In this document: positions 1 to 64,000 of the stretch, one piece after another
Numbering within the stretch: the stretch's first letter is position 1
How the letters are laid out: the number at the start of each line of letters is the position of its first letter
NCBI RefSeq assembly: GCF_028289625.1
Contig: NZ_JANQOM010000020.1
Span: 1 to 64,000 of the forward strand
Direction: 5' to 3'
Source: Winogradskyella sp.
Lineage (GTDB): Bacteria > Bacteroidota > Bacteroidia > Flavobacteriales > Flavobacteriaceae
Length of the DNA stretch: 64,000 nt
The notes under the pieces: model-generated
The model's input: the letters and a program-made list of their open reading frames with translations, nothing else
Told to the model about the DNA's origin: nothing
The model's database searches: none
Made by a program: the position numbers and the translations under genes

Positions 1-509
1 TGTATGTTGGTCAAGATGGTTTAAATGTCAATGATGCAGAAGCAACGAAAGACCATTTAAAAACCCTCCATAAAACCATCAAAAAAGTCGAAGAGGATAT
101 TGAGAACTTTTCGTTTAATACCTCGGTTTCGACCTTTATGATTGCTGTGAATGAATTAACCGCTCAAAAATGTACAAGGAGGTCGGTTTTAGAACCATTA
201 TTGATTTTAATTTCGCCATACGCACCGCATATAGCCGAAGAATTGTGGGAAAAGCTAGGGAATAACGAATCTATCTCAACAGCACCATTCCCTAAATTTG
301 AGGAAAAACATTTGGTGGAAAGTTCTAAAAATTATCCAATTTCTTTCAATGGTAAGATGCGTTTCACACTAGAATTACCGTTAGATATGAGTAAGGAAGA
401 TATTGAAAAAACGGTTTTAGCGTACGAGAAAACTCAAGAGCAATTGCAAGGGCGTACTCCTAAAAAAGTGATTGTGGTGCCTGGAAAAATTGTAAATATC
501 GTTGGGTAG
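1..509 (+). CDS. leuS: Leucyl-tRNA synthetase, C-terminal fragment
   Basis: This is the 3' end of a gene that begins before the window. The open frame (first full codon at base 3) runs without interruption to a TAA at 507-509, giving about 168 visible residues. It carries the class Ia anticodon-binding helices (the SPYAPHIAEELWEKLG stretch is typical of LeuS) followed by the small C-terminal domain ending PGKIVNIVG. The enzyme charges tRNA-Leu in the cytoplasm. The catalytic and editing domains lie outside the window. An internal ATG at 138 is not the start, because the same frame continues upstream with matching LeuS sequence. Confidence 0.93.
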   Translation, partial: YVGQDGLNVNDAEATKDHLKTLHKTIKKVEEDIENFSFNTSVSTFMIAVNELTAQKCTRRSVLEPLLILISPYAPHIAEELWEKLGNNESISTAPFPKFEEKHLVESSKNYPISFNGKMRFTLELPLDMSKEDIEKTVLAYEKTQEQLQGRTPKKVIVVPGKIVNIVG

Positions 510-620
510 AGCTTACTTAGAATAAGTCGTACAAGATCAACTTGAGTTGAAGTTATAACATATTCTATTCTTCACAGAATTCCTTTTCAATCGCTTTTGG
601 TATTTAGGTTTTATTATCCC

Positions 621-1361
621 TTAACGCCTATTGTTCAAATCTTTAATGAGTAGTAAATAATCCTCCTCAGAAATAGTCTTTGGTGCTTGAGGTTTTTTGA
701 TTTTGATTTCGCTTTTTGGATTTAAATCAATTTCTGTTGCTATGTAATGGACTTTTCCCGATTCTAAGTTGGTAATCAACTCAAGCGTTAGTCCTGGGAG
801 CCCATTAAATGTTTTAATTCCAAATGAGGTAGGTATGTCTGGGGTATACCATGCAACTACTGGTGCAATAAAGCCCATATCATGAAGCTGCTCAGCTATA
901 ATATTAGCTGTGGCTTTGTAACATATATATTTTCCAATTTTTTTCGATTCTTTTGTGAGTGTCCAATCAACATCACCTAAATCAACTAAGATACCTTCTG
1001 CAAAATATGGTTTAAAAAACTTTTCTTTAGTTTCTGAATTTGTATAGTAAACTCTTTCCTCTTGTGATATAATACTTGTCATATTCCACCCAAGGTTCAT
1101 GCGATCAGTCATATCGTATTCAGACTTATATAAGGCTTGGTTTCCATTAATTAGTAAATGAAAATTCACAGGTTTTTTGTTAGATATGTCTTGAAGTTTC
1201 CATGTTTTGACATCTTCTTCAATTGTACTGTCATTAAGAATACGAAGTCTATAGTTTTCGTTGTCCAAAGTTGCTTTATAGACAATTTTAGCTTCAATAT
1301 CCTGTGCGTGAGATATTAATAGTGTACTGAAGCATGAAAATAGAAGCATTAATTTTTTCAT
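621..1361 (-). CDS. GLPGLI family secreted protein
   Basis: A 246-residue exported protein. The first 20 residues (MKKLMLLFSCFSTLLISHAQ) form a signal peptide with an AQ-type cleavage site typical of flavobacteria, so the start is placed at the ATG at 1361 rather than at an in-frame ATG 102 bases upstream. Residues about 166-190 contain WYTPDIPTSFG followed by FNGLPGL, the signature of the Bacteroidota GLPGLI family (TIGR01200 type). The family is common near TonB-dependent receptors and small peptide genes, but its biochemical role is unknown. The gene lies 187 bases downstream of, and co-directional with, the small cysteine-rich peptide gene, so the two may be functionally linked. Confidence 0.88.
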   Translation of the reverse strand: MKKLMLLFSCFSTLLISHAQDIEAKIVYKATLDNENYRLRILNDSTIEEDVKTWKLQDISNKKPVNFHLLINGNQALYKSEYDMTDRMNLGWNMTSIISQEERVYYTNSETKEKFFKPYFAEGILVDLGDVDWTLTKESKKIGKYICYKATANIIAEQLHDMGFIAPVVAWYTPDIPTSFGIKTFNGLPGLTLELITNLESGKVHYIATEIDLNPKSEIKIKKPQAPKTISEEDYLLLIKDLNNRR

Positions 1362-1432
1362 GGAGCAAAATTTTAAAATTAGTAATAAGAACAATAAACT
1401 GAGGATATTACAGGTTGATTGCAAATACATAA

Positions 1433-1459
1433 CCAAGCCCGAAATGAATCGGGACTTGG
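1433..1459 (-). repeat. GC-rich hairpin between peptide gene and GLPGLI gene
   Basis: CCAAGCCCGA and TCGGGACTTGG form a stem with one bulged base and a six-base loop. The hairpin lies 90 bases after the stop of the peptide gene and 72 bases before the GLPGLI start, as read on the minus strand. No T-tract follows, so it is not a classical terminator. It may be a small dispersed palindrome or an mRNA processing hairpin. Confidence 0.45.
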
Positions 1460-1548
1460 CCATGAATGTTTCAATAAATTATTTGTAGCGCATGTATGTT
1501 ACAATTGTTAAATAATCTAACGTCCATAATCTTTCCAACTATGTTTCA

Positions 1549-1737
1549 TCATGCACAACCATCGTGTCTCATGCACCAACTAAACATATCGTAATTGTCA
1601 GGATACATTCTATCACATCTTTGGTAATACCATGCACAATCAAAACCATCTCTTGTAAGACTTTCTTCGCCTGCAAGAATAGATTTCAATTGTTCTTTTG
1701 ATATAACGTTAAACTTTTTTAGACCAATTCTTTTCAT
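1549..1737 (-). CDS. Small four-cysteine peptide with double-glycine-like leader
   Basis: A 62-residue peptide. The N-terminal 23 residues (MKRIGLKKFNVISKEQLKSI then LAG) resemble the leaders of Bacteroidota peptide precursors, in which a Lys-rich start and an L-S-xx-Q-LK-I core end in GG or a GG-like pair. Here the pair is A22-G23. The remainder is acidic and aromatic, with Cys at 34, 41, 55 and 61, suited to two disulfides or to thioether modification. No modifying enzyme or peptidase-containing ABC transporter is visible in the window; only the GLPGLI gene lies downstream. The function is not recognised. Precursor of a secreted bacteriocin-like or signalling peptide is an inference. Gene reality is supported by the leader-like pattern and the isolated position rather than by known homologs. 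Confidence 0.6.
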   Translation of the reverse strand: MKRIGLKKFNVISKEQLKSILAGEESLTRDGFDCAWYYQRCDRMYPDNYDMFSWCMRHDGCA

Positions 1738-2357
1738 ATTTATAAGATTAATAAATTATGTTTGCCTCGAACTTTTTACGACTGTCAGGGTTTCAGCCTA
1801 GCTCCGCGAAAGCATTTTTATATTTTAAAGAAGAACATCTTTTTTGAGTATCTAATAGCATGTCATTTTCATGCTGAAATCAATCCTTAACAAATATCAT
1901 AATTTGGCTATTGTAGCCTTACTATTAAGGTAATGAACAAACAAAAATTAACTTCAAAAAAAGTTAATTTAAAGATACGAAATCCACATCATTTCAGTAA
2001 GTTTTTCTCTACTTTTTTGACAGGCTTAAATAGTTTTTATTTAGTCCATTAACAGATTAAATTGAGCGAGAATACTTTCAGTATTTTTGTAATAAATACA
2101 GTATGTTCAGCTAGCTTATTTCTATTCCAAGATTTATCCTCTTGGAAAAGTATCCTACAAGTAAGTTAATATTTTGTTGTATTCTTACGACCCTAGGTGT
2201 TATCGTAATCAGTGATGATATAGAAAGGTGTCATTTTAAACAAGTTATGATAAAGAAAATTACTCATATCAGACTTCGATACTTAAATAAAAGGTTGTAA
2301 ATTTTAAAACATGATTGTAGAATTAGTAAAAATGGTCAACTATAATGTAACAGGATT
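1738..2357. other. 620-base non-coding stretch
   Basis: No convincing gene of either strand is seen here. The stretch is AT-rich and separates the divergent peptide gene (minus) and small membrane protein gene (plus), so it must hold promoters for both. No clear TTG-N17-20-TAnnTTTG promoter could be assigned. The most distinct structure is the perfect inverted repeat at 1945-1970. Confidence 0.5.
1945..1970. repeat. Perfect 10-bp inverted repeat
   Basis: AAATTAACTT (1945-1954) and AAGTTAATTT (1961-1970) are separated by CAAAAA. The repeat lies about 210 bases upstream of the small peptide gene and 390 bases upstream of the 2358 gene. No T-tract of terminator type follows. It could be an operator for a dimeric regulator. 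Confidence 0.4.
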
Positions 2358-2717
2358 ATGGCGCTAAGGCTAAAAAGGACACATAAAATTGGGATATTCT
2401 TTCTGGCTGTGTTCGTCATTAGTTTTTCACTTTTAGAGTTATTTGAAGAGCGTTTTAAAGAAGAACGATGGACAACCAATCCTGCGCAACGCTATAAAAT
2501 GGTAGATGATCTTATAGAGTCGCAGTTGTTGATGTATAAGTCTAAGCTTGAGGTTAGAAAGATATTAGGTGAACCAAGTTCAAGCTCCAATGCGGAAAAG
2601 GATATATTCATTTATAGCATTGGAGACCTACCAAACTTCTTTAATTCAAGAAAGGAGCACCTACTTATCATTTTTGTCAATCAAAGTGTCGATGAAGTGA
2701 CTTTAGCTTTTGAGTAG
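2358..2717 (+). CDS. Small membrane-anchored protein, BamE/SmpA-like fold
   Basis: A 119-residue protein with one hydrophobic segment at about residues 11-28, preceded by a basic stretch (RLKRTHK), so it is probably anchored with the rest in the periplasm. Residues about 45-75 read RYKMVDDLIES followed by KSKLEVRKILGEP. This is the pattern of small SmpA/OmlA/BamE-like domains, in which a helix with a xEVxxxLGxP motif precedes a short beta hairpin. The C-terminal half (FIYSIGD, LLIIFVNQ) fits those strands. The function is unknown, and BamE-like is a fold-level resemblance only. Confidence 0.7.
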   Translation: MALRLKRTHKIGIFFLAVFVISFSLLELFEERFKEERWTTNPAQRYKMVDDLIESQLLMYKSKLEVRKILGEPSSSSNAEKDIFIYSIGDLPNFFNSRKEHLLIIFVNQSVDEVTLAFE

Positions 2718-2724
2718 TTTTTGT

Positions 2725-2769
2725 CAGTTCGAGTGATTCTGATAGCCATCGGGATTGTATCGAGAACTT
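2725..2769. repeat. Candidate dispersed palindromic repeat (CAGTTCGAG type)
   Basis: The segment starts CAGTTCGAGTGATTC and ends TATCGAGAACTTAT, so its ends (AGTTCGAG and TCGAGAACT) are imperfect inverted copies, with ATCGGGAT inside. Elements beginning with similar sequence are common between genes in flavobacteria. This copy appears degenerate, and no second copy occurs in the window. Confidence 0.4.
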
Positions 2770-2950
2770 ATCCATCCAAAAACCACATTTTTCACTTTAT
2801 CGAAACTATACTACCTACGTCTATTGCCGTATTTTTTTGAAAATGAATGATTTATTAAAATATTCATAAAATAAACACCTTAAAATTAAAATTTCGCAAA
2901 AATGGGCTCAAATCAGTATTCAAATTTGGATACCTAAATTTTTTAATAGT

Positions 2951-2992
2951 ATTTCATGGTGCTATTAATAACTCAAAATCTTACCATGAAAT
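2951..2992. repeat. Inverted repeat upstream of ald
   Basis: ATTTCATGGT (2951-2960) and ACCATGAAAT (2983-2992) are perfect 10-bp arms around a 22-base loop. GGCTCA (2905-2910) and TGAGCC (2992-2997) add an outer, partly overlapping pair. The arms lie 82-124 bases before the ald start. They could bind a dimeric or multimeric regulator such as the Lrp/AsnC protein encoded at 8425-8895, but this is inference. Confidence 0.4.
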
Positions 2993-3001
2993 GAGCCTCA
3001 A

Positions 3002-3025
3002 TGAATTAAGATGAATTCTAATTCA
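3002..3025. repeat. Second inverted repeat upstream of ald
   Basis: TGAATTA (3002-3008) and TAATTCA (3019-3025) flank a 10-base spacer that itself contains GAATTC. The repeat lies 50-73 bases before the ald start codon, a plausible operator position. Confidence 0.35.
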
Positions 3026-3074
3026 CTTTTTGGCGAATTCCATTTGACAGATTTACCAAATTAAAAATTATCAA

Positions 3075-4178
3075 ATGAAAATCGGAGTCCCAAAGGAAAT
3101 CAAGAACAATGAAAACAGAGTTGGTATGACACCAGCTGGAGTTTTCGAACTTATCAAAAACAATCACACCGTTTACGTACAAAAGAATGCCGGTTTAGGC
3201 AGTGGCTTTTTTGATGAAGACTACGAAGAGGTAGGTGCTACCTTATTAGACAAGATTGAAGAGGTCTATGCTTCTGCCGAGATGATTGTAAAAGTCAAAG
3301 AACCAATTGCTGAGGAGTATGATTTAATTAAACCGCATCATGTGGTATTTACTTATTTCCATTTTGCATCAAGTGAACCTTTAACAAGAACCATGCTCAA
3401 CAGTGAAGCCGTTTGTATCGCTTATGAAACAGTTGAAGATGAAGACGGTTCATTACCGTTATTGACACCTATGTCTGAAGTTGCAGGCCGTATGGCTATT
3501 CAACAAGGAGCTAAATATTTAGAAAAGCCAATTAAAGGACGTGGAGTATTACTGGGAGGTGTGCCAGGTGTACCACCAGGAAAAGTTTTGGTACTTGGGG
3601 CTGGGACCGTAGGCATTCAAGCCGCTAAAATGGCCGCAGGTCTAGGTGCGCATGTCACCATTATGGATATTAACATGAAACAATTGCGTTATGTCAATGA
3701 TGTTATGCCTAATCACGTGGTGACTGAGTTTTCGAGTGAATTCAATATTAGAAATAGAATCAAGGATCATGACCTGATTGTTGGTGGAGTCCTAATTAAA
3801 GGAGCGAAAGCACCAAAACTAATTACTAGAGAGATGCTTAAGGATATGCGTCCGGGAACCGTCATTGTTGATGTAGCTGTAGATCAAGGCGGTTGTATTG
3901 AAACGACCAAAGCCACAACACATGAAGATCCTACTTACATCATTGACGATGTTGTGCATTACTGTGTTGCCAATATGCCAGGAGCGGTACCTTATACATC
4001 GACATTAGCCTTAACCAATGTGACTTTACCTTATGTCCTTCGATTAGCGAATCAAGGATGGGAAGTGGCCTGTGCTAAGGATAAATCGCTTAGAAAAGGA
4101 TTAAATATCGTAAAAGGTAAAATCGTATACGAAGAAATTGCTCAAGCCTTTAACTGGTCTGTTGATGCCATGGCATAG
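3075..4178 (+). CDS. ald: Alanine dehydrogenase
   Basis: A 367-residue cytoplasmic enzyme that interconverts L-alanine and pyruvate plus ammonia with NAD. Length and full-length pattern match Ald. The start MKIGVPKEIKNNENRVGMTP is characteristic, and R15, K75 and H96 fall where substrate-binding and catalytic residues occur in the well-studied mycobacterial enzyme. The NAD-binding Rossmann motif VLGAGTVGIQAA lies near residues 174-185, with VDVAVDQGG further on. The 357-base upstream region with two inverted repeats suggests its own regulated promoter. Many bacteria control ald by an Lrp-type protein. Confidence 0.96.
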   Translation: MKIGVPKEIKNNENRVGMTPAGVFELIKNNHTVYVQKNAGLGSGFFDEDYEEVGATLLDKIEEVYASAEMIVKVKEPIAEEYDLIKPHHVVFTYFHFASSEPLTRTMLNSEAVCIAYETVEDEDGSLPLLTPMSEVAGRMAIQQGAKYLEKPIKGRGVLLGGVPGVPPGKVLVLGAGTVGIQAAKMAAGLGAHVTIMDINMKQLRYVNDVMPNHVVTEFSSEFNIRNRIKDHDLIVGGVLIKGAKAPKLITREMLKDMRPGTVIVDVAVDQGGCIETTKATTHEDPTYIIDDVVHYCVANMPGAVPYTSTLALTNVTLPYVLRLANQGWEVACAKDKSLRKGLNIVKGKIVYEEIAQAFNWSVDAMA

Positions 4179-4227
4179 ACATCTTGTTTTTGACTATCTT
4201 TAATCTTATATAGGAATAGTCGATATT

Positions 4228-4752
4228 ATGAATGTCTTTAAGTTTTTAATCTTTGTTTGTATAATCTCTAATGGTAATGCGCAGGAGGATGTTGCACTTA
4301 ATTTTCCTAACGATGTTTTAGGAAGTTATAAAGGTGATTTAGTTATTAGAAATCCCAAGGGCACCCAATCTATTGGCATGGAATTCAATCTGCATGCTAC
4401 AGATAGTATAGGCTATTATGATTATCAATTGGTTTATATTGCTGATGGTAAACGTCAGGAACGTAACTATAATCTAATTGTTAAAGATGCTGAAAAAGGG
4501 GAATATTTGATTGATGAAAATAACGGTATAGTATTAGGTGCCAATTTCTACGATAATACCTTGTATAGTGTATTTGAAGTTGAAAGCAGTTTGCTAACTA
4601 CTATAGAGACATTTTATAAAGACCGTATGGAGTTTAAAATTATATTCTCTAACCTAAAAGAGAAGACGACTAATGAGTCTAGTGAAGACACTCCAGAAGT
4701 GTCAGTGTATCCTGTTACTGTGGTTCAAAAAGCCATACTGATGAAACAATAA
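4228..4752 (+). CDS. Secreted protein of unknown function
   Basis: A 174-residue protein with a signal peptide (MNVFKFLIFVCIISNGNAQ, cleavage after AQ). The mature part alternates short hydrophobic strands (GSYKGDLVIRN, GYYDYQLVYI, GIVLGANFYDN) consistent with a lipocalin-like or beta-sandwich periplasmic protein. No catalytic motif is visible and I do not recognise the family. It starts 49 bases after ald and ends 80 bases before the zinc peptidase gene, all co-directional. Confidence 0.75.
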   Translation: MNVFKFLIFVCIISNGNAQEDVALNFPNDVLGSYKGDLVIRNPKGTQSIGMEFNLHATDSIGYYDYQLVYIADGKRQERNYNLIVKDAEKGEYLIDENNGIVLGANFYDNTLYSVFEVESSLLTTIETFYKDRMEFKIIFSNLKEKTTNESSEDTPEVSVYPVTVVQKAILMKQ

Positions 4753-4832
4753 CTGACAAAATTTCTTAACGTTAATTTGGCGTACTATTTGCGGTTCATT
4801 TAGTACTTTTACAATACTTAAATTTAAAAACT

Positions 4833-5528
4833 ATGTTAGGATATTATATATTAATTGGAGCCATAGCCTTAGTTAGTTGGATGGTAAGTAGTACACTAAA
4901 ACGAAAGTTTGCTAAATACTCTAAGATACACTTACGCAATGGATTAAGTGGCAGAGAGATTGCTGAAAAAATGTTAGCTGATAACGGGATTTATGATGTT
5001 GAGGTGATTTCTACTCCTGGGCAGTTAACCGATCATTATAATCCAAAAAATAAAACCGTCAATCTAAGCGAAGCAGTTTATAATCAACGTAACGCAGCTG
5101 CGGCTGCAGTTGCAGCACATGAAGTGGGTCATGCCGTACAACATGCACAGGCTTATAGTTATTTACAAATGCGTTCGCAGTTAGTGCCAATCGTTAGTGT
5201 GACATCTGGCATGTCGCAGTGGGTTGTTATTGGTGGATTAGTACTTGGTGCTGCCGCAGGAGTCGGTATTGGATATTGGGTAGCGCTTGTTGGTTTAGCG
5301 ATGATGGGCTTTGCTACTTTATTCAGTTTCATTACGTTACCAGTAGAATACGACGCGAGCAATAGAGCATTGGCTTGGTTAAAGGCTAAGAATATGGTAA
5401 CACCCGAAGAATATAAAGGCTCTGAAGATGCTTTAAAATGGGCTGCAAGAACTTACTTGGTGGCGGCTATAGGTGCCTTAGCCTCTTTATTGTATTGGGC
5501 GCTACAAGTGTTTGGTGGTAGAGATTAA
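4833..5528 (+). CDS. YugP-type zinc metallopeptidase
   Basis: A 231-residue integral membrane peptidase of the neutral zinc metallopeptidase family (Pfam Zn_peptidase_2, B. subtilis YugP type). A first membrane segment covers residues 3-20. The zinc motif HEVGH is at 96-100. Two further hydrophobic stretches span about 130-170, followed by PVEYDAS, where family members carry the third ligand. The substrate is unknown. It stands alone and ends at a strong terminator. Confidence 0.92.
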   Translation: MLGYYILIGAIALVSWMVSSTLKRKFAKYSKIHLRNGLSGREIAEKMLADNGIYDVEVISTPGQLTDHYNPKNKTVNLSEAVYNQRNAAAAAVAAHEVGHAVQHAQAYSYLQMRSQLVPIVSVTSGMSQWVVIGGLVLGAAAGVGIGYWVALVGLAMMGFATLFSFITLPVEYDASNRALAWLKAKNMVTPEEYKGSEDALKWAARTYLVAAIGALASLLYWALQVFGGRD

Positions 5529-5545
5529 TTTTGTGGAAATAGAAT

Positions 5546-5578
5546 AAAAAAGCCTTGATGAAAATCAGGGCTTTTTTT
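5546..5578 (+). terminator. Rho-independent terminator after the YugP-type gene
   Basis: AAAAGCCTTGAT pairs with ATCAGGGCTTTT (one T:G wobble) around a four-base loop and is followed by seven T residues. It lies 18 bases after the stop codon at 5528. Confidence 0.9.
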
Positions 5579-5673
5579 AGTTCATAAGTTGATAATACTT
5601 ACAAAAATTATGAAGAAGATTCTAGCCATTATTTGTGTATATTGCCTACCTAAGTTTCTGAAGTTAACCATTA

Positions 5674-7089
5674 ATGAAAAAGGTTATAGTAATAGGTGCT
5701 GGTCCGGCCGGAATTAGTGCTTCTTATATGTTAAGCAAAAACAATGTGAAAGTTGAAATTTTTGAAGCTTCACCCTATGTCGGTGGTATGTCTAGAAGTT
5801 TTAATCTTTGGGGACAAACAGTAGATTTAGGACCTCATAGGTTTTTTTCAAAAGAACCCAAAGTAAATCAATTTTTTAATGAGGTATTAAAAGATGATTA
5901 TACAAATGTAAGTAGATTGACCCGTATTTATTATAACAAGAGATTCTTTGATTATCCACTAAAGCTATTCAATGTATTTAAGAATCTTAGCATTTCTACT
6001 ATTGTAAGTGTTCTTTACTACTATATTAAGCAACAGATTATTCCTATAAAAAACCCTCGTAGTTTTGAAGATTGGGTTACCAATAGATTCGGAAAAAAAT
6101 TATACGGTATCTTTTTTAAAAATTACACAGAAAAACTTTGGGGTATTCCTGGTTCTAAAATTGATGCTGATTGGGCAGCACAGAGAATTAAAGGCTTATC
6201 TTTAATTGAGGCAGTTATAAATTCAATAAGGGGGAATAAAAATAATAAGCACAAGACATTAGTTGATCAATTTAAATATCCAAATGGAGGCACTGGATCT
6301 CTCTACAATAAAGCATTGGAACATATAGAATCCCATGGAGGAGTCATTTATATGGAACAACCGATTTCGAAGTTAATTATAAATAATAATGTATGTAAGG
6401 GTGTTGTTACTAAAGATGGGGAAGAGCATTATGCTGATTATGTTATTTCTTCAATGCCGATTACTAAATTGATCAAAGGCATTGACATTACACCAAAAGA
6501 TATTTTAGACACTGCCAAAAAGCTTTATTTTAGAAATACAATTTTAGTTTATTTAGAAATTAACGACGAACATCTTTTTGATGACAATTGGATTTACATT
6601 CATGCTCCGAATGTGAAACATGGAAGAATAACCAATTTTAGGAATTGGGCACCTAGTCTTAATAAAGACAAAAAAAGTACTATTTTATGTATGGAGTTCT
6701 GGGCTTTTGATAATGATGACATCTGGAAAGCTGAAGACGAATACCTAGCAAGTATTGCCGAACAGGAATTAAAGGAAATAAAGCTTATAAGTGCAGATGA
6801 GAAGATTGAGAATGTACAGGTTAAAAGAGTGCCTAAATGTTATCCTGTCTATGAAACTGGTTATAAAGAACATCTTCAGATTATCGAAAATTATTTAAAC
6901 TCCATTGACAACCTTATCCCTATAGGTCGATATGGAGCGTTTAAGTACAACAACCAAGATCATTCAATTTTAATGGGTATACTAGCTGGGGAAAACATAT
7001 GTTATAATTCAAATATCAATCTTTGGGATATTAACACAGATACGGACTATCAAGAAGATGGAGAAGTTAAGGACGTTTTAATCCAATAA
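5674..7089 (+). CDS. FAD-dependent oxidoreductase, glycan-locus (UGM/PPO-like) type
   Basis: A 471-residue flavoprotein. The N-terminal dinucleotide fold carries GAGPAG at residues 8-13, then FEASPYVGGMSRS and a VDLGPHRFFS stretch typical of a family between protoporphyrinogen oxidases and UDP-galactopyranose mutases that often sits in polysaccharide loci. The central YTEKLWGIPGSKIDADWAAQR segment is also characteristic. A second FAD contact region (IGRYGAFKYNNQDHS) is near the C-terminus. The substrate is unknown. The convergent GT39-like membrane gene overlaps its 3' end by 23 bases, which fits a glycan or lipid-sugar context. Confidence 0.85.
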   Translation: MKKVIVIGAGPAGISASYMLSKNNVKVEIFEASPYVGGMSRSFNLWGQTVDLGPHRFFSKEPKVNQFFNEVLKDDYTNVSRLTRIYYNKRFFDYPLKLFNVFKNLSISTIVSVLYYYIKQQIIPIKNPRSFEDWVTNRFGKKLYGIFFKNYTEKLWGIPGSKIDADWAAQRIKGLSLIEAVINSIRGNKNNKHKTLVDQFKYPNGGTGSLYNKALEHIESHGGVIYMEQPISKLIINNNVCKGVVTKDGEEHYADYVISSMPITKLIKGIDITPKDILDTAKKLYFRNTILVYLEINDEHLFDDNWIYIHAPNVKHGRITNFRNWAPSLNKDKKSTILCMEFWAFDNDDIWKAEDEYLASIAEQELKEIKLISADEKIENVQVKRVPKCYPVYETGYKEHLQIIENYLNSIDNLIPIGRYGAFKYNNQDHSILMGILAGENICYNSNINLWDINTDTDYQEDGEVKDVLIQ

Positions 7090-8428
7090 ACGATTTGGTA
7101 GTACTTATAAAGTCAGATATTCCATAAAGTGAGATAAATAAATACAATGGTAAAACCGGAATTATAAAACGAGATGCTCCTAACGGTCCAGTTAATCCAG
7201 CTATATAAAGAATAAAACCAAATATTATCCATATAATGAGCTTACTTTGTTTTAGTTTTCGAATTAAAAACCATAAAAATCCTAAGAATTTTATAAGATT
7301 GAACAACAAAACTAAATTAAAACAGATAATGATAAGTAAAGGCTGAGTTTTTAAATAATCAATAGCACTCTTTAAGCCCCCTTCATTAATTTGTTTTAAA
7401 AGTCCTACTTCGTTTTTTACATCTGAATTAAGTTTAAAAAAATTAACCATGTCGAATCTTCCAGGGTCAATAAAGATTCTTACTGCCCCTTTTGCATGGA
7501 AAACTAAATAAGAAAGCAAATCCTTTTTTATATGATTAATTGCCGTTGATGTCATATAATCCAGTCTTTTTGAATAGTTGTTTATTTCCTGAGCTTCTTC
7601 TCTTATCCTAGTATTTATATTATTAGCATATGTTGTGCCATATTTATTAGTGTGGAAGTATTTGAGATTGTAGTTTACTAGATTGATCTGCTGGATGCTA
7701 GAAAAATTATAAGATCCTGTCCTGTTATAATTCCATTGACAATAGAGGAATACTACTAGTAAAGGTATTGAAGCATAGATTGTTCCAAACTTTAGATTTA
7801 TACGTTTACACAATAAATAGGTCAATAAAATATTAGGTATAACATATAAATAAAAAACAGGCTTAGTGAGAAATAAAAGTATTACAAGTATTTGATAGTA
7901 GAGTAGGTATTTTAAAGACTTTTTATTTAGAAGTTTATTCAATACATACATAGATATTACAATTAAGAATTGTAAAAAAATCTCGCTCATAATGAAATTA
8001 GAATAAATAAACTGATTTAAAAACGAGAACGTAAACAAGAATAATAGAACATTATTGATATTACCAAAATAAGCCTTAAAAATGGACTTAATTATTAAAA
8101 TACTAGATATTGACAACAAACTTTGAATACAAATCACTAAGGCTTTAGAATTTAGGAAACCAGAAAAAATAGTAATAAAGACAGCATATAATGGTGGCCT
8201 TTTAGTATAGGATTCTGGTTCGATAGTGGAATTAGGCCCTCCAATATGAAATTCAAAATTATTTAGAATATTTTTAGCAAGATTAAAGTATTCAACACTG
8301 TCGATCAGTACCAAATAATTATTTTGAATAATTCTGTAGATCAAAAAAAACAATTGAACACTTGTTAATGCTATAAGAAATTTGTCAATTTTAAATATTT
8401 CTTTCAAATCAGAAGATAAGGAACTCAT
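7067..8428 (-). CDS. GT39-like integral membrane glycosyltransferase
   Basis: A 453-residue protein with about ten membrane segments. After the first segment comes LVLIDSVEYFNLAKNI and then KRPPLYAVF. This is the arrangement of GT-C fold transferases (ArnT/PMT/GT39), where an acidic residue in the first periplasmic loop is catalytic. A soluble loop of about 90 residues precedes the C-terminal helices. Such enzymes move a sugar from a polyprenyl-phosphate carrier to protein or lipid outside the membrane; acceptor and sugar are unknown here. Its ATG overlaps the stop of the Lrp/AsnC gene (ATGA), so the two are probably translationally coupled. A polyprenol-phosphate mannose synthase gene at 14096 could supply the donor. 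Confidence 0.78.
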   Translation of the reverse strand: MSSLSSDLKEIFKIDKFLIALTSVQLFFLIYRIIQNNYLVLIDSVEYFNLAKNILNNFEFHIGGPNSTIEPESYTKRPPLYAVFITIFSGFLNSKALVICIQSLLSISSILIIKSIFKAYFGNINNVLLFLFTFSFLNQFIYSNFIMSEIFLQFLIVISMYVLNKLLNKKSLKYLLYYQILVILLFLTKPVFYLYVIPNILLTYLLCKRINLKFGTIYASIPLLVVFLYCQWNYNRTGSYNFSSIQQINLVNYNLKYFHTNKYGTTYANNINTRIREEAQEINNYSKRLDYMTSTAINHIKKDLLSYLVFHAKGAVRIFIDPGRFDMVNFFKLNSDVKNEVGLLKQINEGGLKSAIDYLKTQPLLIIICFNLVLLFNLIKFLGFLWFLIRKLKQSKLIIWIIFGFILYIAGLTGPLGASRFIIPVLPLYLFISLYGISDFISTTKSFIGLKRP

Positions 8429-8895
8429 ATCTTAATTTGTCGGTTAATTTGTTGTTGAAGCGAAATAAAAGTTTCAGTCCTTGAGACCCCTTTAATGCCT
8501 TGAATTTGTGTGTTTAAAAGATGCATTAAATGCTCATTATCCTTTGAAAGGATCTTAATAAAAATACTCCATTCTCCAGTAGTATAGTGGCATTCAATGA
8601 CTTCTGGTACGCGCTGTAGTTGTTTTACAGCTTCAGGATTGCTAACCGCTTTATCTAAATACACTCCAACAAAAGCCATTGTGGTGTAACCCAAAACTTT
8701 TGGGTTAATGATAAACTTGGAGCCAGACAACAAACCCGACTTTTCAAGTTTTTTAAGTCGTTGATGAATGGCAGCACCAGAAATGCCAACCTGTCGCGCA
8801 ATTTCTAAAATCGGTGTTCTGGCATCCTCCATTAATGCTCTCAGTATTTTTTTATCAATACCGTCAATATATATCCCTTTATCGCTAACTTTCAT
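8425..8895 (-). CDS. Lrp/AsnC family transcriptional regulator
   Basis: A 156-residue protein with an N-terminal helix-turn-helix (about residues 14-62, including IDKKILRALMEDARTPILEI and GISGAAIHQRLKKLE) and a C-terminal RAM/AsnC ligand-binding domain (about 70-150) that binds amino acids and controls oligomerisation. It lies 51 bases downstream of the saccharopine dehydrogenase gene in the same direction, which suggests control of lysine or related amino-acid metabolism. Candidate target sites occur upstream of ald. Its stop overlaps the start of the membrane glycosyltransferase gene. Confidence 0.94.
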   Translation of the reverse strand: MKVSDKGIYIDGIDKKILRALMEDARTPILEIARQVGISGAAIHQRLKKLEKSGLLSGSKFIINPKVLGYTTMAFVGVYLDKAVSNPEAVKQLQRVPEVIECHYTTGEWSIFIKILSKDNEHLMHLLNTQIQGIKGVSRTETFISLQQQINRQIKI

Positions 8896-8946
8896 GAAGA
8901 AGAACTTTAAAATTGAAAGTTAAAAATAAGAAAAGGATTATAAATT

Positions 8947-10311
8947 TTAAAGATTTAATGGGTTATAACCCAAATATGGTACTTCTTTTTCGTTAAATTG
9001 TACACCATAAATTTTTAGTTCCTTAAGAATAGGTGTATAAACTTCTCTTGAAATAGGAATTTGAACGCCAGGTGTTTTTATTTTGCCATTCAAAATATCT
9101 AAAGTGGCCATAGCGACAGGCAGACCAACGGTTTTTGCCATTGCTGTGTAAGTTTGATCTTCACCTACCACAACCATAGTAGCATCAATTTGATGTTTCT
9201 TTCCATCGAGTTCATAACCAAACTTATGATACATCACAATCATATCTTTATCGTCTTCATCCAATGTCCATTTATCCATCAATATTTTTGTTAGGATTTG
9301 TGCAGGCGTTGCCCTGTCCAATTCAACCATTTTATTAGGATTGAATATATCCAACTCTACTAATTTGTCCCATATAATATCATCTTGATCTATTTTTAAA
9401 GCATGTCTGAATTTTAATTCTACTGAATCTGTAGGACTGTAGGGTAGAAATGCATTGACGAAATCACGATAACTCATATTGGCGCTATCTTCAATCGTAT
9501 AACTATCGTCAGTCATACCAAGTTGAACAAATATATGCCAGGCTTTACTAAAACCAACACGTCTCATCGTACCGCGATATAGCGTTCTGGCATCGTCAAG
9601 ACCATATACATGCTGATACTTTAATGAATCTCTATTGGCGTAAGCTTCAAAACGACCATAGCCGTCAATATCTAAAAACTCAGTACGTCTAAATAGTCTG
9701 CCATATGGAATATATTTAAATTGATTTTCCTGTAAAAACTTGGCTGCTCCTCCTTGACCTGCCACTACCACATTCCTTGGATTCCACGTAAACTTGTAAT
9801 GCCAAAGATTGTCATCGCTTTCTGGTGCAACTAAACCACCAGTAAAAGATTCAAATAAAATCATTTTACCGCCATTATCCCTGATACGATCAATAACTTG
9901 CATAGCGCTCATATGGTCAATGCCTGGGTCGACGCCAATTTCGTTCATAAAGACGAGGTTGTTCGCGCTCGCATCTGCATCCAAAGCTTGCATCTCTTTA
10001 CTGATGTAAGAAGCCGTTACCATATGTTTCTTGTAAGTGATGCAATCCTTTGCCACTTCGATATGGAATCGTGCAGGAAGCATAGAGATAACAATATCAG
10101 TATTTTTAATGGCAGAAGTGCGAGATTCAGCATTAAAGACATCTAAATGAATAATAGTAACATTAGAGTGTTGACCAACAAGTTTTTTCGCATTTTCAAT
10201 ATTAAGATCACCTATAGTAATTTGAAGATTTTCAAGCTCTGATTTATCTAACAAATACTTAATAAGGTAAGATGATGATTTCCCTGCACCAATGATTAAA
10301 ATCTTTCGCAT
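8947..10311 (-). CDS. Saccharopine dehydrogenase family protein
   Basis: A 454-residue NAD(P)-dependent enzyme. The N-terminal Rossmann fold begins MRKILIIGAGKSSSYLIKYL. The rest matches the LYS9-like saccharopine dehydrogenase family (NADP domain, then the C-terminal catalytic domain with MNEIGVDPGIDHMSAM near residue 120 and LYRGTMRRVGFSKAWH near 240). It likely interconverts saccharopine with glutamate and aminoadipate semialdehyde, a step of lysine catabolism. The Lrp/AsnC gene follows 51 bases downstream. A glutaryl-CoA dehydrogenase gene at 54362 would belong to a later stage of lysine breakdown. Confidence 0.9.
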   Translation of the reverse strand: MRKILIIGAGKSSSYLIKYLLDKSELENLQITIGDLNIENAKKLVGQHSNVTIIHLDVFNAESRTSAIKNTDIVISMLPARFHIEVAKDCITYKKHMVTASYISKEMQALDADASANNLVFMNEIGVDPGIDHMSAMQVIDRIRDNGGKMILFESFTGGLVAPESDDNLWHYKFTWNPRNVVVAGQGGAAKFLQENQFKYIPYGRLFRRTEFLDIDGYGRFEAYANRDSLKYQHVYGLDDARTLYRGTMRRVGFSKAWHIFVQLGMTDDSYTIEDSANMSYRDFVNAFLPYSPTDSVELKFRHALKIDQDDIIWDKLVELDIFNPNKMVELDRATPAQILTKILMDKWTLDEDDKDMIVMYHKFGYELDGKKHQIDATMVVVGEDQTYTAMAKTVGLPVAMATLDILNGKIKTPGVQIPISREVYTPILKELKIYGVQFNEKEVPYLGYNPLNL

Positions 10312-10391
10312 AATGGCTTTATATGACTAATTTTGTAAGCACGAATGTAATAAATAGAAAAAGTAAAAGAAACATAAAAACGGTTTTACTT

Positions 10392-10781
10392 ATGAACAAA
10401 AAATTACTCATCACAGGCTCAATTTTAGGGATTTTAGGTATAGTTTTAGGAGCCTTTGCTGCCCATGGCTTGAAGGAATTAGTAGATGCTGACGCTATAA
10501 AATCTTTTGAAACAGGAGTCCGTTATCAAATGTACCATGCGTTTTTGCTTCTTATACTTGGAGGCACTTCTTTTGTTAGTGCTAAAAGCAAAAAAATAAT
10601 ATTTTATATAGTAATCATTGGCTTAATTTTCTTTTCTGGATCTATCTATGGATTAGCGACAAATGAGCTCTCAAGCTTTGATTTTAAAACTATTGCAATG
10701 ATAACACCAATAGGAGGTTTGCTTCTTATTGTAGCTTGGGTAGTGATATTAATCGGTATTATAAGAAATAAGGTCGATTAA
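10392..10781 (+). CDS. DUF423 family membrane protein
   Basis: A 129-residue protein with four predicted membrane helices. The start MNKKLLITGSILGILGIVLG then AFAAHGLK is the family signature (DUF423), and the length agrees with the usual 120-130 residues, which supports the ATG at 10392 over an in-frame ATG 69 bases upstream. The function is unknown. It lies 63 bases before pckA. Confidence 0.9.
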   Translation: MNKKLLITGSILGILGIVLGAFAAHGLKELVDADAIKSFETGVRYQMYHAFLLLILGGTSFVSAKSKKIIFYIVIIGLIFFSGSIYGLATNELSSFDFKTIAMITPIGGLLLIVAWVVILIGIIRNKVD

Positions 10782-10815
10782 TGTCATTTAGCCGTGTATT
10801 TTTAAAATAAAGTTA

Positions 10816-10823
10816 TAATTTTG
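10816..10823 (+). promoter_or_regulatory. Candidate -7 box for pckA
   Basis: TAATTTTG matches the Bacteroidota -7 consensus TAnnTTTG and lies 21 bases before the pckA ATG. No clear TTG element is found at the expected distance upstream, so the assignment is tentative. Confidence 0.4.
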
Positions 10824-10844
10824 CAGCTTAAACAACACAACAAT

Positions 10845-12464
10845 ATGGCTGACTATACATCTTCAACGAAAACGATTTCGTTAGAAAAATACGGCATTAA
10901 AAATGCCCAAATCCATTATCAATTAGAGCCCAAACAATTGCAAGCCATTACTGTAGAAAAAGGGATGGGCAAAGAAACACCTAATGGCACCTTAGCTATT
11001 AATACAGGGAAGTTCACTGGTCGTTCACCAGAAGACCGCTTTTTGGTAAAAGATGATTATACTAAGGATCGCATTTGGTGGGGAAAATCCAATAAGGCCA
11101 TTTCACCTGAGCATTTCGATTTTTTACAATCTGAAGTTGAGAAATACCTAAGTGGTAAGGAAGTGTTTGTTAGGGATGGTTATGTTTGTGCTGACCCTAA
11201 ATATAAAATGAACGTAAGGACGGTAACCGAATACCCATGGTCTAACATGTTTATTTATAACATGTTTTTAAGGCCTGATGAGGAAGAGCTAATCGACTTT
11301 GAAGAGGAGTGGCTGGTGCTATGTGCTCCAGGTTACGAATGTCCAAATCATGAAGCACACGGTTTAAGGCAAGGTAATTTCTCCATACTAAATTTCACTA
11401 AAAAGATTGCCTTAGTGGCAGGCTCCGCCTATACAGGTGAAATGAAGAAAGGTATTTTTACCGCCTTAAATTTTATTCTACCTGTAGAGAAAAACGTGTT
11501 GCCGATGCACTGTTCCGCAAATGTTGGTGAAGATGGAGAATCAGCTATATTTTTTGGTCTATCTGGAACAGGAAAAACGACCTTATCCACAGATCCAGAC
11601 CGTCAATTAATAGGTGATGATGAGCATGGATGGACTGTAGAAAACACCATCTTTAATTTTGAAGGTGGTTGCTATGCCAAGGTTATTGACTTGTCAGAAG
11701 AAAAGGAGCCAGATATTTACAGAGCCATTAGACCAGGTGCTATTTTAGAGAATGTCATCTTTAAGGACAATGGTGAAGTCGATTATTTAGATAGTACCAT
11801 TACACAGAATACGCGCGTAAGTTATCCCATTTATCATATCGATAACATAAAAACACCATCATATGCTGCTAACCCGAAGAATATTTTCTTCTTAACGGCA
11901 GACGCATTTGGTGTACTACCTCCAATATCCAAATTAACACCAGCACAGGCCGCTTATCATTTTATTTCGGGATATACGGCAAAGGTTGCAGGTACTGAAG
12001 CTGGAGTTGTAGAACCACAACCATCGTTTTCTGCATGTTTTGGAGCGCCTTTTATGCCTTTACATCCTGCAGAATATGCCGACATGTTGAGTAAAAAAAT
12101 GAAGGAAGCAAATGTTAATGTATGGTTGATTAATACGGGTTGGACAGGTGGTCCTTATGGTGTTGGAACACGTATGAAGCTAAAATATACCAGAGCTATG
12201 ATTACGGCAGCACTTAGCGGTGACTTAGGTGATTATACTTATGAAGATTATCATATTCATTCGGTGTTTGGTGTGGCACAACCTAGAACTTGTCCTGGTG
12301 TACCAACAGAGGTACTGAGCCCTAGAGCCACATGGAATGATGATAAAGCTTATTACGATATGGCATTTAAACTATCTAATGCCTTTAGAGAAAACTTTAA
12401 ACAATTTGAATCTGGTGCCTCTGAAGAAGTTAGACGAGGGGGGCCACAACGTTATAACTATTAA
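10845..12464 (+). CDS. pckA: Phosphoenolpyruvate carboxykinase (ATP)
   Basis: A 539-residue enzyme converting oxaloacetate and ATP to phosphoenolpyruvate, the entry step of gluconeogenesis. The P-loop GLSGTGKTTLS and the metal-binding GDDEHGW follow each other near residues 240-265. The TGRSPEDRF stretch near the N-terminus and the TGWTGGPYG loop near 430 are also typical. The ATG at 10845 gives MADYTSSTK and the normal family length. Upstream codons in frame would start only at TTG. A bidirectional terminator separates it from hemD. Confidence 0.97.
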   Translation: MADYTSSTKTISLEKYGIKNAQIHYQLEPKQLQAITVEKGMGKETPNGTLAINTGKFTGRSPEDRFLVKDDYTKDRIWWGKSNKAISPEHFDFLQSEVEKYLSGKEVFVRDGYVCADPKYKMNVRTVTEYPWSNMFIYNMFLRPDEEELIDFEEEWLVLCAPGYECPNHEAHGLRQGNFSILNFTKKIALVAGSAYTGEMKKGIFTALNFILPVEKNVLPMHCSANVGEDGESAIFFGLSGTGKTTLSTDPDRQLIGDDEHGWTVENTIFNFEGGCYAKVIDLSEEKEPDIYRAIRPGAILENVIFKDNGEVDYLDSTITQNTRVSYPIYHIDNIKTPSYAANPKNIFFLTADAFGVLPPISKLTPAQAAYHFISGYTAKVAGTEAGVVEPQPSFSACFGAPFMPLHPAEYADMLSKKMKEANVNVWLINTGWTGGPYGVGTRMKLKYTRAMITAALSGDLGDYTYEDYHIHSVFGVAQPRTCPGVPTEVLSPRATWNDDKAYYDMAFKLSNAFRENFKQFESGASEEVRRGGPQRYNY

Positions 12465-12483
12465 CGATATTAATCATTGACAT

Positions 12484-12520
12484 AAAAAAAGCGATTCTAA
12501 TTTTTAGAATCGCTTTTTTT
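12484..12520. terminator. Bidirectional terminator between pckA and hemD
   Basis: A perfect 17-bp stem (AAAAAAAGCGATTCTAA and its complement) surrounds a three-base loop, giving a T-tract in both directions. It serves the convergent genes pckA (plus) and hemD (minus). Confidence 0.93.
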
Positions 12521-12540
12521 ATGTTTTCAAGTAAACCTAA

Positions 12541-13290
12541 TTACTTTCCTTTATTTACAGCGTCAATATACTTCTGTAATGCCATAGTCATTGATGGCGT
12601 TTCAGGGGTTGGTGCCGCAATATCTACACGAAGTCCTTTTTCCTTAACCGCTTTAACCGTTGTATTACCAAACACAGCAATACGTGTATCATTTTGTTTA
12701 AAGTCTGGGAAATTATGGAATAGAGACTCTATACCTGATGGGCTAAAAAACACTAGAATATCGTAGTAAACGTCTGCCAAATCCGATAAATCACTAATTA
12801 CGGTTTTATAGAATGTGGCTTGTTTCCAGTTAACGCCCAAATTATCCAAAGTTTCTGGGATAATTGGTTTTACCTTGTCTGTAGTAGGTAATAAAAAGGT
12901 CTCATCCTTGTATTTTTTAATTAAAGGTGTAAGATCTCCAAAAGTACGTTTGCCCACATAGATTTTACGCTTTCTGTAGACAACGTATTTCTGTAAGTAG
13001 TAGGCAACGGCTTCAGATTGGCAGAAATACTTCATGGTATCTGGTACCTTAAAACGCATTTCGTCTGCAATTCTAAAGAAATGATCCACAGAATTTCTGC
13101 TGGTTAAAATAATCGCAGTAAACTTACTGAGATCGATTTTTTGTTGTCTAATTTCTTTTGCTGAAACACCCTCTACATGAATAAAAGGTCTGAAGTCAAC
13201 TTTAACTTTTTGCTTTTCCTGTAAGTCAAAGTATGGAGAGTTCTCTATTTTAGGCTCTGGCTGTGATACTAAAATCGTTTTCACTTTCAT
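12541..13290 (-). CDS. hemD: Uroporphyrinogen-III synthase
   Basis: A 249-residue protein of the HemD family, which cyclises and inverts ring D of hydroxymethylbilane on the way to heme. The family is poorly conserved. Recognisable parts are the start MKVKTILVSQPEP, the ILTSRNSVDHFF segment near residue 60, YFCQSEAVAYYLQ near 90 and the FFSPSGIESLF segment near 180. It follows a DUF4271 membrane protein gene with a 17-base gap, an order commonly found in flavobacteria. Confidence 0.9.
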   Translation of the reverse strand: MKVKTILVSQPEPKIENSPYFDLQEKQKVKVDFRPFIHVEGVSAKEIRQQKIDLSKFTAIILTSRNSVDHFFRIADEMRFKVPDTMKYFCQSEAVAYYLQKYVVYRKRKIYVGKRTFGDLTPLIKKYKDETFLLPTTDKVKPIIPETLDNLGVNWKQATFYKTVISDLSDLADVYYDILVFFSPSGIESLFHNFPDFKQNDTRIAVFGNTTVKAVKEKGLRVDIAAPTPETPSMTMALQKYIDAVNKGK

Positions 13291-13307
13291 AGGTAAACCT
13301 CTTTGTT

Positions 13308-13958
13308 TTAAGCATTATACTCTCTAATTACCTTATATAAAAGCACATAAGGCGCAATTTCGAGAGCGCAAAGATACAACAAAAAATAGAAATAATTGGG
13401 ATTTATTATTTTTTGATAGTTTTTAAATGAAGTTGCAAAGCCAATAAGGTTTATTAAGCAAATCAAAGAAAAAGATACAATTATGATAATTTTTGAATAA
13501 TTCGAAGTGTATAATAACAAAAGGTTGGCAGGTAACAAGATAAACCCTGAGTAGTTAAGGAATGTGATTTTTTGAAACAGGTATCCATCCACAATACTAT
13601 CTATTTCAAAGAGACTACCAATGAGTCGTTCTAATAGTGTTTTGATAATGACAATGACCGCAACTGCAAAGAATAATTTCAGAAAAAAGACCAATTCAAA
13701 CGCTAAGGGAGAAATAAAAGTTGAATAGCTAAAATACAGGAATATACTTCCCGAAAATGCTAGATTAAGAAACAGGAAACCATCAAAAGGATCGATGAAC
13801 TTTTGATCTTTACTGTAAATCTTCAAATATTTGGAATTGCCTATTACTGATAAAAAATCATTAAAGCGCAATGTATTTAGATATTTGGCGATTGTTATGG
13901 CAACTATTCCCAAAATCGTGAATACCGTAAACCACTCGTAAGTAATAAAATTCCGCAT
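13308..13958 (-). CDS. DUF4271 family membrane protein
   Basis: A 216-residue membrane protein with about six hydrophobic helices. The start MRNFITYEWFTVFTILG and its position directly before hemD identify it as the DUF4271 protein of flavobacterial genomes. The biochemical role is unknown. Because it precedes hemD in one transcription unit, a link to heme or membrane assembly has some support from context only. Confidence 0.85.
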   Translation of the reverse strand: MRNFITYEWFTVFTILGIVAITIAKYLNTLRFNDFLSVIGNSKYLKIYSKDQKFIDPFDGFLFLNLAFSGSIFLYFSYSTFISPLAFELVFFLKLFFAVAVIVIIKTLLERLIGSLFEIDSIVDGYLFQKITFLNYSGFILLPANLLLLYTSNYSKIIIIVSFSLICLINLIGFATSFKNYQKIINPNYFYFLLYLCALEIAPYVLLYKVIREYNA

Positions 13959-14042
13959 AATTGCTAAATTATAAAGAAAAAAAAGGGTAACATAATTAAA
14001 ATCTTAATAATCCTATAACAGGTTAGAATCCATTAAAAACTT

Positions 14043-14050
14043 TACATTTG
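14043..14050 (+). promoter_or_regulatory. Candidate -7 box for the mannosyltransferase operon
   Basis: TACATTTG matches TAnnTTTG, with a TTAG (TTG-like) 17 bases upstream. It would give an untranslated leader of about 40 bases before the ATG at 14096. Confidence 0.5.
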
Positions 14051-14095
14051 CTGGAAATTCTATCTGCAACATTATCTTGCTATAAAAGTTTATAA

Positions 14096-14821
14096 ATGTC
14101 CGACGCACTAGTCATCATTCCTACTTATAATGAAATTGAAAACATTGAAGCCATTATTAGGTCTGTGTTTTCACAAGAAAAAGTATTTCATGTTTTGGTA
14201 GTAGATGATAATTCGCCAGATAAAACTGCTGAAAAGGTTAAGACGATACAAAGTGAGTTTTCAGATCAGTTGTTTTTATTAGAACGCAATAAAAAAGAAG
14301 GTTTAGGAAGGGCTTATATCGTTGGATTTAAATGGGCCTTGGAGAAATCCTATGACTATATCTTTGAAATGGATGCCGATTTTTCTCATAATCCAGATGA
14401 CTTAATTAAATTGTATGAAGCCTGTGCTGAAGTAGGTGCTGATGTTTCGGTAGGTTCAAGATATGTAGAAGGTATTACGGTTGTTAATTGGCCGTTGTCT
14501 AGAATTTTGTTGTCTTATGGAGCGTCTAGATACGTGCGTTTTATAACAGGAATGAAGCTTAAAGATTCCACAGCAGGATTTATATGCTATAAAAGAAAAG
14601 TGCTAGAAACCATAGATTTAAATAAAGTAAGATTTATAGGCTATGCGTTTCAAATTGAAATGAAATTTAAAGCGTATAAAAAAGGGTTTCAAATTATTGA
14701 AATTCCTGTTATTTTTAAGGATAGAATTAAAGGAAAATCAAAAATGAGCAGCAGTATTATCTCTGAAGCCATTTTTGGGGTTATTAGTTTAAAATTAAAA
14801 AGCTTATTTACCAAGTCGTAA
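14096..14821 (+). CDS. Polyprenol monophosphomannose synthase (GT2)
   Basis: A 241-residue cytoplasmic GT-A glycosyltransferase of the DPM1 type. LVIIPTYNEIENIE near the N-terminus, VVDDNSPDKT near residue 37 and the metal-binding MDADFSHNP near 92 are diagnostic, as is RFIGYAFQIEMKFKAYKKGF near 180. It transfers a sugar (usually mannose) from GDP-mannose to polyprenyl phosphate. It lacks the C-terminal membrane segments of some relatives. The product would be the donor for GT-C enzymes such as the one at 7067. It is followed four bases later by the dihydroorotase gene. Confidence 0.93.
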   Translation: MSDALVIIPTYNEIENIEAIIRSVFSQEKVFHVLVVDDNSPDKTAEKVKTIQSEFSDQLFLLERNKKEGLGRAYIVGFKWALEKSYDYIFEMDADFSHNPDDLIKLYEACAEVGADVSVGSRYVEGITVVNWPLSRILLSYGASRYVRFITGMKLKDSTAGFICYKRKVLETIDLNKVRFIGYAFQIEMKFKAYKKGFQIIEIPVIFKDRIKGKSKMSSSIISEAIFGVISLKLKSLFTKS

Positions 14822-14825
14822 AAAC

Positions 14826-16169
14826 ATGAAAGGACATACCCTCATTAAAAATGCCAAGATAGTTAACGAAGGTAAAACTATTGAAGGTGATATTCTCATT
14901 GAGAACGATATTATTAAGGAAGTAGATACGTCGATTAGTGTAAAATCAGCCGATATGACGGTCATTGATGCAGAAGGCAATTATGTGTTGCCTGGTATGA
15001 TTGATGATCAGGTACATTTTAGAGAACCAGGACTTACTCATAAGGCAGATATTGAGACAGAATCAAAAGCCGCTTTAGCTGGTGGTATTACGTCTTTTAT
15101 AGAAATGCCTAATACCAATCCGCAAACTACAACAGTTGAAAAATTAGAAGAAAAGTTCGCCATAGCTTCAAAAGCATCACATGCTAATTATTCCTTTATG
15201 TTTGGTGGCACTAATGATAATTTAGATGAAATTCTGAAAGTAGATACTAAAACAGTTGCTGGACTTAAAATATTTCTTGGGTCTTCTACGGGTAATATGT
15301 TAGTGGATGACCCTAAAGTGCTCGAAAATATATTTTCAAATACGGATCTGGTAATCTCAGTACATTGTGAGGATGAAGGCACTATCAGAAAAAACTTAGC
15401 AAAATATAAAGCAGAATATGGGGATGATATTCCTATGGAATTGCACCCTATTATTAGAAGTGAAGAAGCTTGCTATTTATCATCATCTAAAGCTATTGAA
15501 CTGGCTAAAAAAACTGGTGCCAGACTGCACGTCTTCCATTTGTCTACTGGGAAGGAAACCAATTTATTCACCAATAAAATTCCATTAAAAGATAAGAAGA
15601 TTACATCCGAAGTTTGTATTCACCATTTATGGTTTTCAGATGAAGATTATGCTAAAAAAGGAAGCCATATTAAGTGGAATCCAGCCGTAAAGACTTCAAA
15701 AGACAGAACGCAACTTCTTGAGGCACTGTTAGACAATAGAATAGACGTTATTGCTACGGACCATGCTCCTCATACCATCGAAGAAAAGAGTAATCCCTAC
15801 ACAAGTGCTCCATCTGGCGGACCGTTAGTACAACACGCATTAGTTGCTCTACTAGAGATGTGTCACCAAGGAAAAATATCAATAGAAAAAATCGTTGAAA
15901 AAGCTTGTCATAATCCGGCAATATTATTTGATGTCGAAAAAAGAGGTTATATAAAGGAAGGTTATTTTGCCGACTTGGTTATTGTGGATTTAAATAATCC
16001 TTGGACCGTAAATAAAAGCAATATTTTATATAAATGTGGATGGTCTCCTTTTGAAGGGAATACCTTTAGAAGTAGAATAACACACACCTTTATTAATGGT
16101 CAGCTAGCCTATAACAATTTTAAGGTTTTAGACGTTAAAGCAGGACGACGATTAACTTTTAATAGATAA
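14826..16169 (+). CDS. pyrC: Dihydroorotase, Q-x-H variant
   Basis: A 447-residue amidohydrolase of the type I dihydroorotase/allantoinase group, expected to cyclise N-carbamoyl-aspartate in pyrimidine synthesis. The signature DDQVHFREPGLTHK is at residues 60-73. Most relatives have H-x-H at the metal site; here the first His is Gln62 while His64 remains. The other site residues look intact: GLKIFLGSSTG (candidate carbamylated Lys), LHVFHLST, CIHHLWF and IATDHAPHT. The variant appears familiar from other Bacteroidota, so it is probably functional. It overlaps the DUF4296 gene by one base (TAATG). Confidence 0.9.
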   Translation: MKGHTLIKNAKIVNEGKTIEGDILIENDIIKEVDTSISVKSADMTVIDAEGNYVLPGMIDDQVHFREPGLTHKADIETESKAALAGGITSFIEMPNTNPQTTTVEKLEEKFAIASKASHANYSFMFGGTNDNLDEILKVDTKTVAGLKIFLGSSTGNMLVDDPKVLENIFSNTDLVISVHCEDEGTIRKNLAKYKAEYGDDIPMELHPIIRSEEACYLSSSKAIELAKKTGARLHVFHLSTGKETNLFTNKIPLKDKKITSEVCIHHLWFSDEDYAKKGSHIKWNPAVKTSKDRTQLLEALLDNRIDVIATDHAPHTIEEKSNPYTSAPSGGPLVQHALVALLEMCHQGKISIEKIVEKACHNPAILFDVEKRGYIKEGYFADLVIVDLNNPWTVNKSNILYKCGWSPFEGNTFRSRITHTFINGQLAYNNFKVLDVKAGRRLTFNR

Positions 16170-16624
16170 TGAACCGAATCTTAAGTATTTTATTGGGATT
16201 TTTTTTTCTGTTTTTTGCTTGTGAAGATAAAAACAAACCCAAAAAACCACAAAATCTCATTCCAAAAGATCAAATGGAAAAGATTATATATGATCTTTAT
16301 ATAATTACTTCAGCAAAAGGCGTTAATAAAAAAGTATTAGAAGAAAATAATATCATACCAGAGACTTATATATTGACCAAACACAATATAGATAGCTTGC
16401 AATTTGCAGAGAGCAATGACTATTATGCATTTGATTCTGAAGGGTATAAAATAATTATTGATAATGTAAAGAAAAGGCTTCAGGAGGAAAAGGAATACTT
16501 TGAAGAACTACAAAAAAAGGAAGCAAAGGCTACAAAACGCAGAAGAGATTCCATAAGCAAAGTCAATAGTAAGATAAAAAAAGATTCAATAGTAAAAACA
16601 AAAAAATTAACACCAATAAACTAG
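16169..16624 (+). CDS. DUF4296 lipoprotein
   Basis: A 151-residue lipoprotein. The signal peptide ends at Cys18 (FFLFFAC). The domain following it (IPKDQMEKIIYDLYIITSAKG, then about 60 more residues) is DUF4296, found in Bacteroidota directly after dihydroorotase. The C-terminal 40 residues are Lys/Glu/Ser-rich and probably flexible or coiled. The function is unknown. It is translationally coupled to pyrC and converges on the epimerase gene with a four-base overlap. Confidence 0.88.
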   Translation: MNRILSILLGFFFLFFACEDKNKPKKPQNLIPKDQMEKIIYDLYIITSAKGVNKKVLEENNIIPETYILTKHNIDSLQFAESNDYYAFDSEGYKIIIDNVKKRLQEEKEYFEELQKKEAKATKRRRDSISKVNSKIKKDSIVKTKKLTPIN

Positions 16625-17646
16625 CCTTGATTTTTAAGGTCTTTTAAGTATGAGCTACAAACTTCATTAATGGATTGGTCTACAGGCTTAAACTTAAAAC
16701 CTATGGTATTTTTAAGTTTGGAATTATCATATTTTGTAATGCTTGTGGCAGATTTTGCAGTTTGTTTGGAGAGACTGCGTCGTGTGTTAAAAAGCTTATG
16801 TTTTAACCAGTCTAGTCGCCATGCTAAATTTAGCAACCATGGTTTTGCTTCTTTTTTAGGTGGAACAGCATTTAATGCTTTTGCCACTCTATATTGAAAG
16901 TCTTTGAAGCTAAGGTTTTCAGATACTAAAATAAAACGTTCATTTTTAATATCGGTTTTCATGAGTTGAACCATAGCGTTAACAACATCAAAAACATCGA
17001 CATAACCAACAATACCAGTAACATAATAGCGCATACCGTTATTGATTTGCCTAAATAGATTGCCACTACTTCCGCCTTTCCAATAACCAGCCCCAAGAAT
17101 GATTCCTGGATTTACAACTATAGCATCAATACCTTCTTGTGCTCCACGCCACACTTCGAGTTCGGCACCATATTTAGTAATAGCGTACACACTATTGTCT
17201 CCTTCAGGATTCCAAGCAGTTTGCTCATCAATAAGTTCTTCCGGGTTTTCCTCATGCCCAATGGCTGCAATTGAGCTTATGTAGCATAACTTATCTATGG
17301 AGTGACTAATACACAAGTTGACAATGTTGGCAGTACCTTGAATATTTATTTTACGTAAAAGATGATATTTATCGGGCTCAAAAGAGACAAATGCTGCACA
17401 ATGATAAACGTGTGTTACATCCTTAAAGGCCTTTTGAAGTTGAGGAATATCATTAATGTCGGCTTTTACCCAATTTATGCTATTAAATAGAGATTCAGAC
17501 TCCTCAGAAAAATAAGAAAATACATGAGAAACACGTTGTAATGTCTTTTCTCTTCTGTAAGTAGCACGGACATGTTCGCCATTGCTCACCAACTTAAAAA
17601 GTAGATGGGCACCAACTAAGCCTGTTCCTCCCGTAACTAATATCAT
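16621..17646 (-). CDS. NAD-dependent epimerase/dehydratase family protein
   Basis: A 341-residue extended short-chain dehydrogenase. The cofactor motif TGGTGLVGAH starts at residue 5, YISSIAAIG supplies the active-site Ser region, and the catalytic pair Y154-K158 sits in YAITKYGAE. Members of this flavobacterial group resemble dihydroflavonol reductase or sugar/sterol epimerases; the substrate is unknown. It sits at a conserved position after DUF4296 on the opposite strand. Confidence 0.9.
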   Translation of the reverse strand: MILVTGGTGLVGAHLLFKLVSNGEHVRATYRREKTLQRVSHVFSYFSEESESLFNSINWVKADINDIPQLQKAFKDVTHVYHCAAFVSFEPDKYHLLRKINIQGTANIVNLCISHSIDKLCYISSIAAIGHEENPEELIDEQTAWNPEGDNSVYAITKYGAELEVWRGAQEGIDAIVVNPGIILGAGYWKGGSSGNLFRQINNGMRYYVTGIVGYVDVFDVVNAMVQLMKTDIKNERFILVSENLSFKDFQYRVAKALNAVPPKKEAKPWLLNLAWRLDWLKHKLFNTRRSLSKQTAKSATSITKYDNSKLKNTIGFKFKPVDQSINEVCSSYLKDLKNQG

Positions 17647-17737
17647 CTCTTAATCTTGATTAAAATAAAACTAGGCTACTAAGCCTTCCTTTGTCGGCAG
17701 ACCGGCGTAACCGAAGTAAAATTACGTTAAAATTGTC

Positions 17738-17768
17738 TTTTGTCTTTTAAAGTGGAAACATATCTTTG
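17738..17768 (+). promoter_or_regulatory. Bacteroidota-type promoter of tyrS
   Basis: TTTTG (17738-17742) and TATCTTTG (17761-17768) are separated by 18 bases, matching the TTTG/TAnnTTTG consensus of the main Bacteroidota sigma factor. The expected transcript start is near 17775, about 20 bases before the tyrS ATG. Confidence 0.75.
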
Positions 17769-17794
17769 CTCACATCAAATTACACAAGTTTACA

Positions 17795-19093
17795 ATGAAT
17801 AAGAATTTTGTTGAAGAATTGCAATGGAGAGGCATGTTACATCAAAGTATGCCAGGAGTAGAAGAACATCTATCAGAAGCGATGCGAAGTGCTTACGTGG
17901 GCTTTGATCCAACGGCAGATTCTTTACATATTGGTAATTTGGTACCTATAATGTTGCTTGCTCATTATCAACGTTGCGGCCATAAACCGGTAGCTTTGGT
18001 TGGTGGAGCCACAGGGATGATTGGAGACCCTTCTGGGAAGTCTAGTGAGCGTAATCTTTTAGACGAAAATACCCTGCGCCATAACCAAGAAGCCATAAAG
18101 AAACAACTATCCCATTTCTTGGATTTTGAAAGTAATGATGCAAACGCAGCAGTCTTAGTAAACAATTATGATTGGATGAAAGAGTTTTCATTTTTAGAAT
18201 TTATTCGAGATGTCGGTAAACATATCACGGTAAATTACATGATGGCCAAAGACTCTGTGAAAAATCGAATTTCTGGTGAATCTACCAATGAGGGTATGAG
18301 TTTTACTGAATTTACCTATCAGTTGGTTCAAGGCTATGACTTTTTACATTTATACAAAACAAACAACTGTACCATTCAAATGGGAGGAAGTGATCAATGG
18401 GGAAACATCACCACTGGCACGGAGCTCATAAGACGTATTGGTAGCGGAAAAGGTTATGCTATTACATGTCCATTAATTACAAAAAGTGATGGCTCTAAAT
18501 TTGGAAAGTCCGAAGGAGGAAATGTATGGCTAGATGCTAAAAGAACATCACCTTATAAATTCTATCAATATTGGCTGAATTCAAGTGATGAGGATGCAGA
18601 GAAGTATATCAAAATATTTACGTTTCTAGAAGAAGACCAGATTAATGACATTATATCTCAACATGCAGAAGCCCCTCATTTAAGAATACTTCAGAAGCGA
18701 TTAGCTGAAGAAATCACGACTATGGTGCATTCTAAGGAAGATTTTGAAAATGCTGAGAAAGCTTCAAATATTTTATTCAGTAAATCATTTAAGGACGATA
18801 TAAAAACTTTGGATGAGGCTACATTTTTGGATGTTTTTGAAGGAGTTCCACAGGCACATATTTCACAGTCAGAGTTTGAAGAAGGCTTGGATATGATTGG
18901 AGCCCTAGCTGCTAAAACAGGATTTTTAAATTCTAATGGCGAAGCGCGTAGAGCTTTAAAGGAAAATTCAGTTTCCGTGAATAAAGAAAAGGTAAAAGAA
19001 GACTACAAATTGTCTCCTGAAGATTTAATTAATGGTAGTTATATCATTCTAAATAAAGGTAGAAAGAATACTTATATCATTAAGGTGGTATAA
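17795..19093 (+). CDS. tyrS: Tyrosyl-tRNA synthetase
   Basis: A 432-residue class Ic aminoacyl-tRNA synthetase. The HIGH-type motif appears as HIGN (residues 45-48) in [13 protein letters not shown], and the KMSKS-type loop as KFGKS near residue 235. [14 protein letters not shown] in the middle binds tyrosine and ATP. The C-terminal 70 residues form the S4-like tRNA-binding domain (SVSVNKEKV). Length is normal. A good Bacteroidota promoter precedes it. Confidence 0.97.
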
Positions 19094-19121
19094 AAAAGTG
19101 CCCAAAATCTCTTTTGGGCAC
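19091..19121 (-). terminator. Terminator of the YHS-domain gene
   Basis: A perfect 10-bp stem (GTGCCCAAAA and TTTTGGGCAC, 19098-19121) with a four-base loop is followed on the minus strand by six T residues that abut the tyrS stop. On the plus strand no T-tract follows, so it mainly serves the minus-strand gene. Confidence 0.85.
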
Positions 19122-19171
19122 ATCTAACCAATCAATCATGAGGCTAAAATTAATTCTTCTTTTTCATAGAA

Positions 19172-19615
19172 TTAACCAAACTTAATAGCCTCCCAATGTT
19201 TGTCGGCTTGTTTCTGTAAACCTTTCACATCGTTTTTCTGCCATTTTTTTAAGGTGTTATTTCCCCAAGAATTGTAGAACAAATAAAGCTTCCCATCCCT
19301 TATTTCAAAGGTCTTTGGGTTAATATCAACTTTTTTTGAACTTGTAGCAATGGCATAAGCACAATAGCCTCCATATTGCGGAATATATTTCGTTGGGTTC
19401 TCTAAAAACGTATTCAGATTTTTTTGGGAACTAAACCTAAATTTTATACCATCATAAGTAGTGGAAAATTGTTTTACTCCTGTTTTGGCTTCATGATTAA
19501 AATACGCAACAACATCGTAGCCTTTGGCAATAAAGCCACCTTTTGTATTGTAATCTGTAGTTTGAGAATAAATAGCTGTAGAAGTAACTAGCCAGATGAG
19601 AAATGCATATTTCAT
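19172..19615 (-). CDS. Exported YHS-domain protein
   Basis: A 147-residue protein with a signal peptide (about 18 residues, ending IYSQ). GYDVVAYFN followed by KFRFSSQKNLNTFLENPTKY and GGYCAYA is the YHS domain pattern, thought to bind metal; the domain is named after its Tyr-His-Ser motif. Proteins of this size are usually periplasmic and often accompany copper or other metal handling, but nothing in the immediate context proves that. It is a single-gene unit ending in a terminator. Confidence 0.85.
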   Translation of the reverse strand: MKYAFLIWLVTSTAIYSQTTDYNTKGGFIAKGYDVVAYFNHEAKTGVKQFSTTYDGIKFRFSSQKNLNTFLENPTKYIPQYGGYCAYAIATSSKKVDINPKTFEIRDGKLYLFYNSWGNNTLKKWQKNDVKGLQKQADKHWEAIKFG

Positions 19616-19659
19616 AAGGATACTCTGTTTCTAGTCTAAGTCGAAGAATTTAATAAGAC

Positions 19660-20640
19660 TTACAATGCCATTAGATTACAGCCGCGAATATCTGAATTAT
19701 CGAATCTGCCAATCACCTCAAATTGTCCATTTTCATAGACCTTCCCTAAATCTTGTGTAGCAATGAATGTACACGAATTTATATTGGCCAGGTCAATGAC
19801 ATTAATACCACCAGTTTTATGGGGTTGCTGTATAGAAAAAGGATCTTCGGCATCTCTTGTAACGATTTTCATCCATGGTGGGCATTCAAAAATACCATGA
19901 CCTTTAGAATAGGCTTGGCTTAAAAGTTCTGTCATACCATATTCGCTATGAATTTGATCGACACCAAAGCTAGATTTTAAAATTTCGTGTAGTTCTTGTC
20001 TGATGATTTCTTTTCGCCGTCCTTTCATACCGCCAGTTTCCATGACAATAGTATGTTTTAAGTTAAATTGGTTCTGTTCGGCCAAATCCAATAATGCAAA
20101 AGATACACCTATCAACAGCGTTTTTTGTTTTTTGGCTTCAAGTTGTTGAATGGTTTTTGCTAAATCATCAAGATTGTTGAGGAAAAAACCGCTTTCTGGA
20201 TGTTTGGACTTAATGATTAAATCATCTACCATATAAATAAGTGAGGAACCCTTACGTTCTAAATAAGAAGGAAGTAAAGCCAAGACAGCATACTCCTCAA
20301 TATGACCATAAAAATGATTAAAACCATTCAAATAGCTTTTTTCATAAAGGTTAATGTCCGTTATGTTGTGACTACTTGTTTTGGTTCCGGTTGTTCCTGA
20401 ACTTGTAAATGTTTTTTCTATAGGATGATGTCCACTTAAAATCTGATGACTCTTAAAAAATTGAATAGGTAAAAATGGAATGTCTTCAATACATTTTATA
20501 TCAGAAGGATGCTTGTATAATAAATCACAAAACGAGCGGTACACTGGGTTTTTTTCAAACTGAAATTTAAAGATATTGAGTGCCAAAGTCTCAAACTCCT
20601 TGCCCGTATTTATCTTAAAAATAGCATCGTTTGAAATCAT
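19660..20640 (-). CDS. LuxE/PaaK-like acyl-protein synthetase family protein
   Basis: A 326-residue adenylate-forming protein related to LuxE. FTSSGTTGTKTSSHN near residue 80 is the phosphate-binding loop of this superfamily, YVxx-type core strands follow, and IHSEYGMTELLSQAY near 235 is the adenylate-contacting motif. LuxE proteins activate fatty acids and pass them to a Cys of the partner. No LuxC/LuxD or acyl carrier gene is nearby. The gene appears widespread in flavobacteria as a lone gene; substrate and acceptor are unknown. Confidence 0.85.
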   Translation of the reverse strand: MISNDAIFKINTGKEFETLALNIFKFQFEKNPVYRSFCDLLYKHPSDIKCIEDIPFLPIQFFKSHQILSGHHPIEKTFTSSGTTGTKTSSHNITDINLYEKSYLNGFNHFYGHIEEYAVLALLPSYLERKGSSLIYMVDDLIIKSKHPESGFFLNNLDDLAKTIQQLEAKKQKTLLIGVSFALLDLAEQNQFNLKHTIVMETGGMKGRRKEIIRQELHEILKSSFGVDQIHSEYGMTELLSQAYSKGHGIFECPPWMKIVTRDAEDPFSIQQPHKTGGINVIDLANINSCTFIATQDLGKVYENGQFEVIGRFDNSDIRGCNLMAL

Positions 20641-20657
20641 TTGGTAAAAGTATAGAA

Positions 20658-20692
20658 AATAAAAAAGCGCAGCTAAATTTTAGCTGCGCTTT
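20658..20692 (-). terminator. Terminator of the T9SS hydrolase transcription unit
   Basis: A perfect palindrome (AAAGCGCAGCTAA, three-base loop, TTAGCTGCGCTTT; 20664-20692) is followed on the minus strand by a T-rich run. It lies 20 bases after the stop at 20712. Confidence 0.88.
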
Positions 20693-20711
20693 AAGTCTTA
20701 TAAAATAATGC

Positions 20712-21863
20712 TTATCTAATTACTAACCTTTTAGTCGTAGAGGCATTATTTTGTGTAATTTTTACAATGTAAATACCAGATTTAAGATCAGAAACACTTA
20801 GTGTGTTATTGGTAAGCGTCTCATTTTTCACTTGCTTACCAAGGATATCAAAAACCTGCACATTCATAACATCACTTTTATTTGAAGTGATGGTTACTAC
20901 TCCAGTATTTGTTGGGTTGGGGAAAATAGATAGGGTATTGCTATCAAATTCAGGTGTAGATAATAAAAATGGCATTAAATATTGTAAGGCGTCATTTGCC
21001 ATGAGTTGGCCATCATGCCCTACGTTTGGGACTTCATGCTTTTCCCAATTAAAATCAACTCCAAGATTTCCAGCCACTGTTTGACTGGTATTGAAGAAGT
21101 ACTGACCACGCTCTAATCTATGTAAGCCTTGTTGGTTATTCAATACGGTATTATCTCTGGGACCGCCAGGATCAGTACTTGGAACAGTGTCATCCTGACC
21201 TAAATGTATAATTATGTTATTTGAAAATGAAGATATTAAGTCAGATTGAGGTAGTTGACTATTTAAAATACCATAAGGATAATTAACAGATTCTTCAGGA
21301 ACGGTATACCAACCTGCATTAGAACAAACAGCAACATTGATATTAGAGTTAGGCAGGTACATAAATAACCGATGTAAAAATTGTGCTCCTGCTGAATGCC
21401 CCCAGGCACTATAGCTTAATTGTGTGCCAGAAATATCAGTTTTAATATATTCAAATAAAGGGTCTAAAATTGAGCAGGTCCATTCGTTTTGATCGTTAAA
21501 TGTTTCTGGACTTGGATTATCACCATCTTCAAAAATATTGGACATAATATAATTATCTCCCAAACCAGGGTAATTAGCGTTAGAGAATTGAGGGGCAAAA
21601 ACCATGAAACCATTGCTATTTGCCATATTTACCCAATAATCTCGGTGCGTAGCACCATCTCTTGCTGCGCCATGGAATGACATTAGTATAGGCATGGTGG
21701 CTATATTACCCTCAGGAATATGATAAAAAACCTCAACCGGTGGTCGGTTTAAAGGAGGCTGTGGTGTAAAAGTAAATGAGCCTGTTGAATTTGCAGATAG
21801 ATTCTGTCCAATACCACTCTGGTAGTAAATCAAAAAGGATATTAATATCTTGATTCTGTGCAT
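20712..21863 (-). CDS. T9SS-secreted PHB-depolymerase-like alpha/beta hydrolase
   Basis: A 383-residue protein: signal peptide (1-20, ending GIGQ), alpha/beta-hydrolase domain (about 40-300) and type A T9SS sorting domain (about 312-383, SIFPNPTNTG then GIYIVKI). HGAARDG near residue 64 forms the oxyanion region. The nucleophile elbow GHSAG is at 155-159 with Ser157. D224/D225 (GQDD) and H283 (GHDG) complete a likely triad. The domain resembles PHB depolymerases and related esterase/peptide hydrolases, and is clearly paralogous to the lipoprotein at 33104 (shared GHSAG, VNYPYG/INFPYG, ERxQxFF and NFNW stretches). Its ATG overlaps the stop of the porin gene by one base. The polymer substrate is unknown. 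Confidence 0.85.
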   Translation of the reverse strand: MHRIKILISFLIYYQSGIGQNLSANSTGSFTFTPQPPLNRPPVEVFYHIPEGNIATMPILMSFHGAARDGATHRDYWVNMANSNGFMVFAPQFSNANYPGLGDNYIMSNIFEDGDNPSPETFNDQNEWTCSILDPLFEYIKTDISGTQLSYSAWGHSAGAQFLHRLFMYLPNSNINVAVCSNAGWYTVPEESVNYPYGILNSQLPQSDLISSFSNNIIIHLGQDDTVPSTDPGGPRDNTVLNNQQGLHRLERGQYFFNTSQTVAGNLGVDFNWEKHEVPNVGHDGQLMANDALQYLMPFLLSTPEFDSNTLSIFPNPTNTGVVTITSNKSDVMNVQVFDILGKQVKNETLTNNTLSVSDLKSGIYIVKITQNNASTTKRLVIR

Positions 21864-23137
21864 TACAGGGCGATTTGGAATATTACTTCAAATTGGTTGA
21901 GATTTTCTCCAATAGATGGATTAACAATACTATATGATGCTTGTAATTTGAGATTGTTTCCGTAGAAATATTTTGTAAAACCAAAGGTAGTAGCATTATA
22001 ATCGTTTAAAATAGAGGTGCTATTCTCAAATTCAGGGGTAGAAGCATTGTAGCTAAAGTCAAAACTGTAGCCATTCTTTGTAGTATAACCTAACTGCAAA
22101 TTGTAACTATCGCCTAGCGCTAAGAATTCGCTTATTTGCTCAGGTGCCAGGATTTGAGTTGCATTTTCATCTATATAAACTTCATCTATACCAGTCGCAG
22201 AAGCGTTAGCATATTCGGCTAAAAATGAAAATCCTTTAAATTTAGCTAGAAAATCAATATATAATTGTCTGTAGTCTGGAAGACTTTGGTCACCATTAAC
22301 ATCGTAAAGGAAAAAATCACCATGACTTTCTCCTGTTGGTCCACTTGCACCATAATTTTCACTAGCGGCTGCACCTAAGACGAATTTAAGTTTGTCCTCC
22401 CTTTCTAAATCCGCACTTGTTAGCTCATTACCGGGTTTAAAGTAACCCAATGGGTATATGTCTAGGCGTCCACCTACTTTTAAGCCACCAATATCTGAGT
22501 CTCTAGAGTCTTCGCCAAATGAGTTACGTCCATCTCCAGAGGTTAAAGCTGCCATAGGCACAATACCGATTCCGCCAAACTCAAATCTAGATTCAACAAA
22601 AACACCAAACTCACGACCTGTTTCAGAAAGGTTTTGGCTTAAAAAACTTCTATTAACGAATTGCAATCTATCCTCGCGATAGAACATCTCACGATTATTA
22701 ACAAAGGTTTGCTTTTGCCCGAAGCTGATTTTCACTTGCTCTACTGGTTCATAGGCCAACCAAGCATCCATTAGTGGATTAGAAAGGCTAAAGTCTAATT
22801 GAATAAAGAAAGATACTTTTTCTTTTAAAGCATTGCCATTAAACTGCAAGAAGGTGCGTTTGGATCTAAATTGATTGACATCGTCAAAACCTTCGGTACT
22901 TTCATTTAAAAATCCTGGTTGAATAAAACCTGTTACCCCAAACTGATAGGCACCTTCATTGAATGAAAAGTTTAAGCCACTACCTAATTCATAGCTTGCG
23001 TTATTCTTTGAGGTCTCAGTTTCTGTGCCTGGTTCTTCCTCTTGATATTCTTGTTGGGCATTCCCTGTAATAGTTAATCCAAAACAACAAATTAAAAATA
23101 GTAATTGAAAGGGTTTTATGTTTTGTAATCGTTTCAT
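21863..23137 (-). CDS. OprO/OprP-like outer-membrane porin (first copy)
   Basis: A 424-residue outer-membrane beta-barrel with a signal peptide (about 28 residues, ending GNAQ). The pattern GFIQPGF, then FRSKRTFLQFNGNALKEKVSFFIQLDF, matches phosphate-selective porin O/P family proteins. Strands alternate throughout and the last residues (FEVIFQIAL) form a final strand with terminal hydrophobic residues. The ligand need not be phosphate. It shares family with the porin at 24689, and both bracket the M14 peptidase gene in one apparent operon. Confidence 0.88.
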   Translation of the reverse strand: MKRLQNIKPFQLLFLICCFGLTITGNAQQEYQEEEPGTETETSKNNASYELGSGLNFSFNEGAYQFGVTGFIQPGFLNESTEGFDDVNQFRSKRTFLQFNGNALKEKVSFFIQLDFSLSNPLMDAWLAYEPVEQVKISFGQKQTFVNNREMFYREDRLQFVNRSFLSQNLSETGREFGVFVESRFEFGGIGIVPMAALTSGDGRNSFGEDSRDSDIGGLKVGGRLDIYPLGYFKPGNELTSADLEREDKLKFVLGAAASENYGASGPTGESHGDFFLYDVNGDQSLPDYRQLYIDFLAKFKGFSFLAEYANASATGIDEVYIDENATQILAPEQISEFLALGDSYNLQLGYTTKNGYSFDFSYNASTPEFENSTSILNDYNATTFGFTKYFYGNNLKLQASYSIVNPSIGENLNQFEVIFQIAL

Positions 23138-23157
23138 ATCAATTTGGTTTATTCCTC

Positions 23158-24687
23158 TTAGTTAATTAACCTGTAAATAGGTAGTGTTTCTCCTTTATTG
23201 GTTTTAATGATACCAAAACTTACTAGGCTATTTGGAGCTTCTGGTTCTAGTATTTCTGGTACAATATTGGCTCTTCTTTGGTTCATATAAACCACTGCAG
23301 TACCTTTTGGAAAGTTAAGTTCTCCTTTCTTTAAATTTGTACTAACAGTTTGGAGCTTCATTTTCTCATATTTAAAAGGTTTAACACTGTAGTTATCGAT
23401 GACATAAGATTCAACATTATAGACGCTATCATTTTCTAATAGTTCAACCTTTACACCAAGGATTTTTAGCTTATTAATTACATCCGTTTGGTTGGCATTA
23501 ATAATATAGGCTTTAGGTCTTTTTCTTGTTAAAGTGGGAGTTGCTTTTTCAGCATCTCTTATGGTTAAATCAATTGTTATATATTCATTACGTTCTAAAT
23601 CTATAAATGAAACGTCATCTTGGTATACGCCTCTTTCATACTCAACAACAATATTATTTTGTGCATCGTTTGCTTTTTCTATTTCATCCTTGATTAAGAC
23701 CATGTTTTCAGTAGCAGTTTTGAGATAGGAAATAGCAATTAAAAATCCTGAATGCATTCTTCTTTTAAAAGATGTTTTCCCTATCCCTACACCCCTTATT
23801 TCGATTAAAGAAGAGATAGTATTTGTTAAAGCTGTATTTGTTGCAAATGACCTAGAGCTTATAGAACCTTGGTTGATATGTATTTCGCCCTCAACTTTAG
23901 TTGTTGAAATATATGGATGATGTTTATAGTTAAACATATCTAAACTTCTTCCGGCATTTTCAATGAATAAAGTCCTTGTTAGGTCTCTTAAATTTTTGGG
24001 GATATTGAGGTTGCTGCTGCACAAGAACATAACATCATACATATTAGTTACACCAAAGTCACTCATTTTGGTAAAATCCCTTCTGTAAGGTCTGTACTCA
24101 TGAAAATCTACGGCTACGTCTGGATTAAAGTCAGAATATGCTTGTTTAAGAGCAACACTTTCTGGTGCCATAAGTTTTGTATGGTCTCTGTTGAGGTCCA
24201 ATCCATTAGAAGAGTTCCTGTTATTTTTTAAAAACCCATCAATATTGGCCATAGGAACAATAGCTAAATCTAAATATTCAATTAATCTCTCATACGCCTT
24301 ATCGTTTAATAAACGGTCAATTAAATACAGCATAGTCTCTGTACTAGCTGGCTCATTACCGTGCAGACCTCCTTGCATCCAAACTTTGATTTTATCTTTC
24401 CCGTTGGGAATATTGATATTTACCATAGGAATGTCTTTGCCTTTTTGGCTTTTTCCGATAAATGAAATCCTAATTTTATTGGGATGATTCGCTTTGGTCG
24501 AATTCAGAAATGCTATTAATTCTTTATAGTTGGTAAATCCTCTCTTTTTTTGAAGAGCAGGTGTTGTATTTAAAACCTCATCACTATCAGAGAAAAATGT
24601 TTTCGTTATTGTCTTAGTTTGTGGACTAAACTGAGCATAAGTCTTTATACTCAACGCTATACAGATTAAAATAATTAGATTCTTCAT
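23158..24687 (-). CDS. Secreted M14 zinc carboxypeptidase
   Basis: A 509-residue metallopeptidase with a signal peptide (1-19, ending TYAQ). The zinc site reads LHGNE with H109 and E112, and the third ligand H196 is in DFHEYR. The substrate-binding pattern ANIDGFLKNNRNSS then LDLNRDH (R167) is classic M14. IEIRGVGIG near 300 likely carries the catalytic Glu. The C-terminal 200 residues are an extra domain. M14 enzymes remove C-terminal residues from peptides. It sits 20 bases after the first porin (genomic order) and two bases from the second, within one operon. Confidence 0.92.
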   Translation of the reverse strand: MKNLIILICIALSIKTYAQFSPQTKTITKTFFSDSDEVLNTTPALQKKRGFTNYKELIAFLNSTKANHPNKIRISFIGKSQKGKDIPMVNINIPNGKDKIKVWMQGGLHGNEPASTETMLYLIDRLLNDKAYERLIEYLDLAIVPMANIDGFLKNNRNSSNGLDLNRDHTKLMAPESVALKQAYSDFNPDVAVDFHEYRPYRRDFTKMSDFGVTNMYDVMFLCSSNLNIPKNLRDLTRTLFIENAGRSLDMFNYKHHPYISTTKVEGEIHINQGSISSRSFATNTALTNTISSLIEIRGVGIGKTSFKRRMHSGFLIAISYLKTATENMVLIKDEIEKANDAQNNIVVEYERGVYQDDVSFIDLERNEYITIDLTIRDAEKATPTLTRKRPKAYIINANQTDVINKLKILGVKVELLENDSVYNVESYVIDNYSVKPFKYEKMKLQTVSTNLKKGELNFPKGTAVVYMNQRRANIVPEILEPEAPNSLVSFGIIKTNKGETLPIYRLIN

Positions 24688-24688
24688 T

Positions 24689-26077
24689 TTAAAAGGCTAC
24701 GGTTAGGATTAGTCTTAATAGTTGTTCTCCATTCGGTAGAGTATTACCATTATTATCAAATATTCCAAACTCACCTGCATTTATCCAAGTGTAAGAGGCC
24801 TGAATTTTTGCGCCATAATTTCTGGATAGATATTTACTCACACCAATGGTATAGTAATCAGGTCTGTTAAAGAATGTTGCATTGTTGAGAAAAGAAAAGG
24901 TGTCTGCGTTGATATGTGTATATCTTGCGTCTATTGAGATTCCATTTTTGAAAAGATAACCTGCCTGAATATTATATGCTTCACCTAGCATCAACTGGCG
25001 TTTTACATATTCTTGAGGCGTAAAATCTCTAAAGTCGTCTGAGGTTGGATTCACCCGTCCTCGAAATCGATCTGTTAAGACGTTAATATCATCACCAAAT
25101 ATGTCATTTCTTAAATTGATATCGTCTGCAATATCTGTTGCAAAACTTTTGTGGTACTCGCCAAGTATTGAAAATCCTTTGTATTTAAACAGAAAGTCAA
25201 TGCCAAATTTCGCATAATCTGGCAAACGCTCTTCACCATCATCTAAAACGCCATTTCCGTTCGCATCATTCAAATAGACGATTCTTCCACTATTTCTTCC
25301 TCTTCTACTCGTAACACCATCATTATAATTACCGGTAAGACCGACAACAAGTTTGGGAGTCAATTCTCTCACGACATCAGCTTGTCTAAACTGCCCAAAA
25401 TTAGTGAATAAGCCAAATGGTAAAAAATCTAAGCGTGCTCCATATTTAAGTCCACCTCTGTCATTTCCAAAGACATTAGCACCATCTCCGTTAGTGATAG
25501 TAAGATAAGGTTTAAGATACGTGCTTCCCCCTGTTCTAAATGTGCCTTTAGCAAATAGCCCAAACTCTCTAATACTCGCGAATGCCGAAGTCAATCTACT
25601 ACGTTCAGGTAATTGAAGGGAATTGGAATTCATAAACAATTCTCGGTTATCGGTATAAGTGGCACGTTGACCAAAAATCAGTTCTATACGTCGTGTTATT
25701 TTATAGGAGATGTAGGCGTCTAGAAGAAAGTTTCTTGCATCGGTAACATCTCCTTCTCGCTGTGCTTCATCCTGTCCGGCCAAATCCACTTGTAGTCTAT
25801 AACCAAATCTCTCATTTGCAGACTGGCCAGAAAACCTCAAACGCAGTCGGCGCATTCTAAATCTTGTGTCGCTAGGTTCGTCGGAATCTTCATAAATTTC
25901 TGTGTCCATAGAAGGCTGAATATACCCTTGTATTCTAAACGTACTGCCGTTAACATTAGTGAAATTATAACCCTCACCAAATGTATATGAGCTCAGTTTT
26001 GTGTTTTGAGCAAATTGGTCTGAGAAACTCAAAATGGCCAACATACTGAGAGTTATTTTAAAAATATTCATATTCAT
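24689..26077 (-). CDS. OprO/OprP-like outer-membrane porin (second copy)
   Basis: A 462-residue beta-barrel porin. ATG codons at 26077 and 26071 both give a signal peptide ending DQFAQ; the first is reported. An in-frame TTG at 26098 would overlap the upstream gene and is less likely. IQGYIQPSM and RFRMRRLRLRFSGQSANERFGYRLQVDLAGQ near residues 50-100 match the phosphate-selective porin family, and the C-terminus ends LRLILTVAF. The gene starts 10 bases after the isoaspartyl dipeptidase stop, so it is probably co-transcribed with it. Confidence 0.87.
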   Translation of the reverse strand: MNMNIFKITLSMLAILSFSDQFAQNTKLSSYTFGEGYNFTNVNGSTFRIQGYIQPSMDTEIYEDSDEPSDTRFRMRRLRLRFSGQSANERFGYRLQVDLAGQDEAQREGDVTDARNFLLDAYISYKITRRIELIFGQRATYTDNRELFMNSNSLQLPERSRLTSAFASIREFGLFAKGTFRTGGSTYLKPYLTITNGDGANVFGNDRGGLKYGARLDFLPFGLFTNFGQFRQADVVRELTPKLVVGLTGNYNDGVTSRRGRNSGRIVYLNDANGNGVLDDGEERLPDYAKFGIDFLFKYKGFSILGEYHKSFATDIADDINLRNDIFGDDINVLTDRFRGRVNPTSDDFRDFTPQEYVKRQLMLGEAYNIQAGYLFKNGISIDARYTHINADTFSFLNNATFFNRPDYYTIGVSKYLSRNYGAKIQASYTWINAGEFGIFDNNGNTLPNGEQLLRLILTVAF

Positions 26078-26087
26078 ATTTTTATGC

Positions 26088-27233
26088 CTATAGTTCAAAA
26101 TTTCCTTTTACTATAATTTCTTTATTCTCCATCATATGTTTTCCTTTAGCAAAAACATCTACAAGTTCAAGCTGGTTATTAAAACAGCATAAATCGGCAT
26201 CATAACCTAAATCAACTTTTCCTTTGTGTTTTAATCCTAAATTTTTGGCTGGATTAACAGTTATTAGCTTAAAAGCCTCCTCTATAGGTATACCTCCTTG
26301 TTTAACAAGTGCTACCGTTTCCTTAAGATTTGTATCTATTGGAGCTTTTCGCACACCAATTGCTTCACCAGATTCACTAAACTTAGTAAGCCCAGCGTGT
26401 CCATCAGTACTAAAAGTCATTAAGTCTATTGACACTCCTTGATCTAAAGCATATAAAACAGCTTTGTAAGGATCTGTATATTTTGAAGCACCAGTGGTAA
26501 TATCTATCATTCCGCCTAGTTTTGCAAAGGCTATAGCGTGTTCAAATAATTCTTTAGTTCGTCCAACATGAGTTGGTGAGATATGTTCTATCGGGAAATG
26601 GAATTTTTCAACCAATTCAAAAAGCAGATCCATTTTACTTGGTAAGTTACCTAAGTGAATATGTAAAATTCCTTTTTTATTAGCTATCATACCGCCAACT
26701 CTAATATCCCTTAATTTTCTTACGAGATCAGTAGCTGAAGGATACGAAGATCGTATATCACTTATAGCAATTTTACAGCCGAGAACTTTATCAATAAATA
26801 TCATATCCCCTTGAATACTATCAGTGATAGTAACAGTATCCATTCCATAATATCCACTGAACATATAAGCTGATATCCCTTCTTGCTCAAGTGCACTTAC
26901 CTTAGCATAAAGACTCCGGATATTTCTTGCGGTACCATCAGTGCCCAGTAAACTGCAAACAGTTGTGGTTCCACAAGCAATGAGTTCACTGAGTGTTACT
27001 TCGGGTGTCATTGAAGCAAAACCATCCTTTCCACCTGCACCTATAACATGAATGTGTTGATCAATAAGACCAGGTGTAGTTATTCTTCCTTTAGCATCAT
27101 ATACTTGCGCATCACTTTCAAAATGCGATAAATCATCTCCTATGGCAATTATCTTTTTATGTGCGATGAGAATATCTTTTTGTCCTTGAAATTCTGGACT
27201 ATATAATTGAGTATGTTTTATGAGTTTAAGCAT
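26088..27233 (-). CDS. iadA: Isoaspartyl dipeptidase (beta-aspartyl-peptidase)
   Basis: A 381-residue metal-dependent amidohydrolase that cleaves beta-aspartyl dipeptides to aspartate plus an amino acid. H60 and H62 (DQHIHVIGAGGKDGF), the candidate carbamylated K154 (LGCKIAISD), IHLGNLPSK, PTHVGRTKELF and FSTDGHAG align in order with the IadA metal and substrate residues. No signal peptide is seen, so it is cytoplasmic. It lies one base after the DcuC-like gene and ahead of the two porins and the peptidase, tying it to peptide uptake. Confidence 0.92.
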   Translation of the reverse strand: MLKLIKHTQLYSPEFQGQKDILIAHKKIIAIGDDLSHFESDAQVYDAKGRITTPGLIDQHIHVIGAGGKDGFASMTPEVTLSELIACGTTTVCSLLGTDGTARNIRSLYAKVSALEQEGISAYMFSGYYGMDTVTITDSIQGDMIFIDKVLGCKIAISDIRSSYPSATDLVRKLRDIRVGGMIANKKGILHIHLGNLPSKMDLLFELVEKFHFPIEHISPTHVGRTKELFEHAIAFAKLGGMIDITTGASKYTDPYKAVLYALDQGVSIDLMTFSTDGHAGLTKFSESGEAIGVRKAPIDTNLKETVALVKQGGIPIEEAFKLITVNPAKNLGLKHKGKVDLGYDADLCCFNNQLELVDVFAKGKHMMENKEIIVKGNFEL

Positions 27234-27234
27234 A

Positions 27235-28596
27235 CTAAATAAAATGGGAGATTAACATAACTATAAGTGCTATAGATAAAGGAATCAAATTTCGTCTTAC
27301 AATAGCTATTGTTGATACTTTTGCAATTTCCGCTGTGGCAATAATGACACCTGCAACTGGCGAAACCGTACGACCCATTGAAGCCGAAAGTTGCATTGGT
27401 AAGATAATGTCTACCGTATCTACACCAAGAGATTTTGAGATTTTTGGCACCAATGGACCAAAAGCAAAGAATGATGCGTTGCCGCTTCCCATTAGCATTG
27501 AGGCTAAGAAAATCATTAGGGTCATAACTACTCCAATTCCTATGGCTCCCAAGCCCATATTCTGGGCTAAATCCAGTAAACCTGATATGAATCCGAGACT
27601 TATTAACCCTTTGGCAAAAATATCTGCTGTTATAATTAAAGTAACGACAGATTTAAAAATGTTACCCATACCATTCCAAAATGTACTTAAAGAATTAAGA
27701 ACCTGCTTTATACTTTTTGTTCTAATGAATTCAAAAAGCATTGCGATAAATAGACTAATAAACATAGCCGTTGTGGTATCTAGGGAAATGGGCGTGCTAA
27801 AAAGACTAAAAATCTCTGAAAAAACAATGAGTAAAATAATGGGTAAGACAGGGATTAATGCATAAATTAAGGGTGTCTTGGGTTTTATATCATTTTCATT
27901 ACTCTCAATAGCCTCTAATTGTTCTTTTTTGTCATAGTATCTATTAACAATATAATACACAACCATCATAATAATACTTAGTGGCCAAACCAGAGGGATT
28001 TGATAATTAAGGAAAAATGGGATAGTGCCTATTCCAGAAATTTCTGTAGCACTTGCGGTAATTGCCGAGGCTGGCCCCATACCAAATGCGGTAGTCGCTG
28101 TGATTACCGAAACAGCTGAAAGACGACTAACGCCTAAATTGACCAATATCGGAAACAAGGATGCCATTAGCAAAAGGCTCAGTCCTGCTGCAGAAGGAAT
28201 TGCAGTAAATAACACCTGACCAATAGGGATAACCATTGATGCAGCTATGTAAGGATGTTTTTTAAAGAGTTTTAAAGGTTTCATGGCAACATAAACCAAT
28301 GTGTCTGAAGCACCAATTTTATCAATGTAAGCAACAAATCCGCCAATAGACATAATCATTAAACCAACACCAGCATTGGTTTTACTGAAGGATTCCTTGA
28401 TATATCTAAACAAATTAAAACCAGGAAATCCAGTCGGATTCTTCAAATCTGGCATATTGAAGTTTAAAACCTGTGAGACAATGAGCATGGTTAAACCAGA
28501 AACTAACAATACGGCATGGGGATTGTACTTGTGAAGTAATAATCGTGCTGTTACAATCACAAAAGCTAATGACAATATTGGTCCCAAATAACTCAT
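27235..28596 (-). CDS. DcuC-like C4-dicarboxylate transporter
   Basis: A 453-residue inner-membrane protein with about twelve helices. Residues such as SIGGFVAYIDKIGASD, IPSAAGLSLLLMASLFPIL near 130-150 and LMGSGNASFFAFGPLVP near 365-380 match the DcuC family, which exchanges or exports C4-dicarboxylates and aspartate. Coupling with the isoaspartyl dipeptidase, whose start lies one base after its stop, suggests transport of aspartate, fumarate/succinate or small aspartyl peptides. The direction of transport cannot be read from sequence. Confidence 0.85.
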   Translation of the reverse strand: MSYLGPILSLAFVIVTARLLLHKYNPHAVLLVSGLTMLIVSQVLNFNMPDLKNPTGFPGFNLFRYIKESFSKTNAGVGLMIMSIGGFVAYIDKIGASDTLVYVAMKPLKLFKKHPYIAASMVIPIGQVLFTAIPSAAGLSLLLMASLFPILVNLGVSRLSAVSVITATTAFGMGPASAITASATEISGIGTIPFFLNYQIPLVWPLSIIMMVVYYIVNRYYDKKEQLEAIESNENDIKPKTPLIYALIPVLPIILLIVFSEIFSLFSTPISLDTTTAMFISLFIAMLFEFIRTKSIKQVLNSLSTFWNGMGNIFKSVVTLIITADIFAKGLISLGFISGLLDLAQNMGLGAIGIGVVMTLMIFLASMLMGSGNASFFAFGPLVPKISKSLGVDTVDIILPMQLSASMGRTVSPVAGVIIATAEIAKVSTIAIVRRNLIPLSIALIVMLISHFI

Positions 28597-28612
28597 GTAC
28601 TATAAATATTGG

Positions 28613-29617
28613 CTAAAAATCAGATCCGTCTAATTTGGTGCCTGGGGAAAATAAGGCCCCATTCGCTTCATCTACACTAGCATGTTGAACAAAGTCACCA
28701 GTAAGGTCAGGATTACGCGTGTAAGACTCATTAGGATTGTTCGATAAAGGCTCAATGTCAAATGTTAACACCACATTTCCGGAAGGATCGGCAATGGTCA
28801 TAAAGTCTCCGGCATTACTCATGTTTAATAGCCCTTCTGAAGCAGTTTGAACTAAAGCACCACCAAAATTACCTGTGGGATTCCCACCTCCAAATAAAAC
28901 TAGTACGCTATTTACTGGTAATATGGTTCCACTAGGAAAAGTATGTCTTAGCTGATCTGCATCAGAAACGGTGTAACCACTTAAATCCAATTCTGGTCCA
29001 GAATTAAAAAACTCTATAAATTCATCTTCGTTTGGATCTCTAGTGCCGTCACCATTAGCATCACCAGCTAAACCAGATTCTGGGTCGTAATTAACCTCAT
29101 TAATTAAAAAACCTAAGAAAGGACATCCATTATTTTCAATTTCTCCAGCTTCGTCCGGGCATTCGTCGTTAGCGTCTAGGACACCGTCATTATCAGAGTC
29201 AGAATCGTCGTCTAGGACTTCAATAGTTATTGAGGATACTGTTAAAACCAAAAATTCATTAACATTGCCCAAGCTCAATTCTATTATTTCGGTACCTTCT
29301 ATTTCCATATCTTGAATACCAGTAAAAGTCACACTTCCTGAAGTGTTACCAGCGTTTATGATGATTTCACTAGTGCTGATACTATAATCGGTATTTATTG
29401 TAGCTGCACCAGATAAGTTGATAGGAATACTAACAGAGTTTGGGGATTCTGCATTTAATGTAGCTGTTACTGTTAAAGAACCATTGTTTTCGCTCAAGCT
29501 TGTGCCATCGGACGATAGAGATAGTGCAGGTTTAATATCGTCAGTTGTGCAAGACCCTATTATAAGACCAATACAAAGAAGTCCGAAAAGTGTCTTTAAT
29601 TTAGTTGTTGAATTCAT
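28613..29617 (-). CDS. Surface lipoprotein: Calx-beta, TSP3 repeat and lamin-tail domains
   Basis: A 334-residue lipoprotein with lipobox Cys23 (IIGSC followed by acidic residues, as often seen for surface-exposed Bacteroidota lipoproteins). Domains in order: Calx-beta (about 28-135), a calcium-binding thrombospondin type 3 repeat (about 138-165, DSDNDGVLDANDECPDEAG) and a lamin-tail domain (about 168-280, FLINEVNYDPESG then DEFIEFFNSG and LDLSGYTVSD). It starts the gene run leading to the DcuC-like transporter 16 bases downstream. The role is probably adhesion or substrate capture. Confidence 0.83.
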   Translation of the reverse strand: MNSTTKLKTLFGLLCIGLIIGSCTTDDIKPALSLSSDGTSLSENNGSLTVTATLNAESPNSVSIPINLSGAATINTDYSISTSEIIINAGNTSGSVTFTGIQDMEIEGTEIIELSLGNVNEFLVLTVSSITIEVLDDDSDSDNDGVLDANDECPDEAGEIENNGCPFLGFLINEVNYDPESGLAGDANGDGTRDPNEDEFIEFFNSGPELDLSGYTVSDADQLRHTFPSGTILPVNSVLVLFGGGNPTGNFGGALVQTASEGLLNMSNAGDFMTIADPSGNVVLTFDIEPLSNNPNESYTRNPDLTGDFVQHASVDEANGALFSPGTKLDGSDF

Positions 29618-29715
29618 AGGTTGAGAATTAGATGACCTATTTCAAAAATAGAATTTTAAATGTGGCTATACGGATACCAGTTTGTTTAAATACTAAATAC
29701 CAATTAAAAAAAAGA

Positions 29716-29744
29716 TAAAAAAAAGCGCCCTTTAAAAGGACGCT
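29716..29744 (-). terminator. Terminator of the T9SS lamin-tail gene
   Basis: AGCGTCCTTT and AAAGGGCGCT (minus strand, one U:G wobble) form a 10-bp stem with a one-base centre, followed by eight T residues. It ends 22 bases after the stop at 29766 and separates this gene from the 28613 lipoprotein unit. Confidence 0.85.
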
Positions 29745-29765
29745 CTTTAATCTGTAATGACTCAA

Positions 29766-31421
29766 TTATTCAATTATCAATTTTGTTGTTGATGTACGAT
29801 CAGCAATTGTAACTTTCAATAAATATATACCTGTTCTCAAGTTTGAAACATCAAGGGTATTAGACGTTATAGCCGTCGATATAACATTTCTTCCCATAAT
29901 ATCAAATAACTGAATAGATTTAACACCTTCAATAGCAGATGTAATATTAATTACCCCAGAATTAACAGGATTTGGATAAATTGATAATTCGTCTCTTGTC
30001 AATTCTGTATTAGATAGTGAGGCCACAAATGGATAAACGCAGCTGCTATCAAAAATTGTATTACTTCCATCGGTACAATTAACACTACCATATATCCAAC
30101 CCATTGGCCAAGTAGATCCAGGTGTATTTTTATATGCCCATGAATCTAAGTACTCCCAAGACTCACCAGTTCCATCAACATTTGGATCACCCATTTCTTC
30201 AACCAAGCTACCATTTTTAAATAGACCTATAGTATCATCTCCATTTTGTGTAACACTACTAGTCGCTAAGATTTGGTAATCGAATAAATTGTAGCCTGCT
30301 GTGGTAAAATAGTTTTCCATAGCAGTCAAATCTCTTGCTAATAAAATGTGTTCACCGGTTGAAACTGATATACTTGGAAAGTCGAAACTAGCACCATAGG
30401 TACCTCCGCCATTACTTACAACTGCGATACTGTATTCGCTCAAATCGGCAATGTTTGCTGTCGCCACAACATGTACAGCTTTTCCTGCAGATCCACCTTC
30501 AGGTACAGTAAAATCAATTACACCTTGTAATTCTAAATCAACGCTACCCGTAGGAATACAAACAGGAGTCGTAATATCTCTTGTCAATGTACATAAGCCA
30601 CCATCTGCTGTATTATCAACAGTAATTGTAATATCAGTGCCCTCAGTAACGCCAGATATGGTTATTGTACCATCTGCAACTGCAGTAGGGTCATCACCAC
30701 CTATGGTGAACCCGGTTGGACTAGTCGAAACTACAAACATTTCCCCTGTAGCTGCGCCTGTGTAAGCTAAAGTCACAGTATAAGTATCATCAGTTGCTCC
30801 TGGGTTGATAGTATCACAAGTTGCATTACTTGCGCCTAGATTAGCCTCACATGTTGCAGTACAAGTGTCATTTTGTGCTCCTGGCGTACCCAAGTCGCCA
30901 CCACCAAAAGAAGAGGAAGAAAAACACCAATTTGAACCGTCATTATTGTCGGCTGTTGCAATAGTGAGTGTAGGGTCTAAAATAAGGCTGGTACCAGGGC
31001 CTTCATCTGGGAATCCATTTCCTGAACCATAATTTACTCTGTCAATTTCAACATCAGTTGGTGAGACCAAAACAATTTCATCATCACCATTTCCTAATGT
31101 AAAGACTCCGTCCCCATAACTGAAGTCTAGACTTACACCTCCATTGGAAGGGTCATTTGGTCCTCTACCTAATACAAAGTAACTATTAGCAGGTACAAGT
31201 AAGGTCGCAGAGAAAGTGTAAGAATCAGATCCGTCATCTCGTATAGTCCAGCCGTCCAAATCAATGGCACTTCCGGTAGTATTGTAAATTTCAAACCATT
31301 CGCCAACAGTATCGCTGACTGCATCAGAGTCATTCAAATACTCTGTGATTACTAAGTCGCCCGGGTTTTGACTAAAACCTATAAACGAGCTCAATAAAAA
31401 TAAAATGTAAAGTTTTTTCAT
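29766..31421 (-). CDS. T9SS-secreted lamin-tail domain protein
   Basis: A 551-residue secreted protein. Signal peptide 1-18 (ending IGFSQ), lamin-tail domain about 20-135 (GDLVITEYLNDSDAVSD, EWFEIYNTTGSAIDLDGWTI), an Ig-like or proline-poor beta region about 190-290, a further beta region, and a type A T9SS sorting domain at about 480-551 (LSIYPNPVNSG then GIYLLKVTI). No catalytic motif is visible. It is monocistronic, with a terminator. The shared lamin-tail domain with the neighbouring lipoprotein suggests that both act at the cell surface on the same material. Confidence 0.85.
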   Translation of the reverse strand: MKKLYILFLLSSFIGFSQNPGDLVITEYLNDSDAVSDTVGEWFEIYNTTGSAIDLDGWTIRDDGSDSYTFSATLLVPANSYFVLGRGPNDPSNGGVSLDFSYGDGVFTLGNGDDEIVLVSPTDVEIDRVNYGSGNGFPDEGPGTSLILDPTLTIATADNNDGSNWCFSSSSFGGGDLGTPGAQNDTCTATCEANLGASNATCDTINPGATDDTYTVTLAYTGAATGEMFVVSTSPTGFTIGGDDPTAVADGTITISGVTEGTDITITVDNTADGGLCTLTRDITTPVCIPTGSVDLELQGVIDFTVPEGGSAGKAVHVVATANIADLSEYSIAVVSNGGGTYGASFDFPSISVSTGEHILLARDLTAMENYFTTAGYNLFDYQILATSSVTQNGDDTIGLFKNGSLVEEMGDPNVDGTGESWEYLDSWAYKNTPGSTWPMGWIYGSVNCTDGSNTIFDSSCVYPFVASLSNTELTRDELSIYPNPVNSGVINITSAIEGVKSIQLFDIMGRNVISTAITSNTLDVSNLRTGIYLLKVTIADRTSTTKLIIE

Positions 31422-31532
31422 AAGATCGAATTATTAATTAATATATCAAAGTTAGTTTTTATAATGAATCGAAGGTCATACCAATATTAAATTATTATTA
31501 AGTCCGATTAAATAAAATAGCAACTAAAGATA

Positions 31533-33029
31533 CTATAACTTTCCTTTCATACTTTGAATTTTTTGTATCAATTTTCTGGGCCTCACTGCTGCATAGCCAA
31601 ACACTAACCCATAAGTCTTAGGTGCGTTGATGTAACATTTACTTAATGAGTGCGCCGTAATTCCTCTTTCTTCAAGTCTTTTGATTGTCTTTGATTCTTC
31701 TAATCTTGTCGAAAAGTCCTCATTAAATTTTGCAATGACATGAAAACTTGTACCATTATGGTCTTCTAGTCTCATTTTTGTACTGACTTTTTCAAATTCC
31801 GATTTAAAGATTTCATAGCGTTCTTTGGCTACATCAATAGATGATTTTATGTGTTGGTATAAATAATTTTTTTCAATAAATTGATTCATAACCACTTGTA
31901 TTGAGGGTGGGACAAACCTATGTGAATGTTCCTGAAGTGCCTTTATAGTTTTTACCAGATATCTAGGTACAATCATATAGCCAAGTCGAATTGAAGGATG
32001 AAGAAGCCTGTTAAATGTTCCCATATAAATGGTCCGATCTTCCTTATCCAAACTAAAAATACTAGGTAAAGACATCTGGTTATTGGCTATTTCATTCTCA
32101 TAATCATTTTCAATAATGACTGCTTTTTTATTAGAGGCCCATACCAAAAGCTCTAGACGTCGCTCTAAACTCATTTTGATGCCTAATGGATATTGATTCG
32201 AAGGAGTAACATGAATAACCTTTGGCGTTGACCGATTCAATTTTAAATTGCTAATAGCAATACCCTCACTATCCATAGAACACGTCTTTATTTTGGCTTG
32301 TGAGCTTTTGAAAACCGAATGTACATTAGGGAAAACAGGGTTTTCTAATACCACTGTGTCTCCCTTATTAATTAATGCCGTAGCTACTAGGTATAGGGAT
32401 TGTAATGAACCAGAAACAATGACGATTTGTTGATGGCTGCATTTTATATTTCGACTTACATTTAGATAGTTGACGACACTTTTTTTAAGCTCTTCTAACC
32501 CTGTAGCGGAGGAATAAGATAAGTTTGAGGATTTAATATAACGCCAATAATTATTGAGAAGGTTTTTCCATCGATTAACAGGAAAGACATCTAAAGGTGG
32601 CAAACCAGGTCTAAATGCAAGATGATGATCGTTTATTTTGTTGACAAGTGAGATGTTTTCAGTAAATGCCAATCCTTTTTCGGAAATTTGCGGGTAACTG
32701 CCTAAATCCTTGATAACAGGCAATAATGCATCGCTGTTGTCTGAAGAAGGACTGAAATTGACCTTGAAACCAGACCCAATTTTGGAGTCTATTAGTTTTT
32801 CAAGTTGCAATAATTCATAAGCCTTATTAACTGTTGTCCTTGAAATATTAAGGTTTGCAGAAAGTACTCTTGTAGAGGGTAAAAGCCAATTAAAGGGCAG
32901 TTCACCAGAAATAATTAAGCGTTTAATTGACTTGTATAGTGTTACATATTTTGTTGTCTTCGATTTATGGTCCGAAGCACGGAATGATTCTTCTATTTTT
33001 TTTAGAGAAAACCGATAATTGGTATTCAT
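31533..33029 (-). CDS. MocR-type GntR regulator with aminotransferase-like domain lacking the PLP lysine
   Basis: A 498-residue fusion regulator. Residues about 25-90 form a GntR winged helix (LPSTRVLSANLNISRTTVNKAYELL). Residues 110-490 form a class I aminotransferase-like domain. N278 (TPSNQYPLG) and D309 (IENDYENE) are in the expected cofactor positions, but the loop that normally reads GTFSK, with the Schiff-base lysine, reads GTFNR (R341). The protein therefore probably cannot form the usual internal aldimine. It is divergent from the lipoprotein hydrolase gene across a 74-base gap containing GTAAT/ATTAC repeats, and likely controls this region. Confidence 0.88.
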   Translation of the reverse strand: MNTNYRFSLKKIEESFRASDHKSKTTKYVTLYKSIKRLIISGELPFNWLLPSTRVLSANLNISRTTVNKAYELLQLEKLIDSKIGSGFKVNFSPSSDNSDALLPVIKDLGSYPQISEKGLAFTENISLVNKINDHHLAFRPGLPPLDVFPVNRWKNLLNNYWRYIKSSNLSYSSATGLEELKKSVVNYLNVSRNIKCSHQQIVIVSGSLQSLYLVATALINKGDTVVLENPVFPNVHSVFKSSQAKIKTCSMDSEGIAISNLKLNRSTPKVIHVTPSNQYPLGIKMSLERRLELLVWASNKKAVIIENDYENEIANNQMSLPSIFSLDKEDRTIYMGTFNRLLHPSIRLGYMIVPRYLVKTIKALQEHSHRFVPPSIQVVMNQFIEKNYLYQHIKSSIDVAKERYEIFKSEFEKVSTKMRLEDHNGTSFHVIAKFNEDFSTRLEESKTIKRLEERGITAHSLSKCYINAPKTYGLVFGYAAVRPRKLIQKIQSMKGKL

Positions 33030-33071
33030 TAATTTTAAATATTGGACTTATAAATATATAAAAAACTAATC

Positions 33072-33092
33072 GTAATTTACATTACCAGTAAT
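33072..33092. promoter_or_regulatory. Candidate operator for the MocR-type regulator
   Basis: GTAAT (33072), ATTAC (33081) and GTAAT (33088) give two overlapping inverted repeats, spaced four and two bases, within the 74-base divergent promoter region between the regulator and the hydrolase gene. Repeats of this kind are typical targets of GntR-family dimers. Confidence 0.4.
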
Positions 33093-33103
33093 AATTCAGT
33101 ATT

Positions 33104-34027
33104 GTGATCAAAAAAAGTATTGTTTCATTTTTTGCTATTTTATGCCTTAACTGTTCAAATAATTCTTCGATTGATGGCAGCGAACCTATTGCCCTAGACA
33201 GTAACACGAGGGGTTCTGGATTTTTTGAATATGCCTATGAGTTTGGATTACTGTCAAGTAGTCCAATGAATGTTTATTATCATATTCCACCAAATTCCAA
33301 TTCCTCAACACCTATTCTCATAGTTTTTCATGGGGCTGGGCGCAATGCTAATGAGTATAGAAATTCATTTATAAATAAGGCCAATTTACATTCCTTTATT
33401 GTTCTTGTGCCAGAATTTTCCGCAAGCACTTTTCCTGGAGGAGACGGCTACAATTTAGGTAATGTCTATGTTGATGGTGATAATCCTACATTATCAAGTT
33501 TAAACCCAGAAGAGGAATGGGCTTTTTCTGTTATAGAGCCATTATTCGATTTTTTTAGAAATAGTGTCGGAAATTTAAACCCATCTTACGATGTTTTTGG
33601 ACACTCTGCTGGTGGACAGTTTGCACATCGTTTTGTAATGTTTAAGCCTAACGCAAATTTTGATAGGGTAGTGGCCTCTGGTTCGGGGTGGTACACAATG
33701 CCAGACTTGGCAATTAATTTTCCTTATGGTTTTCAGAATTCACTATTGACAACTATGGATTTTATTCGTTTATACAATATTGAATTGACAGTTCTAATTG
33801 GAGAATTTGATGATAATCCGAATGCCTCAGGTTTAAGACGTAATGAATTTGCGGATGCACAAGGAATAACCAGATATGAAAGGGCGCAAAGCTTTTTTGA
33901 TAAGGCTTCTTCAAGTGCACAGGGATTAGATTTGAATTTTAATTGGAACTTGGAAGTAAACGATGATGCTGGTCATGATTTCACATTGGCTATTTCGAAA
34001 GTGTCTGATTTGTTATTTAATCAATAA
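33104..34027 (+). CDS. Lipoprotein PHB-depolymerase-like alpha/beta hydrolase
   Basis: A 307-residue protein with a GTG start at 33104 and lipobox Cys17 (AILCLNC). The hydrolase fold covers about 45-305: HGAGRNANEY near 76, nucleophile elbow GHSAGG at 166-171 (Ser168), D236/D237 (GEFDD) and H291 (AGHDF). It is a paralogue of the T9SS-secreted hydrolase at 20712 but lacks the sorting domain and is instead lipid-anchored. It lies three bases before the DASS transporter gene and divergent from the MocR-type regulator, suggesting a regulated pair. Confidence 0.83.
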   Translation: MIKKSIVSFFAILCLNCSNNSSIDGSEPIALDSNTRGSGFFEYAYEFGLLSSSPMNVYYHIPPNSNSSTPILIVFHGAGRNANEYRNSFINKANLHSFIVLVPEFSASTFPGGDGYNLGNVYVDGDNPTLSSLNPEEEWAFSVIEPLFDFFRNSVGNLNPSYDVFGHSAGGQFAHRFVMFKPNANFDRVVASGSGWYTMPDLAINFPYGFQNSLLTTMDFIRLYNIELTVLIGEFDDNPNASGLRRNEFADAQGITRYERAQSFFDKASSSAQGLDLNFNWNLEVNDDAGHDFTLAISKVSDLLFNQ

Positions 34028-34030
34028 TAC

Positions 34031-35473
34031 ATGAGATTATCTAAGCAGTCGATTGGCCTTGTGTTAGGGCCGCTTCTATTCACGTTAATGAGGTGTTTCT
34101 TTTACCCAGAAGGACTTTCTGATGAAGCTAATGCTATTTTGGCTTCGGCGATTTGGGTAGCAATATGGTGGATTACCGAAGCTTTACCAATCGCTGTTAC
34201 CGCCCTTTTGCCTATTGTATTATTTCCTTTATCTGGCGGTCAGGATTTATCCAGTACAACAGCCTCCTATGGGCATAAATATATCTTTTTATTTATCGGT
34301 GGATTCTTATTGGCCATTGCCATAGAAAAATGGAATTTACACAAGCGTATTGCTTTAACTATAATCAAATGGGTTGGTACTAATTTGGTACACATAATTC
34401 TTGGCTTTATGGTGGCAACGGCATTTTTATCGATGTGGATTTCTAATACCGCAACTGCCGTAATGATTTTACCAGTTGGCATGGCCATTGTAGCTCAACT
34501 TAGAGATGATCCAAGAACTGTAGAAAACGAAAACCTAATTTTTGGGAAGGCTCTAATGTTAGCTATAGCCTATAGTGCCTCTATTGGTGGAATGGCTACC
34601 TTAATCGGCACGCCACCTAATTTGGTTCTAGCTGGTGTTGTTTATGAAAGCTACAATATTGAAATTACCTTTTCGCAATGGTTTTCCTTTGGATTTCCCA
34701 TTTGTTTATTATTTCTAGTATTATGTTGGCTGTACCTTACTCGAATAGCTTTTTCATTTAAGCAAAAAGAGTTTGTTGGTGGTAAGAAAGAGATAAATAA
34801 ACAGCTAAAAGATTTAGGTAAGATAACTTATGAAGAGAAGCTGATAGGGATTGTATTTCTTTTTACTGCTTTAGCTTGGATAACAAGATCTTTCTTTTTA
34901 AAGCAAATTATTCCAGCCATTGATGATACGATTATTGCAATTACTTTCTCCACTTTTCTTTTCATTTTCCCATCAAAAAACAAAAAGGTGCGTCTTTTAA
35001 ATTGGGCAGATACTACTAAATTACCTTGGGGGATTCTGTTACTTTTTGGTGGCGGTATGGCACTAGCAGGTGGTTTTGATTCTAGTGGATTAGCTAATTG
35101 GTTAGGAAACCAGATGACAGGATTAGATACAATCCCATTACTAGTATTACTTTTCATATTAATTGCTTCAGTCAATTTTTTAACAGAGATAACATCAAAT
35201 CTGGCAACAACCGCTATGTTATTACCCGTTTTGGTATCCTTGGCAACTGCTATTGATGTACATCCCTATTTTCTATTAGTAGGGGCCACAGTTGCGGCGT
35301 CATGTGCTTTTATGTTACCCGTGGCTACACCTCCAAATGCTGTTGTTTTTGGTTCGGGCTATCTTAAGATTGCAGATATGGTTAAAAAAGGATTTTGGCT
35401 AAACCTAATTTCGATTTGTATTCTCACATTTATAGTTTACTATATACTTCCATTAATTTGGGAATTAAACTAA
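34031..35473 (+). CDS. DASS/SLC13 family anion symporter
   Basis: A 480-residue inner-membrane transporter with about twelve helices. WITEALPIAVTALLPIVLFP near residue 45, the SNTATAVMILP motif near 136 and the second hairpin motif TSNLATTAMLLPV near 390 identify the sodium-coupled dicarboxylate/sulfate family. The first motif has the typical S-N-T; the second reads S-N-L. Likely substrates are C4-dicarboxylates. It follows the lipoprotein hydrolase gene by three bases, which links extracellular hydrolysis to uptake. Confidence 0.9.
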   Translation: MRLSKQSIGLVLGPLLFTLMRCFFYPEGLSDEANAILASAIWVAIWWITEALPIAVTALLPIVLFPLSGGQDLSSTTASYGHKYIFLFIGGFLLAIAIEKWNLHKRIALTIIKWVGTNLVHIILGFMVATAFLSMWISNTATAVMILPVGMAIVAQLRDDPRTVENENLIFGKALMLAIAYSASIGGMATLIGTPPNLVLAGVVYESYNIEITFSQWFSFGFPICLLFLVLCWLYLTRIAFSFKQKEFVGGKKEINKQLKDLGKITYEEKLIGIVFLFTALAWITRSFFLKQIIPAIDDTIIAITFSTFLFIFPSKNKKVRLLNWADTTKLPWGILLLFGGGMALAGGFDSSGLANWLGNQMTGLDTIPLLVLLFILIASVNFLTEITSNLATTAMLLPVLVSLATAIDVHPYFLLVGATVAASCAFMLPVATPPNAVVFGSGYLKIADMVKKGFWLNLISICILTFIVYYILPLIWELN

Positions 35474-35584
35474 TTTTTCTTCTACAAGGAGCACCAATGT
35501 TAGAGAATTGTTATCAATTTTAGTAAAACACTAACATAAAAAAGATATATTTTATATTTACGCTAGCTTAAAATTATCTTAACA

Positions 35585-36268
35585 GTGAAAAAAAAGGATA
35601 TTAAGATACTTCTGGTTGATGATGAGCCAGATATCTTAGAAATTGTAGGTTATAATCTATCGTCTGAAGGATATCAAGTTATAACTGGCGAAAATGGTGC
35701 CGAAGCCATTGAAAAAGCAAAAAAACACAAACCTCATTTAATAATTCTCGATGTTATGATGCCAGAGATGGATGGTATCGAAGCTTGTGAGCGCATACGT
35801 CAGGATTCTAAGCTCAACAATACAATCATTACGTTTTTAACGGCTAGAGGAGAAGACTATTCCCAAGTGGCTGGCTTTGAGGCAGGCGCTGATGATTACA
35901 TCACCAAACCTATAAAACCAAAGGTTCTTGTGAGTAAAGTTAAGGCACTATTGAGAAGACTCAAAGAGACAGAGAACACTAACGAATCTATAAAAATAGG
36001 AGACCTTATAATAAATAGAGAAGAATATAAGATTACTAAAAAAGGTGAAGAAATTATCTTACCTAGAAAAGAGTTCGAATTACTATCTTTGCTAGCAACA
36101 AAGCCTGGTAAAGTTTTTAAGCGCGAAGAAATTTTGGATAAAGTTTGGGGTAATGAAGTGGTTGTAGGCGGTAGAACCATAGACGTGCATATTAGAAAAC
36201 TTCGCGAAAAGATTGGAGATAAATCCTTTAAAACTGTCAAAGGCGTTGGTTACAAGTTTGTTGACTAA
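35585..36268 (+). CDS. PhoB/OmpR-type response regulator
   Basis: A 227-residue protein with a GTG start. The receiver domain (about 5-120) carries acidic residues D12-D13, phosphoacceptor D56 (IILDVMMPEMDG) and the conserved Lys in DYITKPIK. The C-terminal winged helix (about 130-227) contains LLATKPGKVFKREEIL and GRTIDVHIRKLREKIG, as in PhoB. It is coupled to the kinase gene by a one-base overlap (TAATG). In Bacteroidota such pairs often control phosphate starvation or cell-envelope genes; the target is unknown here. Confidence 0.94.
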   Translation: MKKKDIKILLVDDEPDILEIVGYNLSSEGYQVITGENGAEAIEKAKKHKPHLIILDVMMPEMDGIEACERIRQDSKLNNTIITFLTARGEDYSQVAGFEAGADDYITKPIKPKVLVSKVKALLRRLKETENTNESIKIGDLIINREEYKITKKGEEIILPRKEFELLSLLATKPGKVFKREEILDKVWGNEVVVGGRTIDVHIRKLREKIGDKSFKTVKGVGYKFVD

Positions 36269-37311
36269 TGCAGAAAAAAAGCCTAAAAAAAACGTATAAG
36301 TTCGCTATACGAACCTCGTTATATGTTACGATTTTCGCAACACTCCTAGTGAGTGTTTTTTTGTATTACTATCATACATTTGATTGGCAGGTGATAATCT
36401 TCCCACTGATATGTTTCCCCTTGTGTTTTGTCATCATTCAATATCGAGTAGAACGATTTATTTACAGACGTGTTAAAAAAATATATGATGACTTAACACT
36501 CTTGGAATCTACGAGTTTAAGGCGTCAACCTATCACCACAGATATGGGTACGCTTACCAAGGAGATTGATAAATATGCTAGGGATAGAAAAATTGAAATA
36601 GAAACCCTCAAGATTAGAGAGGAGTATCGTAAAGAGTTTTTAGGAAATGTATCTCATGAACTGAAAACACCACTGTTTACGGTTCAAGGTTATATAGATA
36701 CCTTGCTCGATGGCGGAATCGATGATGAAAAAATCAGAAAAAAATATTTAAATAGAGCCAGTAAAGGTGTAGAGCGTCTAACCTACATTATAAAGGACTT
36801 GGACATGATTACTAAGCTCGAAGTAGGTGACCTTAGGCTCGACAAAGAAAACTTTGATATTGTTAAATTGGTTGAAAATGTGTTTGAGCTTTTTGAAATG
36901 AAGGCTGCTAAAAAGCAAATCACCTTAACTTTTGATATGGACTATCTGGAACCGATAATGGTTTATGCTGATAAAGAACGTATACAACAAGTATTGACCA
37001 ACCTAATTGTGAATTCCATTAAGTACGGTAGAAAAAAAGGAACTACAGAAGTCAGTATTGAAAACCTCATTAAAAATAAAGCTATTATAAGAGTAACGGA
37101 TAATGGTGAAGGGATTAAGGAAGAAAATTTAACGCGCTTATTTGAACGTTTTTACAGGGTTGATAAAAGTGGTTCTCGAAAAGAAGGCGGTTCAGGTTTA
37201 GGACTATCCATAGTAAAACACATTATCGAAGCTCATGATGAAAAAGTGTATGTTGAGAGCGAACTAGGTGTTGGTAGCGAGTTTTCCTTTACATTAGAAA
37301 AGGTGGAATAA
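36268..37311 (+). CDS. PhoR-like sensor histidine kinase
   Basis: A 347-residue kinase with two close N-terminal membrane helices (about 16-35 and 41-58) and almost no periplasmic loop, so the stimulus may be sensed in the membrane or through a partner. HisKA has H130 in FLGNVSHELKTPL. The ATP-binding domain shows the N box (QVLTNLIVNSIKYG), G1 (DNGEGI), F (LFERFYRVD) and G2 (GGSGLGLSIVKH) boxes. Its 3' end overlaps the convergent glycosyltransferase gene by 18 bases. Confidence 0.94.
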   Translation: MQKKSLKKTYKFAIRTSLYVTIFATLLVSVFLYYYHTFDWQVIIFPLICFPLCFVIIQYRVERFIYRRVKKIYDDLTLLESTSLRRQPITTDMGTLTKEIDKYARDRKIEIETLKIREEYRKEFLGNVSHELKTPLFTVQGYIDTLLDGGIDDEKIRKKYLNRASKGVERLTYIIKDLDMITKLEVGDLRLDKENFDIVKLVENVFELFEMKAAKKQITLTFDMDYLEPIMVYADKERIQQVLTNLIVNSIKYGRKKGTTEVSIENLIKNKAIIRVTDNGEGIKEENLTRLFERFYRVDKSGSRKEGGSGLGLSIVKHIIEAHDEKVYVESELGVGSEFSFTLEKVE

Positions 37312-38358
37312 CTTCTTGAAATTTATGTTGTACTCCGTCGCTGTGAACGCTTTGTAATCGTTTACCCTAGATAACATTTCTATTTTGAAGTCTTTTTGCT
37401 TACAACAAGGCGAAATACCTTCTTCATCTAATTTTTTTGCTAAATATTCTTGTTCAAACTGTCCAGGGGTTGGAATAAAAAAGACCTTTTTTCCGAGTTT
37501 GGCGTAATCCATAATCGAGGTATAGCCAGATCGGCTTAAAATAAGATCACTTTCATTTATAGCAACCTCAAGTTCGTTGCTGGTCATATAGTCATAAGTC
37601 GTCATATCACCATTCTCCCTTTTGTTCTCATCGTCATTAATTTTACCTTTCACAAAACAAACCTTGCCGCTATATGATTCTAACTCCTCTAACAACTTTT
37701 TTTCCAAAAATGTACGTTGCGGTTCAGGACCAGATAATACCACCAAGAGGTTATATTTGGTAGGAAGGTTTATTTTTTTGAACCGGCTTAAAGGTCCCAA
37801 ATATTTTACTGAGGACTGAAAACCTTCAGGATGGCCTAAATCTCCACTCAAATTATTAGTGCCAATATAATCGGGAACCCAGCACTCGTCATATTTCATG
37901 ATTATTTTTTGATGCAGTTTACTGCTCAACCAAGTAGTGCTTCCACTCAACACTCTAAGCTGATGTGTTATAAATACGGATGGAACAGATTTATGACGAA
38001 CACCAAAGCGGTTGTCGGAAATAATACCAGAAATATTTTCGGTTTTTATAAAAGCCTCTATGGCTTTTTTTTCTTTTTTTATAGTTTTTAAAAGATGTGG
38101 AGAGTCCTTAATTAGCTTAAGCTTAAAACTACTTGCTTTTTTAGAATAAGTAATGTTATAAGATGGGAGTTTTAATGCCCTGAGATGAGGAAATTCTTTC
38201 TTTAATAATTCTAAAGCCACACCATCACTGGCAATTATAGGTTCAAAATTGTGCTCTAACAAAGCATTGATGATAGGAATGCACCTAGTAGCGTGGCCCA
38301 AGCCCCAATTTAAAGGAGCCACTAAGATTTTCTTCTTTTCTTCCCCTGAATCAGACAT
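37294..38358 (-). CDS. MurG-like (GT-B) glycosyltransferase family protein
   Basis: A 354-residue cytoplasmic GT-B protein. The N-terminal VAPLNWGLGHATRCIPII is the acceptor-side glycine-rich loop of MurG/GT28-like enzymes. The donor side shows VVLSGPEPQR near 206 and SRSGYTSIMDYAKLGKKVFFIPTPGQFEQEYLAKKL near 270-310. Acceptor and donor are unknown. It is a single gene, convergent with the sensor kinase. Confidence 0.88.
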   Translation of the reverse strand: MSDSGEEKKKILVAPLNWGLGHATRCIPIINALLEHNFEPIIASDGVALELLKKEFPHLRALKLPSYNITYSKKASSFKLKLIKDSPHLLKTIKKEKKAIEAFIKTENISGIISDNRFGVRHKSVPSVFITHQLRVLSGSTTWLSSKLHQKIIMKYDECWVPDYIGTNNLSGDLGHPEGFQSSVKYLGPLSRFKKINLPTKYNLLVVLSGPEPQRTFLEKKLLEELESYSGKVCFVKGKINDDENKRENGDMTTYDYMTSNELEVAINESDLILSRSGYTSIMDYAKLGKKVFFIPTPGQFEQEYLAKKLDEEGISPCCKQKDFKIEMLSRVNDYKAFTATEYNINFKKLFHLF

Positions 38359-38455
38359 CTTTAAATTTAGATAAAAATAATGCCTGCAAAAGTAAACCTA
38401 AAATGTTTCCTTAATTTTACCAAATTATTAATTGTATAGAGAAATATTAACATAA

Positions 38456-39130
38456 GTGGGTAGTAAAAATAAACTGAAGCGATTTAAGGAAAATGAAACC
38501 TTTGCCAATGTATTTCAACCATCAAGAGGAGAATTGATTGATGGTAATTATGCATTAAAAGGGAAATGGAGAAAGACGGTTTTCAAAAATGAAAATCCTA
38601 TAGTGTTGGAGTTGGGCTGTGGTAAAGGCGAGTATACGGTTGGTTTGGCGAAACGCTACCCTAACAAAAACTTTATTGGCATTGATATAAAAGGCGCGCG
38701 TTTTTGGCGAGGTGCCAAAACTGCTATAGAAGATAAGATGTCTAATGTCATGTTTATAAGAACCCAGATAGAACTCATTGAATATATTTTTGAAGACAAT
38801 GAAGTTGATGAAATCTGGATAACCTTTCCAGACCCTCAAATAAAGTACAAAAGAACCAAACATCGACTCACTAACCTTCAGTTTTTAGAGCGCTATAAAA
38901 GAATTCTAAAACCGAATGGCTTAGTACATCTAAAAACCGATAGCGAATTCATGCATGGCTATACACTTGGCTTACTACATGGTTTGGGGCACGACGTATT
39001 GTATGCCAATCATAACGTGTATAAGCTAGAGGGAAGTCCAGAAGAAGTCACAGAAATACAGACATTTTACGAAAGCCAGTATTTAGAGAATGACAAAGCA
39101 ATTACGTATATTAGATTCAAAATCAACTAA
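38456..39130 (+). CDS. trmB: tRNA (guanine-46-N7)-methyltransferase
   Basis: A 224-residue SAM-dependent methyltransferase with a GTG start at 38456 (GSKNKLKRFKENETF follows, matching family N-termini). The SAM-binding motif LELGCGKGEYTVGLA is near residue 52, and WITFPDPQIKYKRTKHRL near 121 is the TrmB signature. It methylates G46 in the tRNA variable loop. It heads a three-gene run with the LysE and MGMT-like genes. Confidence 0.94.
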   Translation: MGSKNKLKRFKENETFANVFQPSRGELIDGNYALKGKWRKTVFKNENPIVLELGCGKGEYTVGLAKRYPNKNFIGIDIKGARFWRGAKTAIEDKMSNVMFIRTQIELIEYIFEDNEVDEIWITFPDPQIKYKRTKHRLTNLQFLERYKRILKPNGLVHLKTDSEFMHGYTLGLLHGLGHDVLYANHNVYKLEGSPEEVTEIQTFYESQYLENDKAITYIRFKIN

Positions 39131-39133
39131 AGC

Positions 39134-39763
39134 TTGAGTATAACAGTCGTCTTTTTTCTTGGACTTTTTGTGTCGTTAATTGGTGTTATTCCGCCAGGAT
39201 TGCTAAACATGACAGCAGCTAAGATAAGTTTAAAGGAAGGTCCTGGAAGAGGTATTACATTTTCGTCTGGAGTATGTTTAATTGTTTTTGTGCAGACTTA
39301 TGTTGCTGCTATTTTTTCAAGATACTTATCTAACAGGTCAGATATCGTTGAAATATTACAACGCGTCGCTTTTGTCATCTTTGTACTGATTACTATTTAT
39401 TTTTTGGTGATAGCTCGAAACCAAAAAGAAGCCAAGGTCGAAACTGATATTAAGAGCAAACAAAGTCGCTTTTTCCATGGTATGTTTTTATCGGCGCTCA
39501 ACGTATTTCCCATTCCATACCAAGCCTATATGACCATAACATTAGCATCATTTGGTTGGATGGATTTTGAACGAACCACTATTGTAACCTACGTTACAGG
39601 TGCAGCTATGGGTACCTTTGTGATGTTGTATTTCTATATTTTCTTTTTTGATAAAATTAAGGACAGGAGCTTTACTTCACAGAAAAGCATGAATTATAGC
39701 ATAGGAATCATTACTGGTATTGTAGCCCTAATAACCTTTATTAATATTTTGAGAGAACTATAA
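39134..39763 (+). CDS. LysE family transporter
   Basis: A 209-residue membrane protein with about six helices. The start VVFFLGLFVSLIGVIPPGLLNMTAAKISLKEG matches the LysE/RhtB exporter family (the PPG-L-N loop is conserved). The only start codon giving the full first helix is a TTG at 39134, three bases after the trmB stop, so translation is probably coupled. Substrates of this family are amino acids or related metabolites. Confidence 0.87.
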   Translation: MSITVVFFLGLFVSLIGVIPPGLLNMTAAKISLKEGPGRGITFSSGVCLIVFVQTYVAAIFSRYLSNRSDIVEILQRVAFVIFVLITIYFLVIARNQKEAKVETDIKSKQSRFFHGMFLSALNVFPIPYQAYMTITLASFGWMDFERTTIVTYVTGAAMGTFVMLYFYIFFFDKIKDRSFTSQKSMNYSIGIITGIVALITFINILREL

Positions 39764-40095
39764 TGAAGCCGGAAACCTTAGGTTTTTTTGAAAAAGTATA
39801 TGAGGTTGCGAGACTTATACCCTACGGAAGAGTTACAAGTTATGGTGCCATTGCCAAATATTTAGGTGCTACAAAAAGTGCACGTATCGTTGGTTATGCC
39901 ATGAATGGTTCGGAAGGAAAAGATGTGCCTGCACATCGTGTTGTAAACAGAAAAGGGTTATTGACAGGCAAACACCATTTTGATGGTACCAACTTAATGC
40001 AGCAGCTTTTGGAAAATGAAGGTATTGAAGTTATTGAGAATCAAATTCAGAATTTTGAAGCTGTATTTTGGGACCCTTCTAAAGAATTACAGTAA
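39763..40095 (+). CDS. Alkyltransferase-like protein (MGMT family without catalytic Cys)
   Basis: A 110-residue DNA-binding-domain-only relative of O6-alkylguanine-DNA methyltransferase. The motif normally reading PCHRV is PAHRV (A57 replaces Cys), and the helix-turn-helix with the arginine-finger region (KSARIVGYAMNG) is intact. Such ATL proteins bind O6-alkylguanine without repairing it and hand the lesion to nucleotide excision repair. It overlaps the LysE gene by one base. Confidence 0.93.
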   Translation: MKPETLGFFEKVYEVARLIPYGRVTSYGAIAKYLGATKSARIVGYAMNGSEGKDVPAHRVVNRKGLLTGKHHFDGTNLMQQLLENEGIEVIENQIQNFEAVFWDPSKELQ

Positions 40096-40147
40096 AGGCA
40101 ACTATTTCAAAACTAAATTCACCCATTATTCATTTCAATTTAAGTAC

Positions 40148-40178
40148 TTCAAAATCTAAAGGTTTTGCAGTATCTTTG
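40148..40178 (+). promoter_or_regulatory. Candidate promoter of the mrp-nfu unit
   Basis: TATCTTTG (40171-40178) matches the -7 consensus, with TTC (40148-40150) in place of TTG 20 bases upstream. The GTG start of the Mrp gene lies 26 bases further on. Confidence 0.55.
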
Positions 40179-40204
40179 CATTTAGAATAAATCTAGATAA
40201 GATA

Positions 40205-41344
40205 GTGAAACTCAATAAACAAGATATATTAAATGCGCTTAAAACCATAACAGTTCCTGGAGAAGGAGAGAATATGGTAGATAGTGGTGCGGTGACCAAC
40301 GTTGTGACCTTTGCAGATGAGGTAATTGTGGATATTACCATTAAAAATCCAAGTTTACAGGCACGAAAAAAGACTGAGGTCGAGATTTTACAAACTATTC
40401 ATAGAGAAGTTTATGAAAAGGCTAAGATTAAAGTAAATATAAAGGTAGATGCTCCAGCTCCTAAGCCCAAAAATGAAATTAAAGGAAAACCAATTCCTGG
40501 TATTCAAAATATTATAGCAGTGGCTTCAGGGAAAGGTGGTGTTGGTAAATCTACTGTTACGGCTAACCTTGCAGTGACCTTAGCTAAAATGGGTTTTAAA
40601 GTAGGAGTTTTAGATGCTGATATCTATGGGCCGTCCATACCCATTATGTTCGATGTAGCTAACGAACGACCTTTATCGGTAAATGTTGGAGGTAAATCTA
40701 AGATGAAGCCTATAGAAAATTATGGTGTAAAGGTCTTATCCATTGGCTTTTTTACCAAACCCGATCAAGCTGTGATTTGGAGAGGGCCAATGGCTTCAAA
40801 GGCATTAAACCAAATGATTTTTGATGCTGCTTGGGGGGAATTGGATTTCCTATTACTCGACCTGCCTCCAGGAACAGGGGATATACATCTAAGCATTATG
40901 CAGGCTATGCCAATAACAGGAGCGGTTGTTGTAAGTACACCACAAAATGTAGCCTTGGCAGATGCTAAAAAAGGAGTAGCTATGTTCCAACAAGATAGTA
41001 TCAACGTACCAGTATTAGGTATTATTGAGAATATGGCGTACTTTACACCAGAAGAGTTGCCAGAAAATAAATATTATATCTTTGGGAAAGAAGGTGCTAA
41101 AAACTTAGCACAGGATTTAGAGGTGCCTTTTATCGGAGAGGTACCCTTGGTACAAAGTGTAAGAGAAGCAGGCGATGTAGGAAGACCAGCAGCATTACAA
41201 ACGGCCACACCAATTGAAGAAGCTTTTGAAGAATTGACAAGAAATGTCGTTCAGCAAGTGGTTTATCGAAATGAAAATCTTCCAGCCACAGAAGCAATAA
41301 AAATTACAACAATGGCAGGTTGCTCTGCAGTAAATAAAAAGTAA
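40205..41344 (+). CDS. apbC: Mrp/ApbC family iron-sulfur cluster carrier ATPase
   Basis: A 379-residue protein with a GTG start. The MIP18/DUF59 domain covers about residues 5-85, then the P-loop ATPase with the deviant Walker A GKGGVGKST at 109-117 and DADIYGPSIP. The stretch where most bacterial homologs carry the cluster-bridging CxxC (YFxCPxC) reads YFTPEELPENKYYIF, without cysteines. This fits Bacteroidota homologs but is mechanistically notable. It is followed immediately by a NifU-type gene, supporting a role in Fe-S delivery. Confidence 0.92.
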   Translation: MKLNKQDILNALKTITVPGEGENMVDSGAVTNVVTFADEVIVDITIKNPSLQARKKTEVEILQTIHREVYEKAKIKVNIKVDAPAPKPKNEIKGKPIPGIQNIIAVASGKGGVGKSTVTANLAVTLAKMGFKVGVLDADIYGPSIPIMFDVANERPLSVNVGGKSKMKPIENYGVKVLSIGFFTKPDQAVIWRGPMASKALNQMIFDAAWGELDFLLLDLPPGTGDIHLSIMQAMPITGAVVVSTPQNVALADAKKGVAMFQQDSINVPVLGIIENMAYFTPEELPENKYYIFGKEGAKNLAQDLEVPFIGEVPLVQSVREAGDVGRPAALQTATPIEEAFEELTRNVVQQVVYRNENLPATEAIKITTMAGCSAVNKK

Positions 41345-41584
41345 ATGAACTCAGAAGAACTAAAATCGAACGTAGAAAAAGCACTAGACGAAATCCGTCC
41401 GTTTTTACAAAGTGATGGTGGTGACATCAACTTACTGTCAATTGATGATGACAAATTAGTTAAAGTACAACTCGTTGGCACTTGTACGTCCTGTAGTGTC
41501 AACCAGATGACCTTAAAGTCTGGAGTAGAAATGACGATTAAGAAGTACGCACCACAAATAGAACGCGTTATTAATGTAGAATAA
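41345..41584 (+). CDS. NifU C-terminal-type (Nfu) Fe-S scaffold
   Basis: A 79-residue single-domain Nfu protein. C47 and C50 in GTCTSCSVN form the CxxC that holds a [4Fe-4S] cluster at a dimer interface. The preceding ALDEIRPFLQSDGGDI is the family signature. There is no gap to the Mrp gene, so the two act in one Fe-S assembly or delivery unit. Confidence 0.95.
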   Translation: MNSEELKSNVEKALDEIRPFLQSDGGDINLLSIDDDKLVKVQLVGTCTSCSVNQMTLKSGVEMTIKKYAPQIERVINVE

Positions 41585-41588
41585 ATAA

Positions 41589-41604
41589 TGTGACTTTTGT
41601 CACG
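41589..41604. promoter_or_regulatory. CRP/FNR-superfamily-like operator
   Basis: TGTGAC-TTTT-GTCACG fits the CRP-type pattern TGTGA-N6-TCACA with one mismatch. Its centre lies about 43 bases upstream of the start predicted from the -7 box at 41626, the usual position for class II activation. Confidence 0.45.
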
Positions 41605-41625
41605 TTTAACTTAAAATTGCATTAG

Positions 41626-41633
41626 TAGTTTTG
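41626..41633 (+). promoter_or_regulatory. Candidate -7 box of the ferredoxin reductase gene
   Basis: TAGTTTTG matches TAnnTTTG and lies 17 bases before the ATG at 41651. No good TTG element is found 17-20 bases upstream, which would fit an activator-dependent promoter using the CRP-like site. Confidence 0.5.
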
Positions 41634-41650
41634 TCTGCAATTCTTAATTC

Positions 41651-42706
41651 ATGATTACAACCGACATACTTATCATAGGTGCTGGGCCTACTGGGCTTTT
41701 TACTGTTTTTGAAGCAGGACTCTTAAAATTAAAGTGCCATCTCATTGATGCTTTACCACAGCCCGGCGGACAATGCTCAGAGATTTATCCAAAGAAACCT
41801 ATTTACGATATACCTGCATATCCAGAAATTTTAGCCGGTGACCTCACAGATAAACTACTCGAGCAGTGCAAACAGTTTGAACCAGGTTTCACCTTAGGTG
41901 AGCGTGCAGAGACTATCGAAAAACAGGAAGATGGCACATTCATTGTCACTACGAATAAAGGCACAAAACATCAAGCACCTGTAGTAGCCATTGCTGGAGG
42001 ATTAGGAAGTTTTGAGCCGCGAAAGCCTTTAATTGATAATATTATCGATTATGAGGAAAAAGGAGTGGAGTACATGATTAAGGAACCCGAAATGTATCGG
42101 AATAAAAAAGTGGTTATTGCAGGTGGTGGCGATTCTGCATTAGACTGGACCATCTTTTTAGCCGATGTTGCATCCAGTGTTACTTTAGTGCATCGACGTA
42201 ATGAGTTTAGAGGGCATTTGGATTCTGTGGAAAAAGTGCAGGAACTTAAAAATGCAGGAAAAATCAATTTGGTGACTCCTGCCGAGATTACTGCGATTAA
42301 TGGCGATGGTAAAGTTGAGAGTGTTGAAGTGACCAAAAAAGATGAAGTACCTTATTTAATAGAAACGGATCATTTTATTCCATTGTTTGGTTTGTCGCCT
42401 AAGCTTGGGCCTATTGCTAATTGGGGACTTGAGATAGAAAAGAATGCTATTAAAGTGAATAATGCTTTAGACTATCAAACTAATATTCCTGGGATTTTCG
42501 CCATTGGAGATGTAAATATTTATCCAGGAAAATTAAAGCTCATTCTTTGTGGTTTTCATGAGGCGACCTTAATGTGTCAGGCAGCTTATAAAATTATTCA
42601 TCCAGGAAAACGCTACGTCTTAAAGTATACCACAGTTTCAGGAGTCGATGGTTTTGATGGTACACGAAAAGAAGCCCCAAAAGCGGTGGTTAAAGCAATT
42701 CAATAA
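41651..42706 (+). CDS. Ferredoxin-NADP reductase, thioredoxin-reductase-like type
   Basis: A 351-residue flavoprotein with FAD motif GAGPTG near residue 8 and NAD(P) motif AGGGDSALDW near 157. It lacks the CxxC of thioredoxin reductase, and QPGGQCSEIYPKKPIYDIP is typical of type 2 ferredoxin-NADP reductases. It would pass electrons between NADPH and a ferredoxin, and a [2Fe-2S] ferredoxin gene starts 19 bases after its stop, strong support for a reductase-ferredoxin pair. Confidence 0.93.
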   Translation: MITTDILIIGAGPTGLFTVFEAGLLKLKCHLIDALPQPGGQCSEIYPKKPIYDIPAYPEILAGDLTDKLLEQCKQFEPGFTLGERAETIEKQEDGTFIVTTNKGTKHQAPVVAIAGGLGSFEPRKPLIDNIIDYEEKGVEYMIKEPEMYRNKKVVIAGGGDSALDWTIFLADVASSVTLVHRRNEFRGHLDSVEKVQELKNAGKINLVTPAEITAINGDGKVESVEVTKKDEVPYLIETDHFIPLFGLSPKLGPIANWGLEIEKNAIKVNNALDYQTNIPGIFAIGDVNIYPGKLKLILCGFHEATLMCQAAYKIIHPGKRYVLKYTTVSGVDGFDGTRKEAPKAVVKAIQ

Positions 42707-42725
42707 AGTTGTGGGAAGTCAGGAG

Positions 42726-43052
42726 ATGGACATTAATATTACAATCATTGATCGCGAAGGTGTAACCCACAACATTGAAGCACCCACTGATATGGCTATG
42801 AATTTAATGGAAGTGGTGCGTTCTTTCGAGCTGGCTCCAGAAGGCACTATTGGTGTTTGCGGCGGTATGGCGATGTGCGCTTCCTGTCAATGTTATGTAC
42901 TTAGCGATAATGAACTTCCAGAAATGCAAGACGAAGAAGAAGCTATGCTCTCTGAAGCGTTTTATGTAAAAGATAATTCACGCTTAGGATGTCAGATTCC
43001 TATGACGCCAGATATGGAAGGCCTAGAGGTAGAACTGGCACCAGAGTCTTAA
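42726..43052 (+). CDS. [2Fe-2S] ferredoxin
   Basis: A 108-residue adrenodoxin-type ferredoxin. Cluster ligands are C45, C51, C54 and C89 (CX5CX2C then C in LGCQIP). The ATG at 42726 gives MDINITIIDREGVTHNI, the usual start. An upstream in-frame GTG at 42648 lies inside the reductase gene and is unlikely. It is the likely redox partner of the preceding reductase and may also serve Fe-S assembly given the nearby Mrp and Nfu genes. Confidence 0.95.
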   Translation: MDINITIIDREGVTHNIEAPTDMAMNLMEVVRSFELAPEGTIGVCGGMAMCASCQCYVLSDNELPEMQDEEEAMLSEAFYVKDNSRLGCQIPMTPDMEGLEVELAPES

Positions 43053-43055
43053 TCT

Positions 43056-43307
43056 TCAATTAATGTTATTCGATTTTAGAAAAGCTTTTAGTTCAGCAAT
43101 GGTTGGATTTTTCAAATGCTGATTACCATAAATCAGCGTTGGAAACTTGAGTTCCCCATCATATAAGTTTCGCACTTTCTCTTCGGCATCACTATCTTCT
43201 TCAACATTAAAGTCCTCAAATTCTATCCATTCGGATTGTAAAAAATTACGAATTACTGCCGACTTTGTACACCAGCCCGTTCCGTATAATTCTAGTTTCT
43301 TTTCCAT
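43056..43307 (-). CDS. Glutaredoxin-like monothiol protein
   Basis: An 83-residue thioredoxin-fold protein with GTGWCTKSA at 9-17, so only the first Cys of the usual CxxC is present (C13). FPTLIYG near residue 56 carries the cis-Pro. Single-Cys members of this size resemble mycoredoxin- or NrdH-like proteins, and the reductant is unknown. Its start overlaps the end of the antiporter gene by 16 bases, so it is translated from the same transcript. Confidence 0.88.
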   Translation of the reverse strand: MEKKLELYGTGWCTKSAVIRNFLQSEWIEFEDFNVEEDSDAEEKVRNLYDGELKFPTLIYGNQHLKNPTIAELKAFLKSNNIN

Positions 43308-44470
43308 AATTTCATAAGTTTAGGATGTATTTTCTCTGCATTGCTCACAATGAATGGCGTTACTGACATGAGTAGTATTGAAACCGCTAAAAATATCTGA
43401 TAATTATTGGTCGAAATCAATTCGTATTTAAGACCGCTTTGCGCCAATACGAATGAGAACTCCCCAATTTGGGCGATAGAAAAACCAACGGCAAGGGCAG
43501 TTTTCCATTCTAGTTTCATCACCTTAACAGCCAATATTCCTGCGATTGCTTTTACCAATAATGCAAAGAAGAACCAAAAGATAATCCAGCCAAAGTCAGT
43601 TACAAAAATTTCGTAATTCAATAGCATACCCATAGAAATAAAGAAGAAGCTCATAAACACATACCTGAAGGGTAAGAAGCACGAAATTGCCATGTGGTTA
43701 TAATCTGTTTCAGCAATGATTAAACCCGCTATAAATGCACCTAAAGCTAGCGATAATCCTAGTTTTTCTGTTAGAAGGGCAATACCTGTTACCAAAAATA
43801 CAGTAGCGATTAAAAATACTTCTTGACTTTGAACTCTCATAACCGTCTTTAAAAAATAGGGAATAACATAGCGCGCCAATGCATAGGCTATGATGCCCAT
43901 TAAAATCAGTTTACCAAATAACCAACCTAGGGCAGTTACGGGATCTTCTCCTGCACCAGCAAGTATGGGCGTAAACAGCATTAATGGTACAATCATGATG
44001 TCTTGAAAAAGCAATACCGCAAGAATAAATTTCCCGTGCGGTGTTGTAATTTTATTGGTATCCTGAAGTACTTTTACAACGATGGCCGTACTACTCAGTG
44101 CATATAAAAAGCCCCAAAATAAACTCTCTTGGAAGGATGGGCGCATCAGTAACCAAATGAGTCCAGCGGTAATAAATATGGTAAAAAAGACTTGAGCAGC
44201 TCCACCACCTAGCACATAATTTTTTATTTTCTTTAAGTTGGTGAATGAAAACTCTAATCCTACAGTGAATAATAGAAGTATAATGCCAATTTCCGCATAG
44301 ACCTCAACTTCTTTCATATCTGCAAAATAGCTTGATGTATTTGGGCTTAGTAAAACACCAGTAATTAAATATCCGATGATATACCTGATTTTTAAAAACT
44401 TACATATGATGATAACAGCAGTGGCGACTCCGAATATCGCACAAATGTTTATAAGGATATGATGTTGCAT
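43292..44470 (-). CDS. CPA2-type cation:proton antiporter
   Basis: A 392-residue membrane protein with ten to twelve helices of the KefB/KefC transporter domain. YIIGYLITGVLLSPNTSSYF near the N-terminus, FLYALSSTAIVVKVLQD near 125-140 and LGAFIAGLIIAETDYNH near 240-258 are family signatures. The cytosolic TrkA/RCK domain of KefC is missing, so regulation must differ. The downstream overlapping glutaredoxin gene recalls the thiol-dependent control of KefC by glutathione adducts, but that parallel is inference. Confidence 0.92.
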   Translation of the reverse strand: MQHHILINICAIFGVATAVIIICKFLKIRYIIGYLITGVLLSPNTSSYFADMKEVEVYAEIGIILLLFTVGLEFSFTNLKKIKNYVLGGGAAQVFFTIFITAGLIWLLMRPSFQESLFWGFLYALSSTAIVVKVLQDTNKITTPHGKFILAVLLFQDIMIVPLMLFTPILAGAGEDPVTALGWLFGKLILMGIIAYALARYVIPYFLKTVMRVQSQEVFLIATVFLVTGIALLTEKLGLSLALGAFIAGLIIAETDYNHMAISCFLPFRYVFMSFFFISMGMLLNYEIFVTDFGWIIFWFFFALLVKAIAGILAVKVMKLEWKTALAVGFSIAQIGEFSFVLAQSGLKYELISTNNYQIFLAVSILLMSVTPFIVSNAEKIHPKLMKLWKRN

Positions 44471-44554
44471 GAGTTATGGGTCAGTTGATAAACTCGTTTT
44501 AGGTTAATTACTTGGTACACTAAAGATATTACAATTGTTTTAATTGACTATGCT

Positions 44555-44875
44555 TTAAGGTAACTTGTCATAACCATGAAAACGCTTGCTTACAATGCGT
44601 TTCCATTCGGGATGTCTTTTTATGTAAGCGAATACGTAAGGACAATAAGGCATTAATAGTTTGCCATTATCTTCAATGTACCGCAATGTTTTTTCAACGA
44701 CAGCTGCCGCTGCACCTTTACCAGCTAATTCTGGTTCGGTTTCGGTATGGACCAAAGCAATATGATTGCCGTATTCACCAAAATTGATAAAGGCATAATA
44801 TCCGTCTATGTTAATTTCAAAGCGTTTCTTTTCATCGTTTTTGACTAAAGGAATGTCGATATATTCTTGTTTCAT
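44555..44875 (-). CDS. GNAT N-acetyltransferase, YidJ/YjdJ (CG) type
   Basis: A 106-residue minimal acetyltransferase. ALVHTETEPELAGKGAAAAVVEKTLRYI and PYCPYVFAYIKRHPEW are characteristic of the short GNAT group (Pfam Acetyltransf_CG). The acetyl-CoA loop is A-G-K-G-A. The acceptor is unknown. It starts 12 bases after the porin stop and is the last gene of the pirin-to-GNAT run. Confidence 0.9.
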   Translation of the reverse strand: MKQEYIDIPLVKNDEKKRFEINIDGYYAFINFGEYGNHIALVHTETEPELAGKGAAAAVVEKTLRYIEDNGKLLMPYCPYVFAYIKRHPEWKRIVSKRFHGYDKLP

Positions 44876-44887
44876 TTTTTGATGTTT

Positions 44888-46213
44888 TTAAAATTTAAAT
44901 TCTGTTGTAAATACAAAATGATATAAGGGATCTCCAAGGCCACTTTCTTTTAGGAAAGCCCCAGGAAAGATGATATTGGATTCTAATTCGAAATTTAAGA
45001 ATTTATTGAGTTCGTAGCTTACAATACCTCCTAATTGATGACCTATGAACCGTTCGTTATTTATAGATGGATATTCCAATATCAATGCTGGATTATATAA
45101 ACCATCATTTCTCGATAATCGCCAAAAAGCAACATAGTCTAATTGCACATTTACGTCTCCTAATTGGGTCTCCAAATAAGGATGAATATCAAATAAGTTT
45201 GAAGGCCCAAACCTGGCGACACGTCCAAAATAGGCACCTCTTGGGTATAAGCCATCAAAGGTGTTTAGTGCGCCGTCATCACTGTCTCCACTTATCGCTT
45301 CCGTTTTAAGTCCAAGGGTTCCGAATGAAAAGTCACTTTCAATATTAAAGGATGCCGTCCACGCTCTAATATCTTGATCTCCAAAAGATCCAAACTGATA
45401 TACAAATTCATTATTGTATTTTAATCCTTTCCACTCGCCAAAATGACGCAGGCCGATTGAAGCACGATTGTCATCAGCAGTTCCGGCGTTCCATGTTTTG
45501 TTCTCTTCAGTTTTATAAAGGATATAAATATCTGTGTTGGTTGCCTCGGTCCAGTGCTGTATCCAATACAAAACACTCAAAGCTTCATTACCTTCTAAGG
45601 CATCATTGTCAAAAACGCCTTCTTGTTGCTGTACAGGAATGGCATGAACAGCAATAACTTCGGTATTACTATCTTTAAATCGCAATTGTGCCATATCGAA
45701 AGATAGACGTACATTGGGCCCTTCGCGCACATCGACTAAACGACCACTTCCGAGCCGCATATTTTGTCTACCTACGAGTAGCTCCCATTGGTCTGAAAAA
45801 TGGTATTTAAAGAACAACTGATTAAAACTCAATTCATCTCTATCCACTGGAACCAGGTTGTCCTTACTAGTAATTAAACTAGAATTTAATTCGGAAAACA
45901 CTTCAATCTTGTCATTTACTTTTAAATGGGCATGAAGCATAAATCGATTTAAAAACCAATAATCGGTCTGATCTACACTTTTGTCAAACTGCTCATTTAT
46001 AAATGCTTCGGTTTGAAAACGATAACTTCCGCCAAAACTTAATGTTGTTGTTTCAGACAGTCGAAGTTGCTTCAGTTGTTTATAGAATGAATCTGGATTT
46101 TCAATTTGAATGACATCATTTTGCCGAAGCAAACTGAAGTTCAGTTGGTTGTCTTCTTGCGACCAAATAGTAAAAGTAACTAAGCAAATTATGCATAGCG
46201 CTGATGCTTTCAT
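44888..46213 (-). CDS. Alginate-export-like outer-membrane porin
   Basis: A 441-residue beta-barrel with a signal peptide (1-19, ending IWSQ). GGSYRFQTEAFINE, YWFLNRFMLHAHLKVNDKIEVFSELNSS and LLVGRQNMRLGSGRLVDVREGPNVRLSFD correspond to the alginate_export family (Pfam PF13372). Despite the name, such porins in non-alginate producers probably move small organic molecules. Its ATG overlaps the DoxX stop (ATGA), so it belongs to the same operon. Confidence 0.88.
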   Translation of the reverse strand: MKASALCIICLVTFTIWSQEDNQLNFSLLRQNDVIQIENPDSFYKQLKQLRLSETTTLSFGGSYRFQTEAFINEQFDKSVDQTDYWFLNRFMLHAHLKVNDKIEVFSELNSSLITSKDNLVPVDRDELSFNQLFFKYHFSDQWELLVGRQNMRLGSGRLVDVREGPNVRLSFDMAQLRFKDSNTEVIAVHAIPVQQQEGVFDNDALEGNEALSVLYWIQHWTEATNTDIYILYKTEENKTWNAGTADDNRASIGLRHFGEWKGLKYNNEFVYQFGSFGDQDIRAWTASFNIESDFSFGTLGLKTEAISGDSDDGALNTFDGLYPRGAYFGRVARFGPSNLFDIHPYLETQLGDVNVQLDYVAFWRLSRNDGLYNPALILEYPSINNERFIGHQLGGIVSYELNKFLNFELESNIIFPGAFLKESGLGDPLYHFVFTTEFKF

Positions 46214-46641
46214 TTTTTGCTGCTAAACAATTTATAATCTAATGAGTATTTACCGGCACCAAGAAAAAACAGGGCTAAGTAAGCTAACGAATACATTAAC
46301 GGTACATCTTTTACTGACCAAGGGTCGTTGCCATGCACTATGAAGAATCCCATTAAGGTAACGCTTATTATGGGTAGTATAGCTAATCGGGTTCCTAGTC
46401 CTAATATTACAAAAATCGGCGCAACAATATTGGCAATAATCGCTATTATGGCGCTTACTTCACCACCAACTCCTATAGGATCTGGAATATGTGCAACCGT
46501 GCCTTCAAAATCCAAAAGCTTTTTCATGCCATGCGTATTGATCATGGACAGTGATACTAATACCCTAAATAATAGTAACGTTAAGTCTTTCGATAAAAAT
46601 GTTGATTGGTCAGAAAATAGTTTTTGGATTGTCTTTTCCAT
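46210..46641 (-). CDS. DoxX family membrane protein
   Basis: A 143-residue protein with four membrane helices. LLLFRVLVSLSMINTHGMKKLLDFEG and the closing GAGKYSLDYKL match DoxX-like proteins, often linked to quinone or thiol redox reactions in the membrane. It overlaps the porin gene by four bases and lies 73 bases after YceI, a gap that contains a strong hairpin. Confidence 0.88.
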   Translation of the reverse strand: MEKTIQKLFSDQSTFLSKDLTLLLFRVLVSLSMINTHGMKKLLDFEGTVAHIPDPIGVGGEVSAIIAIIANIVAPIFVILGLGTRLAILPIISVTLMGFFIVHGNDPWSVKDVPLMYSLAYLALFFLGAGKYSLDYKLFSSKK

Positions 46642-46665
46642 TTCTAAAAAGATGTTTAATGCATA

Positions 46666-46695
46666 TAGAAGCGATGAAAACCAACATCGCTTCTA
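46666..46695 (-). repeat. Intra-operon hairpin between YceI and DoxX genes
   Basis: A perfect 11-bp stem (TAGAAGCGATG and CATCGCTTCTA) with an eight-base loop lies 20 bases after the YceI stop. No T-tract follows on the minus strand, so it is more likely an mRNA stabiliser or partial attenuator than a full terminator. Confidence 0.6.
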
Positions 46696-46714
46696 AATCA
46701 GTTGGGCTTCAGGC

Positions 46715-47239
46715 TTATTCCTTAATAAATTGAAGTTCTATTGCGAGCTTAATAGTATCTCCGACAACAACACTACCTGCTTCAGTGACGGCATTCCATG
46801 TTAAGCCAAATTCTTTTCTGCTGATGCTACCAGAGATTTCAAAACCTGCTTTGGTCTGGCCATATGGGTCAACAGCTATACCGTTAAAGTCCATATCTAA
46901 AGAGATTTCTTTAGTTACGTCTTTAATAGTTAAATCACCAATAACTTTTGAGCCATCAAAAGATTTGGACTTGAATGTCATTTCAGGAAAAGATGCAACA
47001 TTGAAGAAATCTTCTGATTTTAAGTGGTTGTCTCTATCCTTGTTTTTAGTATTGATAGAATTAACTTTTGCCGAAAAGTTAAACCGTGCATCATTAAAAT
47101 CTTCTGTGTCCGTTTCAACTGAAGCTATGAAGTCTTCAAAGTGACCACTTACTGTTGAAATCATCATGTGTTTTACTTTAAATCCTATTTCAGAATGTGC
47201 TGTATCGACATTCCATGTTGTTTTTGTTATTGTTTCCAT
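46715..47239 (-). CDS. YceI-like domain protein
   Basis: A 174-residue lipocalin-like beta-barrel of the YceI family, which binds isoprenoid or other long hydrophobic molecules. TWNVDTAHSEIGFKVKHMMISTVSGHFEDF is the signature, and HLKSEDFFNVASFPEMTFKS follows near residue 75. No signal peptide is visible, unlike E. coli YceI, so this copy is probably cytoplasmic. It lies 51 bases after the amidohydrolase gene. Confidence 0.94.
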   Translation of the reverse strand: METITKTTWNVDTAHSEIGFKVKHMMISTVSGHFEDFIASVETDTEDFNDARFNFSAKVNSINTKNKDRDNHLKSEDFFNVASFPEMTFKSKSFDGSKVIGDLTIKDVTKEISLDMDFNGIAVDPYGQTKAGFEISGSISRKEFGLTWNAVTEAGSVVVGDTIKLAIELQFIKE

Positions 47240-47290
47240 TTTTATTGTTTTTTGATTATTTATTATTCGTTTTATATTTTGGGATTTGAA

Positions 47291-49129
47291 TTAGTCCAAA
47301 TACAATTTTCTAAAATCACCAGTACGATAGAGTGGCGACCAATCTGGCGCAACATCTGGTAAAGCTGGTGGAGCAAATTTTTGGAAATCATCATAAGCGT
47401 GGACAATTTTTCCTCCAAGACCAGTTAACTTAGCGTGTGTTCTAGGAATTAAGGCATCTGGAACTTCCATCACATCCTGATTTAAAATTGTGAAGTCTGC
47501 TAACTGCCCTTCTTTTATCTGTCCTTTTTTACCATCATCACCAGTAAACCAAGCTGATCCTTTTGTCCATAATCCAATGGCTTCCTCTCTTGTTAAGATG
47601 TTGTCATCACCATACATTTGACGCCCACCTCTAGATTGTCCTGTAGCTAACCAATGAATAGAGTACCATGGGTTGTAAGAGCTAACCCGTGTAGCATCGG
47701 TTCCACCACCAACAGGAATGCCCATTTTTAGCATCTTTTTAATTGGCGGTGTTTGTGCCAATGCAGCTGCTCCATAATTCTTCACAAAGTCTTCGGCTTG
47801 ATAAGCAATTCTATTTTGGATTGCGATACCTAAATCTAATTTGGCAATACGCTCTAGAGTTCTTTCGTCAAAAGTTTCACCATGGTCAATAAAAGTTCCT
47901 TTCGGTAGTTTACCATCACCTGCAGCGGCAACTTCTTCATACATATCCAATAAAATCTGAGCAGATTCATTATAGGTGACGTGCTGTCTCCATGGCCAGT
48001 TATTTTCAGCTAATAACTTATAAATGGGTAAGGCAACCTCTCTAACATTTGGCTCCAAGTTAGGACGTTGCTGCGCAAAGATTTCATAATCATAAGCCGC
48101 CCATGCAATATTCTCACCACCACCAATGAATCGATACATATCATCACCATCACCTGGTTTAACCATGCCTATCCATCGTTTGTAATCGTCGTATTCTCGA
48201 CCTCCGACTTGTGGAAACGTATGAATACCTACGCGTACCGTTGATAACCCCTGTTTGTTTACATCTTGAATAACATCATATGCATCTGGGTATTGCATAC
48301 CGCCACCACCAGCGTCAGACAATGAAGTCAACCCAAGAGCATTCATCTCATTCATAAAGTGTTGAGTTCCCAAAACTTGCTGAGGTCTAGTCATTTTGGG
48401 TAACTTGGTAAGTGTTTTGTACATGATTAAGCCAGAGGGTGCTGCAGTAATAATTCCCGTAGCTCGACCATTTCGGTCTTTTTCTATACGGCCTTTGTGG
48501 TATAAATCAATAGGTTCATTATCATAATTTAAAACCTCAATGGCTTTTCTGTTGAGCATACCATAGGCATAGAGATAAAAAATGTATACTGGATGGTTAG
48601 GTGCTACCTTGTTAATCTCATCTAAGGTAGGCATGCGTTTCTCTTTGAATTGTTCCCATGAAAATCCGCCTACTACGCGTATCCACTGACCTTTAGGTGT
48701 GTGTTTTACTTCTTCAGCTAACATTGCTAAGGCTTCTTCAACAGAGCTTACCCAATCCCATCGTAATTCTAAACCATAATGTAAACCTTCTCTAACACCA
48801 TGAGTGTGTGAGTCGTTAAGACCAGGTATAACTCTGTGCCCTTTGGCATCGATTACCTTTGTTTGTCGCCCAATTAGTTCAGATACTGCACTGTTAGAGC
48901 CTACACGATAAAACTTACTATCTTTGATGGCAAAGGCTTCTGCATTGGGGGCTTTAGGGTCTATGGTTGTAACTTTGGCATTGCGCACAACCAAATCTGC
49001 CGAACCTTTTATTTGAAAAAAGGGACTTCCAAAGACAGATGATGGCATTATTAAGGTTGATGCACCTGCTGCCATAGTGCCTTTGATGAAGTCTCTCCGA
49101 CGCATGTTGTTTGTTGTTTTATTTTTCAT
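47291..49129 (-). CDS. Exported amidohydrolase, YtcJ-like
   Basis: A 612-residue metal-dependent amidohydrolase of the amidohydrolase 3 (YtcJ) type. The N-terminus MRRRDFIKGTMAAGAST (R10-R12, F14) is a Tat signal, so the folded enzyme is exported. The metal site has H108 and H110 (NDSHTHGVREG), and DHGETFDERTL and GGTDATRVSSYNPW lie near 415 and 500. The ring-opening or amide substrate is unknown. It is separated from the isochorismatase-family gene upstream by 104 bases containing a hairpin. Confidence 0.9.
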   Translation of the reverse strand: MKNKTTNNMRRRDFIKGTMAAGASTLIMPSSVFGSPFFQIKGSADLVVRNAKVTTIDPKAPNAEAFAIKDSKFYRVGSNSAVSELIGRQTKVIDAKGHRVIPGLNDSHTHGVREGLHYGLELRWDWVSSVEEALAMLAEEVKHTPKGQWIRVVGGFSWEQFKEKRMPTLDEINKVAPNHPVYIFYLYAYGMLNRKAIEVLNYDNEPIDLYHKGRIEKDRNGRATGIITAAPSGLIMYKTLTKLPKMTRPQQVLGTQHFMNEMNALGLTSLSDAGGGGMQYPDAYDVIQDVNKQGLSTVRVGIHTFPQVGGREYDDYKRWIGMVKPGDGDDMYRFIGGGENIAWAAYDYEIFAQQRPNLEPNVREVALPIYKLLAENNWPWRQHVTYNESAQILLDMYEEVAAAGDGKLPKGTFIDHGETFDERTLERIAKLDLGIAIQNRIAYQAEDFVKNYGAAALAQTPPIKKMLKMGIPVGGGTDATRVSSYNPWYSIHWLATGQSRGGRQMYGDDNILTREEAIGLWTKGSAWFTGDDGKKGQIKEGQLADFTILNQDVMEVPDALIPRTHAKLTGLGGKIVHAYDDFQKFAPPALPDVAPDWSPLYRTGDFRKLYLD

Positions 49130-49191
49130 TGAATTAATAATTACAGGATTGGACTTAGATGTTTTGATTGTGGACTAAAAGAGGATTGCAA

Positions 49192-49219
49192 AGCACCCCA
49201 AATCTATTTATGAGGTGCT
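49192..49219 (-). terminator. Weak terminator or attenuator after the isochorismatase gene
   Basis: AGCACCTCA and TGGGGTGCT (minus strand, one wobble) form a 9-bp stem with a 10-base loop, followed only by TTTGC. It starts 14 bases after the stop at 49234. The short T-tract suggests partial read-through into the amidohydrolase gene. Confidence 0.5.
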
Positions 49220-49233
49220 AATCAGAATTATTA

Positions 49234-49983
49234 CTAGTTTTTCTTTTCCTCTTCTTTTGCCCATTTTTGCATAGTTTTGATATAATCGATACCTAAACCA
49301 TAAGCTCCACCATATCTTTTAGCCAGTTCATTCACTTCGATATACTGGTCAGAACGCGACCAGTCTCTGTAGATTTCCAATAAGTATTGCATAGAGGTCA
49401 TGGGGATAACGCCCGCTTGAATCATACGTGCCATAGCCATATCATGAGCCTCTTGGGATACAGCACCAGAGGCATCAGAAATCACATAGACTTCATAGCC
49501 ATCTTCTAAAGCAGATAGCGCAGCTAAGTTGATACATACTTCTGTCCAAAGCCCAGCCATCACAAGTTTTTTCTTTCCAGTGGCTTCAACAGCTTTTATA
49601 AAGTTAGTGTCCTCCCATGAATTCATGGTGGTACGATCTACATAAGTACTTTCATCTGGATAATACTCTCTAATTTCTGGAAAAACCGGACCGGAAAATT
49701 GTCTTTCGGCCACAGTCGTTACAATTGTTGGAACCTTGAATAATTTTGATGCACCAGCAATTAAACCGGCATTGTTTCTCAATTCTTCAATGGGTTGTGA
49801 TTCCACAGCAAATGCCATCTGACCTTCGTGATCAATTAAAATTAGGGCATGATTAGTTGGATTTAAGACTTGCTCAGCTGCCTTTGATGGATCATTAACT
49901 GGATTAGGATTGTACTGTGTCCATTGCGCAAATGACACCGTTGATATTAATAGTGCGACAATAGTTAATTTTAAAGTTTTCAT
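49234..49983 (-). CDS. Exported isochorismatase-family hydrolase, YcaC-like
   Basis: A 249-residue cysteine hydrolase. The ATG at 49983 gives a signal peptide (MKTLKLTIVALLISTVSFAQ). An ATG seven codons upstream is possible. D51 (LILIDHEGQ) and C150 (GLWTEVCINL) are the expected nucleophile-site pair, and SDASGAVSQEAHDMAMARM is typical of YcaC. The natural substrate of YcaC is unknown, and relatives hydrolyse amides or enol ethers. Family members are normally cytoplasmic, so the signal peptide is unusual. It lies between pirin and the amidohydrolase. Confidence 0.9.
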   Translation of the reverse strand: MKTLKLTIVALLISTVSFAQWTQYNPNPVNDPSKAAEQVLNPTNHALILIDHEGQMAFAVESQPIEELRNNAGLIAGASKLFKVPTIVTTVAERQFSGPVFPEIREYYPDESTYVDRTTMNSWEDTNFIKAVEATGKKKLVMAGLWTEVCINLAALSALEDGYEVYVISDASGAVSQEAHDMAMARMIQAGVIPMTSMQYLLEIYRDWSRSDQYIEVNELAKRYGGAYGLGIDYIKTMQKWAKEEEKKN

Positions 49984-50194
49984 TTTTTTGTTTTTTATGC
50001 TCATTGATTGAGCGGTTGATATTTGTTTGAGTTATGTTTTCGTTATCATGAAGCCTTTCGCATGAGGCGACTATTTATTCTTCGCTTTAAATGGTTGTAT
50101 TGCGTAAGGTTTCTGTTAGCAGCATGGCAGTTAAAGTGTCTGCATGCTTCTATGAATCGAACGTTTACCATTTTTAATTTTCCTTTCTATTAGA
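49984..50194 (-). other. 211-base gap between pirin and isochorismatase genes
   Basis: No gene is seen. AGCATGGCAG (50121-50130) and CTGCATGCT (50140-50148) form a stem with one bulged base, without a T-tract. No sigma-54-type GG-N10-GC pair or TAnnTTTG box was found in the minus direction, so transcription from the pirin promoter may read through. Confidence 0.4.
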
Positions 50195-51085
50195 TTATAT
50201 GGTCATCGGAACTTCCATTAGTAATACTTCAGCATTACTATCGGATTCTATGGTCAGTTCTTCAATATTAGAAATACCCATGCCATCTCTTTCATTTAAT
50301 GATTCACCGTTTATGGTGACATCCCCTTTAATGATAAAAGCGTAAACACCATTATTTTTTGAATCTTTTAATTGATAGTTAACATACTTTCCTTTATCGA
50401 GGTTGGCCATGTGAAACCATGCATTTTGGTGAATCCATACACCATCGTCTTCTGCATTTGGTGACAATACTTGTTGTAGTTTGTTTTGTCTGTCTATAGT
50501 ATTTAACGTGATTTGGTCGTAACGAGGTTGAACGCTTTTTTTGTTTGGGAAAACCCAAATCTGAAGAAATTTCACTTTCTCATCAGCGTTGGCATTGTAC
50601 TCAGAATGCATTATTCCAGTACCTGCACTCATCACCTGAATATCACCCGATTTAATAATAGTTTTGTTGCCCATGTTGTCTTCGTGCTTTAGGTCGCCCT
50701 CTAATGGAATAGAAATAATTTCCATATCGCGATGTGGATGTGTACCAAAACCTTGACTTTCTGCGACGATATCGTCATTTAATACTCTTAATACACCAAA
50801 GTGCATACGCTCTGGGTTATGGTAATTGGCAAAACTAAAAGTGTGTCTTGACTGTAACCAGCCATGATTAGCACTTCCTCTTGTGTCTGCTTTGTGAATT
50901 ATAGTATTCACGTTTTCTACTGTTGTTTTCATAATGTTTTGATCTTTATTAGGTAAATGGTTGTAACCAACTTTTTTTAACTCGGCTTTAGCAGTTTCAG
51001 AATTGGTTTTAGCTAAAGCTGAAACACCTAACGTTGAAGCTATTGTTCCGACTATAGATGTTTTTAAAAAGTCCTTACGTTTCAT
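50195..51085 (-). CDS. Pirin family protein with N-terminal export signal
   Basis: A 296-residue bicupin. Residues 1-25 (MKRKDFLKTSIVGTIASTLG then VSALA) look like a Tat-type signal with KRK in place of RR, followed by a 26-residue linker; the pirin proper begins near residue 52 (MKTTVENVNTIIHKAD). SRHTFSFANYHNPERMHFG, GFGTHPHRDMEI and SAGTGIMHSEYN give the metal-binding cupin residues (HPH, then H and E). Some pirins have quercetin 2,3-dioxygenase activity. An exported pirin is unusual. It is preceded by a sigma-54-type promoter and divergent from a sigma-54 activator. Confidence 0.9.
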   Translation of the reverse strand: MKRKDFLKTSIVGTIASTLGVSALAKTNSETAKAELKKVGYNHLPNKDQNIMKTTVENVNTIIHKADTRGSANHGWLQSRHTFSFANYHNPERMHFGVLRVLNDDIVAESQGFGTHPHRDMEIISIPLEGDLKHEDNMGNKTIIKSGDIQVMSAGTGIMHSEYNANADEKVKFLQIWVFPNKKSVQPRYDQITLNTIDRQNKLQQVLSPNAEDDGVWIHQNAWFHMANLDKGKYVNYQLKDSKNNGVYAFIIKGDVTINGESLNERDGMGISNIEELTIESDSNAEVLLMEVPMTI

Positions 51086-51113
51086 ATTACTTGTTTTTGT
51101 TTGGTGTTTTATA

Positions 51114-51130
51114 GGCTATTCTTGTGCCAA
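51114..51130 (-). promoter_or_regulatory. Sigma-54 (-24/-12) promoter of the pirin operon
   Basis: On the minus strand TTGGCAC-AAGAA-TAGCC contains a perfect -24 element (TTGGCAC) and, exactly ten bases after the GG, the invariant GC of the -12 element (TAGC instead of TTGC). Transcription would start near 51104, about 20 bases before the pirin ATG. The divergent gene encodes a sigma-54 activator, which strongly supports the call. Confidence 0.8.
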
Positions 51131-51180
51131 AAAATCATTTATTTGATTACCAGTGTTTTATGTTGAGTTTTGGGGGAATA

Positions 51181-51204
51181 AAAATTCTAATTTTTTAGAA
51201 TTTT
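51181..51204. promoter_or_regulatory. Perfect inverted repeat, candidate activator-binding site
   Basis: AAAATTCTAA (51181-51190) and TTAGAATTTT (51195-51204) flank TTTT. The repeat lies 50-75 bases upstream of the -24 element of the pirin promoter and 52 bases before the activator's own ATG, a fitting place for an upstream activator sequence and for autoregulation. Confidence 0.5.
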
Positions 51205-51255
51205 CTATTATATGAGAAATTTTAATTGTATTTTAACAATCTAATTATTGGTTTA

Positions 51256-53379
51256 ATGGACAACAATATTCCTTTTGAAATTTTCCGAGAAAAATTTTTT
51301 GAAAACCTTCCCTACAAGATTATGTGGATGGATGAATTGGGTAAGATAATCTATGCTAATACTAAGTTTTTAAAGCGCTTAGGTTATACCAGAAATGAGT
51401 TAAAAAAGCTAACCATTTTTGATATCAATCCGTCTACCACAACAGAAACTTGGAAAGATCATTGGGATAAAGTAAGCTATGAGAGGTTTCATAGCTTTAA
51501 AGCAGTGCACCAAACCAAAAAAGGAAATTACTATGATGTTGAGGTTTCTGCTCATTTTTTCTCAAATAATGGAAAAAAGATTATAGCAGCTATAGTTAAT
51601 GATATTTCCGAGTCGAGTTTTTACAAAAATCTGTTGAACCATGCTGAACGTATGAATCATATTGGAGGTTGGAAATTAAATTTGCAGGATGGTTCTATCA
51701 TTGTAACCCAAGAATCTTTTAAAATATTCGAAACCGATAATCCGCAAGAATTTTTACCAAGTGTGGTCATTCATCGCTTTGAAGAATCAGAACACTTAAA
51801 GGCATTAATGAGTAAGGCCATGAGAAATGGCGCAGACTATGATGAAATCCTTACCCTTAAAAGAAAATCTGGTGAACTACGCTATTTAAGGTGTGTCACT
51901 GAACCAGTGATTAAAAAAGACAAAATTTATAGGTTGATTGGAACATATCAAGATGTTACAGAAGAAGTTGAAAAGAAAAACAGACTCCAGTTTTTTAAAG
52001 AAATAATTGATAATGCTGAGGATTTATTTTATCTCTACAATAGAGAAGGGAAGCTATTACATTATAGTGAGTCTGTGGTTAAGGCGCTTGGATTTTCTAA
52101 ATCTGAACTTGACAGTTTTTGGATTTATGATTTAGATTCGAGGATTACGAAAGAATGGTGGTACAGCCACTTTGACGAGATAAAAGAAAAAGGAGCAGTG
52201 CATCTTGAGTGGATGATTTCACGAAAAGACGGAACTGCTTTCCCAGCAGATATTATCGCGAATCATTTAGTCTATAATGGTGAAGATATCAACTGTGCCG
52301 TAATTAGAGATGTTTCACGGTTAAAAGAAAATGAGCAACAACTAAAAGTTGCACTAGACGAGCTATCGGAATTAAAAGATGAACTTGAAATAGACAACCA
52401 ATATTTACGTGAAGAAATCAGTAGCAAAATAAATTTGAATAATATTATTTGTAGAAGCAAAGCATATAAAGTAGTCCTTGACCAAGTCACACAGGTAGCC
52501 GTTACTGATTCCACCGTTTTAATCACTGGAGAGTCAGGTACGGGTAAGGAACTTTTGGCAAGTGCAGTACATTTAAATAGCCTGAGAAGTGATCGTCCTC
52601 TAATAAAGGTAAATTGTGCAACCCTGCCCAAAGAACTTTTTGAGAGCGAACTATTTGGGCATAAAAAGGGATCGTTTACTGGTGCAATAAATGATAAAGT
52701 GGGAAAATTTAGTCTGGCTGATGGCGGGACCATCTTCTTAGATGAAATTGGTGAGGTGCCTATTGATTTACAAGCAAAATTATTGCGTGTTTTGCAAGAA
52801 GGTGAATTTGATCAACTAGGAGCAACATCAACTACAAAAATTGATGTCAGAATTATTGCAGCGACGAATCGTAACTTGAAGGAGATGGTTAAAGACGGGA
52901 ATTTTCGTGAAGACTTGTATTATAGGCTAAATGTTTTTCCAATACACAATATTCCATTAAGAGCCAGAAAAGATGATATACCATTATTGGCGCAGTTCTT
53001 TCTTGAAAAATATTCTGCAAAAGCAGGTAAATCATTCAAGCGACTTTCTAAACAAACCACAGAGCGATTAATGGATTATAATTTTCCTGGGAATATAAGA
53101 GAGTTAGAAAACTTAATCGAACGTGCCGTCATTATTGAAAATGGTACTACGCTTAAACCAGGGTCTTGGATGCCGAATCAAAATATTGCCTTGGCTTCAG
53201 ATGCGTTTAAAACTTTGGATGAAACACAAAGAGACCACATTATTAAAGTATTGGATTTTACGAATTGGCGTGTTAGCGGACCTAAAGGTGCAGCAACTAT
53301 TTTAGGGATGAAGGATAAGACCCTTTTTGCCAGAATGAAAAAATTAGGCATTGAAAAACAGATTGGTTTAAAGCGATAA
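51256..53379 (+). CDS. Sigma-54-dependent transcriptional activator with three PAS domains
   Basis: A 707-residue bacterial enhancer-binding protein. Three PAS domains (about 15-120, 130-240 and 250-355) are followed by a coiled coil (356-392), the AAA+ domain (about 397-620; Walker A GESGTGKE at 425-432, sigma-54 contact loop GSFTGA at 472-477, LDEIGEVP) and a Fis-type helix-turn-helix (about 665-705). The loop has Ser instead of Ala in GAFTGA, a common variant. The ATG at 51256 is used because the longer frame would begin at TTG. The PAS domains suggest a small-molecule, redox or gas signal. It is divergent from the pirin operon, its probable target. Confidence 0.94.
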
Positions 53380-53382
53380 TCA

Positions 53383-53415
53383 AAACAGAATTATACAAGT
53401 CTTTTTATTCTGTTT
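53383..53415. terminator. Possible terminator between convergent genes
   Basis: AAACAGAAT (53383-53391) and ATTCTGTTT (53407-53415) form a 9-bp stem with a 15-base loop between the activator gene and the metallophosphoesterase gene. The T-tracts are short, so function is uncertain. Confidence 0.35.
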
Positions 53416-54301
53416 GGTAATCAATCAATGGTGTTGGCCCTTCAAGTAATACCCTTACTATTTTTAATGTACCATCATCAGTAGTGGCGATTTGCCATTT
53501 AATCAATGAAATTTTACCCTGTTCAATTTCCAGACCCGTAATACTTCTTGGATGTACACAGCTTCCATCGTTAAAAAAAGCAATATCACCAGGTTCTGGA
53601 AAGCGTGGACGGTGCGTATGACCAGCGATGGTAAGGAGATTGTTGTTTTCCACAATCCATTTCTTGGTTCGTCGCTCTACTTTAATGAGTTCTTTGTAGT
53701 TTTTTGCTGGACTGGTTGGGTCAGCAATACCCATAACATTCAATGGCTTCCAGAGGATACGGACCAAGAAACGGCTCCATTTCCAAAAAAGATAGTTCCA
53801 CCAATCGGCTTGATGGCCATGGCATAAAAATAACTCTTGTCCAGTTTCGGAATGCTTTAGAACAATACCTTCATGATAGGTTATATCACAGAATAATTCG
53901 ACATTCTCACCAATTTTAGGGTCAAAATAGGTGGACAAATATTTTTTAACATAATCAGCGTTACGATAAACCATATCATGATTGCCCCAAATCATGTGTA
54001 AACGCCCTTCCTCATGAAATTGTTTCATAAGAAGAAATACATTTTTATGAGCATCTAGTATAGATTCGAAAGACAGATTCTCCCAAAGTTCATCACCATC
54101 ACCAAGCTCACAATAACTAAAACCTTCATTATAATAGTGCTTTAAAGCATGAAAATAAATGTTTCGATTATTGGCAAAATCATCTGCAAAACTATTGTCC
54201 CCACGATGACAGTCACTAAATAGAATAATTTTGGATGAATCGTTAAATGGAATGCGTTGGGCATTTTTGTAAGCACGATCTAATCTCGATTTTGAAGACA
54301 T
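53405..54301 (-). CDS. Metallophosphoesterase family protein
   Basis: A 298-residue calcineurin-like phosphoesterase. The five metal motifs appear in order: FSDCHRGDN (near 29), LGDGDELWENL (near 61), WGNHDM (near 104), LCHGHQADWW (near 158) and AGHTHRPRFP (near 226). The layout resembles LpxH/UDP-diacylglucosamine hydrolase relatives, but the substrate is not certain. No signal peptide is seen. Confidence 0.9.
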   Translation of the reverse strand: MSSKSRLDRAYKNAQRIPFNDSSKIILFSDCHRGDNSFADDFANNRNIYFHALKHYYNEGFSYCELGDGDELWENLSFESILDAHKNVFLLMKQFHEEGRLHMIWGNHDMVYRNADYVKKYLSTYFDPKIGENVELFCDITYHEGIVLKHSETGQELFLCHGHQADWWNYLFWKWSRFLVRILWKPLNVMGIADPTSPAKNYKELIKVERRTKKWIVENNNLLTIAGHTHRPRFPEPGDIAFFNDGSCVHPRSITGLEIEQGKISLIKWQIATTDDGTLKIVRVLLEGPTPLIDYQTE

Positions 54302-54312
54302 AAAGTAAATTT

Positions 54313-54345
54313 AAACAAAAATGCCTCTCAATCGAGAGGCATTTT
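54313..54345 (-). terminator. Terminator of the glutaryl-CoA dehydrogenase gene
   Basis: AAAATGCCTCTC and GAGAGGCATTTT form a 12-bp stem with a four-base loop, followed by T residues on the minus strand. It lies between the 54362 stop and the next gene. Confidence 0.9.
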
Positions 54346-54361
54346 ATAAACTTTTTAATGT

Positions 54362-55540
54362 TTATTTAAAGGCATTTAAACCAGTAATATCAAGACCTGT
54401 AATCAAGAGATGGATGTCATGTGTGCCTTCGTAAGTAATAACACTTTCAAGATTCATCATATGTCGCATAATACTATATTCGCCTGTAATGCCCATACCG
54501 CCAAGTATTTGCCTAGCCTCTCTGGCTATATTGATGGCCATTTCTACATTATTGCGTTTGGCCATTGATATCTGTGCAGACGTTGCTTTATTGTCGTTTT
54601 TTAATTGTCCAAGACGAAACGCTAAAAGTTGGGCTTTAGTGATTTCAGTGATCATTTCGGCCAATTTTTTCTGCTGTAACTGAAAAGCAGCAATTGGTTT
54701 ACCAAACTGGATACGTTCTTTGGCATAGCGCAGAGCCGTATCGTAGCAGTCCATTGCCGCTCCAATCGCTCCCCAAGAAATACCGTATCTCGCAGAGTCT
54801 AGACAGCCTAATGGAGCACCTAGTCCAGATTTATTTGGGAGTAGGTTTTCTTTCGGCACTTTTACATCTTGGAAGATTAATTCTCCAGTTGCTGATGCTC
54901 TTAACGACCATTTATTATGAGTTTCAGGTGTTGAAAATCCTTCCATGTCGCGTTCAACAATGAGCCCATGGATACGACCCTCCTCATTTTTTGCCCAAAC
55001 CACAGCGATATCACAAAAAGGGGAATTGCTAATCCATAATTTAGCACCATTCAAAAGGTAATGGTCACCCATATCTTTAAAATTGGTAGTCATACCTCCA
55101 GGATTACTACCATGGTCAGGTTCTGTTAGCCCGAAAGAACCCATCCATTCACCCGAAGCTAATTTAGGTAAGTATTTTTGACGCTGTTCTTCTGAGCCAT
55201 ATTTCCAAATAGGATACATAACCAAAGATGATTGCACTGAAGCTGTACTACGTACACCAGAATCACCACGTTCTATTTCTTGCATAATTAAGCCATAAGA
55301 AATTTGGTCTAAACCAGCACCGCCATATTCCTCAGGAATATAGGGTCCAAATGCTCCGATTTCTGCCAAACCGTTTATGATTTGAGTGGGAAATTCTGCC
55401 TTCTGCGCATATTCTTCTATAATTGGTGACACGTCGCGCTTTACCCATTCTCTAGCTGCATCACGAACAAGTTTATGCTCTTCAGAAAGTAAGTCGTCTA
55501 AATTATAATAATCGGGAGCTTCGAATAGATCTGGTTTCAT
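54362..55540 (-). CDS. gcdH: Glutaryl-CoA dehydrogenase-like acyl-CoA dehydrogenase
   Basis: A 392-residue flavoenzyme. The stretch SVQSSLVMYPIWKYGSEEQRQKYLP and GSFGLTEPDHGSNPGGM resembles glutaryl-CoA dehydrogenases closely, and the catalytic Glu is in TYEGTHDIHLLITG near residue 368. GcdH oxidises and decarboxylates glutaryl-CoA to crotonyl-CoA in lysine and tryptophan degradation. The ATG at 55540 is preferred over an in-frame TTG 27 bases upstream. It is monocistronic, with a strong terminator. Confidence 0.9.
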   Translation of the reverse strand: MKPDLFEAPDYYNLDDLLSEEHKLVRDAAREWVKRDVSPIIEEYAQKAEFPTQIINGLAEIGAFGPYIPEEYGGAGLDQISYGLIMQEIERGDSGVRSTASVQSSLVMYPIWKYGSEEQRQKYLPKLASGEWMGSFGLTEPDHGSNPGGMTTNFKDMGDHYLLNGAKLWISNSPFCDIAVVWAKNEEGRIHGLIVERDMEGFSTPETHNKWSLRASATGELIFQDVKVPKENLLPNKSGLGAPLGCLDSARYGISWGAIGAAMDCYDTALRYAKERIQFGKPIAAFQLQQKKLAEMITEITKAQLLAFRLGQLKNDNKATSAQISMAKRNNVEMAINIAREARQILGGMGITGEYSIMRHMMNLESVITYEGTHDIHLLITGLDITGLNAFK

Positions 55541-55654
55541 TATAAAAGTGTCTTTAATATTTTGCAATTAGTTGGTAACAGGTAGCAAGAATTTATTGAA
55601 ATACCTAATTATGGGTCAAATGTAACGAAAACGTTTTCATTGCCCAACGAATGA

Positions 55655-56368
55655 TTACATTTTCAAATAAAAATCTTTGGTAAGATTAATGTAATCCGTT
55701 GTGTAGTGATGTCTTTTGGTTTCGATAATTAATTCGTTTGTTGTGATTTCAGTTTTACGAAATGAAAATTCGATAAGGCTGCGTTTAATCTTTGAATGAG
55801 GCTGTCCTTTTACATGGAGAATCCTGTTAGGGAAAAGTCCTGTTTTTAGTGCCAAATCAATAAATTTTTTTTCTTCCTTTTTTGGAATAACTACAGAGAA
55901 CAAACCATTTTCAGAGAGTAAATGAGTTGCAGCATATATTAAATGCTCAAAAGGCATGGCATCATTAAAACGCGCTAAATCCCTTGAAGAATTATCCGTT
56001 TTGTAATTCTCGGAGTAGAATGGGGGATTGCAAATAATTAAGTTAAATGTATCATCAACCTCTTCGACAAACTCCAAAAGTGAAGCATGGTAACAGAATA
56101 AGCGGTCATTCCAAGGGGAGTTTTCAAAATTATCGATACATTGTTCGTAAGCCTCTTCGTCAATTTCAATAGCTTCTATCTGTTGGGCATTGCTTCTTTG
56201 AGCGAGCATTAATGACAAAATTCCTGTGCCAGCTCCAATATCTAAAATAGAAAAAGGATTATTTTCGATAGACGTCCAAGCACCAAGTAGAACACCATCA
56301 GTGCCTATTTTCATGGCACATCGATCTTGGTTAACTGTAAATTGTTTGAAGTGGAAAGGTTTTTTCAT
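55655..56368 (-). CDS. trmN6: tRNA1(Val) (adenine-37-N6)-methyltransferase
   Basis: A 237-residue SAM-dependent N6-adenine methyltransferase. FKQFTVNQDRCAMKIGTDGVLLGAW at the N-terminus, ILDIGAGTGILSLMLAQR and the catalytic NPPFYSEN are the TrmN6 (YfiC) signatures. The ATG at 56368 gives MKKPFHFKQF. An upstream ATG would translate a palindromic repeat (NEIPAFAGM) and is rejected. The gene starts directly after that repeat element. Confidence 0.92.
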   Translation of the reverse strand: MKKPFHFKQFTVNQDRCAMKIGTDGVLLGAWTSIENNPFSILDIGAGTGILSLMLAQRSNAQQIEAIEIDEEAYEQCIDNFENSPWNDRLFCYHASLLEFVEEVDDTFNLIICNPPFYSENYKTDNSSRDLARFNDAMPFEHLIYAATHLLSENGLFSVVIPKKEEKKFIDLALKTGLFPNRILHVKGQPHSKIKRSLIEFSFRKTEITTNELIIETKRHHYTTDYINLTKDFYLKM

Positions 56369-56373
56369 TTTTT

Positions 56374-56454
56374 TGTCCATTCCCGCGAAAGCGGGAATCT
56401 CATTCAATTTTTATTTATTGGAGATATTTGATCCCTGTGCAGACAAGAATGACA
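56374..56454. repeat. Nested-palindrome repeat element, copy 1
   Basis: About 81 bases with imperfect inverted ends (TGTCCATTC at 56374 and GAATGACA at 56447-56454) and an internal hairpin ATTCCCGC-GAAA-GCGGGAAT (56379-56398), followed by CTCATTC. It fills almost the whole rimM-trmN6 gap. It shares its layout (outer TGTC...GACA, first hairpin, TCTCATT) with the element at 57001. Confidence 0.7.
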
Positions 56455-56459
56455 GCAAT

Positions 56460-56987
56460 TCATTGAATATATAAATCAATCAACCCTTCGGGTGTATTAA
56501 CTTCAATGGTTTTAGTGTTTCGATCTACTTTAACAATAAACTCATCATTCATAGGGATAAGAATTTCTATGCCATTTCTATCGATTTCGAATAAGGCTTG
56601 AGCTGTAGCATCATTAATGGCCTTAATCACACCAACATCACCAAAGTTGGAATCTTTGATTGTAAAACCAATAACCTCATGATAGTAAAACTTATTGCCT
56701 TTTAATTTTGGGAGGAATTCTAACGGTAAATACAACTCAGATTTTAGTAAAGTTTCTGCATCTGCTTCATTGTCTATGTCTTCGAACTTAATACGCAACA
56801 AATCTGATTTATGTAATTGTGAAGATTCGATAAAGAATGGAATGAGGTTTCCTCTTAAGTCAATAAAAATTGCCTCAAGATTATCGTAGAGTTCAGGTTC
56901 GTCAGTATCTAACTTTGCCAAAAGCTCACCTTTAAAACTATACTTTTTTACAATCTTTCCTAAATAAAAGCAATCCTCCTTTTTCAT
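56460..56987 (-). CDS. rimM: Ribosome maturation factor RimM
   Basis: A 175-residue protein needed for 30S subunit maturation that binds S19. The N-terminal RimM domain begins YLGKIVKKYSFKGELLAKLDTDEPELY, and the PRC-barrel covers about residues 95-170 (YHEVIGFTIKDSNFGDVG, IEILIPMNDEFIVKVDRN). It follows rpsP in the same direction as in many bacteria, but a terminator and a repeat element lie in the 171-base gap. Confidence 0.95.
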   Translation of the reverse strand: MKKEDCFYLGKIVKKYSFKGELLAKLDTDEPELYDNLEAIFIDLRGNLIPFFIESSQLHKSDLLRIKFEDIDNEADAETLLKSELYLPLEFLPKLKGNKFYYHEVIGFTIKDSNFGDVGVIKAINDATAQALFEIDRNGIEILIPMNDEFIVKVDRNTKTIEVNTPEGLIDLYIQ

Positions 56988-57000
56988 GACAAATTATTGA

Positions 57001-57093
57001 TTTGTCACCCTGAATTTATTTCAGGGTCTCATTATTGGTGTAAGATCCTGCTTAAAGCAGGATTTGTTTAATCACGTATTTTGACAGGACAAA
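57001..57093. repeat. Nested-palindrome repeat element, copy 2
   Basis: About 93 bases with ends TTTGTC (57001) and GACAAA (57088-57093) and two hairpins: ACCCTGAA-TTTAT-TTCAGGGT (57007-57027) and ATCCTGCTT-A-AAGCAGGAT (57045-57063). TCTCATT follows the first hairpin, as in the element at 56374. It lies between rpsP and rimM. Confidence 0.7.
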
Positions 57094-57103
57094 ATACTAT
57101 TTC

Positions 57104-57137
57104 ACAAAAAAACCCTGACCATAACATGTCAGGGTTT
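57104..57137 (-). terminator. Terminator after rpsP
   Basis: AAACCCTGAC and GTCAGGGTTT (57110-57137) form a perfect 10-bp stem with an eight-base loop, followed on the minus strand by TTTTT. It lies 22 bases after the rpsP stop, so rimM may depend on read-through or its own promoter. Confidence 0.88.
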
Positions 57138-57158
57138 AAAAGTATAAAAATTAATTTT

Positions 57159-57668
57159 TTATTCTTCTTCGTTTGAAGCTGTAACCTCTTCGGTAGCTTC
57201 TTCAGCCACTTCTTCAACAACTGGAGCAGCCGCAGCAATACGAGCTTCATTAACAGCTTTTTCGGCTTCTAAAGCTTTTGCTTTGGCATCATCTGAAGCT
57301 TTAGATAAGCCATCAGCTTTCGCTTGAATTTTAGCAGCTTTCTCTTCTAACCAAGCATCGAACTTCGCTTGTGCTTGCTCTTCAGTAAGTGCGCCTTTCT
57401 TAACTCCACCGGCTAAATGCTTCTTTAACAAAGCACCTTTGTAAGACAAAATAGCTCTAGCTGTATCGGTCGGTTGAGCACCATTTTGTAACCATTTTAC
57501 AGCTCCATCAACGTCTAAGTCTATTGTGGCCGGATTAGTGTTTGGGTTGTAAGCACCTAGTTTCTCCAAGTATTTACCATCTCTTTTAGCGCGTGAGTCC
57601 GCTGCTACAATCCAGTAATAAGGTTTTCCTTTTTTACCGTGTCTTTGTAATCTTATTTTTACAGGCAT
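57159..57668 (-). CDS. rpsP: 30S ribosomal protein S16
   Basis: A 169-residue S16. The first 80 residues ([54 protein letters not shown]) are the conserved core. The remaining 85 or so residues are an Ala/Glu/Lys-rich extension, common in Bacteroidota and absent from E. coli S16. The gene is preceded by a good -7 box and a leader with a short hairpin. Confidence 0.97.
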
Positions 57669-57682
57669 AATTATTAATTAGT

Positions 57683-57697
57683 GAGGTTCTCGACCTC
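57683..57697 (-). promoter_or_regulatory. Short hairpin in the rpsP leader
   Basis: GAGGT and ACCTC flank a five-base loop, 15-29 bases before the rpsP ATG. It may influence translation initiation. The stem is short and could be chance. Confidence 0.3.
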
Positions 57698-57752
57698 TGT
57701 TATTAATCAACGCTTAATCTAACATTTTGTTCAAAAAATATTCAAGCGGGCG

Positions 57753-57760
57753 CAAAGATA
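57753..57760 (-). promoter_or_regulatory. -7 box of rpsP
   Basis: On the minus strand TATCTTTG matches TAnnTTTG exactly. Transcription would start near 57746, leaving a leader of about 78 bases. The -33 region is AT-rich, with TTA rather than TTG. Confidence 0.6.
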
Positions 57761-57922
57761 GTATATTTTTTTAATTAATTGCCCTTTTAGCTGTTTTTAA
57801 CTGAAAGATGATCACTTTAGCCAAAAGTAGAAATCTAGATAAGTCTAGTATCAAAAAATATTATACTTTTGGGATTCTTGTTTCGTTATATGAAGAAACA
57901 AAGGTAAATTAGAATTTAGGCG

Positions 57923-58420
57923 ATGAAAAAACTATTCCTCTTATCTTTTGTAATTATAACTTTTTTTAGCTGCGGTGACGAAATTCGATTTAATACGCCG
58001 GCGATGCAAGCAAATCGAGAGGGTGTGACATGGAGAGCCACGTATTTTGCAGCGGATATTGATTTTGGTGGTTTTCTTATAGAGGGTGGAATTGGAGATG
58101 AGGTTTTACAACTTGTTACACCAACTGATGGTATAGGCACCTTTAGCTTAGGAGGTAATAGTAGTGCCTATGCCGTATTTAGGGATTTTGATGGCACAGT
58201 ATATTCAACAAGAAATATTCCTGACCCAAGTGTCACGATTTACCCTGTAGAAGGTACTATCAGTGTTCAAGAAATTGATAATGATGCCGACCCAAGACTC
58301 ATTAGTGGCGAATTCAATTTTACGGCGTTTTCTGAGGATGGTCTTCGGTCTGTAAATTTCATTAGCGGTGTATTTAATCGCATCTCTCTTATAGGTGGTT
58401 TGGAGGTCATTAACGATTGA
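57923..58420 (+). CDS. Lipoprotein, DUF6252-like
   Basis: A 165-residue lipoprotein with Cys17 at the end of the signal peptide (VIITFFSC). The mature part is a beta-rich domain (EGVTWRATYFAADIDFGGFLIEG, GTFSLGGN, ISGEFNFTAFSEDG) of the kind found in small Bacteroidota surface lipoproteins, possibly DUF6252. No catalytic motif is seen. It is a single gene followed by a terminator. Confidence 0.8.
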   Translation: MKKLFLLSFVIITFFSCGDEIRFNTPAMQANREGVTWRATYFAADIDFGGFLIEGGIGDEVLQLVTPTDGIGTFSLGGNSSAYAVFRDFDGTVYSTRNIPDPSVTIYPVEGTISVQEIDNDADPRLISGEFNFTAFSEDGLRSVNFISGVFNRISLIGGLEVIND

Positions 58421-58444
58421 TATAACAATACTAATTAATTATGC

Positions 58445-58470
58445 AAGCACTGTTTTAACAGTGCTTTTTT
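58445..58470 (+). terminator. Terminator after the lipoprotein gene
   Basis: AAGCACTGTT and AACAGTGCTT form a 10-bp inverted repeat with a minimal loop, followed by a run of T residues up to 58470. Confidence 0.88.
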
Positions 58471-58556
58471 GTTTACAACTGTTTATAACTTTAGTTTATT
58501 AAAGCATCAATATTTCTTAATTTTAAAGTTCGGATTTTTTATATCAAAAGACTTCT

Positions 58557-61500
58557 ATGTACTTAATATTTGATACTGAGACCACAGGTTTACCAAAACG
58601 TTGGGATGCGCCTATAACTGATACTGATAACTGGCCAAGAGCTATTCAAATTGCGTGGCAATTGCATGATGCTATGGGGAATTGTGTGGAGCATCAGGAT
58701 TATTTAATTCAGCCAGAAGGTTTCAATATTCCTTACGATGCTGAAAAGGTTCATGGTATTTCAACTGAGTTAGCACAGGAGCAAGGTGTGCCATTGTCTG
58801 AGGTTTTGGATAAGTTTAATATAGCCTTGTCTAAAGCTAAATTTGTGGTTGGACAAAATGTAAAGTTTGATCTCAATATAATGGGAGCCGAATTTGTACG
58901 AGAAGATGTAGCAAATCCACTTCAAGAATTACCAGTCTTGGATACGTGTACCGAGCATACGGCAAGCTTATGCAAAATCCCAGGTGGACGTGGAGGTAAG
59001 TTTAAGTTACCGACGTTAACGGAATTGCACGAGTTTTTGTTCAATCAACCATTTGCTGAAGCTCATAATGCCACTGCAGACGTTGAGGCCACAACACGCT
59101 GTTTTCTGGAATTGATCCGAAGAAAAGAATACACTAAAGAAGAACTGGATGTACAACCTGATTATTTTGAAAGGTTTTCAGAAGAAAACCCAGATGAAAT
59201 TCAACTTATTGGGCTGAAACATATTAATCTAAAGCGCGAAAGTGCCAAGATTAATAACAGACTTCAAAAAGAGCAATCCACTGAGCCAATTTCTACCGAA
59301 ACCGATAAAGTAGCAGCTTCGCGATTAGCTGAGGTTGATTTTGTGCATCTTCATAATCATTCACAGTTCTCTATTCTGCAATCTACCATTAGCATTAATG
59401 ACTTAGTTGCAGCTGCTGCTAAGGAAAATATGCCAGCAGTAGCATTGACAGACCATGGGAATATGATGGGTGCATTCCATTTTGTACAGGCTGTTTCTAA
59501 TCATAATAAATCGGTTAAGACAAAGCATGCAGAAGCTGAAACCAATGGAGAAGAGAAGGAAGGGCAACTTATAAAACCAATTATTGGTTGTGAGTTTTTT
59601 GTTTGCGAAAATCATCAAGATAAAACTCGAAAGGATAATGGCTACCAAATTGTGCTCTTGGCTAAAAACAAAAATGGCTATCATAATTTAGCCAAGTTAT
59701 CTTCGGTAGCTTTTACAGATGGGTTTTACTATGTGCCAAGGATTGACAAAGCACTCATTGAACAATATAAGGAGGATTTAATTTGTCTTACCGGAAACTT
59801 ATATGGCGAAGTTCCGAGCAAGGTTTTAAATATTGGTGAAAACCAAGCAGAAGAAGCATTGCTATGGTGGAAATACACCTTTGATGACGATTTGTATATC
59901 GAGCTAATGCGTCATAATCAAGAAGATGAAAATCGGGTCAATCAAGTCCTAATTCAATTTGCCAAAAAGCACGATATAAAATTAGTGGCGACTAACAACA
60001 CCTATTATGTTGAGCAAGAAAATGCTAATGCACACGATATTTTGTTATGTGTTAAAGATGGCGAAAAGCAGGCAACTCCTATAGGACGAGGACGTGGTTA
60101 TCGCTATGGTTTGCCTAATCAAGACTATTATTTTAAGTCTTCAGAAGAAATGAAGGCCTTATTCAGGGATATTCCTGAAGCAATTATTAACATACAAGAA
60201 GTTGTTGGTAAAATTGAACCTTTTGAATTGGCACGAGATGTACTCTTGCCTGCATTCGATATTCCAAGCGAGTTTAAAGATACGCAAGACGATATTGATG
60301 GTGGAAAGCGCGGTGAAAATGCATATTTAAAACACTTAACTTATGAAGGAGCTAAAAAGCGTTATGGTGAAATAACTCCGGAGATTAAAGAACGTCTCGA
60401 TTTTGAATTGAGCGTTATTGAAAATACAGGCTATCCAGGATATTTCTTAATCGTTGAAGATTTTATTCGCGAAGCTCGTAATATGAATGTCTCGGTTGGT
60501 CCAGGACGTGGTTCTGCAGCTGGTTCTGTTGTCGCCTATTGCCTCTGGATTACAAATATAGACCCGATTAAGTACGATTTGCTTTTTGAGCGTTTCTTAA
60601 ATCCAGACCGTGTGAGCATGCCAGATATCGATATCGATTTTGACGATGAGGGTCGTGGTCGAGTAATGCAGTATGTTATTGATAAATATGGAGCAAATCA
60701 AGTGGCACAGATCATCACTTATGGCACCATGGCTGCTAAATCCTCAATTAGAGACACTGCTCGTGTGTTGGATTTGCCGCTCAGTGAGGCCGATCATATT
60801 GCCAAATTAATTCCGAACATGTCTAAGCTTGGTAAGATATTTGGTAAGAGTGAAAAGGAGCTCGCCCAAAAATTTAGACAAGAGGAGCTAGAAAAGGTGA
60901 ATCAGTTACTCAATATTTCCGACGGTGAGGATCTACAGGCGGAAACGGTCAACCAAGCTAGAATATTGGAAGGCTCAGTTCGCAATACAGGAATTCATGC
61001 CTGTGGTGTGATTATCACGCCAGGAGATATCACTAATTATGTACCAATAGCTACAGCTAAGGACTCTGATTTATATGTCACGCAGTTCGATAATTCCGTT
61101 GTTGAAAGTGCTGGTTTATTAAAGATGGATTTCTTAGGTCTTAAGACCTTGACTTTGATTAAGGATACCGTTACGATTGTAAAAGCCAAACATGGCATAG
61201 ATCTCGATCCCGAGAACTTTCCATTAGATGATGAAAAGACGTATGAACTTTTCCAAAGAGGCGAAACGGTAGGTATTTTTCAATATGAATCTCCCGGTAT
61301 GCAGAAGCATATGAAGCATTTAAAACCCACGGTTTTTGATGATCTCATTGCCATGAACGCATTGTATCGTCCAGGTCCAATGGAGTACATTCCGAGCTTT
61401 ATTAATCGCAAGCATGGGAAAGAAGAAATCATTTACGACCTGCCCGAGATGGAAGAATACCTTAAAGAAACTTATGGTATTACGGTGTACCAAGAGCAGG

Positions 61501-62945
61501 TAATGTTACTATCCCAAAAATTGGCCGATTTCACTAAAGGCGAGGCCGATGTTTTACGTAAGGCCATGGGGAAAAAGCAACGTGCTACGCTAGATAAAAT
61601 GAAGCCTAAGTTTTTGGACCAAGCCGCAGCAAAAGGCATGGACAGAGAAAAGCTTGAAAAGATTTGGAAAGATTGGGAAGCCTTTGCAAGTTATGCTTTT
61701 AATAAATCGCATTCTACCTGTTACGCTTGGATTGCTTATCAAACCGCTTATTTAAAAGCGCATTATCCAGCAGAATATATGGCCGCAGTACTCTCAAATA
61801 ATATGAACGATATAAAACAGGTTACCTTTTTCATGGAAGAGTGTAAACGCATGCGTTTACCTGTTTTAGGACCAGATGTTAATGAGAGTTATTACAAGTT
61901 TTCCGTAAACAAAGACAATGCGGTGCGTTTCGGAATGGGAGCCATTAAAGGTGTGGGGCATGGTGCAGTTAGGACTATTGTAGACAATAGAAAGAAAGAT
62001 GGTAATTACAAGTCCATTTTTGATTTGGCCAAACGTGTGGATTTAAGAGCAGCTAATAAGAAATCGTTTGAAGGTTTAGCCAATGCTGGTGGTTTTGATT
62101 GTTTTACTGAAACCCATCGTGCGCAATATTTTGCTCACGAAGGAGATAATATTACATTTTTAGAAAAAGCCATGCGCTATGGTGCTAAATATCAAGAAAA
62201 TGAAAATTCGGCTCAGGTAAGTTTATTTGGCAACTCTAGCGAAGTGCAAATTCCTGAACCACAAGTACCACCTTGCGAAGAATGGGGAACTATGGAAAAG
62301 TTATCTAGAGAAAAAGAAGTTGTAGGCATCTATATTTCTGGTCATCCCTTAGATGATTTTAAAATCGAGATGCAAACCTTTTGTAACGGAACGGTTTCCG
62401 TATTTAAAGATTTACAAGCTATAGTCAATAGAGAAGTGACTTTTGGTGGTGTAGTCACGGACATACAGCATCGCGTGAGTAAACAAGGTAAGGGCTGGGC
62501 TGCTTTTACTATAGAAGATTATACCGATAGTTATGAGTTTAGAATCTTTGGTGAGGATTATCTGAAGTTTAGACATTTCTTGGTGCAGAACTCTTTTGTG
62601 TATGTACGAGCCTTTATTAAAGAAGGCTGGATGAATCGCGATACCGGACAAAAAGGGGAGCCAAGAATTCAGTTCAATAATTTTCAACTCCTCCATGATG
62701 TTATGGATGCCTATGCTAAAAAGTTATCGATACAATTGAATATAGAGGATTTGGAACAGCATAAAATTGCTGAGTTGCAAGACATGTTTCGATTGCATCA
62801 AGGCAACCATGCGCTTAATTTTGTGGTTTATGACAACAAAGATAAGCTAAAGTTGACCATGCCAAGCCGAAAGCAAAAAGTTAAGATTTCACAAGAGCTA
62901 TTGTATGAGTTGCAAGAATTGGATGTGATGTATAAGTTAAACTAG
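58557..62945 (+). CDS. dnaE: DNA polymerase III alpha subunit with fused N-terminal exonuclease
   Basis: A 1462-residue replicative polymerase. Residues 1-200 are a DnaQ-type 3'-5' exonuclease: D6 and E8 (FDTETTG), QNVKFDLN near 100 and the ExoIII pair in AHNATADVEAT near 165. A PHP domain starts near 262 (VDFVHLHNHSQFS, ALTDHGNM). The polymerase catalytic acids are in PDIDIDF near 688, with GPGRGSAAGS before them. The OB domain (TFGGVVTDIQHRV) is near 1300. Usual DnaE proteins are 1100-1200 residues; the extra length is the exonuclease, as seen in other flavobacteria. It starts 136 bases after the preceding lipoprotein gene. Confidence 0.96.
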   Translation: MYLIFDTETTGLPKRWDAPITDTDNWPRAIQIAWQLHDAMGNCVEHQDYLIQPEGFNIPYDAEKVHGISTELAQEQGVPLSEVLDKFNIALSKAKFVVGQNVKFDLNIMGAEFVREDVANPLQELPVLDTCTEHTASLCKIPGGRGGKFKLPTLTELHEFLFNQPFAEAHNATADVEATTRCFLELIRRKEYTKEELDVQPDYFERFSEENPDEIQLIGLKHINLKRESAKINNRLQKEQSTEPISTETDKVAASRLAEVDFVHLHNHSQFSILQSTISINDLVAAAAKENMPAVALTDHGNMMGAFHFVQAVSNHNKSVKTKHAEAETNGEEKEGQLIKPIIGCEFFVCENHQDKTRKDNGYQIVLLAKNKNGYHNLAKLSSVAFTDGFYYVPRIDKALIEQYKEDLICLTGNLYGEVPSKVLNIGENQAEEALLWWKYTFDDDLYIELMRHNQEDENRVNQVLIQFAKKHDIKLVATNNTYYVEQENANAHDILLCVKDGEKQATPIGRGRGYRYGLPNQDYYFKSSEEMKALFRDIPEAIINIQEVVGKIEPFELARDVLLPAFDIPSEFKDTQDDIDGGKRGENAYLKHLTYEGAKKRYGEITPEIKERLDFELSVIENTGYPGYFLIVEDFIREARNMNVSVGPGRGSAAGSVVAYCLWITNIDPIKYDLLFERFLNPDRVSMPDIDIDFDDEGRGRVMQYVIDKYGANQVAQIITYGTMAAKSSIRDTARVLDLPLSEADHIAKLIPNMSKLGKIFGKSEKELAQKFRQEELEKVNQLLNISDGEDLQAETVNQARILEGSVRNTGIHACGVIITPGDITNYVPIATAKDSDLYVTQFDNSVVESAGLLKMDFLGLKTLTLIKDTVTIVKAKHGIDLDPENFPLDDEKTYELFQRGETVGIFQYESPGMQKHMKHLKPTVFDDLIAMNALYRPGPMEYIPSFINRKHGKEEIIYDLPEMEEYLKETYGITVYQEQVMLLSQKLADFTKGEADVLRKAMGKKQRATLDKMKPKFLDQAAAKGMDREKLEKIWKDWEAFASYAFNKSHSTCYAWIAYQTAYLKAHYPAEYMAAVLSNNMNDIKQVTFFMEECKRMRLPVLGPDVNESYYKFSVNKDNAVRFGMGAIKGVGHGAVRTIVDNRKKDGNYKSIFDLAKRVDLRAANKKSFEGLANAGGFDCFTETHRAQYFAHEGDNITFLEKAMRYGAKYQENENSAQVSLFGNSSEVQIPEPQVPPCEEWGTMEKLSREKEVVGIYISGHPLDDFKIEMQTFCNGTVSVFKDLQAIVNREVTFGGVVTDIQHRVSKQGKGWAAFTIEDYTDSYEFRIFGEDYLKFRHFLVQNSFVYVRAFIKEGWMNRDTGQKGEPRIQFNNFQLLHDVMDAYAKKLSIQLNIEDLEQHKIAELQDMFRLHQGNHALNFVVYDNKDKLKLTMPSRKQKVKISQELLYELQELDVMYKLN

Positions 62946-63063
62946 CATAAAACTAGGCAATAGTACCATAACCAAATCGAATATAGGCAGCGTAAGGTTT
63001 GGCATTTTTTTTGACTAATATTGCATGTTAAACGGAAGTAAAATACATTAAAAACAATATATT

Positions 63064-63381
63064 ATGGCATTAGAAATAACAGATGCAACGTTTGAAGAAA
63101 AAGTATTAAAGAGCGATAAGCCGGTAATGGTAGATTTTTGGGCAGCGTGGTGTGGGCCATGTCGTATGGTTGGGCCAATCATTGACGAAATTAGCAATGA
63201 GTACGAAGGTAAAGCCGTAGTAGGTAAGGTGGATGTTGATGCTAATCAAGAATTTGCTGCTAAATACGGAGTAAGAAACATACCTACGGTATTGGTTTTC
63301 CAAAATGGTGAAGTTGTTGGCCGCCAAGTTGGTGTAGCACCAAAGAATGCTTATGCGGACGCAATCGACGCACTATTATAA
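63064..63381 (+). CDS. trxA: Thioredoxin
   Basis: A 105-residue cytoplasmic thioredoxin. The active site WCGPC has C30 and C33, DFWAAWCGPC is canonical, and IPTVLVFQNGE carries the cis-Pro. It reduces disulfides in ribonucleotide reductase and other targets. A strong terminator follows. Confidence 0.97.
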   Translation: MALEITDATFEEKVLKSDKPVMVDFWAAWCGPCRMVGPIIDEISNEYEGKAVVGKVDVDANQEFAAKYGVRNIPTVLVFQNGEVVGRQVGVAPKNAYADAIDALL

Positions 63382-63404
63382 TAAGACTCTCTAAAAGAAA
63401 TGAT

Positions 63405-63435
63405 AAAAGGTTTGCCATTATGGCAAACCTTTTTT
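63405..63435 (+). terminator. Terminator after trxA
   Basis: AAAAGGTTTGCCA and TGGCAAACCTTTT form a 13-bp stem with a three-base loop, followed by further T residues. It lies 24 bases after the trxA stop. Confidence 0.93.
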
Positions 63436-63449
63436 AGTTTCGGTAATTC

Positions 63450-64000
63450 ATGGATTTACAAGTTGAACTTAACAAAGCAGGTGGTTTTAAAAATCTAGAG
63501 CTGCTAGCAAAACAAGTGGTTGAAGGCTTCATTGCAGGCATGCATAAAAGTCCTTTTCATGGATTTTCGGCAGAGTTTGCAGAGCATAAGATTTATAATC
63601 ATGGTGAAAGTACCAAACATATCGATTGGAAACTCTATGCCAAAACAGATCGTTTATACACTAAGCGTTATGACGAAGAAACCAACCTTCGCTGTCATCT
63701 TATCTTGGATAATAGTACGTCCATGCATTATCCTGAATCTGCAGGAACGTCCATCGGTAACATCAATAAAGTAGCGTTTTCAGCTTTAGCATGTGCTTCA
63801 TTAATGCATATTTTAAAAAAACAGCGTGATGCTGTCGGCTTAAGTATTTACAATGATAAATATGATTTTTACGCTCCTGAAAAAGGGAGCGAGCGCCACC
63901 ATCAAATGTTGCTGAATAAGCTTAGTGAAGCTGTTGTGTCCAAACCAGATTCCAAGACTACTGAAACCTATACCTATTTGCATCAGATTGCTGAAAAGAT
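63450..64000 (+). CDS. DUF58 domain protein, N-terminal part
   Basis: The open frame from the ATG at 63450 runs to the window edge (183 residues visible, beginning MDLQVELNKAGGFKNLELLA). HIDWKLYAKTDRLYTKRYDEE near residue 70 is the DUF58 signature, and LILDNSTSMHYP near 95 is a von Willebrand A-like metal motif (DxSxS degenerate to DNSTS). Such genes usually sit beside a MoxR AAA+ ATPase and VWA membrane proteins, which would be expected just beyond the window. The role is probably in envelope or protein-complex assembly. Confidence 0.9.
   Translation, partial: MDLQVELNKAGGFKNLELLAKQVVEGFIAGMHKSPFHGFSAEFAEHKIYNHGESTKHIDWKLYAKTDRLYTKRYDEETNLRCHLILDNSTSMHYPESAGTSIGNINKVAFSALACASLMHILKKQRDAVGLSIYNDKYDFYAPEKGSERHHQMLLNKLSEAVVSKPDSKTTETYTYLHQIAEK

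Follow-up and report, generated by a model that had tools for sequence, protein, structure and literature searches.

A conserved nine-gene block behind a sigma-54 promoter in Winogradskyella sp. that may detoxify phenol- or quinone-like electrophiles

Nine co-directional genes on the minus strand, running from 51085 to 43056 and divergent from a PAS/sigma-54 activator, form a conserved block in the 64,000-nucleotide stretch of Winogradskyella sp. DNA analyzed here (the window; contig NZ_JANQOM010000020.1, positions 1 to 64,000). From the promoter onward, the open reading frames encode a pirin, a YcaC-like hydrolase, a YtcJ amidohydrolase, YceI, DoxX, an outer-membrane barrel, a GNAT-like protein, an antiporter, and a glutaredoxin (Table 1). 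On balance, we favor the reading that this is a horizontally spread sigma-54 operon for the detoxification, and perhaps partial use, of phenol- or quinone-like electrophiles. The block is more than a chance assembly: other taxonomic orders share its gene order, another phylum shares its core, and the promoter ahead of it is conserved.

Table 1. Features of the block and its control region (window coordinates)
Feature	Position	Strand	Assignment or remark
Glutaredoxin-like protein, ninth gene	43056..43307	-	PF00462; overlaps antiporter gene
Cation/proton antiporter (Na_H_Exchanger), eighth gene	43292..44470	-	PF00999
Small GNAT-like protein (Acetyltransf_CG)	44555..44875	-	PF14542
Outer-membrane beta-barrel, alginate-export type ("porin")	44888..46213	-	PF13372 (Alginate_exp), E 1.7e-46
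DoxX membrane protein	46210..46641	-	PF07681
YceI-like protein, no signal peptide	46715..47239	-	PF04264
YtcJ-type amidohydrolase, canonical Tat signal RR-x-F-I	47291..49129	-	PF07969 (Amidohydro_3), E 2.1e-94
YcaC-like cysteine hydrolase, Sec signal	49234..50004	-	PF00857 (Isochorismatase); 4wgf, E 3.5e-36
Pirin, YhhW/quercetinase type, Tat-like RK-x-F-L signal	50195..51085	-	PF02678 + PF17954 (Pirin, Pirin_C_2)
Sigma-54 (-24/-12) promoter TGGCACAAGAATAGCC	51114..51129	-	44 bases before pirin ATG
Putative upstream activator site TTTCTCATATAATAGAAA, imperfect dyad	51202..51219	-	18/18 match in window
Sigma-54-dependent activator with PAS domains	51226..53379	+	PF00158, E 2.6e-71, 239 bits; PAS_9 in two stretches

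A first-pass annotation had described seven co-directional genes, from pirin to GNAT, and the activator. All of these reading frames are open where it placed them, and their families agree by Pfam. While the pirin-to-GNAT run is borne out, GNAT is not its boundary, since the antiporter and the glutaredoxin belong to the block as well. The antiporter follows GNAT after 84 bases and overlaps the glutaredoxin gene (spacing -16 bases). Among 80 related loci, which were fetched by YcaC alone, a glutaredoxin follows the antiporter in nine; in six of these the two are co-directional behind the barrel, and in the other three opposite-strand genes separate them from it. Within the genus, a near-identical copy of the antiporter (98%) occurs only in the other block-bearing genome (own plus 1 of 38). 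Gaps of 190 bases after pirin and 104 bases after ycaC make internal promoters possible.

The control region carries the strongest signature. None of 200 shuffles reached the score of the window's sigma-54 box, and 24 of 27 activator-linked sequences have such a box 40-52 bases ahead of the start, compared with 1 of 29 other pirin loci. The upstream element is found 129-138 bases before the pirin start in 25 of the 27 (window included) and in 2 of the 29, at 137 and 161 bases. The element precedes the box by about 72 bases, and the two stand in register in most activator-linked loci. A blind search with the element across 349 genomes of the family returned ten places in nine genomes, nine of the ten at this block, and the reversed-pattern control returned 0 in every genome listed. 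Because the element, searched alone, falls almost wholly at this block, the nine genes are, judged by sequence, one jointly controlled block and one regulon. Where the block is split (genome G467), the same promoter precedes both pirin-yceI and ycaC-ytcJ. Membership in a sigma-54 regulon was assessed by a -24/-12 promoter, a distant upstream element, and rpoN, all of which are present, the last as one match in the genome (E 1.3e-52). The conserved box and element, together with rpoN, thus uphold the earlier proposal of one unit under the PAS/sigma-54 activator, which is predicted to bind the upstream element.

The activator starts at TTG 51226 or ATG 51256 and has the AAA+ sigma-54 domain, in which the loop reads GSFTGA, a variant of GAFTGA. 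Of 30 relatives, 25 have GAFTGA, three GSFTGA, one GTFTGA, and one none. Three PAS domains had been proposed: two pass Pfam and NCBIfam sensory_box, and the third is plausible by eye only.

Composition and gene order are conserved in relatives, and the loss of order that the first-pass annotation had named as grounds against its proposal did not arise. At the 80 loci, YtcJ accompanies YcaC in 78, the barrel in 64, a pirin-cluster gene in 60 (56 of them above 300 bits), doxX in 39, yceI in 36, and s54 in 34; cluster c8, of the same Pfam family as the GNAT-like protein, occurs in 30. Among 394 further genomes of the phylum, 14 have YcaC and 13 have YtcJ, and each of these 13 has both (hypergeometric 1.9e-23, N 395, uncorrected for phylogeny), and YtcJ lies within 2.6 kb of 19 of 20 YcaC copies (own included). 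This YcaC-like subfamily and one amidohydrolase subfamily are near-obligate partners in Bacteroidota. The pair is found together in two phyla and adjoins in 7 of 9 proteobacterial plasmid YtcJ regions read. Among plasmid records with a YcaC relative, 203 of 544 are typed conjugative and plant-associated genera are foremost. The block has probably spread horizontally. Pirin is not a universal member of the block: It is present in only 2 of 10 plasmid YtcJ regions and is often found without the block, 145 of 395 genomes holding one at 1e-45.

The three leading enzymes retain their known or candidate active-site residues. Both pirin domains score over the cut-off (PF02678, 115.7 bits; PF17954, 97.9 bits). 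The closest structure is E. coli YhhW (1tq5, E 3.9e-65), which shares the same four ligand positions: H116, H118, H160, and E162 align with YhhW 57, 59, 101, and 103, which we take to be the metal ligands (three His, one Glu), and are conserved in at least 95% of 57 sequences. In contrast to YhhW, the window pirin begins with an export signal, and its pirin domain is preceded by about 60 residues. The Asp/Arg/Cys triad of the YcaC-like hydrolase (D58, R124, C157) is in place, conserved in at least 95% of 81 sequences, and corresponds to D19, R84, and C118, described as catalytic in P. aeruginosa YcaC, whose precise function is not known according to the same structure paper (PMC4519933). With 153 bits against a cut-off of 310, the protein misses the YcaC equivalog NF041461 (NCBIfam) and is filed as YcaC-like. 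YtcJ scores 318 bits for PF07969 (cut-off 29.7). Its candidate metal ligands are H108, H110, H383, H416, D478, and perhaps E339; over 39 sequences H108, H110, H383, and D478 are invariant and H416 nearly so.

Export signals were read by a simple heuristic on sequence and by conservation in relatives. As the first-pass annotation had claimed, all three leading enzymes carry one, conserved in Bacteroidota: Tat-like on pirin, Sec on YcaC, and canonical Tat on YtcJ. The pirin motif is RK, not RR, in 49 of 50 cases; TatC is present in the genome, and pirin is probably exported by Tat. On proteobacterial plasmids, 9 of 10 YcaC proteins lack a signal by eye and YtcJ has an RR signal in 6 of 12; export is therefore not general. 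YceI should be cytoplasmic, since neither it nor any of 37 relatives has a signal-like segment. Hence, export of the leading enzymes is supported in Bacteroidota, but the earlier idea of an envelope location is not supported for the pathway as a whole, given YceI and the signal-less plasmid YcaC. DoxX remains under the HvfX cut-off (47.9 of 80 bits).

The probable substrate class is suggested by what some relatives carry. Cluster c10 occurs in 19 of the 80 loci, and a search with one of its members hit MhqO (3oaj, 1.5e-68) and 2,6-dichlorohydroquinone dioxygenase (1.1e-48). Tyrosinase and SCO1 clusters occur in eight loci each; one related locus (L043) has a Flavodoxin_2, a quinone-reductase-type flavoprotein, and another (L047) the NADPH-producing 6PGD, G6PD, and 6PGL. 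By annotation, a Pseudosulfitobacter plasmid unites a ring-cleaving dioxygenase, hydrolases, YcaC, YtcJ, DoxX, GNAT, and pirin. The dioxygenase, tyrosinase/SCO1, flavoprotein, and NADPH enzymes point to phenol/quinone electrophiles. An MhqO-type dioxygenase has no match in the window's genome (94% complete; search without positive control), nor do tyrosinase and SCO1 in the window, so that only a minority of the relatives bear out the quinone theme. Of the aromatic, quinone-like, or amide compound proposed earlier, the first two find an echo in these relatives, and the amide has no specific support.

Among described systems, P. aeruginosa PA1202-PA1205 (BexR) and the MhqR regulons come nearest to the block. 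PA1202 we take to be YcaC-like, and the B. subtilis quinone regulon set reportedly includes a DoxX member. PA1202-PA1205 is described as a strongly co-regulated putative operon of a predicted hydrolase (PA1202, homologous to a predicted E. coli hydrolase), a pirin homologue (PA1205), a redox protein, and PA1204, an NADPH-dependent FMN reductase with reported quinone oxidoreductase activity; its authors propose small-molecule detoxification (PMC2796861, PMC4051601). It thus shares an isochorismatase-type hydrolase and a pirin in one operon with the window block, but these accounts give it a bistable LysR regulator and describe no YtcJ, YceI, DoxX, barrel, antiporter, or sigma-54 control. Neither the LysR regulator nor the flavin quinone reductase is present in our block. 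The statement that no system of this composition has been described needs a qualifier because PA1202-PA1205 already pairs such a hydrolase with pirin and a quinone reductase. Bacillus subtilis and Staphylococcus aureus detoxify quinones through the MhqR/YodB/QsrR regulons, which comprise quinone reductases, a hydrolase, and dioxygenases that cleave the ring (PMC6798810). Some relatives of our block share the MhqO-type dioxygenase, whereas the cited account of these regulons has MarR-type repressors and describes no pirin, YcaC, YtcJ, or barrel. The window block does not fit an MhqR-type regulon: the divergent regulator is PAS/sigma-54, not MarR, the search of its genome without positive control gave no ring-cleaving VOC dioxygenase, and the window has no match to the esterase of related locus L064. 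That esterase, the one member of cluster c13 tested, is itself far under the MhqD cut-off (31.9 of 325 bits). Proteobacterial plasmid clusters of YcaC-XapX-YtcJ-DoxX, on which our literature search found no paper, have the same YcaC/YtcJ/DoxX core, and some also have a dioxygenase of the ring-cleaving or VOC kind, GNAT, pirin, or a barrel of the family seen in the window; they differ in their regulators (LysR, AraC, others), XapX, often an MFS protein, and a YcaC mostly signal-less by eye.

From this composition we infer an order of enzymes, a periplasmic site, and roles for DoxX, YceI, the antiporter, and the glutaredoxin. A small-molecule or redox signal would alert the PAS-containing activator, which would bind TTTCTC-N6-(T/C/G)AGAAA some 90 bases upstream of the -24/-12 promoter, and sigma-54 RNA polymerase would then transcribe pirin through glutaredoxin. 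The compound would pass through the outer-membrane barrel; pirin, supplied with its metal in the cytoplasm and then exported by Tat, would oxidize or ring-open it, and the exported, almost obligate pair YcaC and YtcJ would hydrolyze the pirin products. Inner-membrane DoxX and cytoplasmic YceI may handle the membrane or quinone side, and antiporter and glutaredoxin may shield the cytoplasm from compound that gets through. In its strictest form, pirin would be a periplasmic ring-opening dioxygenase whose products the YcaC-YtcJ pair hydrolyzes outside the cytoplasm, a dedicated sigma-54 activator and its dyad element would control the pathway, and toxic phenolics or quinones would be dismantled before meeting thiols in the cytoplasm; this scheme is tentative and, in our estimate, somewhat doubtful.

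A nutritional operon for one aromatic, flavonoid, or N-acyl/formamide compound, in which the barrel imports, pirin opens the ring, and YcaC/YtcJ hydrolyze, would account for the substrate-type barrel, the paired hydrolases, and the prominence of plant-associated genera among plasmid records. Sigma-54 activators often drive catabolic operons, and a YtcJ relative is annotated nfdA, presumably a formamide deformylase name, in two phage records. Yet neither the window block nor the Pfam-tested partner clusters contain a ring hydroxylase, CoA ligase, or thiolase; antiporter, glutaredoxin, and NADPH enzymes are found instead, and we consider this reading unlikely. Slightly less plausible again is a general response to oxidants such as hypochlorite or thiol oxidants, its enzymes lacking a common substrate. 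Glutaredoxin, antiporter, DoxX, and G6PD/6PGD would suit it, as would Dps-type proteins in three plasmid regions, but a near-obligate YcaC-YtcJ pair with intact known or candidate active-site residues would be superfluous in a loosely assembled stress response, and ring-cleaving dioxygenase and tyrosinase partners speak against it. As no more than an analogy, mhqRED of S. aureus is described as an operon responding to methylhydroquinone, not to ROS or hypochlorous acid (PMC6798810).

Inactivation of an antibiotic or a lactam/amide by both hydrolases is very improbable. Although lactamases are known in the isochorismatase family, gamma-lactamase activity is reported only for RutB among five E. 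coli members including YcaC (PMC12553813), and the redox partners would be left unexplained. That the genes are unrelated, separately controlled neighbors of an incidental sigma-54 gene is hardly credible: two intergenic gaps exceed 100 bases, but gene order kept across orders, the specific promoter, and its twofold presence in the split block largely contradict it.

With YtcJ, the orphan enzyme YcaC gains a fixed partner, making its role directly testable as a pair assay, and the promoter signature is precise enough to find the regulon from sequence alone. If the exported-pirin reading is true, quinone/phenol defense would take place in the envelope, which would be relevant to flavobacteria living on algae, sponges, and plants as well as to rhizobia.

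The seven gene families reported in the first-pass annotation are all present as reading frames at the given coordinates, with the PAS/sigma-54 activator divergent from the minus-strand pirin gene. On the minus strand these are pirin, a YcaC-like hydrolase, a YtcJ-type hydrolase of the Amidohydro_3 family, YceI, DoxX, a barrel of the alginate-export type (the porin), and an acetyltransferase. Their co-directional run is real but does not end at the acetyltransferase (GNAT) gene as had been proposed, since a cation/proton antiporter and a glutaredoxin follow (see table). Along the run from pirin to glutaredoxin, intergenic gaps measure 190, 104, 51, 73, -4, 12, 84, and -16 bases, the doxX and porin genes thus overlapping by 4 bases. 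A terminator scan was uninformative (2 found versus 5.6 expected).

Features of the promoter region and of the distal end of the gene run
Feature	Position	Strand	Remark
Sigma-54 box TGGCACAAGAATAGCC	51129-51114	minus	upstream of pirin; scores 19.5 of 23.2
Cation/proton antiporter	43292-44470	minus	continues the minus-strand run beyond GNAT
Glutaredoxin	43056-43307	minus	last gene of the run, after the antiporter

The extended boundary is supported within the genus and beyond. Among genus members in our sample of 60 relatives, a strong YcaC match occurs only in the own genome and in G017, and the YcaC locus closest to that of the window in the contig scan lies in a Winogradskyella MAG (95%). 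Across 38 genus genomes, G017 alone shows a 98% match to the antiporter, with 42% homologues in three others; because the near-identical copy is confined to the two block-bearing genomes, the antiporter belongs with the block. Antiporter and glutaredoxin occur together in nine of the best 80 of 96 loci, in six of these co-directionally behind the barrel gene, and in the other three (L020-L022) with opposite-strand genes in between. Both the linkage in the genus and this co-directional arrangement rule out a block end at GNAT. The block is common to two species of the genus Winogradskyella as an accessory unit. In the sister Winogradskyella block, DoxX and barrel are separated by a membrane protein of the YdcZ cluster (L016:13765-14214), which the window lacks at that place. 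A second pirin match in the own genome lies outside the block (G000:C65:25766-26083).

The score of the sigma-54 box, computed with sigma-54 consensus weights, is matched by none of 200 shuffles. With ATG starts only, the mean best sigma-54 score is 18.6 in 26 activator-linked loci versus 14.5 in 30 other pirin loci. Once starts are corrected, 24 of the 27 activator-linked sequences, among them the window, have TGGCAY-N7-G 40-52 bases ahead of the pirin start (absent from L019, L030, and L094), compared to 1/29 other pirin loci. Further upstream, a dyad-like putative activator site, TTTCTCATATAATAGAAA, precedes the start by 129-138 bases in 25 of these 27 sequences, from which its pattern was itself derived (absent from L030 and L094). 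It is separated from the box by ~72 bases, and 10 of its 18 positions are invariant across the 25 elements. Only two of 29 other pirin loci contain it at p 0.05, L033, whose activator is two genes away, and L031, whose upstream side is lost at a contig end. The element might alternatively be a promoter, since the pirin strand contains TATAAT there, and a sigma-70 scan indeed lists TTAAAA-18-TATAAT at this position. However, TATAAT is missing from 18 of the 25 elements, which still keep TTCT and GA, and the scan total is no higher than in shuffles (28 versus 30.0).

A blind search with the composite of putative activator site and box finds 10 places in 9 of 349 family genomes, while the reversed-pattern control gives 0 in every genome listed. 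At eight of the ten places, one of them in the window, a pirin gene divergent from the activator follows; at one, in G467, ycaC-ytcJ follows. In that genome, pirin-yceI and ycaC-ytcJ form two units with promoters 6.9 kb apart. The match in G160 is ruled out as a regulon member, as its position is internal to an ApbE reading frame and its span is 99 bases versus 103 in the others. Of the eight other matched genomes, two or more (G533 and G454) had also supplied loci for the pattern (L035 and L039). Once these two and the own genome are set aside, the search still yields 7 places in 6 genomes, of which 6 are at the block. The own genome has one composite-pattern site and one rpoN match.

Sampling of the phylum was performed with E-value limits fixed before those searches, though after the 60 relatives had been viewed. 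Of 395 genomes, 15 contain YcaC (E ≤ 1e-45) and 14 contain YtcJ (E ≤ 1e-90); with the own genome left out, the numbers are 14/394 and 13/394, and all 13 are shared. The lone YcaC genome without YtcJ is G195 (39% YcaC). Including the own genome, YtcJ lies within 2.6 kb of YcaC for 19 of 20 YcaC copies, and YcaC within 2.6 kb of YtcJ for 18 of 21 YtcJ copies. As about half of the carriers fall in one genus (g21), these counts represent fewer events. Pirin (E up to 1e-45) occurs in 145/395 genomes and is therefore the promiscuous member.

With YcaC as sole query, a contig scan yielded 96 confirmed loci, of which we analysed the best 80. Many of these are closely related, and the following counts of clustered reading frames ignore kinship: ytcJ occurs in 78, porin in 64, pirin in 60 (56 above 300 bits), DoxX in 39, YceI in 36, the sigma-54 activator in 34, a Crp-type regulator (c7) in 32, and a GNAT-family protein (c8) in 30. 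The Pfam, NCBIfam, or PDB label of each partner cluster comes from one member. Marine Flavobacteriia show variations on activator, divergent from pirin, ycaC, ytcJ, yceI, (tyrosinase, SCO1), doxX, (YdcZ), porin, and (GNAT, Fer4, antiporter, glutaredoxin). The Chryseobacterium form has a Crp-type regulator and the core order pirin, ycaC, ytcJ, doxX, porin, often preceded by MhqO-type dioxygenases, GNAT, an Abhydrolase_2 esterase, and an antiporter. The enzyme core is constant and the regulator changes between block forms. In blocks of Chryseobacterium type, the barrel is followed by a 256-residue protein (L067:13922-14689; cluster c9, present in 22 loci) with a signal-like N-terminus, which resembles M17 aminopeptidases in its N-terminal domain only. 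Conserved order, YcaC/YtcJ co-occurrence, and the blind promoter search together rule out that the genes are chance neighbours, and we are highly confident in the block as one unit and in its regulation.

Pirin retains the metal-ligand positions of YhhW, and YtcJ has a conserved His/Asp set. The YcaC-like hydrolase retains the Asp/Arg/Cys residues of P. aeruginosa YcaC, as given in PMC4519933.

The first-pass annotation had placed the pathway in the envelope, and in Bacteroidota export signals are indeed found. The motif [M/V/L]-x-R-[K/N]-x-F-[L/I] stands at the N-terminus of 50/56 pirins (49 RK, 1 RN), in 10 of the 50 from a non-ATG codon (5 GTG, 5 TTG), and in 79/80 loci YcaC starts with a hydrophobic segment. 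YtcJ is of RR/Tat type in 13/76; other forms, 40-44% identical, have lipoprotein-like or Sec-like N-termini. YtcJ types (Tat versus lipoprotein/Sec), about 41% identical to each other, swap inside otherwise similar blocks (L020, L022, L025 versus L019, L021, L023), and L033 carries both (10859-12670 and 12715-14550). TatC is present in the own genome. YceI has no signal, which eliminates its proposed role as an exported lipid-binding protein. On proteobacterial plasmids, judged by eye, YcaC lacks a signal in 9/10 cases and YtcJ has an RR signal in 6/12; envelope location is therefore a Bacteroidota trait rather than a definition of the system.

Plasmid records matching YcaC and YtcJ number 544 and 375. 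Of the regions listed, ten of 60 anchored on YtcJ (nine from Proteobacteria and one from Streptomyces) and three of 25 anchored on YcaC were examined. By phmmer, YcaC is near YtcJ in 7/10 of the former (exceptions L103, L108, and L109); by annotation, these contain XapX/DUF1427 in 8/10, DoxX in 6/10, a VOC or ring-cleaving dioxygenase in 4/10, and pirin in 2/10. Two of the three YcaC-anchored regions have YtcJ and DoxX. The third, on a Rhizobium plasmid (L098), has neither and is an exception to the pairing; its YcaC has a signal-like N-terminus and is followed by an annotated c-type cytochrome. L100 (Pseudosulfitobacter) combines a ring-cleaving dioxygenase, hydrolases, XapX, YcaC, YtcJ, DoxX, GNAT, MFS, and an annotated pirin that matches the window pirin weakly (phmmer, 26.7 bits), and L107 (Novosphingobium) has a barrel of the same family as that of the window.

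Partners in some relatives point to a function. These include an MhqO-type dioxygenase (the L095 member matches 3oaj, E 1.5e-68), a Flavodoxin_2 protein, which has a quinone-reductase fold, and tyrosinase/polyphenol-oxidase relatives. Tyrosinase-cluster and SCO1/SenC-cluster genes are adjacent in eight blocks (L024, L027, L029, L034, L035, L036, L041, and L080), and all eight tyrosinases have an RR-x-F-L signal by eye; the one member searched, from L036, best matches mollusc hemocyanins in the PDB. The window DoxX (46210-46641) scores 47.9 bits, below the 80-bit threshold, against HvfX, a family involved in copper-RiPP maturation. Together with the tyrosinase and SCO1 genes of related loci, this might hint at a connection to copper. 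In Chryseobacterium locus L047, the one in which these families were tested, 6PGD, G6PD, and 6-phosphogluconolactonase (6PGL) genes lie between pirin and ycaC (5862-9505); genes of similar size are also seen in L050, L061, and L074.

Dioxygenase, tyrosinase/SCO1, Flavodoxin_2, and G6PD/6PGD/6PGL together with glutaredoxin and antiporter would most simply indicate defence against phenol/quinone electrophiles. From gene content, we consider this the best explanation of the block, and a somewhat probable one, with a putative substrate and putative roles for DoxX and YceI. A strictly periplasmic ring-opening pathway is a less likely possibility. PMC2796861 and PMC4051601 describe a predicted hydrolase, a pirin, and a quinone reductase in P. 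aeruginosa PA1202-PA1205, for which a part in detoxification is suggested, and the window block likewise has a hydrolase together with pirin. MhqR-type regulons comprise ring-cleaving dioxygenases, an esterase, and reductases against quinones (PMC6798810). Literature searches covering few subscription papers found none joining pirin with YceI, DoxX, and isochorismatase or with a YcaC-type hydrolase, and none linking pirin and DoxX with YceI or with quinone, or any three of methylhydroquinone, MhqR, DoxX, and Flavobacter. The block would represent a variant of the known electrophile/quinone detoxification operons, in a composition not described within the reach of these searches.
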